64,000 nt of DNA from Coptis chinensis (Eukaryota; Streptophyta; Magnoliopsida; Ranunculales; Ranunculaceae), in the NCBI GenBank assembly GCA_015680905.1, contig CM027378.1, positions 87,883,501 through 87,947,500 of the forward strand, given 5' to 3'. Made by a program: the position numbers and the translations under genes. Positions 1-64,000 of the stretch are shown piece by piece. Positions within the stretch are counted from its first letter, which is position 1. Each line of letters starts with the position of its first letter. The notes under the pieces are model-generated. The model was not told where the DNA came from, ran no database searches, and was given only the letters and a program-made list of their open reading frames with translations.

Positions 1-434
1 CCGAAAAAAAAACGATTTTTTTTTTAAAACACACGAGACGGAATCCAACATCCCGTCCGAAGTTCACAAGTTAGCCACTATCTTGGTTGAAGGTTTCACC
101 TTGGTTTCAACTTGGGAAAATAGTCACCAGTTATTCACCTTTGCATTGGGCACTGGTTTTCCACAAAATAGAGATGACTATTTTCACAAACCCCTATATT
201 GACCTACATTGGGAATGCTCTAACAATCAAGAAACCTGAGCTTTCATGGTTATTTTTACGAAAACACCTCTGTAAGGCTTAGGTGCAATGACTCCCCATT
301 CCCTCAAAAGCGGAGGGAGTGGCGGTGGTTTTTTCCCCTATCTCTATATAACTCTCCATATATAGAGAGTATTGTTGAGGAATAGAGAGTGCACTTCACG
401 CGAGTTGAAATGGTGTGGTTTGTAAAAACCCAAA
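1..434. other. 5' flank, no gene recognised
   Basis: AT-rich spacer with no credible coding region. A poly-A/poly-T stretch lies at the start, and the segment around 170-225 resembles a short MITE end, but no second terminus is visible because the window begins here. ORFs across it are short and carry no recognisable domain. Confidence 0.5.
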
Positions 435-596
435 TGGCGCCACTTGAAGTGGAATGGAATGCAAAATACAATTTCAGACCGCGCCATTTGAAGTGGCGTA
501 GGATGTGTTTTTTTTTTTTTGGTTTTCATTCTGCGTTGGTGGAAGTGGCGTGAAAATAAGTGGGTTTCAAATCGCGCCAGTTCAAGTGGCGTAGGA
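435..596. repeat. Short GC-rich near-palindromes, three copies
   Basis: Three copies of a near-palindrome with core CGCCAyTTgAAGTGGCG occur at about 435-452, 480-499 and 572-592. The last two are followed by the same TAGGA. The half-site GGAAGTGGCG recurs near 541-550. Each could form a small hairpin. They stand out against AT-rich surroundings and lie 360-520 bp upstream of the UGT85 pseudogene start. They may belong to an unrecognised transposable element; a regulatory role is only a guess. Confidence 0.6.
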
Positions 597-957
597 TTAT
601 TCAAACCATTGCTCACCCAAACCTACTATCTATCCCTATAATACTGTTATTTTGAAGGATAAAAATAGAGAGTGGCAGACCATTGGATTCAGCCTAAAGA
701 GTTAGGAGAGTCACATTCAAACTCTGTCGAGACTTGTTTTGTTTACCACATTAGTTTTGGATAAAGTGGACAAGTGGTTTAACTTTTATAGAATTGTTTT
801 ATGGTGTTTTTATTTATTAAAGAATTTGGGTAAAAAACAAGAAGAGAAGATATCACAGGGACAATTAAAAAACCAAAGATTTCCTTCAGAGGTGTCAATT
901 ATAAAGCAAGTTTCTTTGATACCTGCTCTCAGCATGCATTCTGCGAAAAAATTGGAA

Positions 958-1750
958 ATGAATTCCACTTCAGCAGCCAAGAAGCCTCATGCTGTTATCA
1001 TACCCGCACCATTTCAGAGTCATATTATTGCAATGCTTAAATTAGCAAATCTACTCCATTTAAAAGGCTTTCACATCACTTTTGTTAACACCGAATTCAA
1101 CCATCAACGGATTCTCAAGATCGATTCCAGATGGTCTACCAGCATCTGACATCAATGCCAGTCAAGACATACACACTAGCCCTTGTTGACTCCATGGCCA
1201 GCAACTTCCTAGGCCCATTTCGGAATGTCATCACGAAGCTCAACGAAGCATCAACATTTTTAGAAAATCCTCCAGTTACTTGCATTGTATCAGATGTTTT
1301 CATGAGCTTCCCAGTGGAAGCTGCTGAAGAATTTGGTATCCCAATAGCTTTGTTATGCACAATGAGTGCCTGTGTTTTGATGATCTACCTCCACTGTCAA
1401 CATCTAGAAAGCGGAATCCTTCCATTGAAAGGTATATAAGCTGTATACGTCATTTCCCTGATTCTTATTCATATATTTCGTCGTTATTGTTTAAACTCAA
1501 CACTAATATTCCCTTATTATTCCTGAATTTTGTAGATAAGAGTGATTTAACAAATGAGTATTTAAACATGCCGGTCAACTTGATCCCGGGAGTAAGGGAT
1601 ATCCGACTTAAAGATCTTCCGAGCTTCTTTTTGGACGGCAACTATGTCTTGCACAACTTCATGCAAGCGCAAATTGAAAGAGCCTCCAAGGCTTCTGCAA
1701 TCATTATCAACACATTTGAGGACCTGGAAAGCAGTGTTTTGGAAGCAATG
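958..1750 (+). pseudogene. UGT85-type glucosyltransferase pseudogene, 5' part
   Basis: Exon 1 (958-1431) and the first part of exon 2 (1536-1750) of a family-1 UDP-glycosyltransferase, closely similar to the intact gene at 42376-43935. The ATG at 958 aligns with the second in-frame ATG of the intact gene; the upstream ATG equivalent is TTG here. The intron (1432-1535) has GT and AG ends and the same position. Two frameshifts break exon 1. Near 1122 a deletion of about 47 bp, judged against the intact paralogue, removes the stretch after the NHQRILK motif. Near 1175 there are four extra bases. Exon 2 is cut at 1750 by a copia element and resumes at 6721. The N-terminal acceptor-side motifs (PFQSHI, TCIVSD) are still readable. 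The UGT85 assignment is from family similarity; no functional enzyme can be made. Confidence 0.9.
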
Positions 1751-2033
1751 TGATAAATTAGAGAGAGAGAGATTGATTTGAGAGAATATTTACTCGATTC
1801 ATATCTAAGAAGATTACAAGAATCTAAAATAGAAACTAAACTAACACAGTCGGTGTGGGTTTCTAAATAATATGCGAGGCGCGGGTTGCGCTCGGGTTAA
1901 GCCTTGGACGAGCGCAGGTCGCGCTGTATATACTGTTCTCTCGTAAAGGCTCTGGCGCCGGTCGCGCTCTATTTGTGCTTTGGCAGAGAGCAGGTCGCGC
2001 TCTCCACTATGAAGTGAAGAATAACTTCTAATA
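1751..2033 (-). repeat. Copia 3' LTR
   Basis: Matches 6419-6720 but is shorter. It lacks about 22 bp between two copies of ATTACAAG, and the missing piece includes the TATA box seen in the other LTR. It contains GCGCGGGTCGCGCTC-like motifs shared with the other LTR. Confidence 0.92.
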
Positions 2034-2047
2034 CTCCCCCTCAAGTT
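2034..2047 (-). other. Copia polypurine tract
   Basis: Reads AACTTGAGGGGGAG on the minus strand directly before the 3' LTR, the usual plus-strand primer of plant copia elements. Confidence 0.85.
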
Positions 2048-5000
2048 GGAGAGTGAATATCAAGAACTCTCAACTTGCGAATTAATCTCAAAAAGGTGTC
2101 CTTGCCGAGAGGTTTAGTGAAGGCGTCAGCCACCTGATCTGAGGATGGAACGAATGTAGGAGATAGTAACTTGGCCTGTATCTTGTCGCGTAAGAAATGA
2201 CAGTCCAATTCGATGTGCTTCGTTCGTTCATGAAAAACTGGATTTTGATAAAGATGAAGGGCGGTTTGATTGTCACAGAACATGTTCATCGGAGAAGGAT
2301 GAGAAATGCCTAAGTCATAAAGAAGATACTTCAACCATTGAAGTTCACACACCAGAGTAGCCATGGAACGATATTCGGCTTTAGCAGAAGAACGGGATAC
2401 AGTGCTCTGTTTCTTTGTTTTCCAGGATATAGGGCTAGAACCAAGAAAAGTGCAATAACCACTAGTAGAACGACGAGTGACAGGGCAGCCAGCCCAATCA
2501 AAGTCACAGAAACCAGAGATGTGTAAAAAACTATGAGTGGATAAGAGAATCCCTTTTGTTGATCGAACCTTTAGGATAGCGGAGTATACGATGAGCAGCA
2601 TCTAGATGTGGAGTCCGTGGGGACTGCATGAAACGGCTGAGATAATGGACGTGTAACTGTGAGATATAAGAGACGCTCAATCAAACGACGATAGATAGTA
2701 GGATCCTAAAGTAATGTGCCATCATCGGTATGAAGGTTGATGTTTTGTTCCATAGGGAACTCAGAAATACGACCACCAGTGGTACTACAATCAGACAGAA
2801 TATCCAAAAGACACTTGTGCTGTGTAAGAAATAATCTTTCTTTGGAACGAGCAACCTCGATACCCAAGAAATATTTTAGACGTCCCAAGTCCTTGATATA
2901 AAACTTTGCTTCTAAAAATTTCTTCAAGTTCTGAATGAGAGATGGATTGTTGCTTGTGATCAGAATGTGATCCACATATACAAGCACAAATGTTGAATCA
3001 GAACCACAAATATTAGTGAATAAAGAATAGTCAGACTTAGACTGAGTGAAGCCGGGAGTGATAAGAGTGGTAGATAGTTTGGCAAACCATTGTCTAGAAG
3101 CCTGCTTGAGTCCTTATAAGGACTTATTGAGGCGACATATCCTATTCTCCCCCTGTTTGGCGAATCTAGGAGGTAATGTCATATAAACAGTTTCATCCAA
3201 ATCGCCTTGGAGAAAGGCATTGTGGACATTCAACTGATGAAGAGTCCAATGTCTGATAGCAGCAATGAGTGCAAAAGTGTCATGATAGTCTTGGCCTTCA
3301 GTCTGACCCTTGGCAGCAAGACGAGCTTTGTAACGTTCAATAGAACCATCTCAATGATATTTAATCTTGAAAACCCATTTACAACCAATAGACTTATGAT
3401 GAGAGGATGACGGAACAAGAGTTCATGTGTTATTTTGTTCCAAAGCTGCAATTTCAGCAGCCATAGCAGCTCTCCATTCTGGAATTTTGACAGCTTGAGA
3501 AAAGGATGTAGGAACAACTGAAGAAGACACTTTAGACCAAAAAACTTTATGACAAGTAGAAAAGTTAGTGTCAGAAACATAAAAAGCCATAGGGTATGGA
3601 GTGGAAGACCGTGTTACCTTAGAGTCCGATTAGAGGAGGTTGGCCGAACGAGGGACTGTAGGTGCCTTGGTGAGAGTAGGACAGTGATAATCTTTGATGA
3701 GGAGTGGTGGGGTGTTGTCGCACTCTAGTAGATCGAGGTGAGGTAGGAGGATGGAAGTGTGATAGTTTAGGATCTTCCAAAAGTGCGGGTGACGGAGCTA
3801 TAGGAGTAGGAAGATTGTCAGGATGAAGAGAGCGCGGGTCGCGCTCGATTTGGGCTGGAGCAGGGTGCGGACGCGCTTCGTCCATTGGAATGACATGAGA
3901 TGATTGAATGTCGAAGGTTTCATTGTTTGGGATGGGTAAGGGAGAAACAACCAGATGTGATGGGGGAAAAGATAAATGTTGATAAGGGAATACAATCTCA
4001 TGGAAAATCACATCATGGGAAGTATAAATTTTCTTGGAAGATAAATCATAAATGCGATAGCCTTTTTGAGCATAAGGATAACCAATGAAGATGCCAGGTT
4101 TCCCGCAGTGATCAAACTTATTTTTAATGGAAGTGGTGTGAGCAAAACATAAACAACCAAAAACACAAAGATGGGCAAGAGTGGGAGGTGTTGTAAATAA
4201 AAGCTCATGAGGTGATTTGTCATTTAACAAGGTGCTAGGGATTTTGTTAATGAGATAGCCTGCGGTGAGAATGCATTCACCCCAGAAGGATAATGGGAGA
4301 TGAGCTTGAAAACGTAATGCACGTGCAATGTTGAGTAAGTGGCGATGTTTTCTTTCAACAACAGCGTTTTGTTGGGGAGTAGCAACACAACTACGTTGGT
4401 GGATTACCCCATGTTTTGAAAAAAATTGTTGCATGTTATGGGATATAAATTCAGAGCCATTGTTGGAGCGAAGGACTTGGATTTCATGAAAATGGTCATC
4501 AATGTTGTTATGGCCGGATATGAGTGAATGTATTGTAGAATGAAATTGAGTATGAACCATGGCAAAAAAAGATTGTAAATGCATGGCAGTTTCGGATTTG
4601 ACAATCATAAGATAAATCCATGTAGTACGACTAAAATCATCGACAATAGTTAAGAAAAAATGAGCATTGGAATATGATGGTAAATGAAAAGGACCCCAAA
4701 TGTCACAATGAATCATTTGAAAATGTCTAATAGTTTTTATTGAACTATGAGAAAAAGATAAACGTGTTTGCTTAGCTTGCGGACATACAGTGCAAGTAGC
4801 ATTATTGGAACTAGAGATGAAAGGAAACTGCTTAGCTAAAATCTGCAAAGGCGTGGAAGATAGATGTCCTAGGAGATAATGCCATAAATTATTTGTGGTG
4901 GAGTTGTGGGATGAGAAAACGAAAGCTAGTTGGAGATGGTAGAGTCCCCCATTAAGCTGTCCCAATCCAATCTTCTTCTTCGTTAACTGGTCCTGAAAAA

Positions 5001-5560
5001 GGCAAGAATCATTAGTGAACGTGACAGAGATAGGCTGAGATTTAACTAGTTCACTAATGGAAAGCAAGTTAAAATGAAAGGTGGGAACAAACAGAACGTT
5101 GTCAAGACGCAAAAGGGGAGAGAGAATAACACTACCAACATGAGTAATTAAATGGTCTGTGCCAACCGAAAGTTTAAGAGTAGAATGTGTTAAACAAGTA
5201 TGATAATTAGAAAACAGATGTAATGATGAACATACATGATTGGTAGCACTAGAGACAATGATCCATATGGATTTAAAAAAACAAGAGAGATATATACCTG
5301 TCAGGTTTGCTTGTGAAGAGGTACTATCTGAATCAAGCAAACTGAGAAGTTGGTTGTATTGTTCTATGGAGAAAACAGGAGAATTGGAGTCTGTAGTAGC
5401 CTGAGCAGGCTTGGGTGGATAACCGTGCAGTTTGTAACATGTACCAATATGATGTCCAACTCGGTTACAATGGTTACAGAATGGACGAGCGTGTGAGCGC
5501 TCTGGTGGCCCTGTATATGAGGGCGCGCGCGCTCGAGGCTGTGGCGAACCACTAGGTTGC
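2041..5560 (-). pseudogene. Copia pol region (protease, integrase, RT, RNase H), decayed
   Basis: Minus-strand coding remains in copia order. A zinc knuckle C-x2-C-x4-H-x4-C is readable near 5450-5490. The protease motif reads VSSATNH where DSGATDH is expected, so the catalytic Asp is lost. A pre-integrase motif (LWHYLLGH) and an integrase core follow, with HCDIWGP and VVERKH readable but RSNNGSEF in place of RSDNGSEF, losing the second acidic residue. The longest open stretch is 573 codons (3619-5340). The reverse transcriptase (2700-3600) is broken by stops and frameshifts, and its YVDD box reads YVDH. The RNase H (2041-2601) is open and ends near the polypurine tract. It cannot encode working enzymes. 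Confidence 0.9.
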
Positions 5561-5792
5561 TATGGAGGTTTAGACGGACCTGATTTCGAAGAAGAAGCCT
5601 AGTTGGTCTTCTAAAAATGAGTACTCAGGGCTGCAGCGTCTGGAGCAGAAGGAAGAGAGAGTGCATGAATCTCTTGTTGCTTCTCCTCTTATCGGATTAA
5701 AGAATAAATCTTAGACATACGAGGAAAAGGATCCATCAAGAGAATTTGACTGCGGATGGATTGAAAACGAGCATCTAGGCCTTGCATGAATT

Positions 5793-6347
5793 TCATAGAA
5801 CGATCGTCTTCAACCTCTTTGGCAAAAATAGATGCATGACCACTGCACAAGTACAAGCAGGCATAGTAGATAAAGAACTTAATTCATCCCAGAAAGATTT
5901 AAGCAAAGTGAAATAAACAGATACCGGATGATTGTCTTGCTTGAGAAGAGTGACAGAATCCTTCAGTTGAAAAACCTTAGGTGCATTAGTTTGTGAAAAA
6001 CGATCACCTAGATCTTTCCAGATTTCGGATGCAGAGTCGGCATAGAGGATGCTGCCACGGATATCTGGAGTAACAGAATTGAGAATCCATGAAGCAACAA
6101 GGTCATCATATCGCGACCACTTGGATTTTTCTTTGGGAATGCTGGGAGGAGTTACAGAGCCATCAACAAAACCAAACCTATTCTTTTCTCGAAGGGCTCT
6201 AGAGATAGACCATAACCAAGTTGGATAGTTGTCCCCTGATAACAGAGGAGATACGAGAATAGCCATGGGGCTATCTGAGTGGTGGAGATAGAAAGGATCA
6301 TCAGAATCTGGAGTAGAGTCATTATTGGGAGTGGAGGCGTCGGCCAT
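5793..6347 (-). pseudogene. Copia gag, truncated by frameshift
   Basis: 184 codons starting MADASTPNND, with the plant copia gag pattern: LLSGDNYPTW near residue 35-45, then WKDLGDRFSQ and LKQDNHPVSVYF. This N-terminal gag domain packages the element RNA. The frame is lost at about residue 170, before the zinc knuckle, which lies in another frame near 5450-5490. It starts about 70 bp inside the 5' LTR, as expected. Confidence 0.88.
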
Positions 6348-6406
6348 TGAGAATTGAGAGGAGGCAGAAGCTGATAGAGTTTAGGATTAGGGTTTGGATC
6401 AATATT

Positions 6407-6418
6407 AGGCTGATACCA
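6407..6418 (-). other. Copia primer binding site
   Basis: TGGTATCAGCCT on the minus strand, immediately downstream of the 5' LTR, complementary to the 3' end of initiator tRNA-Met for its first ten bases. Confidence 0.85.
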
Positions 6419-6720
6419 TGATAAATTAGAGAGAGATAGATTGATTTGAGAGAATATTTACTTGATTCATATCTAAGAAAATTACAAGATGTTTATATAG
6501 AGATTACAAGAATCTAAAATAGAAACTAAACTAACACAGTCGGTGTGGGTTTCTAAACAATACGCGAGGCACGGGTCGCGTCGGGTTAAGTTTGACGAAG
6601 GCAGTCGCTACCAGATCACCGTTCTTCTCATCAAGGCTCAGGCGCGGGTCGCACTCTATTTTTGGTTTGGCAGAGCGCAAGTCGCGCTCTCCACTATGAA
6701 GTGAAGAATAACTTCTAATA
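6419..6720 (-). repeat. Copia 5' LTR
   Basis: 302 bp, paired with 1751-2033. It retains the TATA-bearing segment that the 3' LTR lacks and abuts the target duplication CAATG at 6721. Confidence 0.93.
6490..6502 (-). promoter_or_regulatory. LTR TATA box
   Basis: CTCTATATAAAC on the minus strand inside the 5' LTR, the likely start signal for the copia transcript. It is missing from the 3' LTR through a short deletion between direct repeats. Confidence 0.6.
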
Positions 6721-7446
6721 CAATGAGAACTCTACTGCCCTCCTATTTACACAATGGGTCCTCTACAGTTGCTCATTGATCAACTACCACAGAACACCCA
6801 ACTGAGATCGATTGGATCCAATCTATGGGTAGAAGATCAACAATGCATTCAATGGCTTGATATTCAAGAACTCAACTCGATTGTTTATGTTAATTTTGGT
6901 AGTCACACCGTCATGACTACTGAACAACTTATTGAGTTCGCTTGGGGACTGGCTAATAGCAAACAACCTTTCTTGTGGGTCATTAGATTTGATCTTGTCA
7001 TCGGCAAAGCAGCAATTTTTCGACCAGAGTTCACACAAGAGACTGCAGACTGGGGTATGATATCAAGTTCGTGTCCACAAGAACAAGTCCTGAGTCACTC
7101 TTCCACTGGCGGGTTCTTAACACATAGTGGCTGGAATTCTACAATGGATACTATATCTGGTGGTGTTCCAGTTATCAGTTGGCCTTTCTTCGGCGACCAA
7201 CAAACCAACTGCAGGGAAGCCTGTGTTCATTGGGGTATTGGTATGGAGATAGACAATAATGTTAAAAGAGACGATGTAGAGGGACTTGTGAGAGAGTTGA
7301 TGGAAGGTGAAAAAGGTAAGGTAATGAAGAAAAAGGCAATGGAGTGGAAGAAGAGAGCTGAAGATTCGACAGAACCTAGTGGATCTTCCTATGTGAACTT
7401 GGATAACATGATCAATGAAGTGCTAATCCAGAAGGAACTGGTTTAG
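6721..7446 (+). pseudogene. UGT85-type glucosyltransferase pseudogene, 3' part
   Basis: Rest of exon 2 of the gene that begins at 958, resuming after the copia element. One extra base near 6737 compared with the intact paralogue puts the start of this part out of frame. From 6754 the frame is open for 230 codons to the stop. The PSPG sugar-donor motif is readable at 7075-7206 (CPQEQVLSHSSTGGF, then HSGWNS, then FFGDQQ). Its first residue, normally Trp, is Ser, and RPD upstream reads RFD. The terminal Gln, typical of UDP-glucose users, is kept. Similarity to the gene at 42376 is strong throughout, so this is a recent tandem duplicate that died. Confidence 0.92.
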
Positions 7447-7681
7447 AGTATTGTTCGTCTTGCATTATTGTTAGTTGTTACTGTGGTAGTTAGATGGAGT
7501 TAAAAAAATAAAAAATAAAAAATTGTGTGGTTGTTTTTTGGTTTTTCAGCGTTAGAGGTGCTTAGCGTTCTCAAAAGTTGTTTGTTTTCCCAATTGTATT
7601 AAGCATTCAGCGCAAAAATCGTCTTCAATGTTCCGCGGTCTCACAGCTCCTAAATGTGAAATCAGAAACGTGAAACACTTG
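7447..7681 (+). other. 3' flank of UGT85 pseudogene
   Basis: The first 60 bp resemble the sequence after the remnant at 41282, so this is old 3' untranslated sequence. An A/T-rich tract follows. The segment ends with ACTTG, the left target duplication of the gypsy element. Confidence 0.6.
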
Positions 7682-8060
7682 TGTAGTGATCAAGAGAAAC
7701 TAGCTAAGATTATCAAGAATGAATTGCTAAAGATGAAAAGTAAAGATCGAATCGAACTAAAAATGAGTTTTGTTATTGAATAACAATATCGGTTACAATA
7801 TTCTCTCTCTCTCTCTCTCTCTTGTTCTAGCTTTACATATTTTTGTGTAATGATTTTGGAATGCCTCTTTTCTTTTCCTTCTAGTCTTTATATAGTACTT
7901 TGAGAATAACCTTAAACCAATCACTAACTGCTGCGTGTCCATTCCTTCTTCTTCTTCCTTTTCCCGCCTTAAATCTGCAATATCCAAACTGTAAACCCAA
8001 TTATCGATATATCGCAATATTTGAGCTAAAATATTAGGGTGATGATATTTGCCCACGACA
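7682..8060 (-). repeat. Gypsy 3' LTR
   Basis: Pairs with 30496-30882. It holds a CT microsatellite near 7801-7822, shorter than in its partner. The adjoining purine tract at 8061-8072 identifies it as the 3' LTR of a minus-strand element. Confidence 0.93.
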
Positions 8061-8720
8061 TCGCCCCCTCTTGAAACTTTCAAATTTCAACCACGAAAAA
8101 TTTGAATGTTTCGAGAACCAGAACAACTTCACCAATTTCAAAATTCAAAAAATCAAGCGGTTACAGCTGTAAACAACCCAGTTATATCGAAATTATAAAA
8201 GCCTTATTTCACTTTCTCTCTCTTCACTTATTTGCAAAAACAACTTGAGAGAAAAAACACCCTAAACCCCACCACCATTAATATCTTCTGAAAAGCTCCA
8301 TCTTGGTCGTATTCGCTGTTGCTATCAGCAAATCTTTCTGCACAATATCACGTTAGTGAAAAGAAAAACTTAACATGCTATTCCTTATTCCCACTGTAAC
8401 GTTTTCTAAAAATATTTTGAATGATTTCGCCATCTTCTTTTTCCAGATTATTATACTTAGGGTTTAGGCTTTGAGTATTCAAATATTACCTGTTTATCTC
8501 TATACTAATTAGACAGTGAATTATAATTTTTGACAGTATGGCTAAGAGAAAAACTTGTGTTAACTTTATACGCACTCTCTCGAAACAGTCTTGGCTTCAA
8601 CGTTAAGAACATATGCGTTTGAGACACAGTTCTTCACCTCGAACCCCGATATTATCATCCCGTGACCTCGATACGTGCTTAGTAAATAATATATTATAGG
8701 ATAAACTGCTGTTTTAACCC
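8061..8720 (-). other. Gypsy 3' non-coding region
   Basis: Internal sequence between polypurine tract and the 59-bp repeats, with no coding content recognised. Long non-coding stretches between integrase and 3' LTR are usual in Tat elements. Confidence 0.6.
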
Positions 8721-8876
8721 TTGTACTCTTGGTCAACTAACAGTCTCCCCCTTGTACAAATTTAACAGCTTAAAACACATTGTACTCTTGGTCAACTAAC
8801 ATTCTCCCCCTTGTACAAATTTTACAGCTTAAAACACATTGTACTATTGGTCAACTAACATTCTCACCCTTGTTTT
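8721..8876. repeat. 59-bp tandem repeat, about 2.7 copies
   Basis: Starts at 8721, 8780 and 8839 with TTGTACTCTTGGTCAACTAA. The period is 59 and divergence is low. The third copy is cut where the CACTA begins. Confidence 0.85.
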
Positions 8877-8889
8877 AACTACAAGAAAA

Positions 8890-9060
8890 ATGACTTTTGG
8901 CCACAGGTACAGATTAGCTTTAGCCACGGTCATAAGCTGTTGCATAATAACCACGGGCTTTAGCCGTGGCTAAAACTTTTGACAGGTGTGGCCAAAGTTC
9001 TGTGCGGTTTGAGTTTAATTGGTTTTTTGGCCACGGTCATGTTTCTATAATGAACCGGCC
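8890..9060. repeat. CACTA left subterminal repeats
   Basis: Five to six copies of a TTTGGCCACGG / AGCCGTGGC-like motif in both orientations directly inside the left end. In En/Spm such motifs bind the regulatory transposon protein. Confidence 0.85.
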
Positions 9061-10178
9061 CAAAAATTAGGTCCCGAATGTAAACCGCCACAAATACTCT
9101 ACGTCTACGTTTATCGAAAGGTTTCTTTTTTTCGATAATACAAAAACAAATACAGTTTTCTCGATTTTCTTCCCTCTCCTCTCTCACGGCAGTGACGCAG
9201 ACACGCCACCCCCCCTCTCTCTCAGGTAACCCTTTCTCTGTTTTTTTCTTCTTTTTTTGCTAATCTCACTTCAAACATCTCTAATTCGCTATCTTTTCCA
9301 GAAAAACTTCATCTTTAATCACTAGGTAATTGCTCTTCGTCTTTCCCCTCATGTCTCTCTATCCCCTCTCACAATTCTTGTTTTCTAAGAGTTAGTGTTT
9401 ATCAATTTCGATGAAAATGTAGTGTTTGTAAGGTTTGTTTTGTTAAAATTTAGTTTAAATGAAATAATATCACTCATGGTTTATGATATTTGTTGTGAAC
9501 AGGTCCGGATTATTGTTTTTTTTCATTTACATCAAGGTGAGTTTTTCTCCCATCTCTGGTTTGGTGTTAACTTGAAATGGGTTTTTTCTAGAAAAGTTGA
9601 AATTTGTTTTGTTTTACTTCTCTTGGTTATAGATAATGTTAGTACTGATTCTATCACCAAATGGGGTTGTGTTATTGTTATATGTTAGTCCTGATTCTAA
9701 GTTAAAATGGGTTTGTGTTGGCCGTTTGAGTTTTTTAGGTATAACTTTGTGTTATATTGAATACAAGTTAAGATATTGAATACACCGCATCGGGTTAACT
9801 CAAATCTGTTGCTAATGTGTAAGGCTGTATAATTATATTTCTTCTAGATAACATCCTACTTGGTTGCATATGATATCATCTTTGTTGTTACTGTTCTTTA
9901 TCTAGTTTCAATTTATTTTTTTAAGTGAGAATGTAGTTTGTTTTTTCGTATGCATGCCTCAATCGATCCATTTTTTTGTGTGTTTCCAATTTATTTGAAT
10001 TTATGGGTGCAACTAGGTTAGATTGATTGTTGGATGTAGTACTTGTGCTATTTTAGTCTCTCCCAAATGGGAGTTCAAGTATTTACTTATGTGGTGGTCT
10101 ATTATGTGTATGGTTTACCTGCCATTGTATTTTCAATTCTAACTATTTTTTATTTATTCATATTGCAAGAACTACAGT
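9061..10178 (+). other. CACTA 5' leader of transposase gene
   Basis: No coding region recognised. A possible splice donor CAGGTAACC lies near 9222 and the tract is T-rich, which fits a long 5' untranslated leader with introns before the transposase ATG at 10179. The open frame at 9395-9688 is low in complexity and unlike any family known to me. Confidence 0.5.
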
Positions 10179-13100
10179 ATGGAGGGGTTTGGGGTGATAG
10201 ATAAAAGTTGGATTGATCTACCAAAAGAGTACGATCATTTTATTCATGGTGTTAATCAATTTGTACAATTTGCAAGGGATAACTGTCACCACAAGGATGT
10301 GATCCCATGTCCATGTGATAACCTGAGAAATAGGGTCGAAAGCACTAACCCATGAGGTAGTCACATTGCATTGTTACCAAAAAGGCTTCTACAAACAGTA
10401 TACATTTTGGAGAATGCATGGAGAAACAAGTCAACCACCAAGTGTGGCATTTGAAAGGGGTGGAAGGTCAAATTCCACTAATTTTGAGGTGGGAGGGGAC
10501 TTCCCCATTTTTGAGGAGAATGTTTAGTACTGTCGTAGAAGAACTTGACGGTGATAACTTGGATGCTGTTATTGAACAATGTTCAACAGATGGTGCTCGA
10601 GGAATAGTTGAGGAAGATCCTATAGTTGAGGAAGAGCCTAACACAATTGAGTTCGATAATTTTCGTGAGGTTTTGCGTCCCTTATATCCTGATTGTGAGG
10701 ACTTTACAGTTTTGAAATTTGTCGTCAAGTTGTTTCGGTTAAAGGTTAGACATGGGTGGACAGACAAGAGTTTTACGGGACTCCTCGAATTACTTCGTGT
10801 GGCTTTTCCACGTGACAACAAGACTCTGGAGAATACTTATAGGGCAGAAAAATTAATAAAAGAGTTGAGCCTAAAATATGAGAAAATTGATGCTTGCCCG
10901 AATGATTGCATGCTATTTTGGAGGGATACTTGTACTACGTGTGGAGCGTCGAGGTACAAATATGCTGATATCGAACAAAGGAAGAAACATATTAGGATTC
11001 CAGCAAAGATACTTCGATACTTTTCAATTACGGAGAGGTTAAAGAGGTTGTATAGTGTACCATGGGTGGCAAAGGAGATGTGTTGGCACTCGGAAAATTG
11101 ATTGAAAGGTGGAGAGATGGGGCATCCAGTTGACTCATCTAATTGGAAATTAATTGATCGGAAGTATAAGAACTTTTTAGCTGAAGCTCGTAATGTTCGA
11201 TTAGGACTAGCGACAGATGGTTTCAATCCTTTTGGAACTTGTGGCACATTATACAGCTCTTGGCCTGTAATGTGTGTTGCCTATAACCTTCCTCCGTGGC
11301 TTTGCATGAAACCCAAATTTACCATGCTCTCTTTACTCATCGAAGGGCCACGACAGCCAGGAAAGGATATTGACATATATTTACAGCCTCTAGTTCGTGA
11401 ATTACAATCTTTGTGGAATACCGGGGTGACTGTGAAGGACGCAAACATAGGCAAGATGTTCAATATGTGTGCAGTTTTGTTATGGACTATCCATGACTTT
11501 CCTGCGTTAGGTAACATATCTGGTTGTAGAACCCATGGCAAATATGCTTGTCCCGTTTGTGGCCCAAATACCTCCTCATTGAGACTCCAACATGGCCAGA
11601 AATTTGCTTACATGGATAGTAGACGATTCTTGCCCTCCTCGGATGCTAGTAGGATGGACACTAGACCAAGCACCATTAACAAGACTGAAGAGCTTAGAGA
11701 ACAGCCTTTGAGATTGACCGGACTACAAGTTGAACAAATGACACAGAATCTGAAAATGCAATGGGGTAAGGGCAAAGAGAAGGAAAGGGGGAATGGAAAA
11801 AGGAAAAAAAAAGGAAGGGCGGTAGAAAACAAAAAGAGGACAACGGGGATGGGACATGCTTTTTCAAACAAATCGATATTATTTAGGCTTCCATATTGGG
11901 CGAGAGCTTCTTATCCGTCACAACTTGGGCGTTATGCACATTGAAAAAAATGTTTGTGAACTCCCCGATTGCTATGATGTTGAACACAAAAGGAAAACAA
12001 AAGATAACGCCAATGCACGCAAAGATTTGCAACTTCTTGGGATTAAAAGGAAGAATTGGTTGAGTGATCAAAATGGCAAGAAGGTTATGAAGCCTGGGGT
12101 GTTTTGGCTTCGAGCGGAGGAGAAAAAGTTGTTCCTTGCGTGCTTAAGAGATCTCAAAGTACCTGTTGGGTTTAGTGGTAACTGGAAGAATATTGTCTAA
12201 GGCGGTGCGAAGGATTTGAGTGGAATGAAGTCTCATGATTATCACATTTTGATGCAACATTTGCTTCCAATGCTAATCCAACATGCATATCGAGATAGGA
12301 AGGAAGTCCGACATGTGATCTTGAGTATTTGCACATTTTTTCGTGCGTTATGTTCTAGGAGACTTGATGTTGACACTTTACATGCACTTGAGAGGGGTAT
12401 GGTCAGGACTTTATGTGAGCTTGAAAAAATTTGTCCTCCATCGATATTTGTAATAATGATGCATCTACCTATTCACTTAGCGTATGAGGCTCGTATGTGT
12501 GGACCAGTATTCTATCGTTGGATGTATTTGTTTGAGAGGTAATTCTAACTAATAAGATTGTTTACTTAGCTTCATGGTTGGTTTCTGTTAAGTTATTCTG
12601 TTATAAAATTCTTAATTTTGTGAAGGATGATGAAGGTCTACAAGGATTATGTTACAAACAAGGCACGTCCTGAAGGTTGTATCGCGGAGCGATACTTGAA
12701 AGAGGAAACCATGAACTATTGCACTGGTTACAAAGGAGGGAATAGTCTTCTCCAGAAGCTTGAGCGAAAGTCTAGTCGTGAAGAAGTAATACCATCAGAT
12801 GTGTTTGATAGCGAATTTGATGGGGCTGATAAAGTTGGCCCAGTTGGTCTGGGTCATACTTATCATTTGGTAGGTGTTGAATATGAGCAAGCACGCAATT
12901 GGGTACTGAAAAGCCATCCAAGATATGATTGGGTACACGTATGTATTTCTAAATTTTAAAAGTTTAAATTATAACTTCTATATACTTAAACAGACTATTG
13001 CTTTAACTAATACATATATTTATAAACGTAATATCCTATTCAGAGAGTACACTGCAGATTTGGAAGCCCGTAGGCAGTGTGCAGGGAGGAAGGCAGGCCA

Positions 13101-13817
13101 ATATAGGGTGTCCATGGACGATGAGTTCATTCCTTGGTTGAGAAGACAACCTGAGTTTGAAGACATGGAGGAAGATTCTTTCAAAAATATAGTGGCGGGA
13201 CCAGTGAGCTGTGCCATGGCGTATAAGAAGTATTGTGTCAATGGTTTCCTCTTCATTACAAAAGACTATCAGGAGAATAAGAGGAACCAAAATAGTGGTG
13301 TTTGCACAGAGTGTCCAACTACATTCCGGGCTAGCGCGAAGGATAAGAACCCAAGAGAAGATGTTGCGTATATTACGGTGTTCTTACGAATATCATTCAG
13401 CTTAAAGTATCGAGATGGGTACCACCGCTTTTGTTCAAGTGTGAATGGGTTAAACTTAGACATGGTGTGAAGCTAGATGTGGAAGCGAACCTTAAGTTGG
13501 TAAATTTGTCAAATCAAATTAGTTCGGATAAAATGAGTGACGAACCATTCATTCTTGCAGATAAAGCTTCTCAGGTTTTCTACTCTAAAGATCCAAAGGA
13601 TCCCGACTGGCATATGGTTTTGGAAGTCCCAAGAAAGGTGTATTGTGATCAAGATGAAACATGTCTTCTATCTGATGACCGAATTGAAGTTAATCCTTCT
13701 TATGTGGAGCCTAGTAACCTTGAACCATCCACAGATGATCTGATTTTTAACGATCCAGACGATATGTTTGTGGTTGTTGAAGACACTAGGAGGAAGAAAA
13801 GACAAAAAATGAATTAA
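10179..13817 (+). pseudogene. CACTA TNP2-like transposase, broken
   Basis: Would bind element ends and catalyse cut-and-paste transposition. The ATG at 10179 opens a transposase-associated domain (DKSWIDLPKEY, then IPCPCDN). The TNP2/transposase_21 domain follows (10418-11950; CPNDCMLFW, CTTCGASRYKY, GHPVDSSNWK, GFNPFGTCGT, CPVCGPNT). DUF4218 comes next (11940-12900; VMHIEKNVC, LPIHLAYEARMCGPV, RWMYLFER), then DUF4216 (13041-13800; FKCEWVK). Introns with good borders lie at 12539-12625 and about 12940-13042. Lesions: stop near 10353, frame change at about 10415, stop at 11099, frame change near 11910, stop near 12198, frame change near 13370. Order and content match intact plant CACTA transposases, so it was a full gene before decay. 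Confidence 0.9.
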
Positions 13818-14092
13818 TTCACTTGAACTAAATGCTTATCTGCATTAACTATTTTTGAATTTTGAATCTATGTTTGAATTTTGATTACCTGTGTTTGATT
13901 TTTCAGGTTACACAATTATAAATGGATATCATGTTTTCTGATTTGTTTTGATAGATTAAATGTTATGCAATATCTGTGTTTTGATACATCATGTTTTAGA
14001 TACTTGAAAAATGCATGTTTTGAATATTAAGAGTTTTTGGAACTTGTTACAATATGTACAGCAACCTTCATGGGGGAACTCCATCTCAAAAT
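13818..14092. other. Spacer inside CACTA
   Basis: AT-rich, no coding content seen. It separates the two transposon genes. Confidence 0.5.
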
Positions 14093-17000
14093 AACTTGAA
14101 CTTGTCCTAAGTGACTCGAGGAGGACGACATGGAGCGGACTAATTATGGTAAGAATTTTGAATTTTGTCTAGTTATGTGTGTTATCTTGGGGTACCGTGA
14201 TATGAATGCATGTGGAATTAGATTATCAGATGGTTCTTAAATTGTAATTCATTTTTTCTTTGATCTTAATATTTTCTTTAGTTATTACAGAATTGCATCC
14301 GAACTTTAATGTATACTAATTGACAAGTTTACTATGTACTTTACAGATAGGACTCCATCTACTCCGTAATCATCCAATGCTCCTAAGGAGACTAGAGGTA
14401 AGGCAAAAGGAATGTCGGATACACCAAATACTGAAAGAAAAATGTTTGGTTAACATTGGACCATCTTGAACAACCATGTCACCCTTTTAGCAGAGGTAAG
14501 TAGGTTTTCCTCCTCAATGTGGTGTACTTGTAATGCGGCGCGGATGTTCGGATATGCTATGATACTTTTCCAACCGCTACCAAAACATAATGCTTAGTAG
14601 GCATCTTTGAAACATTGGAAACCAGCTTCGGGTTTGTGGGACGTCCTAGCATCAATACGACATACACTAAAAAAGTCTTGGGTGAGGCATGGAGGCGTCA
14701 TAAGAGCACCTTGTATAAAAACTTAGTCAAGGGCAAATCTCCTACTATTGTTAAACAAGGACCAGCTCCAGAAGGTGTCAATCTTGAAGATTGGCGGGTT
14801 TTTGTTGATATCTGCAACACTGAAAAATTCCAGGTTATCTAATCATTAGTTTATTAGTTGTGAATCTTATATGTATATTCTCTTATATATTGTTTTGTAT
14901 ATAGGCTGCTAGTGAAAGGAACATTATAAACCGGTCAAAACAAATGCAGCTCCCGCCATATTGGGAGGACACCCACCCAAATTATTCGACAAAGAGATTG
15001 CTAAGGAATAGAACAAGCCACCCATATGGTTGCTAGGCCTGAATCTTATATCCGGATACACAAGAGGAAAGCTCCATGCACGTAACCGGTTGAGTGGGGG
15101 AGGTAAGTGTCATTTTCCCGTGGGAGGGATTGTTGGTAGTAAGTTATTTAAGTTGTATCAAGTTTTGATTGCAGTCTTGAGCTTTAGTGTAATACTTTTA
15201 CTTGGTAAGATCAGATTATGGTTTCACTCCGTTGTGTTGAATATGAGAGGATTAATGAGGACATGTCCGCAAATTCAGGGTCTCCAATGACAATCACCGG
15301 CGATGTCGTGACAAAGGGTATGCAAATTAGGATGTCAAGAGTGCATTAAATGTTTGTGCTATATTGTAGGTAAAATGAAATGTGTTTGGATACATGTGGT
15401 TGGCAAAGATAGCAAAATATGTCGGGCTATGGGTCCAGGGGTCAACAAAACAAAGAATGAAGAGCATGGAGCCTATTTTGGATCAAAACTATCACTTGGC
15501 AGAAGAAAACTCCAAGCTATGGAAGGAGACTCGAACAAACCAAATGAATTTTGCTATGCAATTAGAAGAGATTAGGTCAACGATATTGAGGCAACAAGAA
15601 CCATCCACGACCAACTCTTTTGAACTTCCAAGAGTATACCTCGCTCGAAGAATGCAACCTCGGTATCACGATTGTCTCTTTTAATGCTTTACTTAAGCCT
15701 TTGTAAGTTGTTTGATCTTTTTATATCCAACACCTTTGTTTTTCAGCCGGAAACCTCAAAGATTGGCAAAGAAGTTAACTTACTTGGTGGTTGGCCTCTT
15801 GACATTGTCGCGAACCGGATGTGTTAAAGAAGTTGACCCCACCTACAAGTTCCATGAAAGGTGCTTGGGAGAGAGATCTTACTTAGTTTACATTGATGAA
15901 GTACATGCACAAGATGTTTGCTCTACCATGCCCCTCATGATGCGCGGTGTAAGAATCTAGGAGAGAGTTGCCCAGAAATGTTATATGGCCCAAGTCATGT
16001 GTTGAGTTTCTGTCATCTACATCAGCGGTCTTGAATAAGTTTACTATCTTTTTTTTTATGATACATGCCTATGGGCATGTTTGACTATGTTATCTCTTTT
16101 GCTATTTTGAAACGCTGTTTCTATGTTCATGTCCAAGCTACTACCAAACCGGTATCATATTTTTTTATTCAATGTAATACTTGTCTTATTTTGCTAATAT
16201 CAATGTATTGAATGTTTGCTTTCTCTGTTTTGCTAACCCATTTTAACTCCGCCAATGCAAGTAAACTTTACGCTTGCATTTGCATTGCCGGGTCCCAAGC
16301 CCGTAAAAAGGAGGAGGGAGAAGTGGTGTATAATATGTTTCTCTTTGTATTTAATTCTGTTTATTTTTTCTCGTGGCTGCGGGGAAGAGCTACCAAGAGG
16401 TACAAGGGCAACCAATATCATCAAGTATCCCTTCGGTAATGGTAGGTCCATCTATCACTCCTAATGTCCCCAAGAGCATCCGCTTCTAGCCATGTCATTG
16501 ATCACAGTGCATGATTCCAATCCAAGAGACTTGTGTGCTCATATATGATTTCCTTTTTGCAGTTTAACTCTATCAAATGCACAAATACTAATATCTAACT
16601 AATGATATACTCTATTTTGAAGACACCACCCAAGAAGATTACCATTGGCCAAAAGAAGTCATTTGATGCGCTTGGGACTACATCAACCCACCAAGGTACT
16701 CATTGCATTCTCTTTTAATATATATTTTTTAATTTTAATTTTTTTTAATCATATGAACTGCTTTATTTGGTATTACATAGTAAGAAGCAAAAGGTATCCG
16801 GGGCACTTTTCGATCAAAGCATCAAACAACTAAATGATGTAACTCACGCCGCTGGAGTTAATTTAAGGGTATATATCTTTTACATTGCTCTTTATGTTAT
16901 ATTATACTCTGTTTGACATTTTGGGTATCTAAAATGGTAACAATTGTGTAATCTGTGCAAGTTTTGTTATTTTATTTATCATGTTTAGGAAGAGCAGCTA

Positions 17001-17146
17001 TTTTTCTGGCCCTAAGGATGAAGGTCAAACTTCTGAAGCAACTAGAAGGGTTGTTCAAGAAGAGGAAGAACGGCTTGTATTGCAAAAAATCCCTTTACAG
17101 AGAAAATTGGCAAAAATCAGTTTAGACCCTATACTTTGTTAAGAGC
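14093..17146 (+). pseudogene. CACTA second gene (transposase_24/TNPA-like), broken
   Basis: Fragmented exons read like the second ORF of plant CACTA elements. At 14630-14833 (W.RHKSTLYKN, then LEDWRVFVDICNTEKFQ) and 14904-15010 (INRSKQMQLP) the text resembles the transposase_24 domain. At 15430-15600 there is a charged coiled-coil (LAEENSKLWKETR). At 15750-15950 comes a module with VKEVDPTYKFHERCLG and YLVYIDEVH, which I recall from CACTA second ORFs. Further exon-like pieces lie at 16620-16695, 16783-16868 and 17020-17146, the last a Glu/Arg-rich tail ending in a stop. Introns with GT/AG ends separate them, and several frame changes break it. Such proteins bind the subterminal repeats. The last three pieces could instead be another captured fragment. 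Confidence 0.65.
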
Positions 17147-17302
17147 CATTCTTGTTATTATCTTGTCAAATATCTTGTCATGACTAACATTTGGGTCCCC
17201 TTTTTTTGGCAGTGTCTAAATCTGGTATAAAAAGTGTAAGCAAGGATGTGGAGCGTTGTTTGCCACTGGTAAGATATTAGCGGCGAAAGAAGAAGAGATT
17301 TG

Positions 17303-19816
17303 ATGGGGAATATGAATGGGAGAGAAGAAGGAGATAACGAGGAAGATCCTAATCGCGGATCCATCGATACGGATGATTATGAAGTCGACGGCCTTCCCCC
17401 GCCTTCCGATTCAATGTTGGGTGCTTCCAACTTACCTCCTTCGAGCCCGACCTTCCGATCTCCTCTCATGTTCGCTCCTCGGCTTCCAAAGTGGCTCCCC
17501 TACAAAGAGGAGGTGATGCCCCACCCACTTTCAATCACATCCGGATGAATGACCCACACAATTCTCTAGACGCACCACAAGAACAAGGGATTCCTACCTT
17601 GATCACATGGACCTTTGGTGGTAACATTGTTGCTGTCCAAGGATCTTGGGACAATTGGACATCAAGGTACTCTTTATCCTCAATATCCAAACTAGACCGT
17701 AAACCTTTTTCTTACTATAATCGGTTTTACGTAGGGAGGATACCGCAGAGGTCGAAAGGACCACTCCATTCTCCCGGGTGCTTCCATCCGGTATATATCG
17801 AGACAGTTTCCTTGTGGACGGCGAGCACAGATACATACCTGATCTTCCTTGCATAGCTGATGATACGGGCCTTGTTGATAATCTTCTTGATGTGCATGTA
17901 AGTTTTTTCTAAAAAAATTATTATTCATGATCTGCAATCTTTTGATTGAAAGTATGTGCATGTTTCCATGGGATAATGCTTGCGTTATTCTTATTTTGGA
18001 CAAATAATCACATCCCACTTTTTCTCGGGAGGGTAAGAGTTTAGAAGCAATATTCAATGGAGATACCATTGGTGGCATCTAACACCTGAGGAGCTATTGT
18101 TGTAGGGTTTAACCTTATAAACAGTTTGATTTAGGTTGCCAAGACAAGATGGGTGGCCTGTATGATTGAGCAAACTGCATGCATGCAGATTATGCATGTG
18201 AACCGTTCAACTCTGCTTTTTAGGAACTCATGATTAGTGAAATCGGGATCAGTCTTCTAGGCGATACACTAACTTTCATAGCACATATTGGCTTTTAATT
18301 GAGAGCTTTTTTCAATTGCCAATGTTCCTCGCATCGGTGGAAGCATACATGCATATCATGCTTTATCTTAGCTGCAGACGTTCCTTAAGTTAGCCCTCAC
18401 AATGAACTTTTTGGTGCTACCTCATAATTGACCCTCACAAGAAAGCTAATGGCTACTGCATATCTATTAAGTTAACCTTTTGAGAGGGTTTATGAAGACA
18501 AGGGTAAATATTATTTGTGAAAAAGGACTTAAGTATAAAGTCAGTTTAGGAAATAATTCTACTAATACCATAAATTTAGCTTTAAATCTATGATGAAACA
18601 AACATGTCAGATAGTGGACAGACTATTTGAGTATATGTAGTTCGATTTTGATTATATTTTTTTCTCTGCTGATCTGAAAATCAATTTTCTAATGATGCAT
18701 CTTTAATGTACCTACTAGATGGTTTTGATAGAATGATAGTCATTATAGAATGCAGCACACTCTTTTACTTGGTCCCTAGTGATACTAATTACATCAAAAG
18801 TGTGCCATTTAGAGAATGTATTGAATCAATTCTGGATAGAGGGGTGTACACAAGATTTGGTTTGGAGGTACAAGAATGCTCTAAACAAAATTATACCTAC
18901 TGCACTGAATCATGAAGTGTAACACATCCGTTCGGTGTTAATATTCCTAGGACGAGAACATGATGAGTTGTCATTCGAGATGTATATAGAAGATAGATTT
19001 TTGTTTATCTACATTTTACAAGCGTATGCTAGATACTTCAATTCTTAGAGGGACGGCTTTAATAGGAAACTTGTACTCTACAACTCTAGCCTTTATTTCA
19101 GGTTAACTAAAGATGGAAACCAACTTTAACCTCTAAATCCTAACCTGTAGAAAGCCATGAGGAGAAAAGGGGTTTAACAATGAAAATATTGTGGCATTAT
19201 CTTTTGCTCTATGTACTAAACTTTGCTCTTTTTGCTGTCTGTACTAAACTTTTAAATCTAGAAAATGCTATTTTAGGGCAAAAGTTTGAGGGTTAAGATA
19301 AGCCTTGGAGGTTGGTATCATTACTTGTTTTTCCTTGTTGGCATATATAATGGGTTTTTCTCCGCCATTTGTAAAAAGTAGTTTTTTTTTTGTTCTTTTT
19401 ATGTTTCTCCTAATTAATGCTTTACATGTCTTTTTGTTCTTTTTGAAGACTCTAGCATCAACTATTTTTCTATAAAGTTGCTTGTCACCGGGTTGTCGAT
19501 TATGTGCCCGAAATTTGAAGGCATTGCTGAATTTGAGCCTCCTCCCTCACCGGACTCTAGCTATGGTCACACATTCCCGTGGGACGAGGACTTTCTTGAA
19601 AAGAGCGGGGCTGGCTGTTCCACTCCCATTACACCTCATGTTACTTTCGGTACACGTAATCGATCCTGAACCATCTACAAAGCCTCAACATGTTGTTCTC
19701 AACCATCTTTATATAGACAAAGGATGGCCTTCTCAATCTCGGTTCCTTTTGGGTTTACTCCACGTGTTTCACCAAATATGTCACTCAGAGTCGTATACAA
19801 GCCTCTTATAAAATGA
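17303..19816 (+). pseudogene. Captured SnRK1 beta-subunit (AKINbeta/AMPK beta) gene copy
   Basis: A near-complete copy of the regulatory beta subunit of the plant energy-sensing kinase SnRK1. Exon 1 (17303-17666) starts MGNMNGREE, with Gly2 as in N-myristoylated relatives, followed by a Ser/Pro-rich stretch and the start of the glycogen-binding domain (IPTLITW, GSWDNWTSR). Exon 2 (about 17736-17897) continues it (FLVDGEHRYIPDLPC, LLDVH). A large intron (17898 to about 19496) precedes exon 3 (to 19816) with PPSPDSSYGHTFP and the C-terminal AMPKBI domain (KPQHVVLNHLYIDKGW), ending YKPLIK. A one-base loss near 17488 and further indels in exons 2 and 3 break the frame. Introns are kept, so DNA was copied, not mRNA. 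It lies within CACTA boundaries, in the direction of the transposase. Confidence 0.9.
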
Positions 19817-20044
19817 AGAAATGGACTCCCCTCCTCTCCAAAATTCCCTCGCACTATCTCAGATATAGCGGTTTCATGTTAGGTAGGAGGTCCAAGGAGG
19901 ATGGGAGGAGAAAAAACAGTCTGAGGAAACTGAAAAGATCCGAAAAGTTAATGAAGTAAGTATCTAGTTCAGACAAATTTGGGTTATGAAGTTCCTTTAT
20001 GTTTCTAATTTCGTTTATGGAAGTTCCTTTATGTTTTTAATTCC
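19817..20044. other. Junction between two captured genes
   Basis: Sequence between the SnRK1 beta stop and the first BIG exon. It probably contains 3' flank of one gene and 5' flank of the other, and the join is not identifiable by eye. Confidence 0.4.
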
Positions 20045-23000
20045 GCAACCCGCGCCCTTGAATCCATGTTGAAGGAGTGCTCCCCTAAAAAGTATGCCGA
20101 TCTTCAAAAGGCCATCCACACCTATTTAGGTTGGTATTCATTTATTATTTATGACAACTTATTTAATATTCCTTCTTTCTTTATTACATCATATCATATC
20201 ATATTTTTGCATGTTTTGCGCAGCATTACCAAAGGAAACCACTTCAACCGACCACGAATCAAGCAAAGATCTTCACCGAAATGCCGTACATACATTCTTA
20301 CCAATATATTTTTTTAAACCTTCTCTTTTATATTTAAATTAACCGGTAATTTGTCTTCGCAATTTCTGCTTCACTTAGTTCTTCCGATGAACCCCCGGCC
20401 CCAAATACGGATGGGTCACACTCAATCCCGTGATACTACCCAAGGATCGATGTTTGCTAAACCAAGTGGAAAGTCTTTGGAGCTATTACAACTGCTTTAG
20501 CTAGTCTTTGGACACACATTACAAGGGGATCGTGGAGCTTGTCTTACACCCACTTAGACTTGCATTTGAAACCAAGAATTTAAAACTCCCCGAGCCTGCC
20601 CTTGATTGTCTTCATGTACATTTTTCATCTCTTTCAATCAGAACTTGGACTTTGTGTCATTCTTTCTTTCAAGAAATCTTTTGGATACCTTAATATGATG
20701 CGATTCTTTGAATGATCAGATCTCACGTAAACTCATTGCTTATGATCATTTAGAAGGTGATCCCGGATGGATGGTGCTAAAAATGCTTCACTATTTACGG
20801 ACATTCCAACATGGTTTGTGGTTGTGTTGATAATTCTTCGTCCGATAGGTACGTTGGAGATTTCCCCAATTTTCACAACATTTCTAGCTTGTACATGCTT
20901 CTTACTTTTGTTGACTGAATTTGTATTTGCGATTTTAATTTTACAAGTCTTGAAGGTGCTTCTTACTGCTGTAGCATCACACAAGTTCAGAGGTATATTC
21001 GAGGGGTTGAACGAGAAGTTGCTTTCATTTTTTGTTAATTTTGGAAAATTAAACTCTTGTCTTGTACATTCTAACTATTAACACAGTCATTGTGATTGTG
21101 TGTTTCATTTTAAAAACTTCATTAAGCATTGGTGAAATTACAATCACGGAAAATATGTCGTATACTTCCCACATATTTTCCACATATGATGCATATATTA
21201 GGCCAGATTTTTGCCTCTTCCGTTTCGTATCCATAGTAAGAGTTCTACCCAACAACAGGGTCCATATGAAGAAGTTGTATTTGGTCATTCTGGAAGCTCC
21301 CCATCATATGTTCACATAAAAGTTTGCAATTAGCCGATCTGTCCTGCATGTGGGAAAAAGCACCCGCCTTTACAGAGAAGGGGTCTGTATCACTTGATAA
21401 CTTTTTTCTAGTAAATAATGAACAGGGGTAGTTTGTAATTCTATTTATGGAATTAGGTCAACTCATGGTAACAGTTAGTATGTAATCAATAACAATACTG
21501 AAGATACACTCTACTTGGAGTCGACAAGATATAGAGTCTCCCCGTGTTATGTAAGTAAAGGAAAACCGTGGGTCCCGTGTGATAAAGTTATATTGAAGTC
21601 ATGTGCCCATATAGAGCCTTACTCTGTTGGGTTGAATTCAGCCAAATTAATGTGGTTGATTGCAATTTGACGGAGCCGGATACAAGTATGGACGAAAGTG
21701 TTATCGGAATATAGGCAAGATAACTTATCAAATCCAATCCATTTACTTCCTAATATCTCCTTGTCTTTACAGAGTAATCGGATTCTCCTCCACCATCCGG
21801 TAGACATGCGCGATACGTGAAGCTTTCAATCGGGCGGTGGTGGCTCAAACTCAAACGATGAAATTTCGTTGGACGACCATAATGGGAAAGGAATCATTTT
21901 GGGGATGCACTTTCCATTAACCGGATAAAGATACCACTATTGCTTCTATTGAAGAACTTCGAATCGGGTGGTGGTGCCGATATTAAGGTGCTTCCATATT
22001 CTCTTTAGTTTTAGATTGTCCGTGTTATTTTTTCCAAGCTTATTTATGCAGTTTTTGTGGTTATTGGATGATGGTAAAAGCTACATTACCTGTGTACCAT
22101 TCAGGGATTAGAAGTCGTTCTTGACAAAGCCGCGCATCTTGAGGATGGAAAAAAGATACCACAAAGATGCAAGAGGTGCTATTGCCTAAGTTTGTTACGG
22201 TCTATTATTACTTATTTTTCATGGGTGGGCTCTCCTTATTGAGGTGTTTCTAAAAAGCAAGTCTTTTTACTTTTCGTGAGGAATTGACCTCGATAGCATG
22301 AGTATTGGGCAACGGATGCTTTACTACTATTTCGCACCCTTTGTAAGGTTGGCTTTCCACAAACCATCTGTTCTGTACTACCCAAGGGTGTATTTTTAAA
22401 ATTTCTTACTACTTCACTCATCATTTTCATTATTCTATGCTCATTATTTTGGTTTTTCTATGGCATTCAAAGCCTTCATTATGTGGAATAACAAGTACTC
22501 TAAAATTCACAGATGGGCATGAAGGAAGAGAATGATGAAGTTACGACCAAGACTAGGCTTTTATCTCTTGAGCTTTTACAGGTTAGTCCTATGGCCTTCT
22601 ATGGCCTTCACTATTATCCTGCGCATATCATTGCCTCTTTGGTTGATTTTTTATGTGGGAAGCTTCGATTCCTCTTCTAACAGGAGGGTAAATTTTCTTA
22701 AGAAATTTTTTCACCATTACGTTGTGCTTTAGACCTTATTCGGGAGAAAGGATGTGAAAAAAAATATATTATATGTTTGTTTACACCACTCATTTGTTGG
22801 CCAAACAATTATCACATGATCATTTTGCAAAGAACAAAAAGTCAAGTGTCTTCTGTTGTTTGATGTCGTGAGTGAAGTTGCTTCTTCTTTGTGGTATGTA
22901 TCATTAAAAGAATGCATTGAAAGCAGCAGAGTTTCAAAGACCAAGGATATAAGCTTTATAGATTTTGCTTTAGGATCTGCACAAGGCCTAGGATCTTCAA

Positions 23001-23390
23001 GCATATGTCCTACGGATTTAGCTACCACACTGGTTCTCTTTCTTGTGGAAGTGTTTGATTCTTTATGAATGCATGATAAGGTTGGTATATGATTAAAAAA
23101 TATATTTTTTTGCAGAGTTTATTGGAAGGGGCTAGTCATTCTTTTACGAAGAATTTTCATTTCATTGACTCGATAAAAGCGTATCTTTCTTATGCCTTGT
23201 TACGCTCGTTTCTCAATCCTCGGTTATATTCCGTAAATCTTCATGTTTCAGTTTTGCCTTCTTTCTATTTTCTATGCTTGATGCTTTGTGATTTATTCCA
23301 ATGGTACTAATTAGATTTTTCACAATATGCAACCGAATCTTCAATTGCTTCTACGTTTTAGGAAAAGCCTTAAAGTAAGTATGCATTGTT
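20045..23390 (+). pseudogene. Captured BIG-type ARF-GEF fragment (N-terminal half)
   Basis: Exons of a brefeldin A-inhibited guanine-nucleotide exchange protein, which activates ARF GTPases on Golgi membranes; BIG5-like by recalled wording. Readable pieces in order: TRALESMLKECSPKKYADL (20050-20120), [19 protein letters not shown] (20545-20605), LIAYDHLEGDPG (20730-20767), ILQVLKVLLTAVAS (20937-20980), GGGADIK (21970-21990), HLEDGKK (22135-22156), GIDLDSMSIGQR (22283-22318), ENDEVTTKTRLLSLELLQ (22525-22580), and a block with [20 protein letters not shown] (23130-23200), then FRKSLK near 23360. These cover the dimerisation and HUS regions. The copy stops before the catalytic Sec7 domain. Introns are present and several exons carry frameshifts, so no exchange factor can be made. 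Confidence 0.85.
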
Positions 23391-23721
23391 TCGGAGCTCT
23401 TGTGGGTCTATCAAACCTGAGTAATGATGAGCGTGTTTGGGATACTTCTTGTCATATGGGGCCTTGTCAAGGAAGGGCTTCTTGGGAAACCTGTGAATAC
23501 TGAGATCCCAAAAGCATGTTGATTGTGCTAGTATGTGCTTTCATTTGTATAAAGTATGATGTCAATAAAATTGTTAAAAGTAGCCCTGGCTCGACCCTTG
23601 GTGAAACCCCGCAAAAGATTCTTGTGGGTTTGATTGAAATGATAGAATTTTGTATGACCTGCGGGGTGTGACGAAATTGTATGAATTGTATGGTGCGGAA
23701 TCAATTTTTTTATCCAATTCA
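23391..23721. other. Spacer before CACTA right end
   Basis: Possible residue of the next BIG exon/intron at 23391-23520, then unassigned sequence leading to the subterminal repeats. Confidence 0.4.
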
Positions 23722-24060
23722 ATACATTTGCCACGGCCATAAACTGTGGCTAAACATTAGATACAGTCCAATAAAAGACATTTGCCACGGCCTAGACCTG
23801 TGGCTAAATTATAGATCCATTCTACAAAATGCAGGGGGACGGGGTCGTGTGAGCATTAGCCACGGTTTAGTGCTGTGGCAAGTGGAAAAATTCACCACGG
23901 CCCATGTAACTGTTTATAACCGTGGCATAAAATGAAGCTTTACCCACGGTCTTTAGCCGTGGCCAAAGATTAGCCACAGGCACATTGCCAACGGTCGTGC
24001 AACGGCTTATAACCTTGGCAAAAGGTCTTTAGCCATGGCCAATGACCGTGGCAAATGCTC
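23722..24060. repeat. CACTA right subterminal repeats
   Basis: About ten copies of TTGCCACGGCC / ACCGTGGC-type motifs in both orientations. They are the counterpart of 8890-9060 and define the right side of the element. Confidence 0.88.
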
Positions 24061-24070
24061 ATTCTTCATT

Positions 24071-24655
24071 AGGATCTATAGATCACCCGGATTTTTTACC
24101 CGAACTTGACATTTTTGCCAAGAACTAGATTTTATTGACCTGAACTCGTATTTCTGCCAAGAACAGGATTTTATTGACCTGGTATCGAGATGAGGATCTA
24201 CAGATCACCAGGATTTTTTGACCCGAACTTGACATTTCTGCCAAGAACTGGATTTTATTGACCTGAACTCGCATTTCTACCAAGAACAGGATTTTATTAA
24301 CCTAGTATCGAGATAGGGATCTACAGATCACATGGATTTTTTGACTTGAACTTGACATTTCTGCCAAGAACTGGATTTTATTGACCTGAACTCGCATTTC
24401 TGCCAAGAACTGGATTTTATTGACCTAGTACCGAGATGAGGATCTACAGATCACCAGGATTTTTTTACCTGAACTTGACATTTCTGCCAAGAACTGGATT
24501 TTATTGACCTGAACTCATATTTCTGCCAAGAACAAGATTTTATTGACCTAGGATCGAGATGAGGATCTACAGATCACCAGGATTTTACTTGATCTGGTAT
24601 CGAGATGAAGATCTACAGATCACCAGGCTTTTGCTTGACCTATTATCAATCATAT
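24071..24655. repeat. 122-123-bp tandem repeat in gypsy 3' region
   Basis: Units start with AGGATCTAYAGATCAC at 24071, 24193, 24316, 24439 and 24562, then a shortened unit at 24608. Each holds two versions of a TGCCAAGAAC...GATTTTATTGACCT half-unit, so the array is itself compound. It lies between the integrase stop and the 3' LTR of the gypsy element. Confidence 0.92.
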
Positions 24656-24906
24656 AATTCTAGAGATACAAAGATCTGTTATACATGGATAAATATTGAT
24701 TTCGAGAATGACAATATCTTTATTGAATGTATAACCTTGATAACGAAAATTACACCATGATACTTGAAACACTCTTTATTGATAAAATGCTTTCAAATTG
24801 CTTATATTTTGAGGCTTTGGTAATATTACACCTTCAACCATTTTTAAGTAGTAAGCTCTATTGATCCTGACCTTGTGAATGATGTAAGGCCCATCCCAGC
24901 TTGCTG

Positions 24907-27900
24907 CTAGTTTGCCAGCCCCTTTTTCTTTAGTAGCTTGAGCGCTTTCAAGACCAAATCACCTTCCTGAAAATGCCTTTCTCTTACTTTCTTATTAAAA
25001 GTTTTTCTAAGCTGCCAATGGTAGGTGTCGAGCATCACCCTTGCTTGATCCCTTGCTTCCTCGAGATTGAGGACTTCTGAAGCCATTACTTCGTTATTTT
25101 GATCATTCAATAATATTTTGGTTCTAGATGTCGACACCACCATTTCTGATGGAGTTACTGCCTCCATGCCATAGGCCAAAGTAAAAGGTGATTCACCTGT
25201 GGCTGTTCGAGGTGTCGTTCTATAAGCCCATAGAATGCTGTTTAGTTCATCCACCCAAAAACCTTTCTTGTCTTCTAACTTTTTCTTGATATTATCCATA
25301 ATGGTCTTATTTGTTGCCTTGGCTTGTCCGTTGCCCTGAGCATAGTAAGGCGTAGATGTGAAGTGCTTAACCTTGTAAGATTCCAAGAAAACTTTCACCT
25401 TTCCTCCTTCAAACTGCGGGCCATTATCTGATATAATAGCATAAGGCAATCCATATCAACATATGACTCGTTCAAAAAGGAAATTTATGACATTCTATTC
25501 TTTGATATGCTGCAGAGCTATGGCTTCTACCCACTTTGTAAAATAATCTGTGATTGCCAATATGAACTTTTTTTTTCCTCTCCCTGGTGTAAGCGGACCG
25601 ACAATATTCATACCCCATAGAGCAAAAGGCCATGGGTTTGAGACACAATGTAACTCTTCAGCTGGGACATGTATGACTTTCCCATGAACTTGGCACTGTA
25701 CACACTTTTTCACATATCGAAGACAGTCCCTTCACATTTGAGGCCAAAAATATCCCTGTCTCGTGATTTTATTGGCCAACGATCTACCATCTGAGTGGTT
25801 TCCACATTCGCCTTCGTGAAGCTCGGCAATGATTAGATGCGCTTCCTCATACGATATGCATTTCAAATGTGGACCTCCAGGATTCTTTTGATACAATTCA
25901 TTCTCAACCAATACATATCTTTGGGTGGCAGACTTAATTCTTCTGGCCTCATTTTTGTCCTCCACTACTTTCCCATCAGCTAAATATAAGATATATGCTT
26001 CCATCCATGGTGCCCACAATGTATCAACTTCCATGACTGCCAAGTCGTTAATGTTGATGCTTGGCTTCTGTTGAACTCCGATATGCAGAGTACGACCCTT
26101 TGTGTTTTCTAGCATCGCTGCAACATACGCCAAGGCATCCGTATGCCTATTCTCATTTCTATTGAGATACTTAAGTCTTATTTTACTAAAATTCTTCAAT
26201 TTGGATTTTATAAAATTTAAATAATAGACTATATTTTCACATTTTGCTGAGTATCCCCCATTGATCTGACTGACCACGAGCATCGAGTCACTAAAGATCG
26301 ATAACTCTTTTATATTGAAAGATTTAGCCATTTCGAGACCAACTATTAAGGCTTCATATTCACCCTCATTATTGGACACATGGAAACCCAATGTTATTGC
26401 ATTCTCGAGCCTTTGATTTTCAAGAGTAACCAACACCACTCCGATGCCACACCCTTTTCCTCCAGATGATCCATCGACAAATAGTCTCTAACCATTTGTT
26501 CCCGCCCATAGATCGTCTGCATCGATAACATCTTCAGGCTCTTGCAACATTGCGAATTCCTCTTCTTCCAATGCCCCAACTGCCATCCTCAGATGGAAAA
26601 TCAGCCAGGAAATCGGCTAGTACCTGACTCTTTTCTGATATGCGGTTTCGATACTTGACTCCAAATTCATTTATTAGTATAGACCATTTAGACATCCTTC
26701 CTGACTTAGCAGTTTTTGCCAGAGTTTGCTTTAATGGGAGATTCATCATCACGATCACCGAATGTGCTTGAAAATATGGCTTTAATCTCTGAGATGAGAA
26801 TAATAGTGTCAAGGCATACTTTTCTAGCATTGAATATCTAGTCTCAGCCTCGAGCATTGTTTTACTTTGAAAATACACTGGTCTTTCCAATCCATTTTCT
26901 ACCTTCACGAGGACAGAACTTATAACAAAATTTGATACAGCCAAATAAAGAAGCAAACTTTCTCCCTCATCTAGCTTTGTCAGAGTTGGCATTTCTTGTA
27001 GATATTTCTTTAATTTAGAAAATGCTTCTTCACATTCCTCATTCCAACAGAATTTGACATTCTTTTTAAGCAACTTAAAAAGTGGCTTACAGCGGTCAGA
27101 AGTTCTGGAAATGAATCTATTGAGTGCCGCTATTCTCCCCATCAACCTTTGTATTTGCTTTTGAGTTGTAGGTGATGGCATTTGTTGAAGCGCTCGTATT
27201 TGCTCAGGATTAGCATCAATACCTCGCTTCGTATCTATGTACCCCAAAAACTTGCCAAAACTGACCCCGAAAGTACATTTTTCGGGATTAAGCTTCATAT
27301 TAAACTCTCTCAATATTCTGAATACAGTGTCGATGTCCTTTATGTGATCTCCACCTTTCATAGACTTGATGACCATATCATTGATATAGACCTCGACAAT
27401 ACTTTTGATGCGTTTCTTGAAAATCTTCTCCACTAGCCTTTGATAAGTGGCCCCGCATTCTTCAATCCAAATGGCATTCTGATGAAGCAGTATATTCCTC
27501 CATTAACCACGAACGCCGTTTTTAACTGGTCTAACACGGCCATTAGAATCTAAAAGTATCCTGAATAACCATCGCAAAAACTGATCAACTCAAAACCAGC
27601 AGTTAAATCGACCAATTCATCAATTCTAGGCATGGGATAATGATCCTTTGGGCACTTTTTATTCACATCGGTAAAGTCGACACAAATTTGAACTCTACCA
27701 TCTTTCTTGGGTACAGCCACTATGTTTGCTACCCATTCTGAATGCTCAACTTCTCTGATGATGCCATTATCTAACATTTTTTTGTATTTCCACTTGCACT
27801 GTTTCTTCATACATTGGCCTCACCTTTCTATGCTTTTGATGTATTGGAGTTGCGTTTTCTTCCATATTCAGTTTGTGCGAACATATATCTGGATCGATAC

Positions 27901-28749
27901 CGGTGAGATCCGACATCGACCATACAAAAACATCTTGATTCTCTTTCAAAAATACTACCAACTCCTTTCTTATACTTACAGCCATTTCTGTACCAACGAA
28001 CGTATGACGCTCACGTTCTCCTTCACCGATATTAATCTTCTCCACCGCCTCTATGGTTTTTCTTTCCCAGGGTGGTTCTTCATGTTTCTTCATCTCTTGA
28101 GTGAACTTTACTTGCTCCGGTATCTGTATGTTGGTATCGGCAGGTAAAGCTTGTTGTAACTGCTAAGTAGAGTTTACCAAGACGCCCCTAGTGTCTTGGC
28201 TTTTCCCCTTCATCATTCCCTTTACTGTGACGAAATTACACTTTTCTAATTCGGACTGATCGCCCCTAATCTCGTGCAATCCATATACAGTTGGGAATCT
28301 AAGAACTTGATAAAATGTACTAGGCACATCACGCATTTTATGTATCCATTTCCTTCCCAATATGGCATTGTGATCAGATTGGTGCTTTATGACCACGAAT
28401 TCGTCATCACCGTTTGAGGCCCAGCTCGAACTGGCAATTTTATCTCTCCAGCAGGTTTGGTAGAAGTTCCATTAAAACCATATAAATTGAACTTTGGTGG
28501 TTTTAAATGTGACTCATCGAGACCAATTCCTTTAAATGCTTTCCAAAATAAAATATTAACTGAACTACCACAGTCCACTAATATCTTCTGTACATCATAG
28601 CCCGAAATACACAAAGTGATTAGCAAAGCATTATCATGTGGTAACATTACCTTGGACAAGTCCTCTGGTACGAACATAATTGCCCCAGGAATGCTAGACG
28701 ATATCAGCTGCTGACTCACTGGCACTGGCTCGACATTAACCTCGAGCAC
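24907..28749 (-). pseudogene. Gypsy pol (protease, RT, RNase H, aRNH, integrase), decayed
   Basis: Order on the minus strand: protease (28387-28749; ILVDCGSSVNIL), linker (28163-28396 and 27767-28093), reverse transcriptase (27550-27810 and 26900-27433), RNase H (26534-26900), a second, archaeal-type RNase H (26100-26439; NNEGEYEALIVGLEMAK), then integrase zinc finger, core and C-terminal part (24907-25760). The doubled RNase H is the signature of Tat-lineage gypsy elements. Changes at expected catalytic sites: the RT box reads YIND for YVDD, the integrase first Asp reads WGMNIVGPL for WGMDIVGPL, and the third acidic site reads GQAKATNK for GQAEATNK. Frameshifts separate the open pieces, so it is inactive. 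Confidence 0.9.
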
Positions 28750-28797
28750 TTCTTTGACCGTCGAGATCTTCCTTATCTTATCTCGAAAGATCTTTTT

Positions 28798-30199
28798 CTA
28801 AGGAATTTCCCCCTTGTAAATCATGTTTATTACCCCCAATGGCTTCTCCCGTATGGTTGCCATTTCTGTAGGTCTAACATCAGCACGAAACTCTCCCAAC
28901 CTCCCATCTTTCATGAGCCTGTCTATCTCTTTTAATAACTGGAGACACCTATTAGTCTCATGGTTCTCGATTTTATGAAATTGACAATAAGGCCTTCCCT
29001 TCATTTCTCTATGAGTGTATTTCGGCCAAACCACAAAATCTTCCTTTGCTATCCTCCACAAGATATCTTCCGGCGTGGAATTGAGAGCTATGAAATTACT
29101 AGGAACGAGTTCCTCTTTCAAGGTTCTGTCATACTTTCTTCGCTGTTGTGGCTGATTACCTCGATTCACATAATGCTCCTGAAGTCTTTTGTTATCTGAC
29201 CTCGAGGAATCTCGACCTTCATGGCGATCATTACTATCCTTATCTTTTTTCCCTACATCGGTGACTTGTAATACTGCTTGCGCAGTGGTGGTTCTCAACC
29301 CCTCCTCTACTAAGATATCTCTATCAACCTTATCATACAATTCCTGCAATGTTTTAACCTCTTTCCTCAACAAATATTTATGCATAAAAGATCCTGGCAT
29401 TACCCTTGCTTGGAAAGCTATGACAGCTGTCATTTCTGATTCATCTAATCTTTCCACCGACTGCGTTTCAGCCTTGAACCTTGTCAAAAAATCCTTCATC
29501 GACTCCTTCTTTGCTTGCTTTAATTGAAATAAGGCCGACACTTGCTTTGGTTTCACCTTCTGGTGACCGTAATTGGTGAGTAACCTTTCTTCAATTTCGC
29601 GAAAACATGAAATGGATCCCTCAGGCATAGTATAAAACCATTTCAATACTTTTCCTGTTAAACTTGAAGAAAACGATCGACATAATACCGTATCCCAGTA
29701 CTCGGTACCCTGATAAATTGAGAACTGATGTCGATAGCTAAAAAGATGATCCATGGGATCAGTGGTCCCCTCGAACTGACTGAATTTTGGGGGTAACGAG
29801 GCCCTTTCTATCTCTTTTTTCAATGGATTTCTACTCACATCGCTTTCGACTTTTCGCTTTGGTGTAGACTTTCTCTAGCAACCGGTCTCCAAACTGCTTC
29901 TGTAACATCTCCTGCACCATTTCCTTCGTGATCGGTGCTTCTATCTCTTCCTCCTGCACCACCTTCGGTGTCGATCTTGCTTTTGATTGTACTTCTTCAT
30001 GATAGCTTCTTCTCACTTCTTCGATATGGCTTTTTCTTACTATTGGAGTGCCAAAACTCGATGCCTCTCCATCTTTCTCATACATTGCTTCTTCCGCACG
30101 TTTCTCATATACTTCTCTTACAACCTTATTTTCTTCCATTAAAATTTTATTCTGATTTTCCAACTCTTCCATTCTTCTCAACAAAACCTTCAACGACAC
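28798..30199 (-). pseudogene. Gypsy gag, one frameshift
   Basis: Two overlapping frames. 29831-30199 starts with a coiled-coil (MEELENQNKILMEENK). 28798-29838 carries the retrotransposon gag domain (PPKFSQFEGTTDPMDHL, FYTMPEGSI, FLTRFKAETQSV) and, near its end, a knuckle-like C-x2-H-x4-H-x4-C (YCQFHKIENHETNRC). The frames overlap by a few bases near 29835, which I read as a frameshift in a once single gag. It would form the element's virus-like particle. Confidence 0.88.
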
Positions 30200-30495
30200 C
30201 TCTTTTTCTTGTATTTAATTTCCTTTACTTCTTCTATCATTCTACTTGTTGATCTCCGAGTTCTTCACTCCTCATTCTTAGACACAGCATGAAAAGTGTT
30301 TCCCTCATTTACCATCATTGCTTTACTTGTTATAGTATGCTTTGGAGGCATCTTGATTACTTTCTTTAACCCTTCAGTGACCTTACCACACATTTACTCT
30401 TTATCACCAAGATTTCAATCAACGGATTCGATCAAAGAAAAAAGAAACGAAAGACAAAACAATCGATCTTTGTCTTTGAACCTAGACGACGCCAA
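30200..30495 (-). other. Gypsy 5' leader with primer binding site
   Basis: Untranslated leader between the 5' LTR and gag. Its first bases on the minus strand, TTGGCGTCGTCTAGG, resemble the TTGGCGCCGTC-type primer sites of plant gypsy elements. Confidence 0.75.
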
Positions 30496-30611
30496 TGTAG
30501 TGATCAAGAGAAACTAGCTAAGATTATCAAGAATGGATTGCTAAAGATGAAAAGTAAAGATCGAATCGAACTAAAAATGAGTTTTGTTATTGAACAACAA
30601 TATCGGTTACA

Positions 30612-30649
<38 letters not shown>

Positions 30650-30882
30650 TAGCTTTTCAGATTTTTGTGTAATGATTTTGGAATGCCTCTTTTCTTCTCC
30701 TTCTAGTCTTTATATAGTACTTTGAGAATAACCTTAAACCAATCACTAACTGCCGCGTGTCCATTCCTTCTTCTTCTTCCTTTTCCTGCCTTAAACCCGC
30801 AATATCCAAACTGTAAACCCAATTATCGATATATCGCAATATTTAAGCTGAAATATTGGGGTGACGATATTTTCCCATGACA
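30496..30882 (-). repeat. Gypsy 5' LTR
   Basis: 387 bp, paired with 7682-8060. It contains a longer CT microsatellite near 30617-30643 and is followed by target duplication ACTTG. Confidence 0.94.
30709..30719 (-). promoter_or_regulatory. Gypsy LTR TATA box
   Basis: ACTATATAAAG on the minus strand inside the 5' LTR, also present in the 3' LTR near 7895. It is the likely promoter core of the element. Confidence 0.55.
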
Positions 30883-30937
30883 ACTTGTTTCCTCTTTTAC
30901 CCCTAATCAACCGCCTCTCCCTTCTCTCCATTGGATT

Positions 30938-31454
30938 ACCAGTCATGAAGAAACAAAGAACACAAACAACAAAACTCCATCAATCTCCTCAAAACCACTT
31001 CCTTCAACAATCCAAAGACCCCCACATCTCAAAAATTAAACCCAAAACCCATTTCCATAACTTCTTCATTCAAACAAACCAAAACAAGACCTCTCATTCC
31101 GAAAACACCCAGCTCACAAACCCATCAAGAAAGAATTACTTGGCAACCCCTCAATATATTTTAAACAGAACTTTACTTACCTTTAACATTTCCAACTGGG
31201 CAAACATTTAGATGGAAACAAATTGGGGTTTAGTTAGGAGGATTAATGGAATGGTTGATTTTATTTCATCGTTAGGTGTTTATTTGGGGAGTGTTTATTA
31301 TAGGAATGCATTAGACTTTACTGCTCTTTGGTTGGGTTATGTTTTGCACCAGTGCACCACTATAGTATTCATCAGAAAGAATGGAATGTCTCAATGCATG
31401 CAAGCTCAGTCAAGCTTTGTATTTACATTGTTGTTCAGTAAGAATTACTTTTGA
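30938..31454 (+). other. Unrecognised ORF pair
   Basis: Two consecutive open frames (30938-31211 and 31212-31454) are separated only by a stop. The first is Lys/Gln/Asn/Pro-rich (MKKQRTQTTKLHQ). The second is hydrophobic (MVDFISSLGVYLGSVYY). Neither resembles a family I know. This could be a decayed single host exon or a chance frame in transposon-derived DNA. It starts about 50 bp right of the gypsy insertion. Confidence 0.3.
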
Positions 31455-31723
31455 CTCTTGATTGAGCCTTGTGAAATGTGTATTGGCATGATCAAAAGTT
31501 CATGCACCCAAGGTGAATCATGTTAAAAATTATGTGGAGTGAAGTTTATAACATCAATATATCAAGGGTATATAACATTAATTTGGAACCGTCAGTTCGT
31601 CACTACTTGAGGATAACCCTCCTCTTAAATGTAATATTGTATGGATGAACTTATGGTTGTAAAACTATTATGTTTGTCCATTTCGTCTTCTTTTTATCCT
31701 ATATTACTATATGTAATGTTTTA

Positions 31724-32001
31724 GGCGTCATTCAGTTGTTCAAAATGTTGAATAAACAAAGGAAATTCAGCCAAAAAATTTCCAGATCTTTTGTTTTTAT
31801 AAATATTCAAGTTTGTGTTCAAAATAAATAACAAGGGTGAAATTATCCAAATGATTTATATTTAGCATTCAGAGCCAGGTCATTCTGACAGAAAAACAAA
31901 TATGTTTTTCAGAGTTCTGCAATCATCATTTAGCATTCAGAGGATGGGCCATTTAGCATTCAACATTCAACATTCAGAGGCTCAGAAAAACAAACGACCC
32001 C
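31724..32001. mobile_element. MITE candidate (hAT-like)
   Basis: About 278 bp with imperfect inverted ends: GGCGTCATTCAGTTGTTC on the left and, read inverted, GGGGTCGTTTGTTTTTCT on the right. ATTTAGCATTCA is repeated inside. No clear 8-bp duplication is seen, so this is tentative. Confidence 0.4.
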
Positions 32002-32101
32002 TGTGTCATTATTTCCCGCTTTGTAACTTTTATGTATGTACTTTTATTTTCTAATCCAATTGTGGCCTTTAGTTGGTATTAAGTGGATATGATATCCAAT
32101 T

Positions 32102-32350
32102 TGTTGAAGTATGTAAAGTATCCCACGTTTCTATAAGTGAGGATACGTAATTAGTAATTAGTTGCTGTTTTGAGTAGCTTGACACCCAAGTAAGTCAAGT
32201 ATATATATGAACTAAGGTGTAGAGAGAAAAAAAAAACTCTCTCTAACCCTATTCTCCCACTCCACTCTTCTCCAATCTTCTTCTTGGTTTCCCTATTACA
32301 ACAATGTCACAACTCTTCTAGCATCACCACTAATATGGTATCGGAGCATC
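32102..32350 (+). mobile_element. Copia 5' LTR remnant with primer site
   Basis: Starts TGTTGAAGTATGTAAAG, a common copia LTR opening. It holds a TATATATATG box and a CT-rich leader, and ends just before TGGTATCGGAGC (32336-32347), an initiator tRNA-Met primer site. No gag-pol or second LTR follows, so this is the left end of a mostly deleted element. Confidence 0.75.
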
Positions 32351-35300
32351 ATGTTCAAATCTAAGTTTAGTGATATGCTAGAAGAGGTAACCCCCAAAAT
32401 AAGAATACAAGAAAAAAAATCAATTCTTTTTTAGTTTTCAGTATAGTATTCAATTTAAGTTTTCAGTATAGTATTCAATTCGGTATAGTATAGCTTAGAT
32501 ACCAAAGGTCGGTTTCATGATGCAGCTTTCTTCAAAGATCCAACATTAGGAAATCGGTCGAAAATTTGGAAGTGTAACATAGTGTAAATTCGCAACTTGA
32601 TCAAATAACATCAAAAGATGAAGAACTAGACCTTTCAAGGGTAATAAGGGATTTTATAAGTTTGTTCCTCGTGGAATCCATTATCTGTGAATCAATCCAA
32701 AATGCATACTAATTTCAATTCATTACCTATTCTAAGAAAAAAGAAATATTGAACCCCTTACCATTTTATATAAAACAAAAACAACAAATACAGATTCTAG
32801 GTAACTAATAGAGTCCTAAAACTGAGTTACACAAACAAAGAGCAGATATTATTGAAAACGCCCATGGAAATAAATGCAAGGGGGTGAGGGACATGTGGTG
32901 TAAGACTTTAATAAGTAAACAAATCCATGTTCAAACCATATCACATTGGATTCCAAAATGAAAGTTAAAGCTATGTTGGCATGCTCCATTCACAATCAAT
33001 CAAATGAGATGTTCTAAGCTAGAGGGACTAGGAGGGGAACTAATAAGAAAACCTTGATGAGGGTGATCCCTTGAAAACCCTGGCTAAGAACATCCTAATG
33101 TTGGAAATCCGGATAAGGAGATAAGAATTAACTTGGGCAAAGTGCCCAAGAGAGAAATTGAGGAATTGGAGAGGGATGTTTTCTATATTAAGTGGTAAAA
33201 CGAAGAGTTTTTCAGTATTATGAGACACTTATTGAAGATGTGAGAGAAGAGATTAAGGAGAGTGTGTTGTGTAATATCTCAAATGTATCTAGTAGTATAT
33301 GAGCCTTTGAAATAAATCCTAAAACCACCCCTTTTAGATTGCATGCAAGAGACATATAAGCCTTAGGCATACACTCTTTAAATTTATGGCTAAAAAATGG
33401 CTGAAATAAATGACACCCTAAACACGTGTATAAAAGGAAAAAGCATAATACAACCTACAATGGTACACAAAAAATAATTCATTCAAGCGCATGGAAGAAC
33501 TATGGCAATTACAAATATAACACCATTTGAAAAAAAAACATTGTGATATCACGAACACTAATCTCCACTAAAAAATGGCCGGGTACTAAAAGGAATGAAT
33601 TAAAAGCAGTTAATAAAAGAATAGGAACTAGAACGTAAAGCATGAACCCATTACATCTAAACTATAATATGAAACAATTGGAAAAGAGAAATTACCTCGG
33701 GAGATATCGATTTCAAACGTTAGACGAACAACTTGAGCACTACATGGAAAAGAGACAATGGAAATGATAGAAAGATCGCTAACAGTAACCATGCGGTACT
33801 TAAACGGTTCAATAACAATAACCAAGTTTGTGATTCCAAAAGTGACAAAAGTGACAAATCATTAAAAGATTGAAGAGTCAGGAGAGAACCAGATAAAGGA
33901 CTACCTTCCTAGATGATGGATCTCACGAATAATATCCCAATACAGCTTAAAGTTTGCATAAAATCATTAACACAACTCTCAAAATAAAGATGCAAAGTAG
34001 CACGTCACCCGCCTATCACAACAATTTTGTGGTGTTTTCTTATGCAAAGTCCTGCACGGCGTTTCACCAAATTTTAGTGTGTACCCTTGCTTCCTAGGGA
34101 AAAAATATATTAAAAGGCGTTCATAATGACAAATCATGTCAGAATGGTGGGAAACAATTAAGAACTAAAAGAAACTAACCAAATGTGAACCCTATGATAA
34201 TTAAGAATAAAACAACATTTTACATGGCACAACTATAGCAGGAAACATGAATAACATAGTCAAAGAAAAATATCACCTAAAAGACTAAGGGGAAAAAGAA
34301 GAGATAAAAACCATACCTTCAACACAAATCACCAAGTACAATCACATGAGAAGTAGTACATGAATAAGAACCATTAACAAATAACACTATTATCAAATAA
34401 AAAACCGAATACTTGTACGCCAAGGTTGAAGAAATAGACCGTATACTCAAAGTTGAATGGAAGGATTAACCTGTAATTTTAATCATAGCATCTCCATGCC
34501 ATACCAAATTAACTCCATTTAAGAAGAAGAACCTGTCATAAAAGAAACAAAGAAAACTATGAAGGGTGTCAAACACGAAAATTGGAAGTCAAAGTACGTC
34601 GACTATCCAATAGCAGACGCTTACGCATTTAAACAACACTTTAAGAGAGGATTAATCTCACATAACTTAATGAATTGTACATAATCAAGTAGTCGAATAA
34701 AAATTAGAAAATCTTGCCAGTTCATTTTCACTTGAGAAGAAACAAATCGTTTGCATTTTGTGTTTGATCATTTTTATTTATTTTTTCTTCTGCTAACCTT
34801 ATTAACATTATTGTGCCAAATACCAAATAGTTTAACTGAATCCATGAATGCAATGGACACAGAAGCAACGAAGTTCTTAAAAAGATTAACCATGCCTAAA
34901 TAATATGTTGATAGAGTCAAGTAAATTGTCAGAATTTTCATCTAGATTGAGTTGAATTGAAGAGTCGCTAAAGGTCTACATTGGGGCAGATGGAAAAAAT
35001 AGAAAAGTGAGAGTTCTTGATGGTGTTGGCTTTAAGTGAGAGAGAATACATAAGATCAAAATGTAGAAGTTGTTTGGACTTTAGAGAAGGCAAACTTATG
35101 ATGATGATTTTCTAAGGGTTTTTTTTCTTTCTCCAATTTTCTAATCTCACCAACACTGCATTTGAGGCAATCCTAGCCACTACTCAGCTCACCCTTAGAT
35201 GAATCCCAGTCGTGGGTCATAAAACTTCCCTCCCTTAAATATTTGCCCCCTAAAAATACACTAGTATACTGCTAAGCAGTGGGGGCGTGAGCAGAGAGGA

Positions 35301-35794
35301 GAGGGAGGAGTGGAGATTTAGAGTGCGTGGAGAGGGAGAGGGACGAAGAGAAAGAACAGAAGAGATCAGGACAGACAGATAGAAACCAACCAACTTAGTT
35401 TTTGTCTACATACCCCCTTTCTGCCCAAATCGTTCGCTCCGCTCACTTGACTATTGCTTAGCACACCAACTTTTTCCACGCCAATTATAATGGTATGCAT
35501 AACTAAAATTCAAACAAACCACAATATCAGCTAGAATATGCTTTTATATCTTAGTAACAGTTTCAATAATTGGAGCATGAATCATGCTACTCAAAAGCAA
35601 CTCTTAAACACGAAATATTGCCTTGTAAATCATATTTTTGGCTATTATAAAAGTCTTATACATAGACACTATCAACTGATTTGATTTAACAACTACTGTA
35701 TATAATATATGTATATATTAGATAAGTTGTGCGATTACATGAATTAGTAGTTTACTGCATATGATTATCATAAGTTTCAAATAATATCAATATA
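32351..35794. other. 3.4 kb spacer, nothing recognised
   Basis: AT-rich. Only short frames occur on both strands and none carries a known motif. Donor/acceptor-like sequences on the minus strand between about 33600 and 34600 hint at an old intron-bearing gene but are too weak to call. A purine-rich patch lies at 35280-35370. Confidence 0.4.
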
Positions 35795-36251
35795 TTAATA
35801 TTAAAGCTCTCACAAGGGGTATTTTTCTAGCTCTTTTAAAATTTCACATCAACAACTCCTATTAAAATGGGAATTCCTCACCTATTGAATAGAAAGATTT
35901 TAGCACTTCTAATTAAAACGGAAATCCTTTTCCTATTATAATGGAAATTCCTCTCCTATTGAAAAAGAAAAAATATAGAACTTTTAATTAAAATGGAATC
36001 ATTCTTCCATTAAAAACGAGAATCAAATTAAAACATGATCTCTCCACCAATTAAAAAATGGATTTTTAAAACTTAATTAAAACAATTTGTTGATAAATTA
36101 AAATGGATTTTTAAGACTTGATTAAAAAAATTGTTAGGAAATTTGACGAAAATAGGAATCAGAATTTGTTAGAAAATTTATATATGTCTAGTTATGATTG
36201 TTGGGTAAGTTTTTAAAAGAACCGGTGCGTTTGCATGAGTCTACTTTCTAG
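35795..36251 (+). mobile_element. Helitron-like element, copy 1
   Basis: 457 bp from TTAATATTAAAGCT to a CTAG end, with a hairpin-forming GGTGCGTTTGCATGAG just before the final TCTACTTTCTAG. Short 3' hairpin plus CTRR ending fits a non-autonomous Helitron. It adjoins a second copy head to tail. Confidence 0.65.
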
Positions 36252-36705
36252 TTAATATTAAAGCTATCACAAGGGGTATTTTTCTAGCTCTCTTTAATTT
36301 TCTCGTCATCAACTCCTATTAAAACAGGAATTTCTCTCCTATTGAAAAGAGGAATTCTAGCATTTCTAATTAAAACGGGAATCATTCTCCTATTATAATG
36401 GGAATTCATCATATATTGAAAAAGAAAAATATGGCACTTCTAATTAAAACAGAATTCACACTTCTAAATTAAAACGAGATCCCTCCCCTAATTAAAAAAC
36501 GGGTTTTTAAAACTTATTTAAAATAATTTGTTAAGAAATTAAAACGGATTTTTAAGACTTGATTAAAACAATTTGTTAGGAGATTAAAACGGATTAGCGA
36601 CGAAAACAGGAATCATGAATTGTTAGAAAATTTATATATGTATAATTATAATTGTTTAGAAAGTTTTTAAAAGAGCCAGTGCATATGCACGGGTCCACTT
36701 TCTAG
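36252..36705 (+). mobile_element. Helitron-like element, copy 2
   Basis: Second copy of the same sequence starting directly after CTAG of copy 1. It ends with a better hairpin (CAGTGCATATGCACGGG) and CCACTTTCTAG. The copies are clearly related but diverged, with several indels. Confidence 0.68.
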
Positions 36706-36930
36706 CATGTAAATATAATCACTATGTCCCTAAACAATCAAGAAACTATATATCAAATGTATATTTTGGGGAGATTGCAACGAGGGATTTAAAGCTTCCA
36801 ATGGGTTTGTTTAGGGATTCATCTCTATAATGAGTTATGATTGACGCAACCAAACTTTGTTAAGTTGAATGCTTTCAATGAATAAAAAAAGGTGTGTTTT
36901 GTTTACTATATTTTTTATTGTATACCAATG

Positions 36931-37436
36931 TGTAGAGAAAAAGGAGTTTTTCTCTCTTTGGGGAACAGTATGTCAGGTGCGCGCGCTCAACTTTGCCTGG
37001 CCAAGGGCGCGCCCGCGCTCCACCATATTTTAGCAGAAGCCGATCTTTTTCGGTCGAGTATAAAAACATAAGTTTTTCTAATTGGAAAACCTAACCTAAC
37101 CAAAACTAGAACAGAGAAAAAGATTGAGAGTAAGTGTTTATTCTTTGTGAGTGAATTGAGAGCTTTTGTAACCTGTTACTTTGTGCATCTAGTAAAGCTT
37201 GGAACTTGTCGTGTGGATGTAGGCAAATTGCCGAACCACGTTATATCCGTGTCTTGTGGTTTGTTCTCTTTTACATTAGTCTATTTACTTTATATGCTTG
37301 TTATTTGATATTGAGAAGTGTTGGGATAGTACTTGGAGGGTGTTGAAGTCTTGTTTTGTAAGAAGGATCAATCCTTGTGTAGGGTTAATCTATTGTGAGT
37401 GGATAACGTTGTTTCCGCAGTTGATTATCCACAACA
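36931..37436 (+). repeat. Copia A 5' LTR
   Basis: 506 bp with TATA box TATAAAAA near 37059. Its R-U5 half resembles that of element B, while U3 differs. Confidence 0.9.
37057..37067 (+). promoter_or_regulatory. Copia A LTR TATA box
   Basis: AGTATAAAAAC inside the 5' LTR. The same box is at about 40066-40076 in the 3' LTR. Confidence 0.5.
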
Positions 37437-37577
37437 ATTGGTATCGGACTTTAGGTATACGACCTAGGATTTTGAGTTTTGGTGAAGAACCATAGTGCTC
37501 GAAATTTGAGTAGACAAGGTGTTCGATAAAATTCCCAAGTGAAATAATTTTTTGAGTTATTATGTGTGACTCGAAAA

Positions 37578-39412
37578 ATGGCTCCCAAGATGTCAAATAC
37601 AAAGTTTGAAGGAAAGAAGTTTGATAAAGAGGCACAAGAAAAGACGGCGAGGGTGATGTCGAATGAGATGACTTCCACAAGCAAGTGGAAAGGTAGTTCT
37701 AAGAAGCCTTTAAACCATGTACGGTGCTACAATTGCAAGGAAAAGGGAAATTATCTATGTGATTGCCCTTGCCCGAAAAAGAGTAACAAGATGAGTGGTA
37801 AGTTTGAGAATGAGGATGTTAGTGAAGCAAGTCTTGCTTCCGGCTTCGATGGGGATGATGTAAGTCTTTTGGTGTCTACACAAGACGGCCACATGACCGA
37901 AAAGTGGATTTTTGATTCCAGGTGTTCCTACCACATGTGTCCAAATAGGAAGTGGTTTGCTACCTATGAGAACTTGAGTGGAGGTTTCGTTTTGATGAGT
38001 AATGACGTTGCTTGTAAGACGGTAGGAATTGGAACTATACAGGTCAAGATGCATGATGGTGTGGTGAGGACTTTAACCGATGTGAGGTATGTTCCTGAAT
38101 TAAAGAAGAACCTCATTTCTCTTGGTACCTTGAATTCCAAAAGCCACAAGTTTGTGGGAAATGGTGGAGTCCTAAAGATCCTTAGTGGCGCTTTTAGTCA
38201 TTATGAAAGGTCAAAGACATGGAAACTTATATACTTTGTTGGGTAGTACAGTGATAGGCAATGCAGCAGTGGGTACATGTGGTGATGATTGTAAGTGCAC
38301 AAAATTGTGGCATATGGGCCTTGGGCATATAAGCCAAAAGGGATTGTCTGAGTTGTGCAAGCGAGGGCTATTGAAAGACTTAGAGAAACCAAGTATGGAA
38401 TTCTGCGAGCATTGTGTCTATGGCAAGCAGTGCAGAGTCAAGTTTGGTATAAGCAAGCACAAGACGTGAGGCATATTGGATTATGTGCATTCGGATGTAT
38501 GGGGACCGTCTAGAGTGGCTAGCTTCTAAGGGAGGTAACCGGTATTATGTCTCTTTCATCGATGATTATACACGCTATGTGTGGGTATATATCTTGAAGT
38601 CCAAGGATGAAGTTTTCGAAACATTTAAAAGGTGGAAAGCAATGGTTAAGAAACACACAGAAAGAAAAGTGAAAACTTTGAGGTCTGATAATAGTTTAAG
38701 TATACCTATGGTCCTTTCAAGGAGTTCTGTGCGTAACAGGGTATTGCTAGACACTAAACAGTGAGGGGCACACCGCAGCAGAATGAGTTAGCAAAAAGAA
38801 TGAATCGCACGTTGCTTGAGAAAGCTTGGTGTTTGCTTTCCAATGCCAATCTTGGCAAAGAGTTCTGGGCATATGCAGTGGCCATGGCGTGTTACTTGTA
38901 TAATAGATCACCAGTTCTGGCGATAGACTGCAAGACACCTTATGAGGTGTGGACAGGGAAACCAGCTGATTATGATACTTTGCGTGTGTTTAGATCTAGT
39001 GCTTACTATCATATGAAGCTTACTACCATATGAAGGATAGTAAGCTTGATTCTAAAGCTAAGAAAGCTATATTCTTGGGCTATGCAAAGGAAGAAAAGGG
39101 ATACGGATTGTGGTGTCTTGAGAACTACAAGTTCCTGGTCAGCAGTGATGTTACCTTTGATGAGACTTCGGTGCTACATTTTAGTAGGCCGGAGAAGGCT
39201 GGAAATAGTGGTGATTCTATAGAATCTTAAGTGATTGAGATGGAAGCGTTAGAGGATGCTATAGAGAGTGAGGTTCTTAATGAAAGAACTACTCAACAAG
39301 AAGTAGAGCTACAACAACTTGAGCAGCAAGCTTTGGCTAAATCAAAGCCAAAGAGAAGTGTGGAACAAGTTACGAAGTATGAGCATGATAAGCCAGTGAA
39401 GCATTATGGTTG
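37578..39412 (+). pseudogene. Copia A gag-protease-integrase remains
   Basis: Starts MAPKMSNTKFEGKKF, then drops straight to a zinc-knuckle region, so most of gag is deleted. The knuckle reads CYNCKEKGNYLCDC, with Asn for the zinc-binding His. The protease motif is FDSRCSYHM. The pre-integrase motif (LWHMGLGHIS) and integrase pieces (SDVWGPS, LRSDN, TPQQNELAKRMNR) follow. The expected catalytic Glu of LAERMN is Lys. Stops fall near 38247, 38469, 38763 and 39230. The last open part ends VKHYG at 39412, and the RT opening motif LPKGKTALGCRRF lies near 39570 in the same trailing sequence. It is inactive. Confidence 0.88.
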
Positions 39413-39684
39413 ACCGGACTCGATTGCCTACGCACTAAATATCGAGGGTGATGAACCAAACGACTTCAAAGAAGTTGTTAGAGATGGTCATTGCAAAGAT
39501 TGGTCGGTGGATATGCATGAAATGGTGGAGGCTCGTGACAAGTTTTGTACATGGGAATTTGTTTCATTGCCTAAGGGCAAGACAGCTTTGGGTTGTAGAA
39601 GGTTCACTATGGAGTTGAGTTCCAACATTGGTTGGAGGTACTCCACAAATGGTGGAGGCTCATCATGCATTGTTGATTGATGCC

Positions 39685-39850
39685 TTTTGTAGGCATGGCC
39701 ATTCATGGGCGTAATTGCTCTTTGTGAGCATGACTCTCTGTGAAGATAGCCCTTTGTGGGCATGACTCTTTGTGGGTGGCTCTTCGTGGGCAAGATTCTT
39801 TATGGGTATGACCCTTTGTGGGCATGGCCCTTCGGGGGCGGTTGAGGGCG
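39685..39850 (+). repeat. Short tandem repeats before copia A polypurine tract
   Basis: Degenerate units of about 20 bp around YTTTGTGGGCATGRCTC, about seven copies. A shorter array of the same motif lies at 47035-47110 in element B. Confidence 0.75.
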
Positions 39851-39939
39851 AGTTTCGGTATGTTGTTTTGAAAACTAGTGCTTCTAACTGAATATGTTCG
39901 GCTTGGTTTTATGTGTTAAAACCTCATCGAGGTGGAGAA

Positions 39940-40444
39940 TGTAGAGAAAAAGGAGTTTTTCTCCCTTTGGTGAACAGTATGTCAGGCACGCACTCTCGAC
40001 TGTTCCTGGCCAAGGGCGTGCCCGTGCTCCACCGTATTTCAGCAGAAACCGATCTTTTTCAGTCCAGTATAAAAACATATGCTTTTCTAATTGGAAAACC
40101 TAAACTAACCAATACTAGAACAAAGAGAAAGATTGAGAGTAAGTGTTCATTCTTTGTGAGTGAATTGAGAGCTCTTGTAACCTGTTACTTTATGTATCTA
40201 GTAAAGCTTGGAACTCGCTGTGTGGACGTAGGCAAATTGCCGAACCACGTTATATCCGTGTCTTGTGGTTTGTTCTATTTTACATTAATCTCTTTACTTT
40301 ATGTGTTTGTTATTTGATATTGAGAAGTGTTGGGATAGTACTTGGAGGGTGTTGAAGTTTTGTCTTGTAAGAAGGATCAATCATTGTATAGGGTTGATCT
40401 ATTGTGAGTGGATAACGTTGTTTCCGCAGTTGATTATCCACACA
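39940..40444 (+). repeat. Copia A 3' LTR
   Basis: 505 bp, paired with 36931-37436 with scattered substitutions. Confidence 0.9.
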
Positions 40445-40453
40445 CTATGCTTA

Positions 40454-40658
40454 CATAGATGGATCTAGAGGGGGCGCGTGTGGGGGTGGTTGCACCCCCT
40501 GAGATTAGAAAAACTCCACTACCAAATAACTAATTGCCTAGAAAAATCTCCAAACTATAAAGACTCGTACTCCACACACACACAATTTTTTTTGCAAACT
40601 TCCACTACCGCATTCCCCAAAATCTCGCACCCGTCTTATAATCCTGGATCCGTCTCTG
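40454..40658. mobile_element. Non-autonomous hAT-type MITE
   Basis: 205 bp with inverted ends CATAGATGGATCTAG and, read inverted, CAGAGACGGATCCAG. It is flanked by 8-bp direct repeats TATGCTTA (40446-40453) and TGTGCTTA (40659-40666), one mismatch. The 8-bp duplication length fits hAT. It has no coding content. Confidence 0.78.
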
Positions 40659-40660
40659 TG

Positions 40661-40865
40661 TGCTTATTGAATACTTACTACTCTCATTGGAATAAATGTG
40701 AATTGTGGATTCTTGGTAGTTTAGTTTTAAAGAACATAAATTCAAATCTTGGTTTCTTTGAGGGTTGAGTTCGGTTGCTGATTAACTTTATTTTCTCGCT
40801 GTAAGATTACTACTCATCAACTTCGTTTGCCATTTATATTCTTTGGATATTCCGCGTCACTGATG
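40661..40865 (+). other. Orphan UGT85 3' flank
   Basis: Clear similarity to sequence downstream of the intact UGT85 gene (43990-44104 continuing at 47853-47890), including AAATCTTGGTTTCTTTGAGG and CATCAACTTCGTTTGCCATT. It marks the 3' end of a further UGT85 copy whose coding part is gone, or the flank of the broken gene displaced by insertions. Confidence 0.75.
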
Positions 40866-41070
40866 TAGTACTAGTATGCCTTGATCACTTACTGCATCCA
40901 ACTTAAAAGTTCTCTTATTCTATATTTCTATCAATGTTACTCTGTTCAGGAATCACTTGTGCCTAATCACATTCAAGCATATATTCTATGTGTGTTTGTG
41001 AGGAATGTCTCTGAATACAGGTGAGAATTGATCCAGACGGTTTCAAGCATGCACAATAAGTAGTAGTGAG

Positions 41071-41282
41071 CACCCTTTCTTGCGGGTCATTTAGACCCAT
41101 GTGATCATTGCCTCATTGGGGAATGGGGATGCAGCAATTTTGCTACCACCGTTAGGGATTGAAGTAAAAAGGGCATGTACTTTATGGATTGGAAAAAGAG
41201 TGATGAAGATTCAACAAAACCTGGTGGATCTTCCTATGTATTATGGATTAAATTATTAAGGAAGTCAAGGCACTGGACTAAA
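41071..41282 (+). pseudogene. UGT85 remnant (3' exon pieces)
   Basis: Two short blocks match exon 2 of the intact gene. CACCCTTTCTTGCGGGTCAT to GCAATTTTGCTACCACCG (41071-41150) corresponds to the HPFLWVIRPDL...AAILPP part. 41186-41275 corresponds to the last 30 residues (KKSAEDSAKPAGSSYVNLD). About 450 bp between them, including the PSPG motif, is deleted. 41283-41395 continues into 3' untranslated-like sequence. This is the third UGT85 trace in the window. Confidence 0.85.
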
Positions 41283-41713
41283 GTACTGTTTTTCTTCTAT
41301 ACTGGATACTTACTACTGTAGTTTGGTTTGAATAAATATCAGTCGTACCATCCTTTTGGATTCTTGGATTCTAACTATAGGCATAAATATTATCCTGGTG
41401 GATCTACGATATTTTCCTTTGTTCGAGCATGTTCAACTCGTTCTTCAAATATAAGTGCTTATCATAAGGTAACAGTACAAGGAAAAATATTTTAATAAAC
41501 ATGTTACAGTAAAAATTAAATCCACCTCCCTCCCACTCGCCATCTATTACAATTAGCTTAGGTTGGGCTGTAAAAGTAGTAGCTGGAAAATGATGTTGTA
41601 GATGTTTCTGAGATGCCTGTTTTCATATCTATATTCGTTTGCAGTATTTTTAAGAGTAACTTTGGCCTTGCAGCAGTCCCCTATATCTTAGTAGATACGC
41701 ATCTACAAGCTTC

Positions 41714-41788
41714 TTTATGTCATGAACATGATCCCCTAACATCTTATGGATGGTTTTAAGGTATTAGGGATCATGTTCATGACATAAA
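41714..41788. other. Near-perfect inverted repeat (hairpin)
   Basis: Arms 41714-41746 and 41757-41788 pair over about 32 bp with few mismatches around a 10-base loop. The core arm TTTATGTCATGAACATGATC is exact. It could be a MITE relic or a foldback small-RNA locus, and lies 590 bp upstream of the UGT85 start. No coding content. Confidence 0.8.
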
Positions 41789-42024
41789 AAATGTACACAG
41801 TCATCAAGTTTTGGTAGAACCTGTATGATAGATGTTTTGTTATTATTATTGTTATTAAATATTTTTGCAATAGTTTGGACATCAAGTTTAAATATTTGGC
41901 GTGCATGCATCGATCAGTTGTAAATCACAATTTTATATGTTTAACACCATGAACTGGTGTGATTTCAGATCTAAAATGTATTTGCTTATACAAAAAACCC
42001 ACATCATTTTTTTATGTTTTTATA

Positions 42025-42170
42025 TACATAAACGCCTCTATCATGAGTAATAACTTTGAAATCCAGTCCAAAAGGATTTTTTTTTTTTCTAAGCTAGCAA
42101 TTTGTATCCATAAACGCCTCTATCACGAGTCTTTGAAATCTAGTCCAAGATTGATTTTTTTTTTTCTAAG
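42025..42170 (+). repeat. Two-copy tandem duplication
   Basis: CATAAACGCCTCTATCAYGAG, then a CTTTGAAATCYAGTCCAA block followed by poly-T and CTAAG, occurs twice, starting at about 42026 and 42110. It lies in the 5' flank of the UGT85 gene. Confidence 0.8.
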
Positions 42171-42375
42171 TTCATAAAGATGAAGACTTTCCATTGAATA
42201 AGAAAAAGAAAATGAGTGCTTTGTATTTTACATTTTTGATATAGTGGTTCGGTTTTAAAGAATTGATTATTTACTATTTTGTCAACGGAAAGAAGAGAAG
42301 GTTACCTCCAGTCTCTACAAGTGTGGAAGACAGAAAGAGTTCCTCTGACGCCTCCCTCTGCATTCTGTGAAAAAA

Positions 42376-43935
42376 ATGGAAATGAAGTCTTCTTTAGCAG
42401 CCAATAAGAAACCTCATGCGATTTGCATACCACTACCATTCCAAAGTCATATTATTGCCATGCTTAAATTTGCAAAACTTCTACACTGCAAAGACTTTCA
42501 CATCACCTTTGTAAACACGGAATACAACCATCAAAGGATACTGAAAGCTAGAGGACCTGATTCACTCAAAGGCTTGCCAGACTTCCAATTCGAAACCATC
42601 CCAGATGGTCTAGCTGTATCTGATATCAATGTCAGTCAAGACATATTAGCCCTTTGTGTCTCCACGACGAAGAACTTTCTAGGCCCATTTCTCAACCTCA
42701 TTACCAAGCTTAACAAAGCATCAGCAGATAACCCTCCAGTTACATGCATCATATCCGATATATTCATGAGCTTCCCACTGGAAGCAGCTAAAGAGCATGG
42801 TATCCCAAATGTTCTGTTATGCCCAGTGAGTGCTTGTCCTTTGATGCTTTATCTTCATTGTCAACACCTAGCTGAAAAAGGACTTGTCCCAGTAAAAGGT
42901 AAATATATATCAAAACCTTGATAATTTTTTCGTTTTTGTCTAGTATTATTTGAACTCAAAGCGAATCTTTACTGATATTTCCTTTTCCCTGACTTAATAG
43001 ATAAGAGTGATTTAACAAATGGGTATCTCAACAAACCTATCGACTCGATCCCTGGTGTAAGGGATATCCGACTCAAAGATCTTCCGAGCTTCTTTTGGGA
43101 TGATGATCAAGCCCTGCACAATTATTTCGATGAACAAGTGCAAAGCGCCTCTAAGGCTTCCGCAATCATTTTCAACACATTTGATGCCTTAGAGAACAGT
43201 GTTTTAGAAGCAATGAGATGTCTACTACCTCCTATTTATACAATGGGCCCTCTTCAGTTGCTTCTTGAGCAACTACCACAGAACACCCAATTGAGATCGG
43301 TGGGATCCAATCTGTGGAAAGAAAATGAAGATTGCATTCCATGGCTTAATACTCAAGAACTGAACTCTGTTGTTTATGTTAATTTCGGTAGTATCACAGT
43401 TATGACTTCGCAACAACTCAATGAATTTGCTTGGGGACTAGCTAATAGCAAACACCCTTTCTTGTGGGTCATTAGACCGGATCTTGTCATCGGCGAAGCA
43501 GCAATTTTGCCACCACAGTTTACGGAGGAGACTGCAGAGAGGGGTTTGGTATCAGGTTGGTGTCCGCAAGAACAAGTCCTTAGGCACTCTTCAACTGGCG
43601 GGTTCTTAACGCATAGTGGCTGGAATTCGACTATGGATGCAATATGTGGTGGTGTTCCAGTTCTCAGTTGGCCTTTCTTTGGTGATCAACAAACAAACAG
43701 CAGGAATGCTTGTGTTAATTTTGGTATTGGTATGGAGATAGATTATAATGTTAAAAGGGATGATGTCGAGGGACTTGTGAGAGAGTTGATGGAGGGTGAA
43801 AAGGGTAAGGGAATGAAGAAACAAGCTATGGTGTGGAAGAAGAGTGCCGAAGATTCAGCAAAACCTGCTGGATCTTCTTATGTGAATTTGGATAAAATTA
43901 TCAAGGAAGTGTTAATCCATACACAAATAGAATAA
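42376..43935 (+). CDS. UDP-glycosyltransferase, UGT85 family, intact
   Basis: Transfers a sugar, most likely glucose, from UDP-sugar to a small hydrophobic acceptor in the cytosol. The wording is closest to my recollection of UGT85A enzymes such as 7-deoxyloganetin glucosyltransferase-like proteins, but the acceptor cannot be deduced. Exon 1 is 42376-42898 and exon 2 is 43001-43935; the intron (42899-43000) has GT/AG ends in the usual UGT85 position. 485 residues, normal for the family. The N-terminal catalytic His is in PFQSHI (residue 25) and its partner Asp in IISD (about 128). The 44-residue PSPG motif is at 361-404, starting WCPQEQVLRH and ending FFGDQ; the final Gln suggests UDP-glucose. 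HSGWNS replaces the common HCGWNS, and PFQSHI replaces PAQGHI. The ATG at 42376 opens the frame; 42382 is the alternative and is the one shared with the pseudogene. No signal peptide or membrane segment is visible. Confidence 0.93.
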
Positions 43936-44104
43936 ACTATGATTCTTCTTATTGTATACGCGCACTAGTTTGGCTTGAATAAGTTTCAATCTTGTATTAT
44001 ATTCTTGATACTTTTGTTTATTTAAATTTAAATCTTGGTTCCTTCAATGGTTGAGTAGGTTCATTGATCAGCTTCATTCTCCCGTGTAAGATGAGTAGCT
44101 TATC

Positions 44105-44774
44105 TGTTGTGAATTGGGTAAAACTGTTGAGATTACACAAGGGGCGCACACCCTATAATATGCCTTGGTGAAGGGGCGCACGCCCTTGGTTTTACCTTGG
44201 TCTAGTCTTTCACAACAGAGTTTCTCTAGGAAGGGCTCACAAGGCGCGCACACCCTATAATATGCCTTGGTGAAGGGGCACACGCCCCCATGCCTTTGCA
44301 CAAGTAAAGTTTCGCTTTTTCGAAGATAAACCGAGATGATTCGGAATTTTGTTTTACACATAAATTTCGGATTACTATATAAAAGAAGTTAGGGTTTTGA
44401 TCTAAAACTAAGCTAATGATGAGAAGAAAAAAGTGAGATTTGATAGAGCATTCTTTGTGAGTGATTCATTCTTTGTGAGTGATTGAGAGTTGATTGTTGC
44501 TTACAATCAAAACAAATCCTCCTGTAATATTCTTGTTCATGTAGTAGAACCATCGATCTCGCTGTGTGGATGTATGCATATTGTCGAATCACCTTAAATC
44601 CTTGTGTTTTCGTGTGTGTTCTTTATTTCATATCTTTACTTGTTTATGCTTTGTTAGTTGATAGAGTTATTGGGTTGTGCTTGGGTATTGTTAGAACACT
44701 TGTCTTGATTAAATGTCACACTTTTGTCGTTGATCTTGTTTGTGTACACTTGCTTCTACATCGTTTTCACAAAA
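44105..44774 (+). repeat. Copia B 5' LTR
   Basis: 670 bp. It contains a duplicated ACACCCTATAATATGCCTTG segment (about 44147 and 44246) that the 3' LTR lacks, and TATATAAAAG near 44376 as a TATA box. Confidence 0.9.
44375..44385 (+). promoter_or_regulatory. Copia B LTR TATA box
   Basis: CTATATAAAAG inside the 5' LTR, repeated in the 3' LTR near 47470. Confidence 0.5.
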
Positions 44775-44932
44775 ATTGGTATTAGACCTTCGGATACGGT
44801 TGAGACCTACGGAGCATTGATCGAGTTTGAGTTTTGGGTTAAATCCTAAATTGCTCAAATTTGTGAAGACAAAGTGTTTGATAAAATCCTCATGTGAATT
44901 TTCTTATGAGTTACTTTGTGTGACTTGTAGAA

Positions 44933-46900
44933 ATGGTTTCCAAAATGTCTAGTGTGAAATTTGAAGAAGAGAAGTTTGACAAGAATGGACAACAAGAGTG
45001 TGGTCAAATGAGAAGACTTCCATAAGCAAGTGGAAGTGTAGTTCTAAGAAACCTTTAAAACATGTACGGTGCTACAATTGCAAGGAAAATGGGCATTATC
45101 TACATGATTGCCCTAGCCCAAAAAAGAGTAACAAGATGAGTATAAAATTGTAGAATGAGGATGTTGGTGAAACAAGGCTTGCTTCCAGTTTCGATGGGGA
45201 TGATGTAAGTTTTTTGGTGTCTACACAAGACGACCACATGACCGATAGGTGGATTCTTGATTCTGGGTGTTCCTACCACATGTGTCCAAATAGGAAGTGG
45301 CTTGCTAGCTACCTATGAGAACTTGAGTGGAGGTTCCGTTTTGATGGGGTAATGACGTTGCTTGTAAGACGGTAGGGATTGGAACTATATGAGTCAAGAT
45401 GCATAATGGTGTTGTGAGAATTTTAACCAATGTGAGGCATGTTCCTGAATTAAACAAGAACCTCATTTCTCTTGATACTTTGGATTACGAAGGCCACAAG
45501 TTTGTGGGAAATGGTGGAGTCCTAAAGATATGTAGTGGTTCTTTAGTCATTATGAAGGGTCAAAGGTATGGAAACTCGTATAATTTGTTCGGTAGTACAG
45601 TGAGTAGTATAGTGACATGTGATCTAGCAGTGGGTACATGTGGTGATAATTCTGAGTGCACAAAATTGTGGTATATGTGCCTTGGGCAAATGAGTCAAAA
45701 GGGATTGTCCGAAGCCAGGCGCGTTTAGGTTAATTGAAAAGACTTGGAGAAACCAAGTATGGAATTTTGTGAGCATTGTGTCTATGGCAAGCAGTCCAGA
45801 GTCAAGTTTGGTACAAGCAAACACAAGATGAGAGGCATCCTAGATTATGTGTATCTGGATGTGTGGGGACCCTCCAAAGTGGATTCTAAGGGAGGTAATC
45901 AGTATTATGTCTCTTTCGATCATCGATGATTAATTATACACGGTATGTGTGGGTATATATCTTGAAGTCCAAGGATGAAGTTTTTGAGACATTTAAAAAG
46001 TAGAAATAAATAATGGTTGAGAATCACCCAGAAAAAAGTGTGAGGACTTTGAGGTCTAATAATGGTACTGAGTATACCTATGGTCATTTCAATGAGTTTT
46101 GTGTGCAACAAGGTATTGCTAAACACTGGACAGTGAGGGGCATGCCGCAACAGAATGGGTTAGCAAAAAGAATGAATCATACATTGCTTGAGAAAGCCAG
46201 GTATTTGTTTTCCAATACCAATCTTGGCTAAGAATTCTGGGCAGATGTAGTGGCCATGGAGTGTTACTTGTACAATAGATCATCAGTTCCGGCGATAGAT
46301 TGCAAGACACCTTATGAGGTGCGGACAGGGAAAGCAGCTGATTATGATACTTTGCGCGTGTTTGGATCTAGTGCTTATTACCACATGAATGATAGTAAGC
46401 TTGATTCTGAAGCTAAGAAAACTATATTCTTGGGCTATGCAAAGAGAGAAAAGAGATATGGATTGTGGTGTCTTGAGAACCACAAGTTCCTAGTCAACAG
46501 TGAGGTTAATTACCTTTGATGAGACTTTGGTGCAACATTTTAGCAGGTCGGAGAAGCCTAGCTGGAGATAGTGGTGATTCTATAGAATCTCAAGTAGTTT
46601 AGATGGAAGCCTCAGAGGATGCTATAGAGAGCGAGGTTCTTATTGAAAGAACTATTCAATAAGAAGTAGAGCTACAACAACCTGAGCAACAAGTTTTGGT
46701 TAGATCAAAGCCAAAAAGAAGTATGGAATAAGTTACAAAGTATGGGCATGATAAGCCAGTGAAACATTATGGTCGACTGGACTCGGTTGCAGACACACTG
46801 AATATTGAAGGTGATGAGCCAAACGACTTCAAAGAAGTTATTAGAGATGGTCATTGGAAAGATTGATTGGTGGATATGCAGGAAATGGTGGAGGCTCATG
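44933..46900 (+). pseudogene. Copia B gag-protease-integrase remains
   Basis: Starts MVSKMSSVKFEEEKF and breaks after about 30 codons. Zinc knuckle CYNCKENGHYLHDC is intact near 45070. The protease motif reads LDSGCSYHM near 45260. Integrase pieces: LDVWGPSK, LRSNNGTEY (Asn for the second Asp) and LAKRMNH with Lys for the catalytic Glu, as in element A. The sequence near 46940 carries LPKGKRVLGCRRF followed by the same 3' text as in A, with no reverse transcriptase. Many stops and frameshifts. Slightly more decayed than A. Confidence 0.87.
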
Positions 46901-47220
46901 ACAAATTTTGTACCTAGGTATATAGGAATTTGTTTCTTTGCCTAAGGGCAAGAGGGTTTTGGGTTGTAGAAGGTTCTCTATGGAGTTGAGTTCCAATATT
47001 GGTTGGAGGTACTCCACTTCTTGCATTGTTGATTGATGCCTTTCGTAGGCATGTCACTATGTGGGCATGACTCTTTGTGGGTATGGCTCTTTGTGGGCAA
47101 GGTCCTTCAGGGTAGTTGACGACGAATTCGAGATATGGTTTGAAGACTAGTGATTTTTGGTGAATAGTATGCTTGTGTTCGGCTTGGTTTTATGTATTAA
47201 AACCTCATCGAAGTGGAGAA

Positions 47221-47852
47221 TGTTGTGGATTGGGTAAAACTGTTGAGATTACGCAAGGGGCGCCCGCCTTTGGTTTTGCCTTGGTGAAGGGGCGCATGCC
47301 CCTTAGTCTTTCATAGCAGAGTTTCTCCAGGAAGGGCGCACATAAGTACTGGAAGTTGATTCTTCACAAGGGGCGCATGCCCCCATGCCCTTGCACATGT
47401 AAAGTTTCGGTTTTGCAAAGATAAACCGAGATTATTTGGAATTTTGTTTGCTTACACCAAAATTTCGGATTACTATATAAAAGAAGTTAGGATTTTGACC
47501 AAAAACTAAGCTAATGATAAGAAGAAAAGAGTGAGATTTGAGGGAGCATTCTTTGTGAGTGATTGAGAGTTGATTGTTGTGTACAATCAAAGCAAATCCT
47601 CTCGTAATCTTCTTGTTCACCTAATGGAACCATCGATCTCGCCGTGTGGATGTAGGCATATTGCCTAACCACCTTAAATCCTTGTGTTGTGGTGTGTGTT
47701 CTTTACTTTATCTCTTTACATGTTTATGCTTTGCTAGTTGATAGAGTTATTGGGTTGTGCTTGGGTATTGTTAGAACCTGTCTTGATTAAAGGTCACACC
47801 TTTGTGGTTAATCTTGTTTCTGTACACTCGCTTCCGCATCATTTTCACAACA
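47221..47852 (+). repeat. Copia B 3' LTR
   Basis: 632 bp, paired with 44105-44774. It ends ACAACA before target duplication TTATC. Confidence 0.9.
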
Positions 47853-48017
47853 TTATCAACTTCATTCGCCATTAACATTTTGATTTGAATTGTTCCATAA
47901 TTAAATATGAATTCATCATACATGCTCTGTTTGTGGATTACTATGCTTAATCGATCTAGATCAAATAATTTGTATGTGTGTCGCTAGTGGGTGGACGGCA
48001 GTAAAATAGTGTTTTTA
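47853..48017 (+). other. Continuation of UGT85 3' flank
   Basis: TTATCAACTTCATTCGCCAT at the start matches 40825-40845, showing that the flank of the intact gene resumes after element B. Later bases show nothing recognisable. Confidence 0.65.
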
Positions 48018-48990
48018 GTTGCAAACCTGCTCCTGTGGGGGTATAGTTGTATACACTCTACACTTCTCATTGCCTTCTCTCCCCCAGTCCAAACCCATTA
48101 CCTTTCCTTCCGGAACAAAGTCTCTCATTTTCTCCACATCTAGACCAAAGACTCATTTTTTACAGATCCATTTCTTGCCAAATCTCTCTCCTCCCCTCTC
48201 AACCTCCCTATTAGCTTCTCTTTCTTCTCATCACACCTATGATGAAGAAGAAAAAAGAAGAAAAAAAATGTTCTTTTAAGGGTTCCTCTAACCCATAGGT
48301 CGATCTTGCTCTTTATAGGATCTAGTTATGGGGATTGTGGTTTTCTCCTTTGGTGAAGCCTTCTTCTCCAATTTGCAGATCAATTCGTCTTTGAGGGTCT
48401 TGAATAAGTCAGATCTAGGTTGCTTGTTGTATTTTTCTGGTGGTTGTTGTTTCAAGCTGGCTCCTTTTGTTCTAACAACACTCAATCAGTTGCAAGCTAT
48501 GGGTTCAGCCCCTTATGTCTGTTTTTTTGGTTTGGCTATATTCCTTCTTTGTCTAGGATCAAGGCTCTCTCCCTATATCTACCCCCTCTCCGGATTGCTA
48601 GTTTGGGTATCTTGGTCAAGCCACCGATCTTTTGTTGGGCTTTTGGTGGGGCATTCAATCATGTAATTGCTAATCTACTGCTTATGTCATGGAGTGTAAT
48701 GTTGTGCGATTTGAAGGCTCTCGAGTCTTTGCTTTGGGAGATCCAATATGGTGTTTGGTTGAGCAAGGGTGTAGCTGGTTTAGAGGAGAAGAAGATGGGG
48801 TTTCCAATGTGGAGTTGTTAGGTGGTTGGTTATGGTGGAGTTTGTTTCAAGAAATTTTGGATGTCCATTGTTGTGTATTATATGTATTGTTATCATCCTT
48901 TTTTTCTTGCTTTTAGCTTATAAGTGATCCATCTTTTGATTAATACAACAAGTTGTTTATCGGAAATAAAAAATAAAAAGTAAAATGGTA
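48018..48990 (+). other. Unrecognised transcript-like segment with A-rich end
   Basis: The CT-rich opening resembles a 5' untranslated region. Overlapping hydrophobic frames follow (48328-48666, 48420-48821), then TTTATCGG and an A-rich tail near 48960-48990. It may be a retroposed copy of a transcript or a LINE/SINE-type 3' end. I do not recognise the product and no frame is convincing. Confidence 0.3.
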
Positions 48991-49335
48991 GTTTGTAGAC
49001 TGTAGTGGTAGATATATACTATATACCCAAAAAAAAAAAAAAAAAAATTTGCAATATATTGTCGTGCCTGGGTTCCGCTTGTAAGGTTACAAGGTTCAAA
49101 CCCTCAAGTCCCCAAAAACTTTTTTCAGAAAGTACATGCGGCGCAGTTTGTTGCACGTTTGTCTTAATAATTATTTGTAAAACACATTATCAATAAAATT
49201 TCCACTACAAATAAAAATAATAATAAATAAATAAAATTGTAGTAACAATTAGTAGATCTAACTATCTAAGGCTAATGATAATCCAAGATCCGCTCCTATC
49301 TCTATCAAATACTAATTTAAAGTTAATGATCCCCA
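48991..49335. other. AT-rich spacer
   Basis: Poly-A run near 49028-49047 and AAT-rich low-complexity DNA at 49205-49245. No gene. Confidence 0.5.
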
Positions 49336-51040
49336 TATTTTTTTTGCTTAAAGGTAATTGATTAATTAATAAAATATGAAGTTACAAAAGTTCTACCTGT
49401 ACAAGTACATTTGATCCTCACCAAGTGACATCTTTCTTTCTAAGTTACAAATCTAAAATAAATGAGATCTGGATTTTCTACTCTCAAAAACTCTGGCCTC
49501 ACATCCCACCACCTATGGATACCAGCAGGCAGTGTTGCACCATACTTTGACATGCAATCTGCAGCAAAGTTAACTTCTCGCCAAGTGTGAGTGATCTTTA
49601 TCCATGTAGCCTCTCTCTTTAGCTGCTCCCAAGTGTCCTTCATTGACCAGTGAACCTTGTTCTGCTAAAAAGCTTGAGTCGGCACCATAGCCTTCGAGTC
49701 TGTCTCTACCTAGATGGATGTCCATCCTAGCTCCAATGCCTTCTTGATTCCTTCCAAGATCGCAACTGCCTCTGCCATGTTATTTGTTGTGATTCCTAGC
49801 CCTCCAACTGCAACACCCAGAACTTTACCCATTTTGTCTCTAAATGTGTTACCCCACCCTGATCTTCCTGGGTTCCCAATTGAGCAACCATCTGTGTTCA
49901 CTTTCAGGATATTCTCTGGTGGCAGTAACCAATAGCATTCGATTACCTTATGCAAACCCCATAGCTTGTGCTTTAGTCGTAGTCTCTGCAGGAGCATCAT
50001 ATCTTGTATGTTGTTATTCATGTGCCCCTTCGATTTACTATGGGCTCTTACCATTTCTCTTCTGATTTCCTGGCAAATGAATTTGAAATTTGGTGTCTTC
50101 TCTTCATAGATTACCTGGTTTCTGTTTTTCCATATGCTGACTAAGCAAGTGATGCTTGTTGCTTTCCACATGTCCAGCACTAGTGAACTGAAGTGCTTAC
50201 TTTGTTGTAGAATATCATTTGTTTCCTGAGGAATCCTCGTCAGGCTAAAAAGATTGGTAAGGTATGTCCAAGCTCTCACTGCTATCGTACAATGAAACAA
50301 CAAGTGGGTTTGTGTCTCTTCATTGCTCTTGCATACTCCGCATCTTGAGGCGAGCTTAATCTTCATTTTTTCTTTCATTCTATCATCAGTATGCATTGCA
50401 CCATGAAAAATCTTCCATCCTGTTCCTTTAAATTTCGGTGAAGCAAGGGAGCTCCATTGAAATTTTGCCCATCCCTGCTTTTGTGATTTGGTTATGGTAT
50501 CCTCGTAAGGCCCAGCCACTGTGAAGTTCCCATAGGGGATGAAATCCATACTCGCCCGTCTTCTATTGATGACCTTGGCTGCTATAGTTTGTCGATGTCA
50601 ATGCCTACTCTTTCCAGGATTTGTAACATCGAGTTGTTAAAAATCCATTGGTTACCTTGTATGCAGCTTTCTAGTTTGTCTTTGAGTCTGATGACCACTT
50701 TTCTTTCTGCCTTGAAGTGGCTACATGTTGATTTTGTCAAGGACCAATTGTCCTTCCAAATGTTTATGGAGTTTCCCTTCCCTATGACCCATCCTTGATG
50801 CGGTCCCATTTCTTGCACATTTGATTCCTATCCAAACTATGGAAGTTTTGTACTCCGATTAACCTCTGACTCTATTGGTGTACTTAGCCTTCATAAAATT
50901 TTCCCAATCCGAATCGTCATTTAAAAGAGCCCATACAAACTTCATAAACATTGCCAAATTGATATCCTTTAGCTTCCTGAGACCCTGTCCTCCTTCCTCC
51001 GGTCGCTTGCAAGTCTTTTCCCATGCCAAATTGATATCCC
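49336..51040 (-). mobile_element. LINE (L1/RTE-like plant non-LTR) 3' end
   Basis: 5'-truncated copy in reverse orientation. The left border has a poly-T run (49339-49346), the complement of a poly-A tail. Text from the end of reverse transcriptase (WEKTCKRPEEGGQGL near 51000) runs through a zf-RVT domain to RNase H. Truncation at about 51040 is the usual outcome of incomplete LINE reverse transcription. Confidence 0.85.
49443..51035 (-). pseudogene. LINE ORF2 C-terminus (zf-RVT, RNase H)
   Basis: The 279-codon open frame 49710-50549 has the zinc-binding zf-RVT pattern (FKGTGWKIFHG, CGVCKSNEE, HLLFHC) and the start of an RVT_3 RNase H (KVNTDGCSIGNPGRSGWG, NMAEAVAI). A stop near 49711 interrupts before the third acidic residue (VETDS). 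The remainder is at 49443-49643. Upstream pieces 50582-50818 (WVIGKGNSINIWKDNW) and 50850-51035 are in other frames. These domains process RNA-DNA hybrids during target-primed copying. Confidence 0.85.
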
Positions 51041-52393
<1,353 letters not shown>

Positions 52394-53240
52394 GGTTTGG
52401 CTATACTACCACTCTTATACTGCCACTCTAATCTCACACTTCTCCTCAGCCGTTCGATCTCGCCTCAAGATCTGATGATCTAATTCACTGATAAAACTGA
52501 TATTTCAAAATTTCGCGTTATTTCAAAATTAAAAAAAAAAACGAAAATCACCAAATACGCGAAATTTTGTTCTCTTTCTCTCTCGGCTTCTTCTTCTCCA
52601 AATCGTACCAAGCTTCTGGATTAAGGTATTTTTCCACTTTTAATTCGTTTGATTTGTTGTTTAATTAACTTGGATTCGTTTGAAATAAACCTAGTAAACT
52701 TTATTCTTGGATGTTGTTTATATTGTTGTTTAAAACGCGAAATTGGCTTCTCTCTCTCTCTCTCTCTCTCTTATAGTTTGTTTATATTGTAACGTCTCTT
52801 GGATTTGATTTGCCTTGATAACTACAAGTTTCTGTATTTGAAGAAAACATTAGACAACCACGTGTATGAACTTTATTCAAATTGGGTAACCTTCTGTGTA
52901 GTGAATTTATTCAAATTGGGTAACCTTTATTCAAATTGGGTACATGTAATAATTTTGCAAATTTCCTTGAAGGGTTTGAATGGTATTTAATTAGCTTTAT
53001 TGGTATTTTCGTTGCCGTATTCTTCATGCTTTAATGGTATTTAATTAGCTTTAATGGTATTTTTGTTGAAGTTTGAATGGTATTTAATTAGCTTGAACTC
53101 TGTCGTATTCTTCATGCCGTATTCTGTCAGAGTTTTGAACTCTGTCAGAGTTCGGTGAACTAGCATATTCGGTAACTCTGTCAGAGTTTTGATGTTTAAG
53201 TTATCTACACTGTTTATGTACATTGGGATTTTTGTCTGTT
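52394..53240. repeat. MULE left terminal inverted repeat
   Basis: Matches the reverse complement of 58350-59234 over nearly its whole length with small indels. It includes a short CT run (52748-52771) and several AACTCTGTCAGAGTT palindromes near its inner end. Confidence 0.92.
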
Positions 53241-53278
53241 TAAGCTATTTATATTTTTAATGTTTTCGATTTATAGAA

Positions 53279-55600
53279 ATGGAGACAGAGACATCAATCA
53301 ATATCGAAGAAGACGTAGTTGGGTCTTCGCATACTAAAGCCCCTATTCAAGGCACGCAAACATTAGTTGCTCCTTATATAGGAATGACTTTTACAAGTGT
53401 TGACGAAGCAAAGACTTACTACAAAGAGTATGGTCAACAAGAGGGATTTGAGACTCGTGTTCGAACGACTTCCAAGCAACAAAATCAGGTGGATTTGGTT
53501 AGTGGTTGTTTACTGGTTTGCTCACGTGAAGGGGTTACCAGAAGAGATGAACTCCGATCAAGAAATACATCAACTATCCGGTGTGGTTGCCAAGCTAGAA
53601 TTCGTATTAAGAAAATAATGCATGAAGATATATATGAGGTCAGCGTTGCTCAGAATGACCATAGTCACGGTTTGGTGGCCACATCGAAGAGAATTTGCAT
53701 GAAAACTAACAAACATATGCCTGAAGCAGCGAAGTGCTTAACCGAGATGTTTAGTGATAATAGTTTACCTATTAGGAAAGTGGCATCTGTCTTCCATGGA
53801 GAGGAAGTTGGGTTTACACAGAAAGATTGTTAGAACCATCATTATGGTTTGACCAGAAAGATGCCTAAAGAAGGTGATGCAACTGCCGTGCTGAAATATT
53901 TTATGCAGAAGAGTACCGAGGATCCCCAGTTCTACTACGCTATTGATTTAGATGAAAATGGGACTGCAGTGAACTTTTTCTGGGTTCATGGGAGGTCTCG
54001 ATGCTAGTATGACTATTTCGGGGATGTTGTGTCTTTTGATACCACATATCGTACCAATGCATATTACATGCCTTTTGCCCCTTTTACTGGAGTCAACCAT
54101 CATTATCAGTCGATTCAGTTTGGTTGCGCATTGTTGCTTGATGAGACAGAAGATACATTCATATGGCTATTTAAGGCCTGGCTGGCAGCCATGGGTGGTC
54201 GTACGCCAACTGCAATCATCACTGACCAGGATAGAGCGATGACTGCAGCCATTGCCAAAGTGTTCCCTAATGCTCGTCATCGTTACTGTCTTTGGCATAT
54301 TATGTAGAAATTCCAAGAGAAGATGTCATTTACCAAATTTGAGACATTGGTAACTGAGTTGAAGAACATTATTTCTTTTTCGTATAGGATTGTTGATTTT
54401 GAGAGAAGATGGTGTACAATCATTGAGAAGTATGAGTTGTCTGAAAATCCTTCGTTGACAGAGATATATTCAATGCAGGAGAAATGGGTTCCTTGTTATC
54501 TCAGTGGTACCTTTTTTGCTGGTATGCACACGGCTGGTCGAAGTGAATCGATGAATGCTCATTATGACCAGTTTGTCAATTCGACGATTACGCTTATGCA
54601 GTTTGTACATGGTAATGAGAAGTCTTTGGCTTTGCTTGCTAGGAAAGAAAGAGATTCTAATTACCGCACCGAGCATAGTTCACGGATTATGCCTAACGAT
54701 GCTTTCCTCCTTATGCATGTTGCGAAGGTCTATACGATCTCAATATTCAATAAATTTAAGGAGCAACTAGAAAAGGCAAAGATGGAGTACAAAATTGATG
54801 GGGAACAGATTGACAGGTATGGAACCGAAAGCTACATGGTGAAATGGAGAGACCCGCTGAAGAAGTCTGTTTGGAGAGTGAGTTTCGATAGAGGAACCTT
54901 AGAGGGAGACTGTGAATGCAAGTACTTTCAGTTTATAGGGTTGCTTTGTGGTCAAATCTTAAAGGTTTTTATGCGTTATGAGATTGAAGAGATTCCAAGC
55001 CATTTTAGATTGATACGGTGGATGCAAAAGGCTAACACTTATAGAGCGGAGTTTGGTACTGGATTTGTGGTCGGGAATGTCTCAAATGAACCTTTGAGAA
55101 TGGCTCATTCTATCAAGGTTGCTTCTCAAGTGGCTTACGATGCGTCACATACTTTTGAGGGTTATTCATATTTTATTGAAAAGATTGGTGAAATGGCTAT
55201 TGGAATTTCAAAGTTTAATGAAACTTCCTACGAAGGAGACGCAGATGATGAAGAGCCTCCAGTTTCAGAGCCTTCGATACCTTCGGTTAATACATCACAT
55301 GTTTTTTTTTATTTGAATGTTTAATTTGATATAAATTTAGTGTTTAATTCGGTGTTTAATTTGATATAAATATTTATTTTAATTCGGTCTTTATTTCAGC
55401 TATTGATTTTGAATCCCAACATTTCTCAAACAAAAGGGAGGGGGAAGAAGAAAGCGGATAGATAGAAATCCTCCAGAGAGATAGCCCTAAACAATGAGAT
55501 AGTCATAAACAATTCAGGAAGAAAGTGTCACAGATGTGGACAGATTGCTAACCATGACTCGAGAAATTGTCCGGAGAAAAATAATACGTAATTTGTGAAA
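53279..55600 (+). pseudogene. MULE transposase, FAR1/FRS type, broken
   Basis: Starts METETSINIEE 40 bp inside the terminal repeat. The FAR1 DNA-binding domain is at about residues 40-130 (FTSVDEAKTYYKEYG, CGCQARIRI). A stop at 53831-53833 ends the first frame. A frame change near 54000 leads to the MULE catalytic domain (SFDTTYRTNAYYMPF, IITDQDRAM, CLWHI). Another stop follows at 54305-54307, then 333 open codons (54323-55324) with SESMNAHYDQF and a SWIM zinc finger CECKYFQFIGLLCGQ, where Gln replaces the expected His. A CCHC-like knuckle CHRCGQIANHDSRNC near 55527-55571 lies beyond the last stop. Plants have domesticated such proteins as FHY3/FAR1 factors, but inverted repeats here mark a true transposon. 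Confidence 0.9.
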
Positions 55601-56432
55601 TGTAAGTATAGCTTTATTCAAAACTAGTTCTAATGATATTTTATCTGCGCGTCGAATATTTGATTCTATATCTGCGCGTCGAATATTTTATCTGTGTTGA
55701 GGGTTGTGTTCTATTTCATCATTATGTCCATTGGATAGTATCTAATGTTGCCTTCTAGGCTCTAGATAGGAAACAAGCACTTCTGTTAGTGATGTCCAGT
55801 TTCTTATATTTCAGATCAGGTTCTTCCTTGCTTAAGTGTTTTTGAGTATATTTTCATCTTTTTATTCATATTATCTCGTATTATGAATTCTAAGTTTGTT
55901 TTAATTTTTTTTATACATATGACACGTTCCATCTCCTAATTTTATTATTCTATAAGTCTTCTTTAAGTGCACTCTTTTGGACATTGAGCCTAAAAGCTGT
56001 TATGCATTTTTTTAGTCATTGGATGGGATTGATTTACTTTGTATTTAGATGGCTCACCCAGAAGCATAGCCAGTTCTCACTCTAGGGAGCTTAAACCCAA
56101 TCACTGTTGGTCTGTCACTTGTTTGATCTATGACATGAGTGCTTTGCTAATCACTGGTTTACCAGTACACTTTGAATGGGGGCATATCTTCTTTTTTTGC
56201 TAGTGATATTTTAAGTTGCCACATTTCTGCCAAATGTTGGAAGGTTAGTTAATGTTTTTTTATTACCTCATGACATGTTCTGACAAGAGCAATGTTCTGA
56301 TTGTTCTGATTACCTCATGACATGTTCTGACAGGAGCAATGCTTATTAAGAAGAAGATTAATGTTTTCTGCCAAATCGTTTTAAGTTGCCACATTTCTGC
56401 CAAATCATTTTAAGTTGCTTGATTGTTTGTTG
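55601..56432. other. Spacer inside MULE
   Basis: AT-rich with local repeats (ATCTGCGCGTCGAATATTT twice near 55645-55690; CATGACATGTTCTGACA twice near 56270-56335). No gene recognised. It may include intron sequence of the captured F-box gene. Confidence 0.45.
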
Positions 56433-56700
56433 CAGGAGCAATGTTCTGACAAAAGACTTCCACTTTTTGAAGAGTTGGGTCGTTCTTGCCGAAATTGTGA
56501 CAAAGAGGCATTTGCTATTGCTGAATTCCTGCCTCAGTTGCGTTTTCTTCGTCTTGTTGAATGCACACTGACAGACAGTGGCTTACAAGCTATCCTCAAT
56601 GGATGTCCCCAACTTGAATATATTGTTCTTCGAAACTGTTTCAACATCAATCTTGGAGGGAATTTGCTCAAGAGATGTGTACTAAGGTCTTCTTGCTACA
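56433..56700 (+). pseudogene. Captured F-box/LRR (SKIP19-like) fragment
   Basis: An exon-like piece following an acceptor (TTGCAG) reads DKEAFAIAEFLPQLRFLRL, then LTDSGLQAILNGCPQLEYI and NINLGGNLLKRC. This is the leucine-rich-repeat tail typical of plant F-box SKIP19-like/FBW2 proteins, substrate receptors of SCF ubiquitin ligases. The F-box itself is absent. It sits inside MULE ends on the transposase strand, so it looks captured. About 85 codons are open. Confidence 0.82.
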
Positions 56701-57358
56701 AAGTTTGTAGAGATTTTCTGTTTTTGTAGCAATCCCAGGTGACTTTGTAGCAAATCTCGATTTTCTGTTTTTGCCGACATAAGAAAATGCAAATTTCATT
56801 ACACTTCCCTTTCAGCTACTTCTTTATCAGGAGAATATAAGCTACCCCCAAGGTCGATTAGTTTTTCGGTTTCTTCCATTTTGCAAAATATTTGACTTAG
56901 CTGTGATTGTTATTTGCATTTTGTTAGTTAAAATAGTTAAGAGAACTCTGTTTTCTGATCATATTGAACAATTTATTCCTAGGGGATGCCAATTCTTGTG
57001 GAAGGGAGTGTAATTAATAGCGAGGGTAGGATTCAAGGTGGGATAGCAATAGCTAGAACCAATTTATACACTCTTTGATTCCTTTTGCCTCACAACTTTG
57101 CTCAGAAAATCGAGTTGCCTCACAAATACCTGAAGACAAGCCAAAAGAGTGAAAATAACTAAATAAGCCACTTATAGTTTTATACTGAAAGGCACAGTTG
57201 ATACATGAAATTCATAATATATGAAATTTCTATTTCTCACTCCTGAGTATAAATAAGTACAGCCACAAGACAAATACATGAAAAACTTCAGCTCATCAAC
57301 CTTATTTATAATCAAGCACAATTGGAATTTGAGCACAATTTTTTCATGTTCACCCAGT
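56701..57358. other. Spacer between captured fragments
   Basis: No coding content recognised. Short AT-rich stretches separate the F-box piece from the beta-tubulin piece. Confidence 0.45.
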
Positions 57359-57547
57359 TTAGTTTTCTTCTACATCGTCTTCATAATCTACTTCTTCTTC
57401 AACAATCGCATCTTGATATTGTTGATACTCTGAGACAAGATCATTCATGTTACATTCAGCCTCAGTAAATTCCATCTCATTCATTCCTTCGCCAATGTAC
57501 CAATGCAAGAAAACCTTTCTACGAAACATAACTGTAAATTTTTGCAC
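57359..57547 (-). pseudogene. Captured beta-tubulin C-terminal fragment
   Basis: The minus strand reads [19 protein letters not shown], then [15 protein letters not shown] and [10 protein letters not shown], ending in an acidic tail and stop. This is the last about 60 residues of beta-tubulin, whose C-terminal helices and Glu-rich tail face the microtubule surface. Differences from the invariant family text (Val and Ile for Ala and Thr) suggest decay. Only this end is present and it runs opposite to the transposase. Confidence 0.9.
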
Positions 57548-57871
57548 ATAACTGTAATCCTGTGAAAGAAGCTCTGACGAAGATTACACATAATAAATTC
57601 AAACTACTAACCAAATACACATACTAAATTCACATACACATGCCAAATTCTCTGACAGAGTTCAAATATACATACCAAATCCTTCCAAGATTTATACATA
57701 CTAAATTCAAACTACTAACCAAATACACCTGAATTTTCCGAAAATACAGTTCCAAAGCCTCGAGTCTAACTGATGGTTACCTCCATAGCAACATCATTCA
57801 AAGCAGAAGCTACATCCAAAGCAACTTAGGATAACTCATCATCGACAACGCCACACAACATCCAAAGCAAT

Positions 57872-58208
57872 TTAAGCCAATAACACCTTAACCAGCCACT
57901 TGATAATACACAAAACCACTAAGAGAAGACAGACCAACAACAACTTAAATATTAACATTCTGATTGAGTGAATTTCCGAATCAGTCGTTATCATCCTTGT
58001 GCAAATAGAAGCTCGACTCTCAGTTTTATTTAACGACGACGAGCTTCCACAATTATTTTCTTCATCCGCCCACTTAAAATACCTACATTTCTTATCCTTA
58101 GGCAAACGTTTGTCATTTTTTTTTTAAAACACGAAAAGATCGTCCAGGATTCATTTGGGCGTTCGAGACTCTATTAAGAACTGAACTTCCACAATAAGGG
58201 CACCTCAT
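57872..58208 (-). pseudogene. GRF-type zinc finger/membrane ORF, frameshifted
   Basis: The minus strand from ATG at 58208 reads MRCPYCGSSV and NPGRSFRVL, then a stop. In the next frame come DKKCRYFKWADEE and a C-terminal hydrophobic stretch (IFKLLLVCLLLVVLCIIKWL). The pattern C-x2-CG, NPGR-F, C-FKW is the GRF zinc finger, and a trailing membrane segment is common in the small plant GRF proteins. It may be a resident second ORF of this MULE family or a captured gene. A frameshift near 58110 breaks it. Confidence 0.75.
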
Positions 58209-58349
58209 TTATAGATCGAATTTCACTGTATAAGGAAAAAATTAAAAAATATCAAAATATGCAAATGTAAAATCACCTGAATATGTAATAACTATGGAAC
58301 CCTAAAACAATAACATTAAAAAACAAATGAACAAACAAAAGTTAAATAG

Positions 58350-58818
58350 AAGAAAATCCCAATTAATTCTTACAGAGTTCACCGAATATGCTAGTTCACT
58401 GAACTCTGACAGAGTTCAAAACTCTAACAGAGTTCACCGAATATGCTACTTCACCGAACTCTGACAGAATTTAAAACTCTGACAAAGTTCACCGAACTCT
58501 AACAGAGTTCAAAACTCTGACAGAATACGGCATGAAGAATACGATAGAGTTCAAGCTAATTAAATACCATTCAAACTTCAACGAAAATACCATTAAAGCT
58601 AATTAAATACCATTCAAACCCTTCAAGGAAATTTGCAAAATTATTACATGTACCCAATTTGAATAAAGGTTACCCAATTTGAATAAATTCACTACACAGA
58701 AGGTTACCCAATTTGAATAAAGTTCATACACGCGGTTGTCTAATGTTTTCTTCAAATACAGAAACTTGTAGTTATCAAGGCAAATCAAATCCAAGAGACG
58801 TTACAATATAAACAAACT

Positions 58819-58898
<80 letters not shown>

Positions 58899-59234
58899 CC
58901 AATTTCGCGTTTTAAACAACAATATAAACAACATCCAAGAATAAAGTTTACTAGGTTTATTTCAAACGAATCCAAGCTAATTAAACAACAAATCAAACGA
59001 ATTAAAAGTGGAAAAATACCTTAATCCAGAAGCTTGGCACGGTTTGGAGAAGAAGAAGCCGGGAGAGAGAGAGAACAAAATTTCGCGTATTTGGTGATTT
59101 TCGTTTTTTTTTATTTTGAAATAACGCAAAATTTTGAAATATCGGTTTTATCTGTGAATTAGATCATCAGATCTTGAGGCGAGATTGGATGGATGAGGAG
59201 AAGTGTGAGATTAGAGTGGCAGTATAGCCAAACC
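58350..59234. repeat. MULE right terminal inverted repeat
   Basis: 885 bp, the inverted partner of 52394-53240, longer because of an expanded GA run. It includes a 63-codon frame that mirrors one in the left repeat (MDLICLDNYKFLYLKKTLDN), a by-product of the inverted copy. Confidence 0.92.
58822..58898. repeat. (GA)n microsatellite in MULE right arm
   Basis: About 77 bp of GA, against 24 bp in the matching place of the left arm. Confidence 0.95.
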
Positions 59235-59954
59235 AATATATATATATATATATAGTACGGAATCGTTCCACTTTGAACTCTCTAAACTTAATGAATTCAA
59301 CTAATCAAACACAAGGAAACAATGGTGAGAGCAATATTTATGGATGTAAATTTATACTACAAAACTAAATCTATGAATTTAACTTATACTAATTTAACTA
59401 AAGCAATTGAATAAAATATGGAGAAGAATAGAGAGAGATTGAAATCCACTTTTTAATTTCTTAACATGCTAGCATAGATTTGTTTAGAAAACCCTAGTCT
59501 AGATATTCTCACACAAGGTTAAAATATAAAGACTAGACCTTTAATGATCCCTAATTACTTTATACTATCTCTAGTCAAAAACTAATTAGCATGAGAGAAA
59601 ACTTGTTCCCATTCTCATGGCAAACTCACTATTCTCTAGTTTAGATTAAACTTTTTTTATCTCTAAGTCAAGAAAAACCTAAACAACAAATCTATACTAA
59701 CAAATCAAGTCCTCTCAAAGCTTCATTCAAACTCCATTTAATGAGAGTTTAGCTTTGATTCTTGGGACTATCATAAATAAAAGAATGAGAAGAAGACATA
59801 ATAGAAAGAGAAGCAATTGAATTGAATAATAATAATAACTTGAAAGTATTTTATTGGAGGTTTTATAGAGGCTACAATTATAAACCCTAATTACTTAAAC
59901 TATATTAAACTAAAGAAAGGGGTGAGAGAGAGCTAAATTATTCTAACTAATAGA

Positions 59955-60021
<67 letters not shown>

Positions 60022-60214
60022 CCTAATTTATAACTAAACTAAAGAGGGGAGTAGCCAAGTTTTGTTTAGCCTTAACCCTCTTTATATAGGAGAGGGTTAG
60101 GTTTACAATTTCGTGCATGGGATTTGGAGATGTGTTTTGGGCCACTAAATCAAGCCCAAAACCTAATTACTTAAGTCTAAAAAGGGTTTTTCTGTGCGAA
60201 TTTACTGCAACACC
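59235..60214. other. AT-rich spacer
   Basis: No gene recognised. Holds a (GA)n run at 59958-60019 and a second short GA run near 59928. Confidence 0.5.
59958..60019. repeat. (GA)n microsatellite
   Basis: About 31 GA units, uninterrupted. Confidence 0.95.
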
Positions 60215-61246
60215 CTTTTTGTCCACTTTTACCGATGGCCAATTCACCATCAAAGCTGCTTTTGACTCTATTCGAAAAAAGGGCATGCGGTGGGCTGGCA
60301 CATATGGGTTTGGAACAAATATATGTACACCCTAGAACTGCTTGTTTGGCCTGGAAACTTATCCATAATGTTGTGCCAACTGACGATAGGGTAAGAAAGA
60401 GAGGCGTACACATGGTTTCCAGATGCAGGCTTTGCAAAAATGAGGAAGAATCGGTTAGCCATATGCTTTGGGACTGTGCAGTCACTAAAGAGCTATGGTC
60501 ATGGCTCTTTGATGTTCACAAGCTTCGTTCAAGCTTTAGTCTGGAAGGTGTCTTCACTGCCACCAAGTTGCTCAGTCCTATTAGATAAGAGCTCTGGAAT
60601 TCTGCTGTTGTTCATCTCATGGCCCAGGTATGGAAGACGAGGAATAGGATATTCTTTGAGGACAAAAGGTTGAATAGAGCCCACATAAAGAACAAAGTGG
60701 TTAAAGGTGCCAAAGTTTCAGGAAAGATAGCATCAGGGTACATGTACAATTCTGTCGAAAACCTAGAAGTGCTGCGCTCTTTAAATCTCAAGGGTAGAGC
60801 ACGGAAGAGATGTATATAAGAGGTCAGATGGATCCCACCTGATGCTGGCGAAGTCAAAGCAAATACTGACGGTTCCTCAATGGGAAATCCAGGGATTGGA
60901 GGAGCTGGGGTCATCTTTAGAGACCACACGAACCAGGTGGTGGGTGTCAAGGCACATGGGCTCGGGATCACCACAAACTTCAAAGCAGAATGTTATGCCC
61001 TTGTCATGGCAGTGGAAATAGCTGTGATAAATGGATGGCAACATCTATGGATAGAAAGTGACTCTCTAGCTGCTATCATAGCCTTTCATAGGGATAAAGC
61101 TCCTTGGATACTCAAAGCAAGATGGCTTCGAGCGACGCAGAAACTCACCCGCTGGATAATGTCGCATAATTATCGACAAGCAAACTTTGGTGCTGATGCA
61201 GCCACCAAGATGGGATCAACTTTGAACCAAGGCGAGGGAAGGTGGA
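60215..61246 (+). mobile_element. LINE 3' end, ORF2 fragment
   Basis: Zf-RVT text (FTIKAAFDSI, then TACLAWKLIHNVVPTDDRV, CRLCKNEEESVSHMLWDC) is followed by RNase H (KANTDGSSMGNPGIGGAG, FKAECYAL, ESDSLAA), with all three acidic residues kept. Stops near 60585 and 60820 and a frame change near 60335 break it. The 3' end is cut at 61246 where an LTR begins. It is similar in kind to the minus-strand copy at 49336-51040 but clearly diverged. Confidence 0.87.
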
Positions 61247-61746
61247 TGTCACACCCCGAATTTCGACAGAATTCGGAAAAACATTATTTGTTCCCGACTC
61301 TTCGATCTCCGAGGTGTGACGCACTCTCAACTTCCAAAAACTCATAAACAGTTTTAAATATGCGGATAATTAAAAACCAATAAAAATTTCAATTAAACAA
61401 ATGTCCTCTTCATTACAAAAATTTACAAATAAGATTAGGTTACCAATCTCTTTTCAATTACTCCTTATTTAAAATTACAAATGAAAGTACAAATACATTG
61501 TCTAGATTGAAAATCTATATCACCTTAAGGGAAAACAAAATACATCTTGAAATGCAATGCTAACGCAAACCACAAGCAGCAGCCAACCTTCTTCAACACT
61601 AAACCTGTCAAAACTTATCAACTATGTTCATTGAATGAACACACCCGATAAGCAAACATGCAAATCGGGTCAGCATTATAAAAATACTGGTGTGAGTAGC
61701 TCTAAAATACAACATATACTTATACCAATATATACACAAACCATAC

Positions 61747-61945
61747 GGCAGTTAGTTCCTCCACCGAGGCGCCGTAACTTTCAACAACTAATACAACATC
61801 CTTAAGTACAATAATCTAGGCAGGTAGTTCCTCCACTGAGGTGCCTTAACTTCCAACAACTAATACAACATACCATACGCATAATAAAAAGGCATTTAGT
61901 TCCTCCACGAGGCGCCTTAGGTTCTAACTAAACTACTAACCAGCC
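61747..61945 (+). repeat. 72-bp tandem repeat, three copies
   Basis: Units begin GGCAGTTAGTTCCTCCACCG at 61747, 61819 and 61891, with CAACAACTAATACAACAT further in, and diverge modestly. Confidence 0.85.
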
Positions 61946-62287
61946 AAACATATACAATCATCTATCTAGAGATATATCATTTACCAACATATTACCATAA
62001 TTATATTAGTTAAGGTTTTATTTGCGTGTCCCTAAAATCACGTCGTATCTATGTCTTACCTAGTTTCCCTGGCTACCACAATCGCTACCCAACCCGAACA
62101 TGTACATCCACATGCCTCCCCTTACATAATGAACCACCACCGTGCGTAACCCACCTCCCGGCGGGATGCCGCGACACCGTAAATCCTCACACGGAAGCAA
62201 TTATGTAAGTAATGCCACTATTCGCATAAAATATTATGCATCATCGTTCTATTTTGCGAACGGAATAATCGAGCCACTATTCGGGTA

Positions 62288-62412
62288 CGCCAGAGGGCCA
62301 TTCAGCTTTTTATCAAACGCCGGAAGGCCACCACCCGAAGCCATTCAGATTAATCAAACGCCCGGAAAGGGCCGCCCGGCCCATTCAGATCGCTCAAACA
62401 CCGGAAGGGCCA
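62288..62412 (+). repeat. Degenerate GC-rich repeats
   Basis: Four units of roughly 30 bp built on CGCCGGAAGGCC...CCATTCAG, strongly GC-rich within AT-rich DNA. Confidence 0.7.
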
Positions 62413-63094
62413 ATCACATGAGTTGTGGTAGCTAGGTTCTAGGATTTTCGTTCGTAATTTATTCAAGTGTCATACATTAATGACTCATAATAAATCCACT
62501 ATATCACGTCTTGGTCAATTGCCTTATTGCACTAAGCCACAATATATAGAAATATCTCAATATATCTCATAACCATTTTCATACTTTCACGTGCCAATAT
62601 ATTATTGCACTACACCACACTCCCGTGGGCAAATATTCACCAATACTATGCTACCTCATAGTAGCATCTCACATATATAATAATGGAGCGTTTATATAAA
62701 TTTCTCCAAGATATTACATTAATATATATATCCCAACATATGATATCATGTCATAATGCTTCAACGTATCGCATACATTTTTATTATAACGTATTAGGAA
62801 TATAATGTCTCCTAACATCTCAATATCGTCACGTGTCAAAAATACACAACATCAATGTCAAATTTATACAAGCTTCCACAGCATTTTATTACTATATGTG
62901 TCCATATAATATACAACATAAAACATAACACAATTAGACAGTCCACAGTCCACAATCAAAGCCCAATATATATATGCTTTACACACTACTCACGTCAAAT
63001 CTAAATTAGATAATGACCAACCAAGTTATATAATATCGACAATATTTTATTACTATATTTGTCCATACAAATCAAATAGGTGAAAAATTGGAAA

Positions 63095-63195
63095 AGTCAA
63101 CATTTCATAGTCAACGGTCAAAGTCAACATGTCATAGTCAAAGTCAAAGTCAACCGTCAATGGTCAAAGGTCAACATGTCCTGGTCAAAGTCAAA
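63095..63195 (-). promoter_or_regulatory. W-box cluster
   Basis: Twelve GTCAA motifs in 100 bp. Eleven are perfect TTGACC or TTGACT on the minus strand, the core bound by WRKY factors. The cluster lies within the presumed gypsy LTR. Binding is inferred from the motif only. Confidence 0.6.
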
Positions 63196-63383
63196 CTGTT
63201 GTTTCCATGTTCGACAGGTTCAGGGTCATAGCCATGGTTCATGGCTAAGGGCAAAGGTGCATGGCTCATGGGCTCATGACCAAGGTCATAGTTCGGACCC
63301 AACTGGCCAAGCCCAAACCTTAAAACCCGAAAGTTTAAAACCAACTTATTTATTCTATCTGACCGAATTGGGATCTATATTAA

Positions 63384-63717
63384 GTCCTATGGACTGGCCC
63401 CAAGCATTATTATAAACTGGCCCAAAAACTTATACTGCACTGGCCCAAAACATAATTTGGATTCGGCCCAAAACTTTAAACTAAACAGGTCCACAAAATA
63501 AGAGAAAACCGGCCCACAATTACAAAAATTAGAACTGGCCCATAACAAGTTAACAACTAATAGGAAAAGGGCCCAAACGAAATAGAAATGAACTGGCCCA
63601 ACACTGTAGAACATAATCGGGCCCAACTAATTACCAAGGCCCCAAAAACTGAACTCGGCCTAAGCAAACAAAACAAGGTCGGCCCATATAGCAAGTGGAT
63701 TCGGCCCAAGGCCCAAC
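63384..63717 (+). repeat. GGCCCA motif array
   Basis: At least ten copies of TGGCCCA/CGGCCCA spaced 20-40 bp apart. The repeated unit is a short degenerate minisatellite. GGCCCA is also the site II core recognised by TCP factors, but in this context it may be nothing more than repeat sequence. Confidence 0.65.
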
Positions 63718-64000
63718 CACAGCTACAGTGCATCTTCTTCCTCCAGCCACCAAAAATCCGGCCACCACTCCTCCACACACCACCCATTTTTAACTAGGCG
63801 GTTTTAACCCAAATCACAAACCCTATAACTTTAATGAAAGCTCCACCTCGATTTGCTAACTCCATCTCCTACCTCCAAACTAGATCTAGATAAAATTCGG
63901 CCACCATTAAAGCTTGTTTCAAGCTTCCAATCGACAGCCCACCCAACTCTCCAACATTTAAATCCGACATAACAACTTAACCTCAACCCAACAAAGCAAA
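63718..64000. other. Window end, LTR interior
   Basis: No gene seen. CT/AC-rich sequence runs to the end of the window. Confidence 0.4.

Follow-up and report, generated by a model that had tools for sequence, protein, structure and literature searches.

It is very likely that a transcript of a Coptis chinensis gene for the beta subunit of an energy-sensing kinase (AMPK/SnRK1) was retroposed into a single CACTA element and that the element, once loaded with this cargo, spread through the genome. The analysis is centred on a window of 64,000 nucleotides (C2:87883501-87947500), in which a beta-subunit-like gene copy runs from an ATG at 17303 to a TGA at 19816, and on searches of a genome of 935.6 Mb. 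The initial annotation had recognised that a CACTA element contains, at 17303-19816, a copy of almost the entire beta-subunit gene, which is confirmed here, with an element extending from about 8877 to 24072, and it had attributed the copying to the DNA level, a view that is contradicted by the evidence on the insertion presented below. Six CACTA-borne copies of the same piece were found, namely that of the window and those at C9:28.30M, C5:51.27M, C7:92.82M, C6:43.65M and C1:42.61M (3' part only). According to the scenario proposed here, LINE-1-like machinery would have reverse-transcribed a transcript of the gene at C1:10.19M and placed the product in a single CACTA element, with duplication of AAGATATTAGCA, and the template would most likely have been partly spliced, with intron 1 out and introns 2 and 3 still in. 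Descendants of the loaded element would then have brought the copy to the at least six places that it now occupies, and at C6:43.65M introns 2 and 3 would later have been lost exactly by recombination with a spliced cDNA.

The surroundings of the gene copy are CACTA sequence, as is evident from the presence of TNP2, from subterminal repeats, and from the complete ends and 3-bp TSDs of relatives. The element of the window (CMC/EnSpm; 8877..24072, + strand) starts with AACTACAAGAAAAA, of which the first base is altered, and terminates in a decayed 3' end whose limit was set by eye; both of its ends are decayed and no TSD was found there by eye. Its TNP2 transposase frame (Transposase_21, PF02992; E 4.3e-86, residues 4-216 matched) is located at 11102..11941 on the + strand, while 3' subterminal repeats of the CCACGG/CCGTGG type occupy positions 23713..24052 (+). 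The subterminal repeats reported by the initial annotation are borne out by motif counts at both ends, since the density of CCACGG/CCGTGG/CCACAG/CTGTGG amounts to 5 per 1024 bp at the 5' end and 12 per 968 bp at the 3' end, versus 4 per 11000 bp in the middle. Relatives on C5 and C7 that bear the same gene piece possess complete ends, CACTACAAGAAAAA...TTCTTGTAGTG, together with 3-bp TSDs (CGT/CGT in C5, ATG/ATG in C7). This CACTA family is large, with at least 40 separate places, the window among them, detected by a 3'-end search in which 40 of 183 candidates were scored, and we infer that the loaded element was moved by the TNP2 transposase.

Some further features of this element and of the window may be mentioned. 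A 123-bp tandem repeat at window positions 24092-24632 begins about 20 bp past the decayed CACTA 3' end, and in the C6 element (L043, C6:43.65M) a stretch matching window positions 19886-20343 is present twice. Elsewhere in the window, long inverted repeat arms, 93-99% complementary, are found at 52416-59226 around frames at 53279-55324 that were judged by eye to be FAR1/MULE-like, and UDP-glycosyltransferase-like frames, also named by eye, are present at 6754-7446 and 42367-43935, their adjoining stretches being 78-84% alike at the DNA level.

An intact parent gene was located at C1:10.19M, where four exons, separated by GT-AG introns of 70, 67 and 1477 nt, provide an intact frame of 280 aa. 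The spliced product of this gene (280 aa) matches the Pfam profiles AMPK1_CBM (7.6e-28) and AMPKBI (5.1e-23) as well as 20 chains of solved structures, the best of these being AMPK beta-2 (6b2e, 1.2e-28), SnRK1 being the name used for this kinase in plants. Its neighbours are P450-like and PPR-like frames, named by eye. The locus at C9:84.00M represents a paralogue in which exon 4 is broken; both this locus and C1:10.19M are situated outside CACTA sequence, their match around the gene beginning only at window positions 17267-17287. Genome-wide, the AMPKBI profile gave eight hits, seven within the beta-subunit set and one at C7:40.57M. Related gene fragments without a match to exon 4 were observed at C5:68.66M (L044), C5:94.23M (L045) and C3:78.43M (L046), the second of which has about 0.9 kb in common with the first and likewise with the third. 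Intron 1 is present in both C1:10.19M and C9:84.00M, and C5:68.66M and C5:94.23M show an intron-sized gap at the same place, so that the presence of this intron is taken as ancestral. The C5 and C7 copies are so close to C1:10.19M that this gene, or one of its close alleles, is taken as the parent: when exons and 5'UTR are compared with CAG/CTG sites masked and gaps skipped, each of these copies differs from C1:10.19M at 4 of 717 sites, while the corresponding counts are 20/719 for C9:28.3M, 23/716 for the window, 22/716 for C6 and 21/683 for the paralogue at C9:84.0M. That C9:28.3M, the window and C6 appear about as far from the parent as the paralogue does is put down to base errors.

Within the window, the copy has the structure of a semi-processed beta-subunit retrocopy with a deleted 3' end (17283..19893, + strand). 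Its exons 1 and 2 are fused (17303..17666, +), the parental intron 1 of 70 nt being absent at 17482/17483, and they are followed on the same strand by a retained intron 2 (17667..17734, limits within 1-2 nt), by exon 3 with the second part of the glycogen-binding domain (17735..17897), by a retained intron 3 (17898..19497) and by exon 4 with the AMPKBI region (19498..19816), whose frame is broken as assembled and to which the AMPKBI profile gives no match. As assembled, indels are present in exons 2, 3 and 4. With respect to the domain motifs claimed by the initial annotation, the glycogen-binding domain is recovered in two pieces (3.0e-5 and 7.5e-5), but the window copy is absent from the eight genome hits of the AMPKBI profile, and its AMPKBI region is visible by DNA alignment only; similarly, the statement that introns were kept holds for introns 2 and 3 but not for intron 1. 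The 5' copy of the TSD, AAGATATTAGCA, is situated at 17271..17282 (+) and has G as its last base in the window. At the opposite side, a deletion junction at 19893..19894 corresponds to about 479 bp that are gone relative to the C5 copy, a deletion that eliminated both the A-run and the 3' TSD, along with the remaining 3'UTR and some 300 bp of CACTA sequence. As the A-run and the 3' TSD were thereby removed, the insertion is unrecognisable from the window alone.

The copies elsewhere in the genome were retrieved with positions 17303-19816 as query (54 rows, 40 of 41 candidates scored), and 13 loci were mapped onto window positions 8300-24800. The copy at C9:28.30M shows 94% identity over the whole query. 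Each of the five copies in which the border between exon 1 and exon 2 is covered lacks intron 1 at the splice junction, the junction being letter-exact in C5, C7 and C9:28.3M and having a few altered bases in the window and C6. Introns 2 and 3, on the other hand, are kept in four of five copies and absent from one (C6), and those of C5 and C7 are partly deleted internally. Pairwise divergence, with CNG and CG masked, ranges from 0.9 to 1.4% among the CACTA 5' flanks of five copies (2780 columns) and from 0.3 to 4.8% among seven 3'-flank stretches (341 columns), both ranges being inflated by base errors.

Other sequences related to the gene were encountered as well. An 84-nt piece of exon 2 (window 17551-17634), belonging to the glycogen-binding part, is found at 84-91% identity in at least 24 other places (for example L056, L057, L058 and L059), and the four contexts examined align mutually on both flanks; judging from these alignments, another repeat family seems to carry this piece. 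A second set of copies comprises C3:109.87M (L040), C8:11.61M (L039) and C3:63.3M (L041-L042), of which the first two are without introns 1 and 2 and keep part of intron 3. In all three the match ends at window position 19019 and is followed by other sequence that they have in common, and perhaps this set constitutes a second semi-processed copy family.

The limits of the copied piece, where parental and CACTA sequences part, are situated about 20 nt 5' of the ATG and at an A-run at the 3' end of the transcript. A direct repeat of 10-12 bp, (AA)GATATTAGCA, flanks the insert in all four copies in which both sides are available (C5, C7, C6 and C9:28.3M), with AAGATATTAGCA on the 5' side and GATATTAGCA following the A-run, while C1:42.61M keeps the 3' side; one and the same insertion is common to all copies. 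The corresponding empty site was found in CACTA relatives, 8 of 8 of those fetched reading GGTAAGATATTAGCATAC uninterrupted, with a single repeat and no insert. In this search 40 of 365 candidates were scored, and of the 43 rows obtained 13 extend as far as the insertion point, five of them filled and eight ending at 17281; the latter are the eight relatives that were fetched. The A-run at the 3' end of the copies measures 9 to 17; since an A9 run occupies this position in the parent too, it suggests a poly(A) tail but does not prove one. The target GT/AAGA agrees with the LINE-1 motif TT/AAAA at four of six bases. The length of the TSD and the A-run point to a LINE-1-like enzyme, by analogy with the retrocopies described in the available text of Zhu et al. 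2016 (PMC4838847). LTR-type retroposition is not favoured, in view of the 10-12 bp TSD and the A-run.

The loss of intron 1 at its junction, the transcript-like ends, the TSD of 10-12 bp, the A-run and the eight empty sites out of eight argue for an RNA-mediated insertion and against the copying at DNA level that had originally been proposed. Capture of the Pack-CACTA type (DNA-level transduplication), with intron 1 lost afterwards, would explain why introns 2 and 3 are kept, and CACTA elements are known to take up genomic DNA, as stated in the available part of a review (PMC13317346); such a course of events is nevertheless extremely improbable, because the limits of the piece are transcript-like, intron 1 is absent in 5/5 copies, a TSD flanks the piece and the 8/8 fetched empty elements indicate a simple insertion. 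DNA-level capture was rejected on the basis of the TSD, the transcript limits and the empty sites. Intron 1 loss, a TSD and an empty site, all features of retroposed copies, are present, whereas DNA-level collinearity with the genomic parent was not found.

Retroposition into CACTA followed by spread leaves one copy to be accounted for. The copy at C6:43.65M agrees with the others in site, TSD and A-run, yet it is without introns, its intron 2 and intron 3 junctions being identical to the parent's spliced exons. Since one insertion cannot be both intron-free and intron-bearing, C6 needs a second event: either C6 lost introns through a cDNA-mediated process, or the other copies gained them by conversion. 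An independent second insertion for C6 was rejected, as C6 shares the site, the TSD and the 3'UTR base 16969 with C5, C7 and C9:28.3M (the window is gapped at this base). The order that is favoured, and that we hold to be probable by a modest measure, is one in which a partly spliced insertion came first and the intron loss in C6 later. Whether C6:43.65M exactly lost both remaining introns through recombination with a spliced cDNA while its sisters keep them is evenly balanced in our judgement, and such an event would mean that a plant had very recently lost introns by a process templated by RNA. It is possible, if on the doubtful side, that a fully spliced mRNA was retroposed, which is the state of C6, and that gene conversion with the parental gene, spanning exons 2 to 4, restored introns 2 and 3 in the other copies prior to their multiplication. 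This would be consistent with the same TSD and the lack of introns in C6, and also with exon 4 site 16701, which is parental in C6 and shows one common, different base in the four further copies compared. On the other hand, divergence from the parent does not fall within the supposed tract, the counts for C5 being 4/717 in exons and 5'UTR, 22/1181 in intron 3 and 9/226 in the 3'UTR with its poorly aligned A-run included, and exon sites 14375 and 16607 group C6 with the window alone, as sites 14462-14463 do with C9:28.3M. These sites may be errors; if they are not, they place C6 inside the intron-bearing group. Informative sites in the CACTA flanks number three on the 5' side and four on the 3' side, the latter joining the window and C1:42.6M, and none of them clearly places C6.

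The reliability of the assembled letters has to be considered in this regard. In a 3.8-kb CACTA stretch adjoining the gene, the window departs from the five-copy majority at 36 of 80 CAG/CTG sites and the other four copies at 17 to 26 of 80, whereas the window copy differs at 6 of 75 sites of the GAC/GTC control in the same stretch; likewise, 13 of 80 CAG/CTG sites are identical in all five copies, versus 51 of 75 GAC/GTC sites. Of the altered sites of the window, 39 were listed, and about five of these are, by eye, single C-to-T or G-to-A changes. Within the retrocopy, the CAG/CTG sites that differ from the parent number 37/65 in the window, 30/65 in C9:28.3M, 9/31 in C6, 5/61 in C5 and 7/61 in C7. 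The gene pair C1:10.19M/C9:84.00M differs at 16/68 and 10/61 CAG/CTG sites in two counts, values that most of the control words also span, and CCG/CGG is raised in this pair (6/13; 7/17). CAG/CTG differences, many small indels and copy-specific states were observed in window positions 13600-17281 and 17283-19893 and in the same regions of C5, C7, C6 and C9:28.3M. The CAG/CTG excess is probably due to base-calling error at CHG-methylated cytosines, an explanation that leaves the sparing of C5 and C7 within the gene unaccounted for; among the literature matches listed, titles and abstract starts contained no statement on nanopore error at CHG sites. As the CAG/CTG differences are read as base error, frame shifts in the window copy cannot safely be taken as evidence of decay.

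The present analysis provided no evidence of function for the copies. The window copy has neither an intact frame nor a detectable AMPKBI domain, its single changes being untrustworthy given the proportion of altered CAG/CTG sites mentioned above. The notion that selection maintains at least one of the copies as a functional SnRK1 beta gene draws on C5 and C7, in which AMPKBI attains the parent's score of 84.2 bits, and on the frame of C5, which is open through exons 1-3; it is highly unlikely, however, because a 5-bp deletion common to C5 and C7, which may be real, shifts exon 4, a stop is present in exon 3 of C7, many indels affect the window and C9:28.3M copies, and the insert begins about 20 nt 5' of the ATG, so that the parental promoter is missing. 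Antisense or small RNAs derived from the copy might, as the initial annotation suggested, influence the parent gene. Read-through from the TNP2 side would be sense, since the gene copy and the TNP2 frame are on the same strand.

An intron-bearing gene in a DNA transposon is easily taken for a DNA-level capture, while in the present case an RNA-mediated insertion hitchhiked, and other intron-bearing transposon cargo may be misread likewise. Moreover, the occurrence of one insertion in empty, semi-processed and fully spliced states constitutes a natural test of intron loss. In the open-access literature, no retrocopy nested in a CACTA element was found in the titles and abstract starts among the matches listed, nor was anything found on the SnRK1 beta subunit in combination with transposon and pseudogene, and in the available text of a Pack-CACTA paper (PMC8903248) none of five terms on RNA routes and introns occurs.

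Several known systems invite comparison. The LINE-1-like retrocopies of dicots, as far as they are described in the available text of Zhu et al. 2016 (PMC4838847), have a TSD, an A-run, intron loss and the empty-site test in common with the present case, and that text also includes an LTR-associated retrocopy that keeps one intron; here, by contrast, the target was a DNA transposon that multiplied afterwards, and most copies still contain two of the three introns. Murine preproinsulin I is a semi-processed retrocopy according to the available part of a review (PMC3449122), and in both instances a partly processed pre-mRNA appears to have been reverse-transcribed and inserted with direct repeats, whereas here a plant gene is concerned that is carried by a transposon and shows no upstream regulatory sequence in the copy. 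With CACTA transduplication, or Pack-CACTA, in which host genes are carried by CACTA elements (available part of the review PMC13317346), the present case shares a host gene that rides on a CACTA element and spreads with it, but the gene was not captured as DNA, having entered via RNA in the form of a nested insertion. In conclusion, each of these processes is known, and what is new is their joint occurrence in one insertion, for which eight empty sites and a sister copy devoid of introns are available, which makes this a clean and unusual case.
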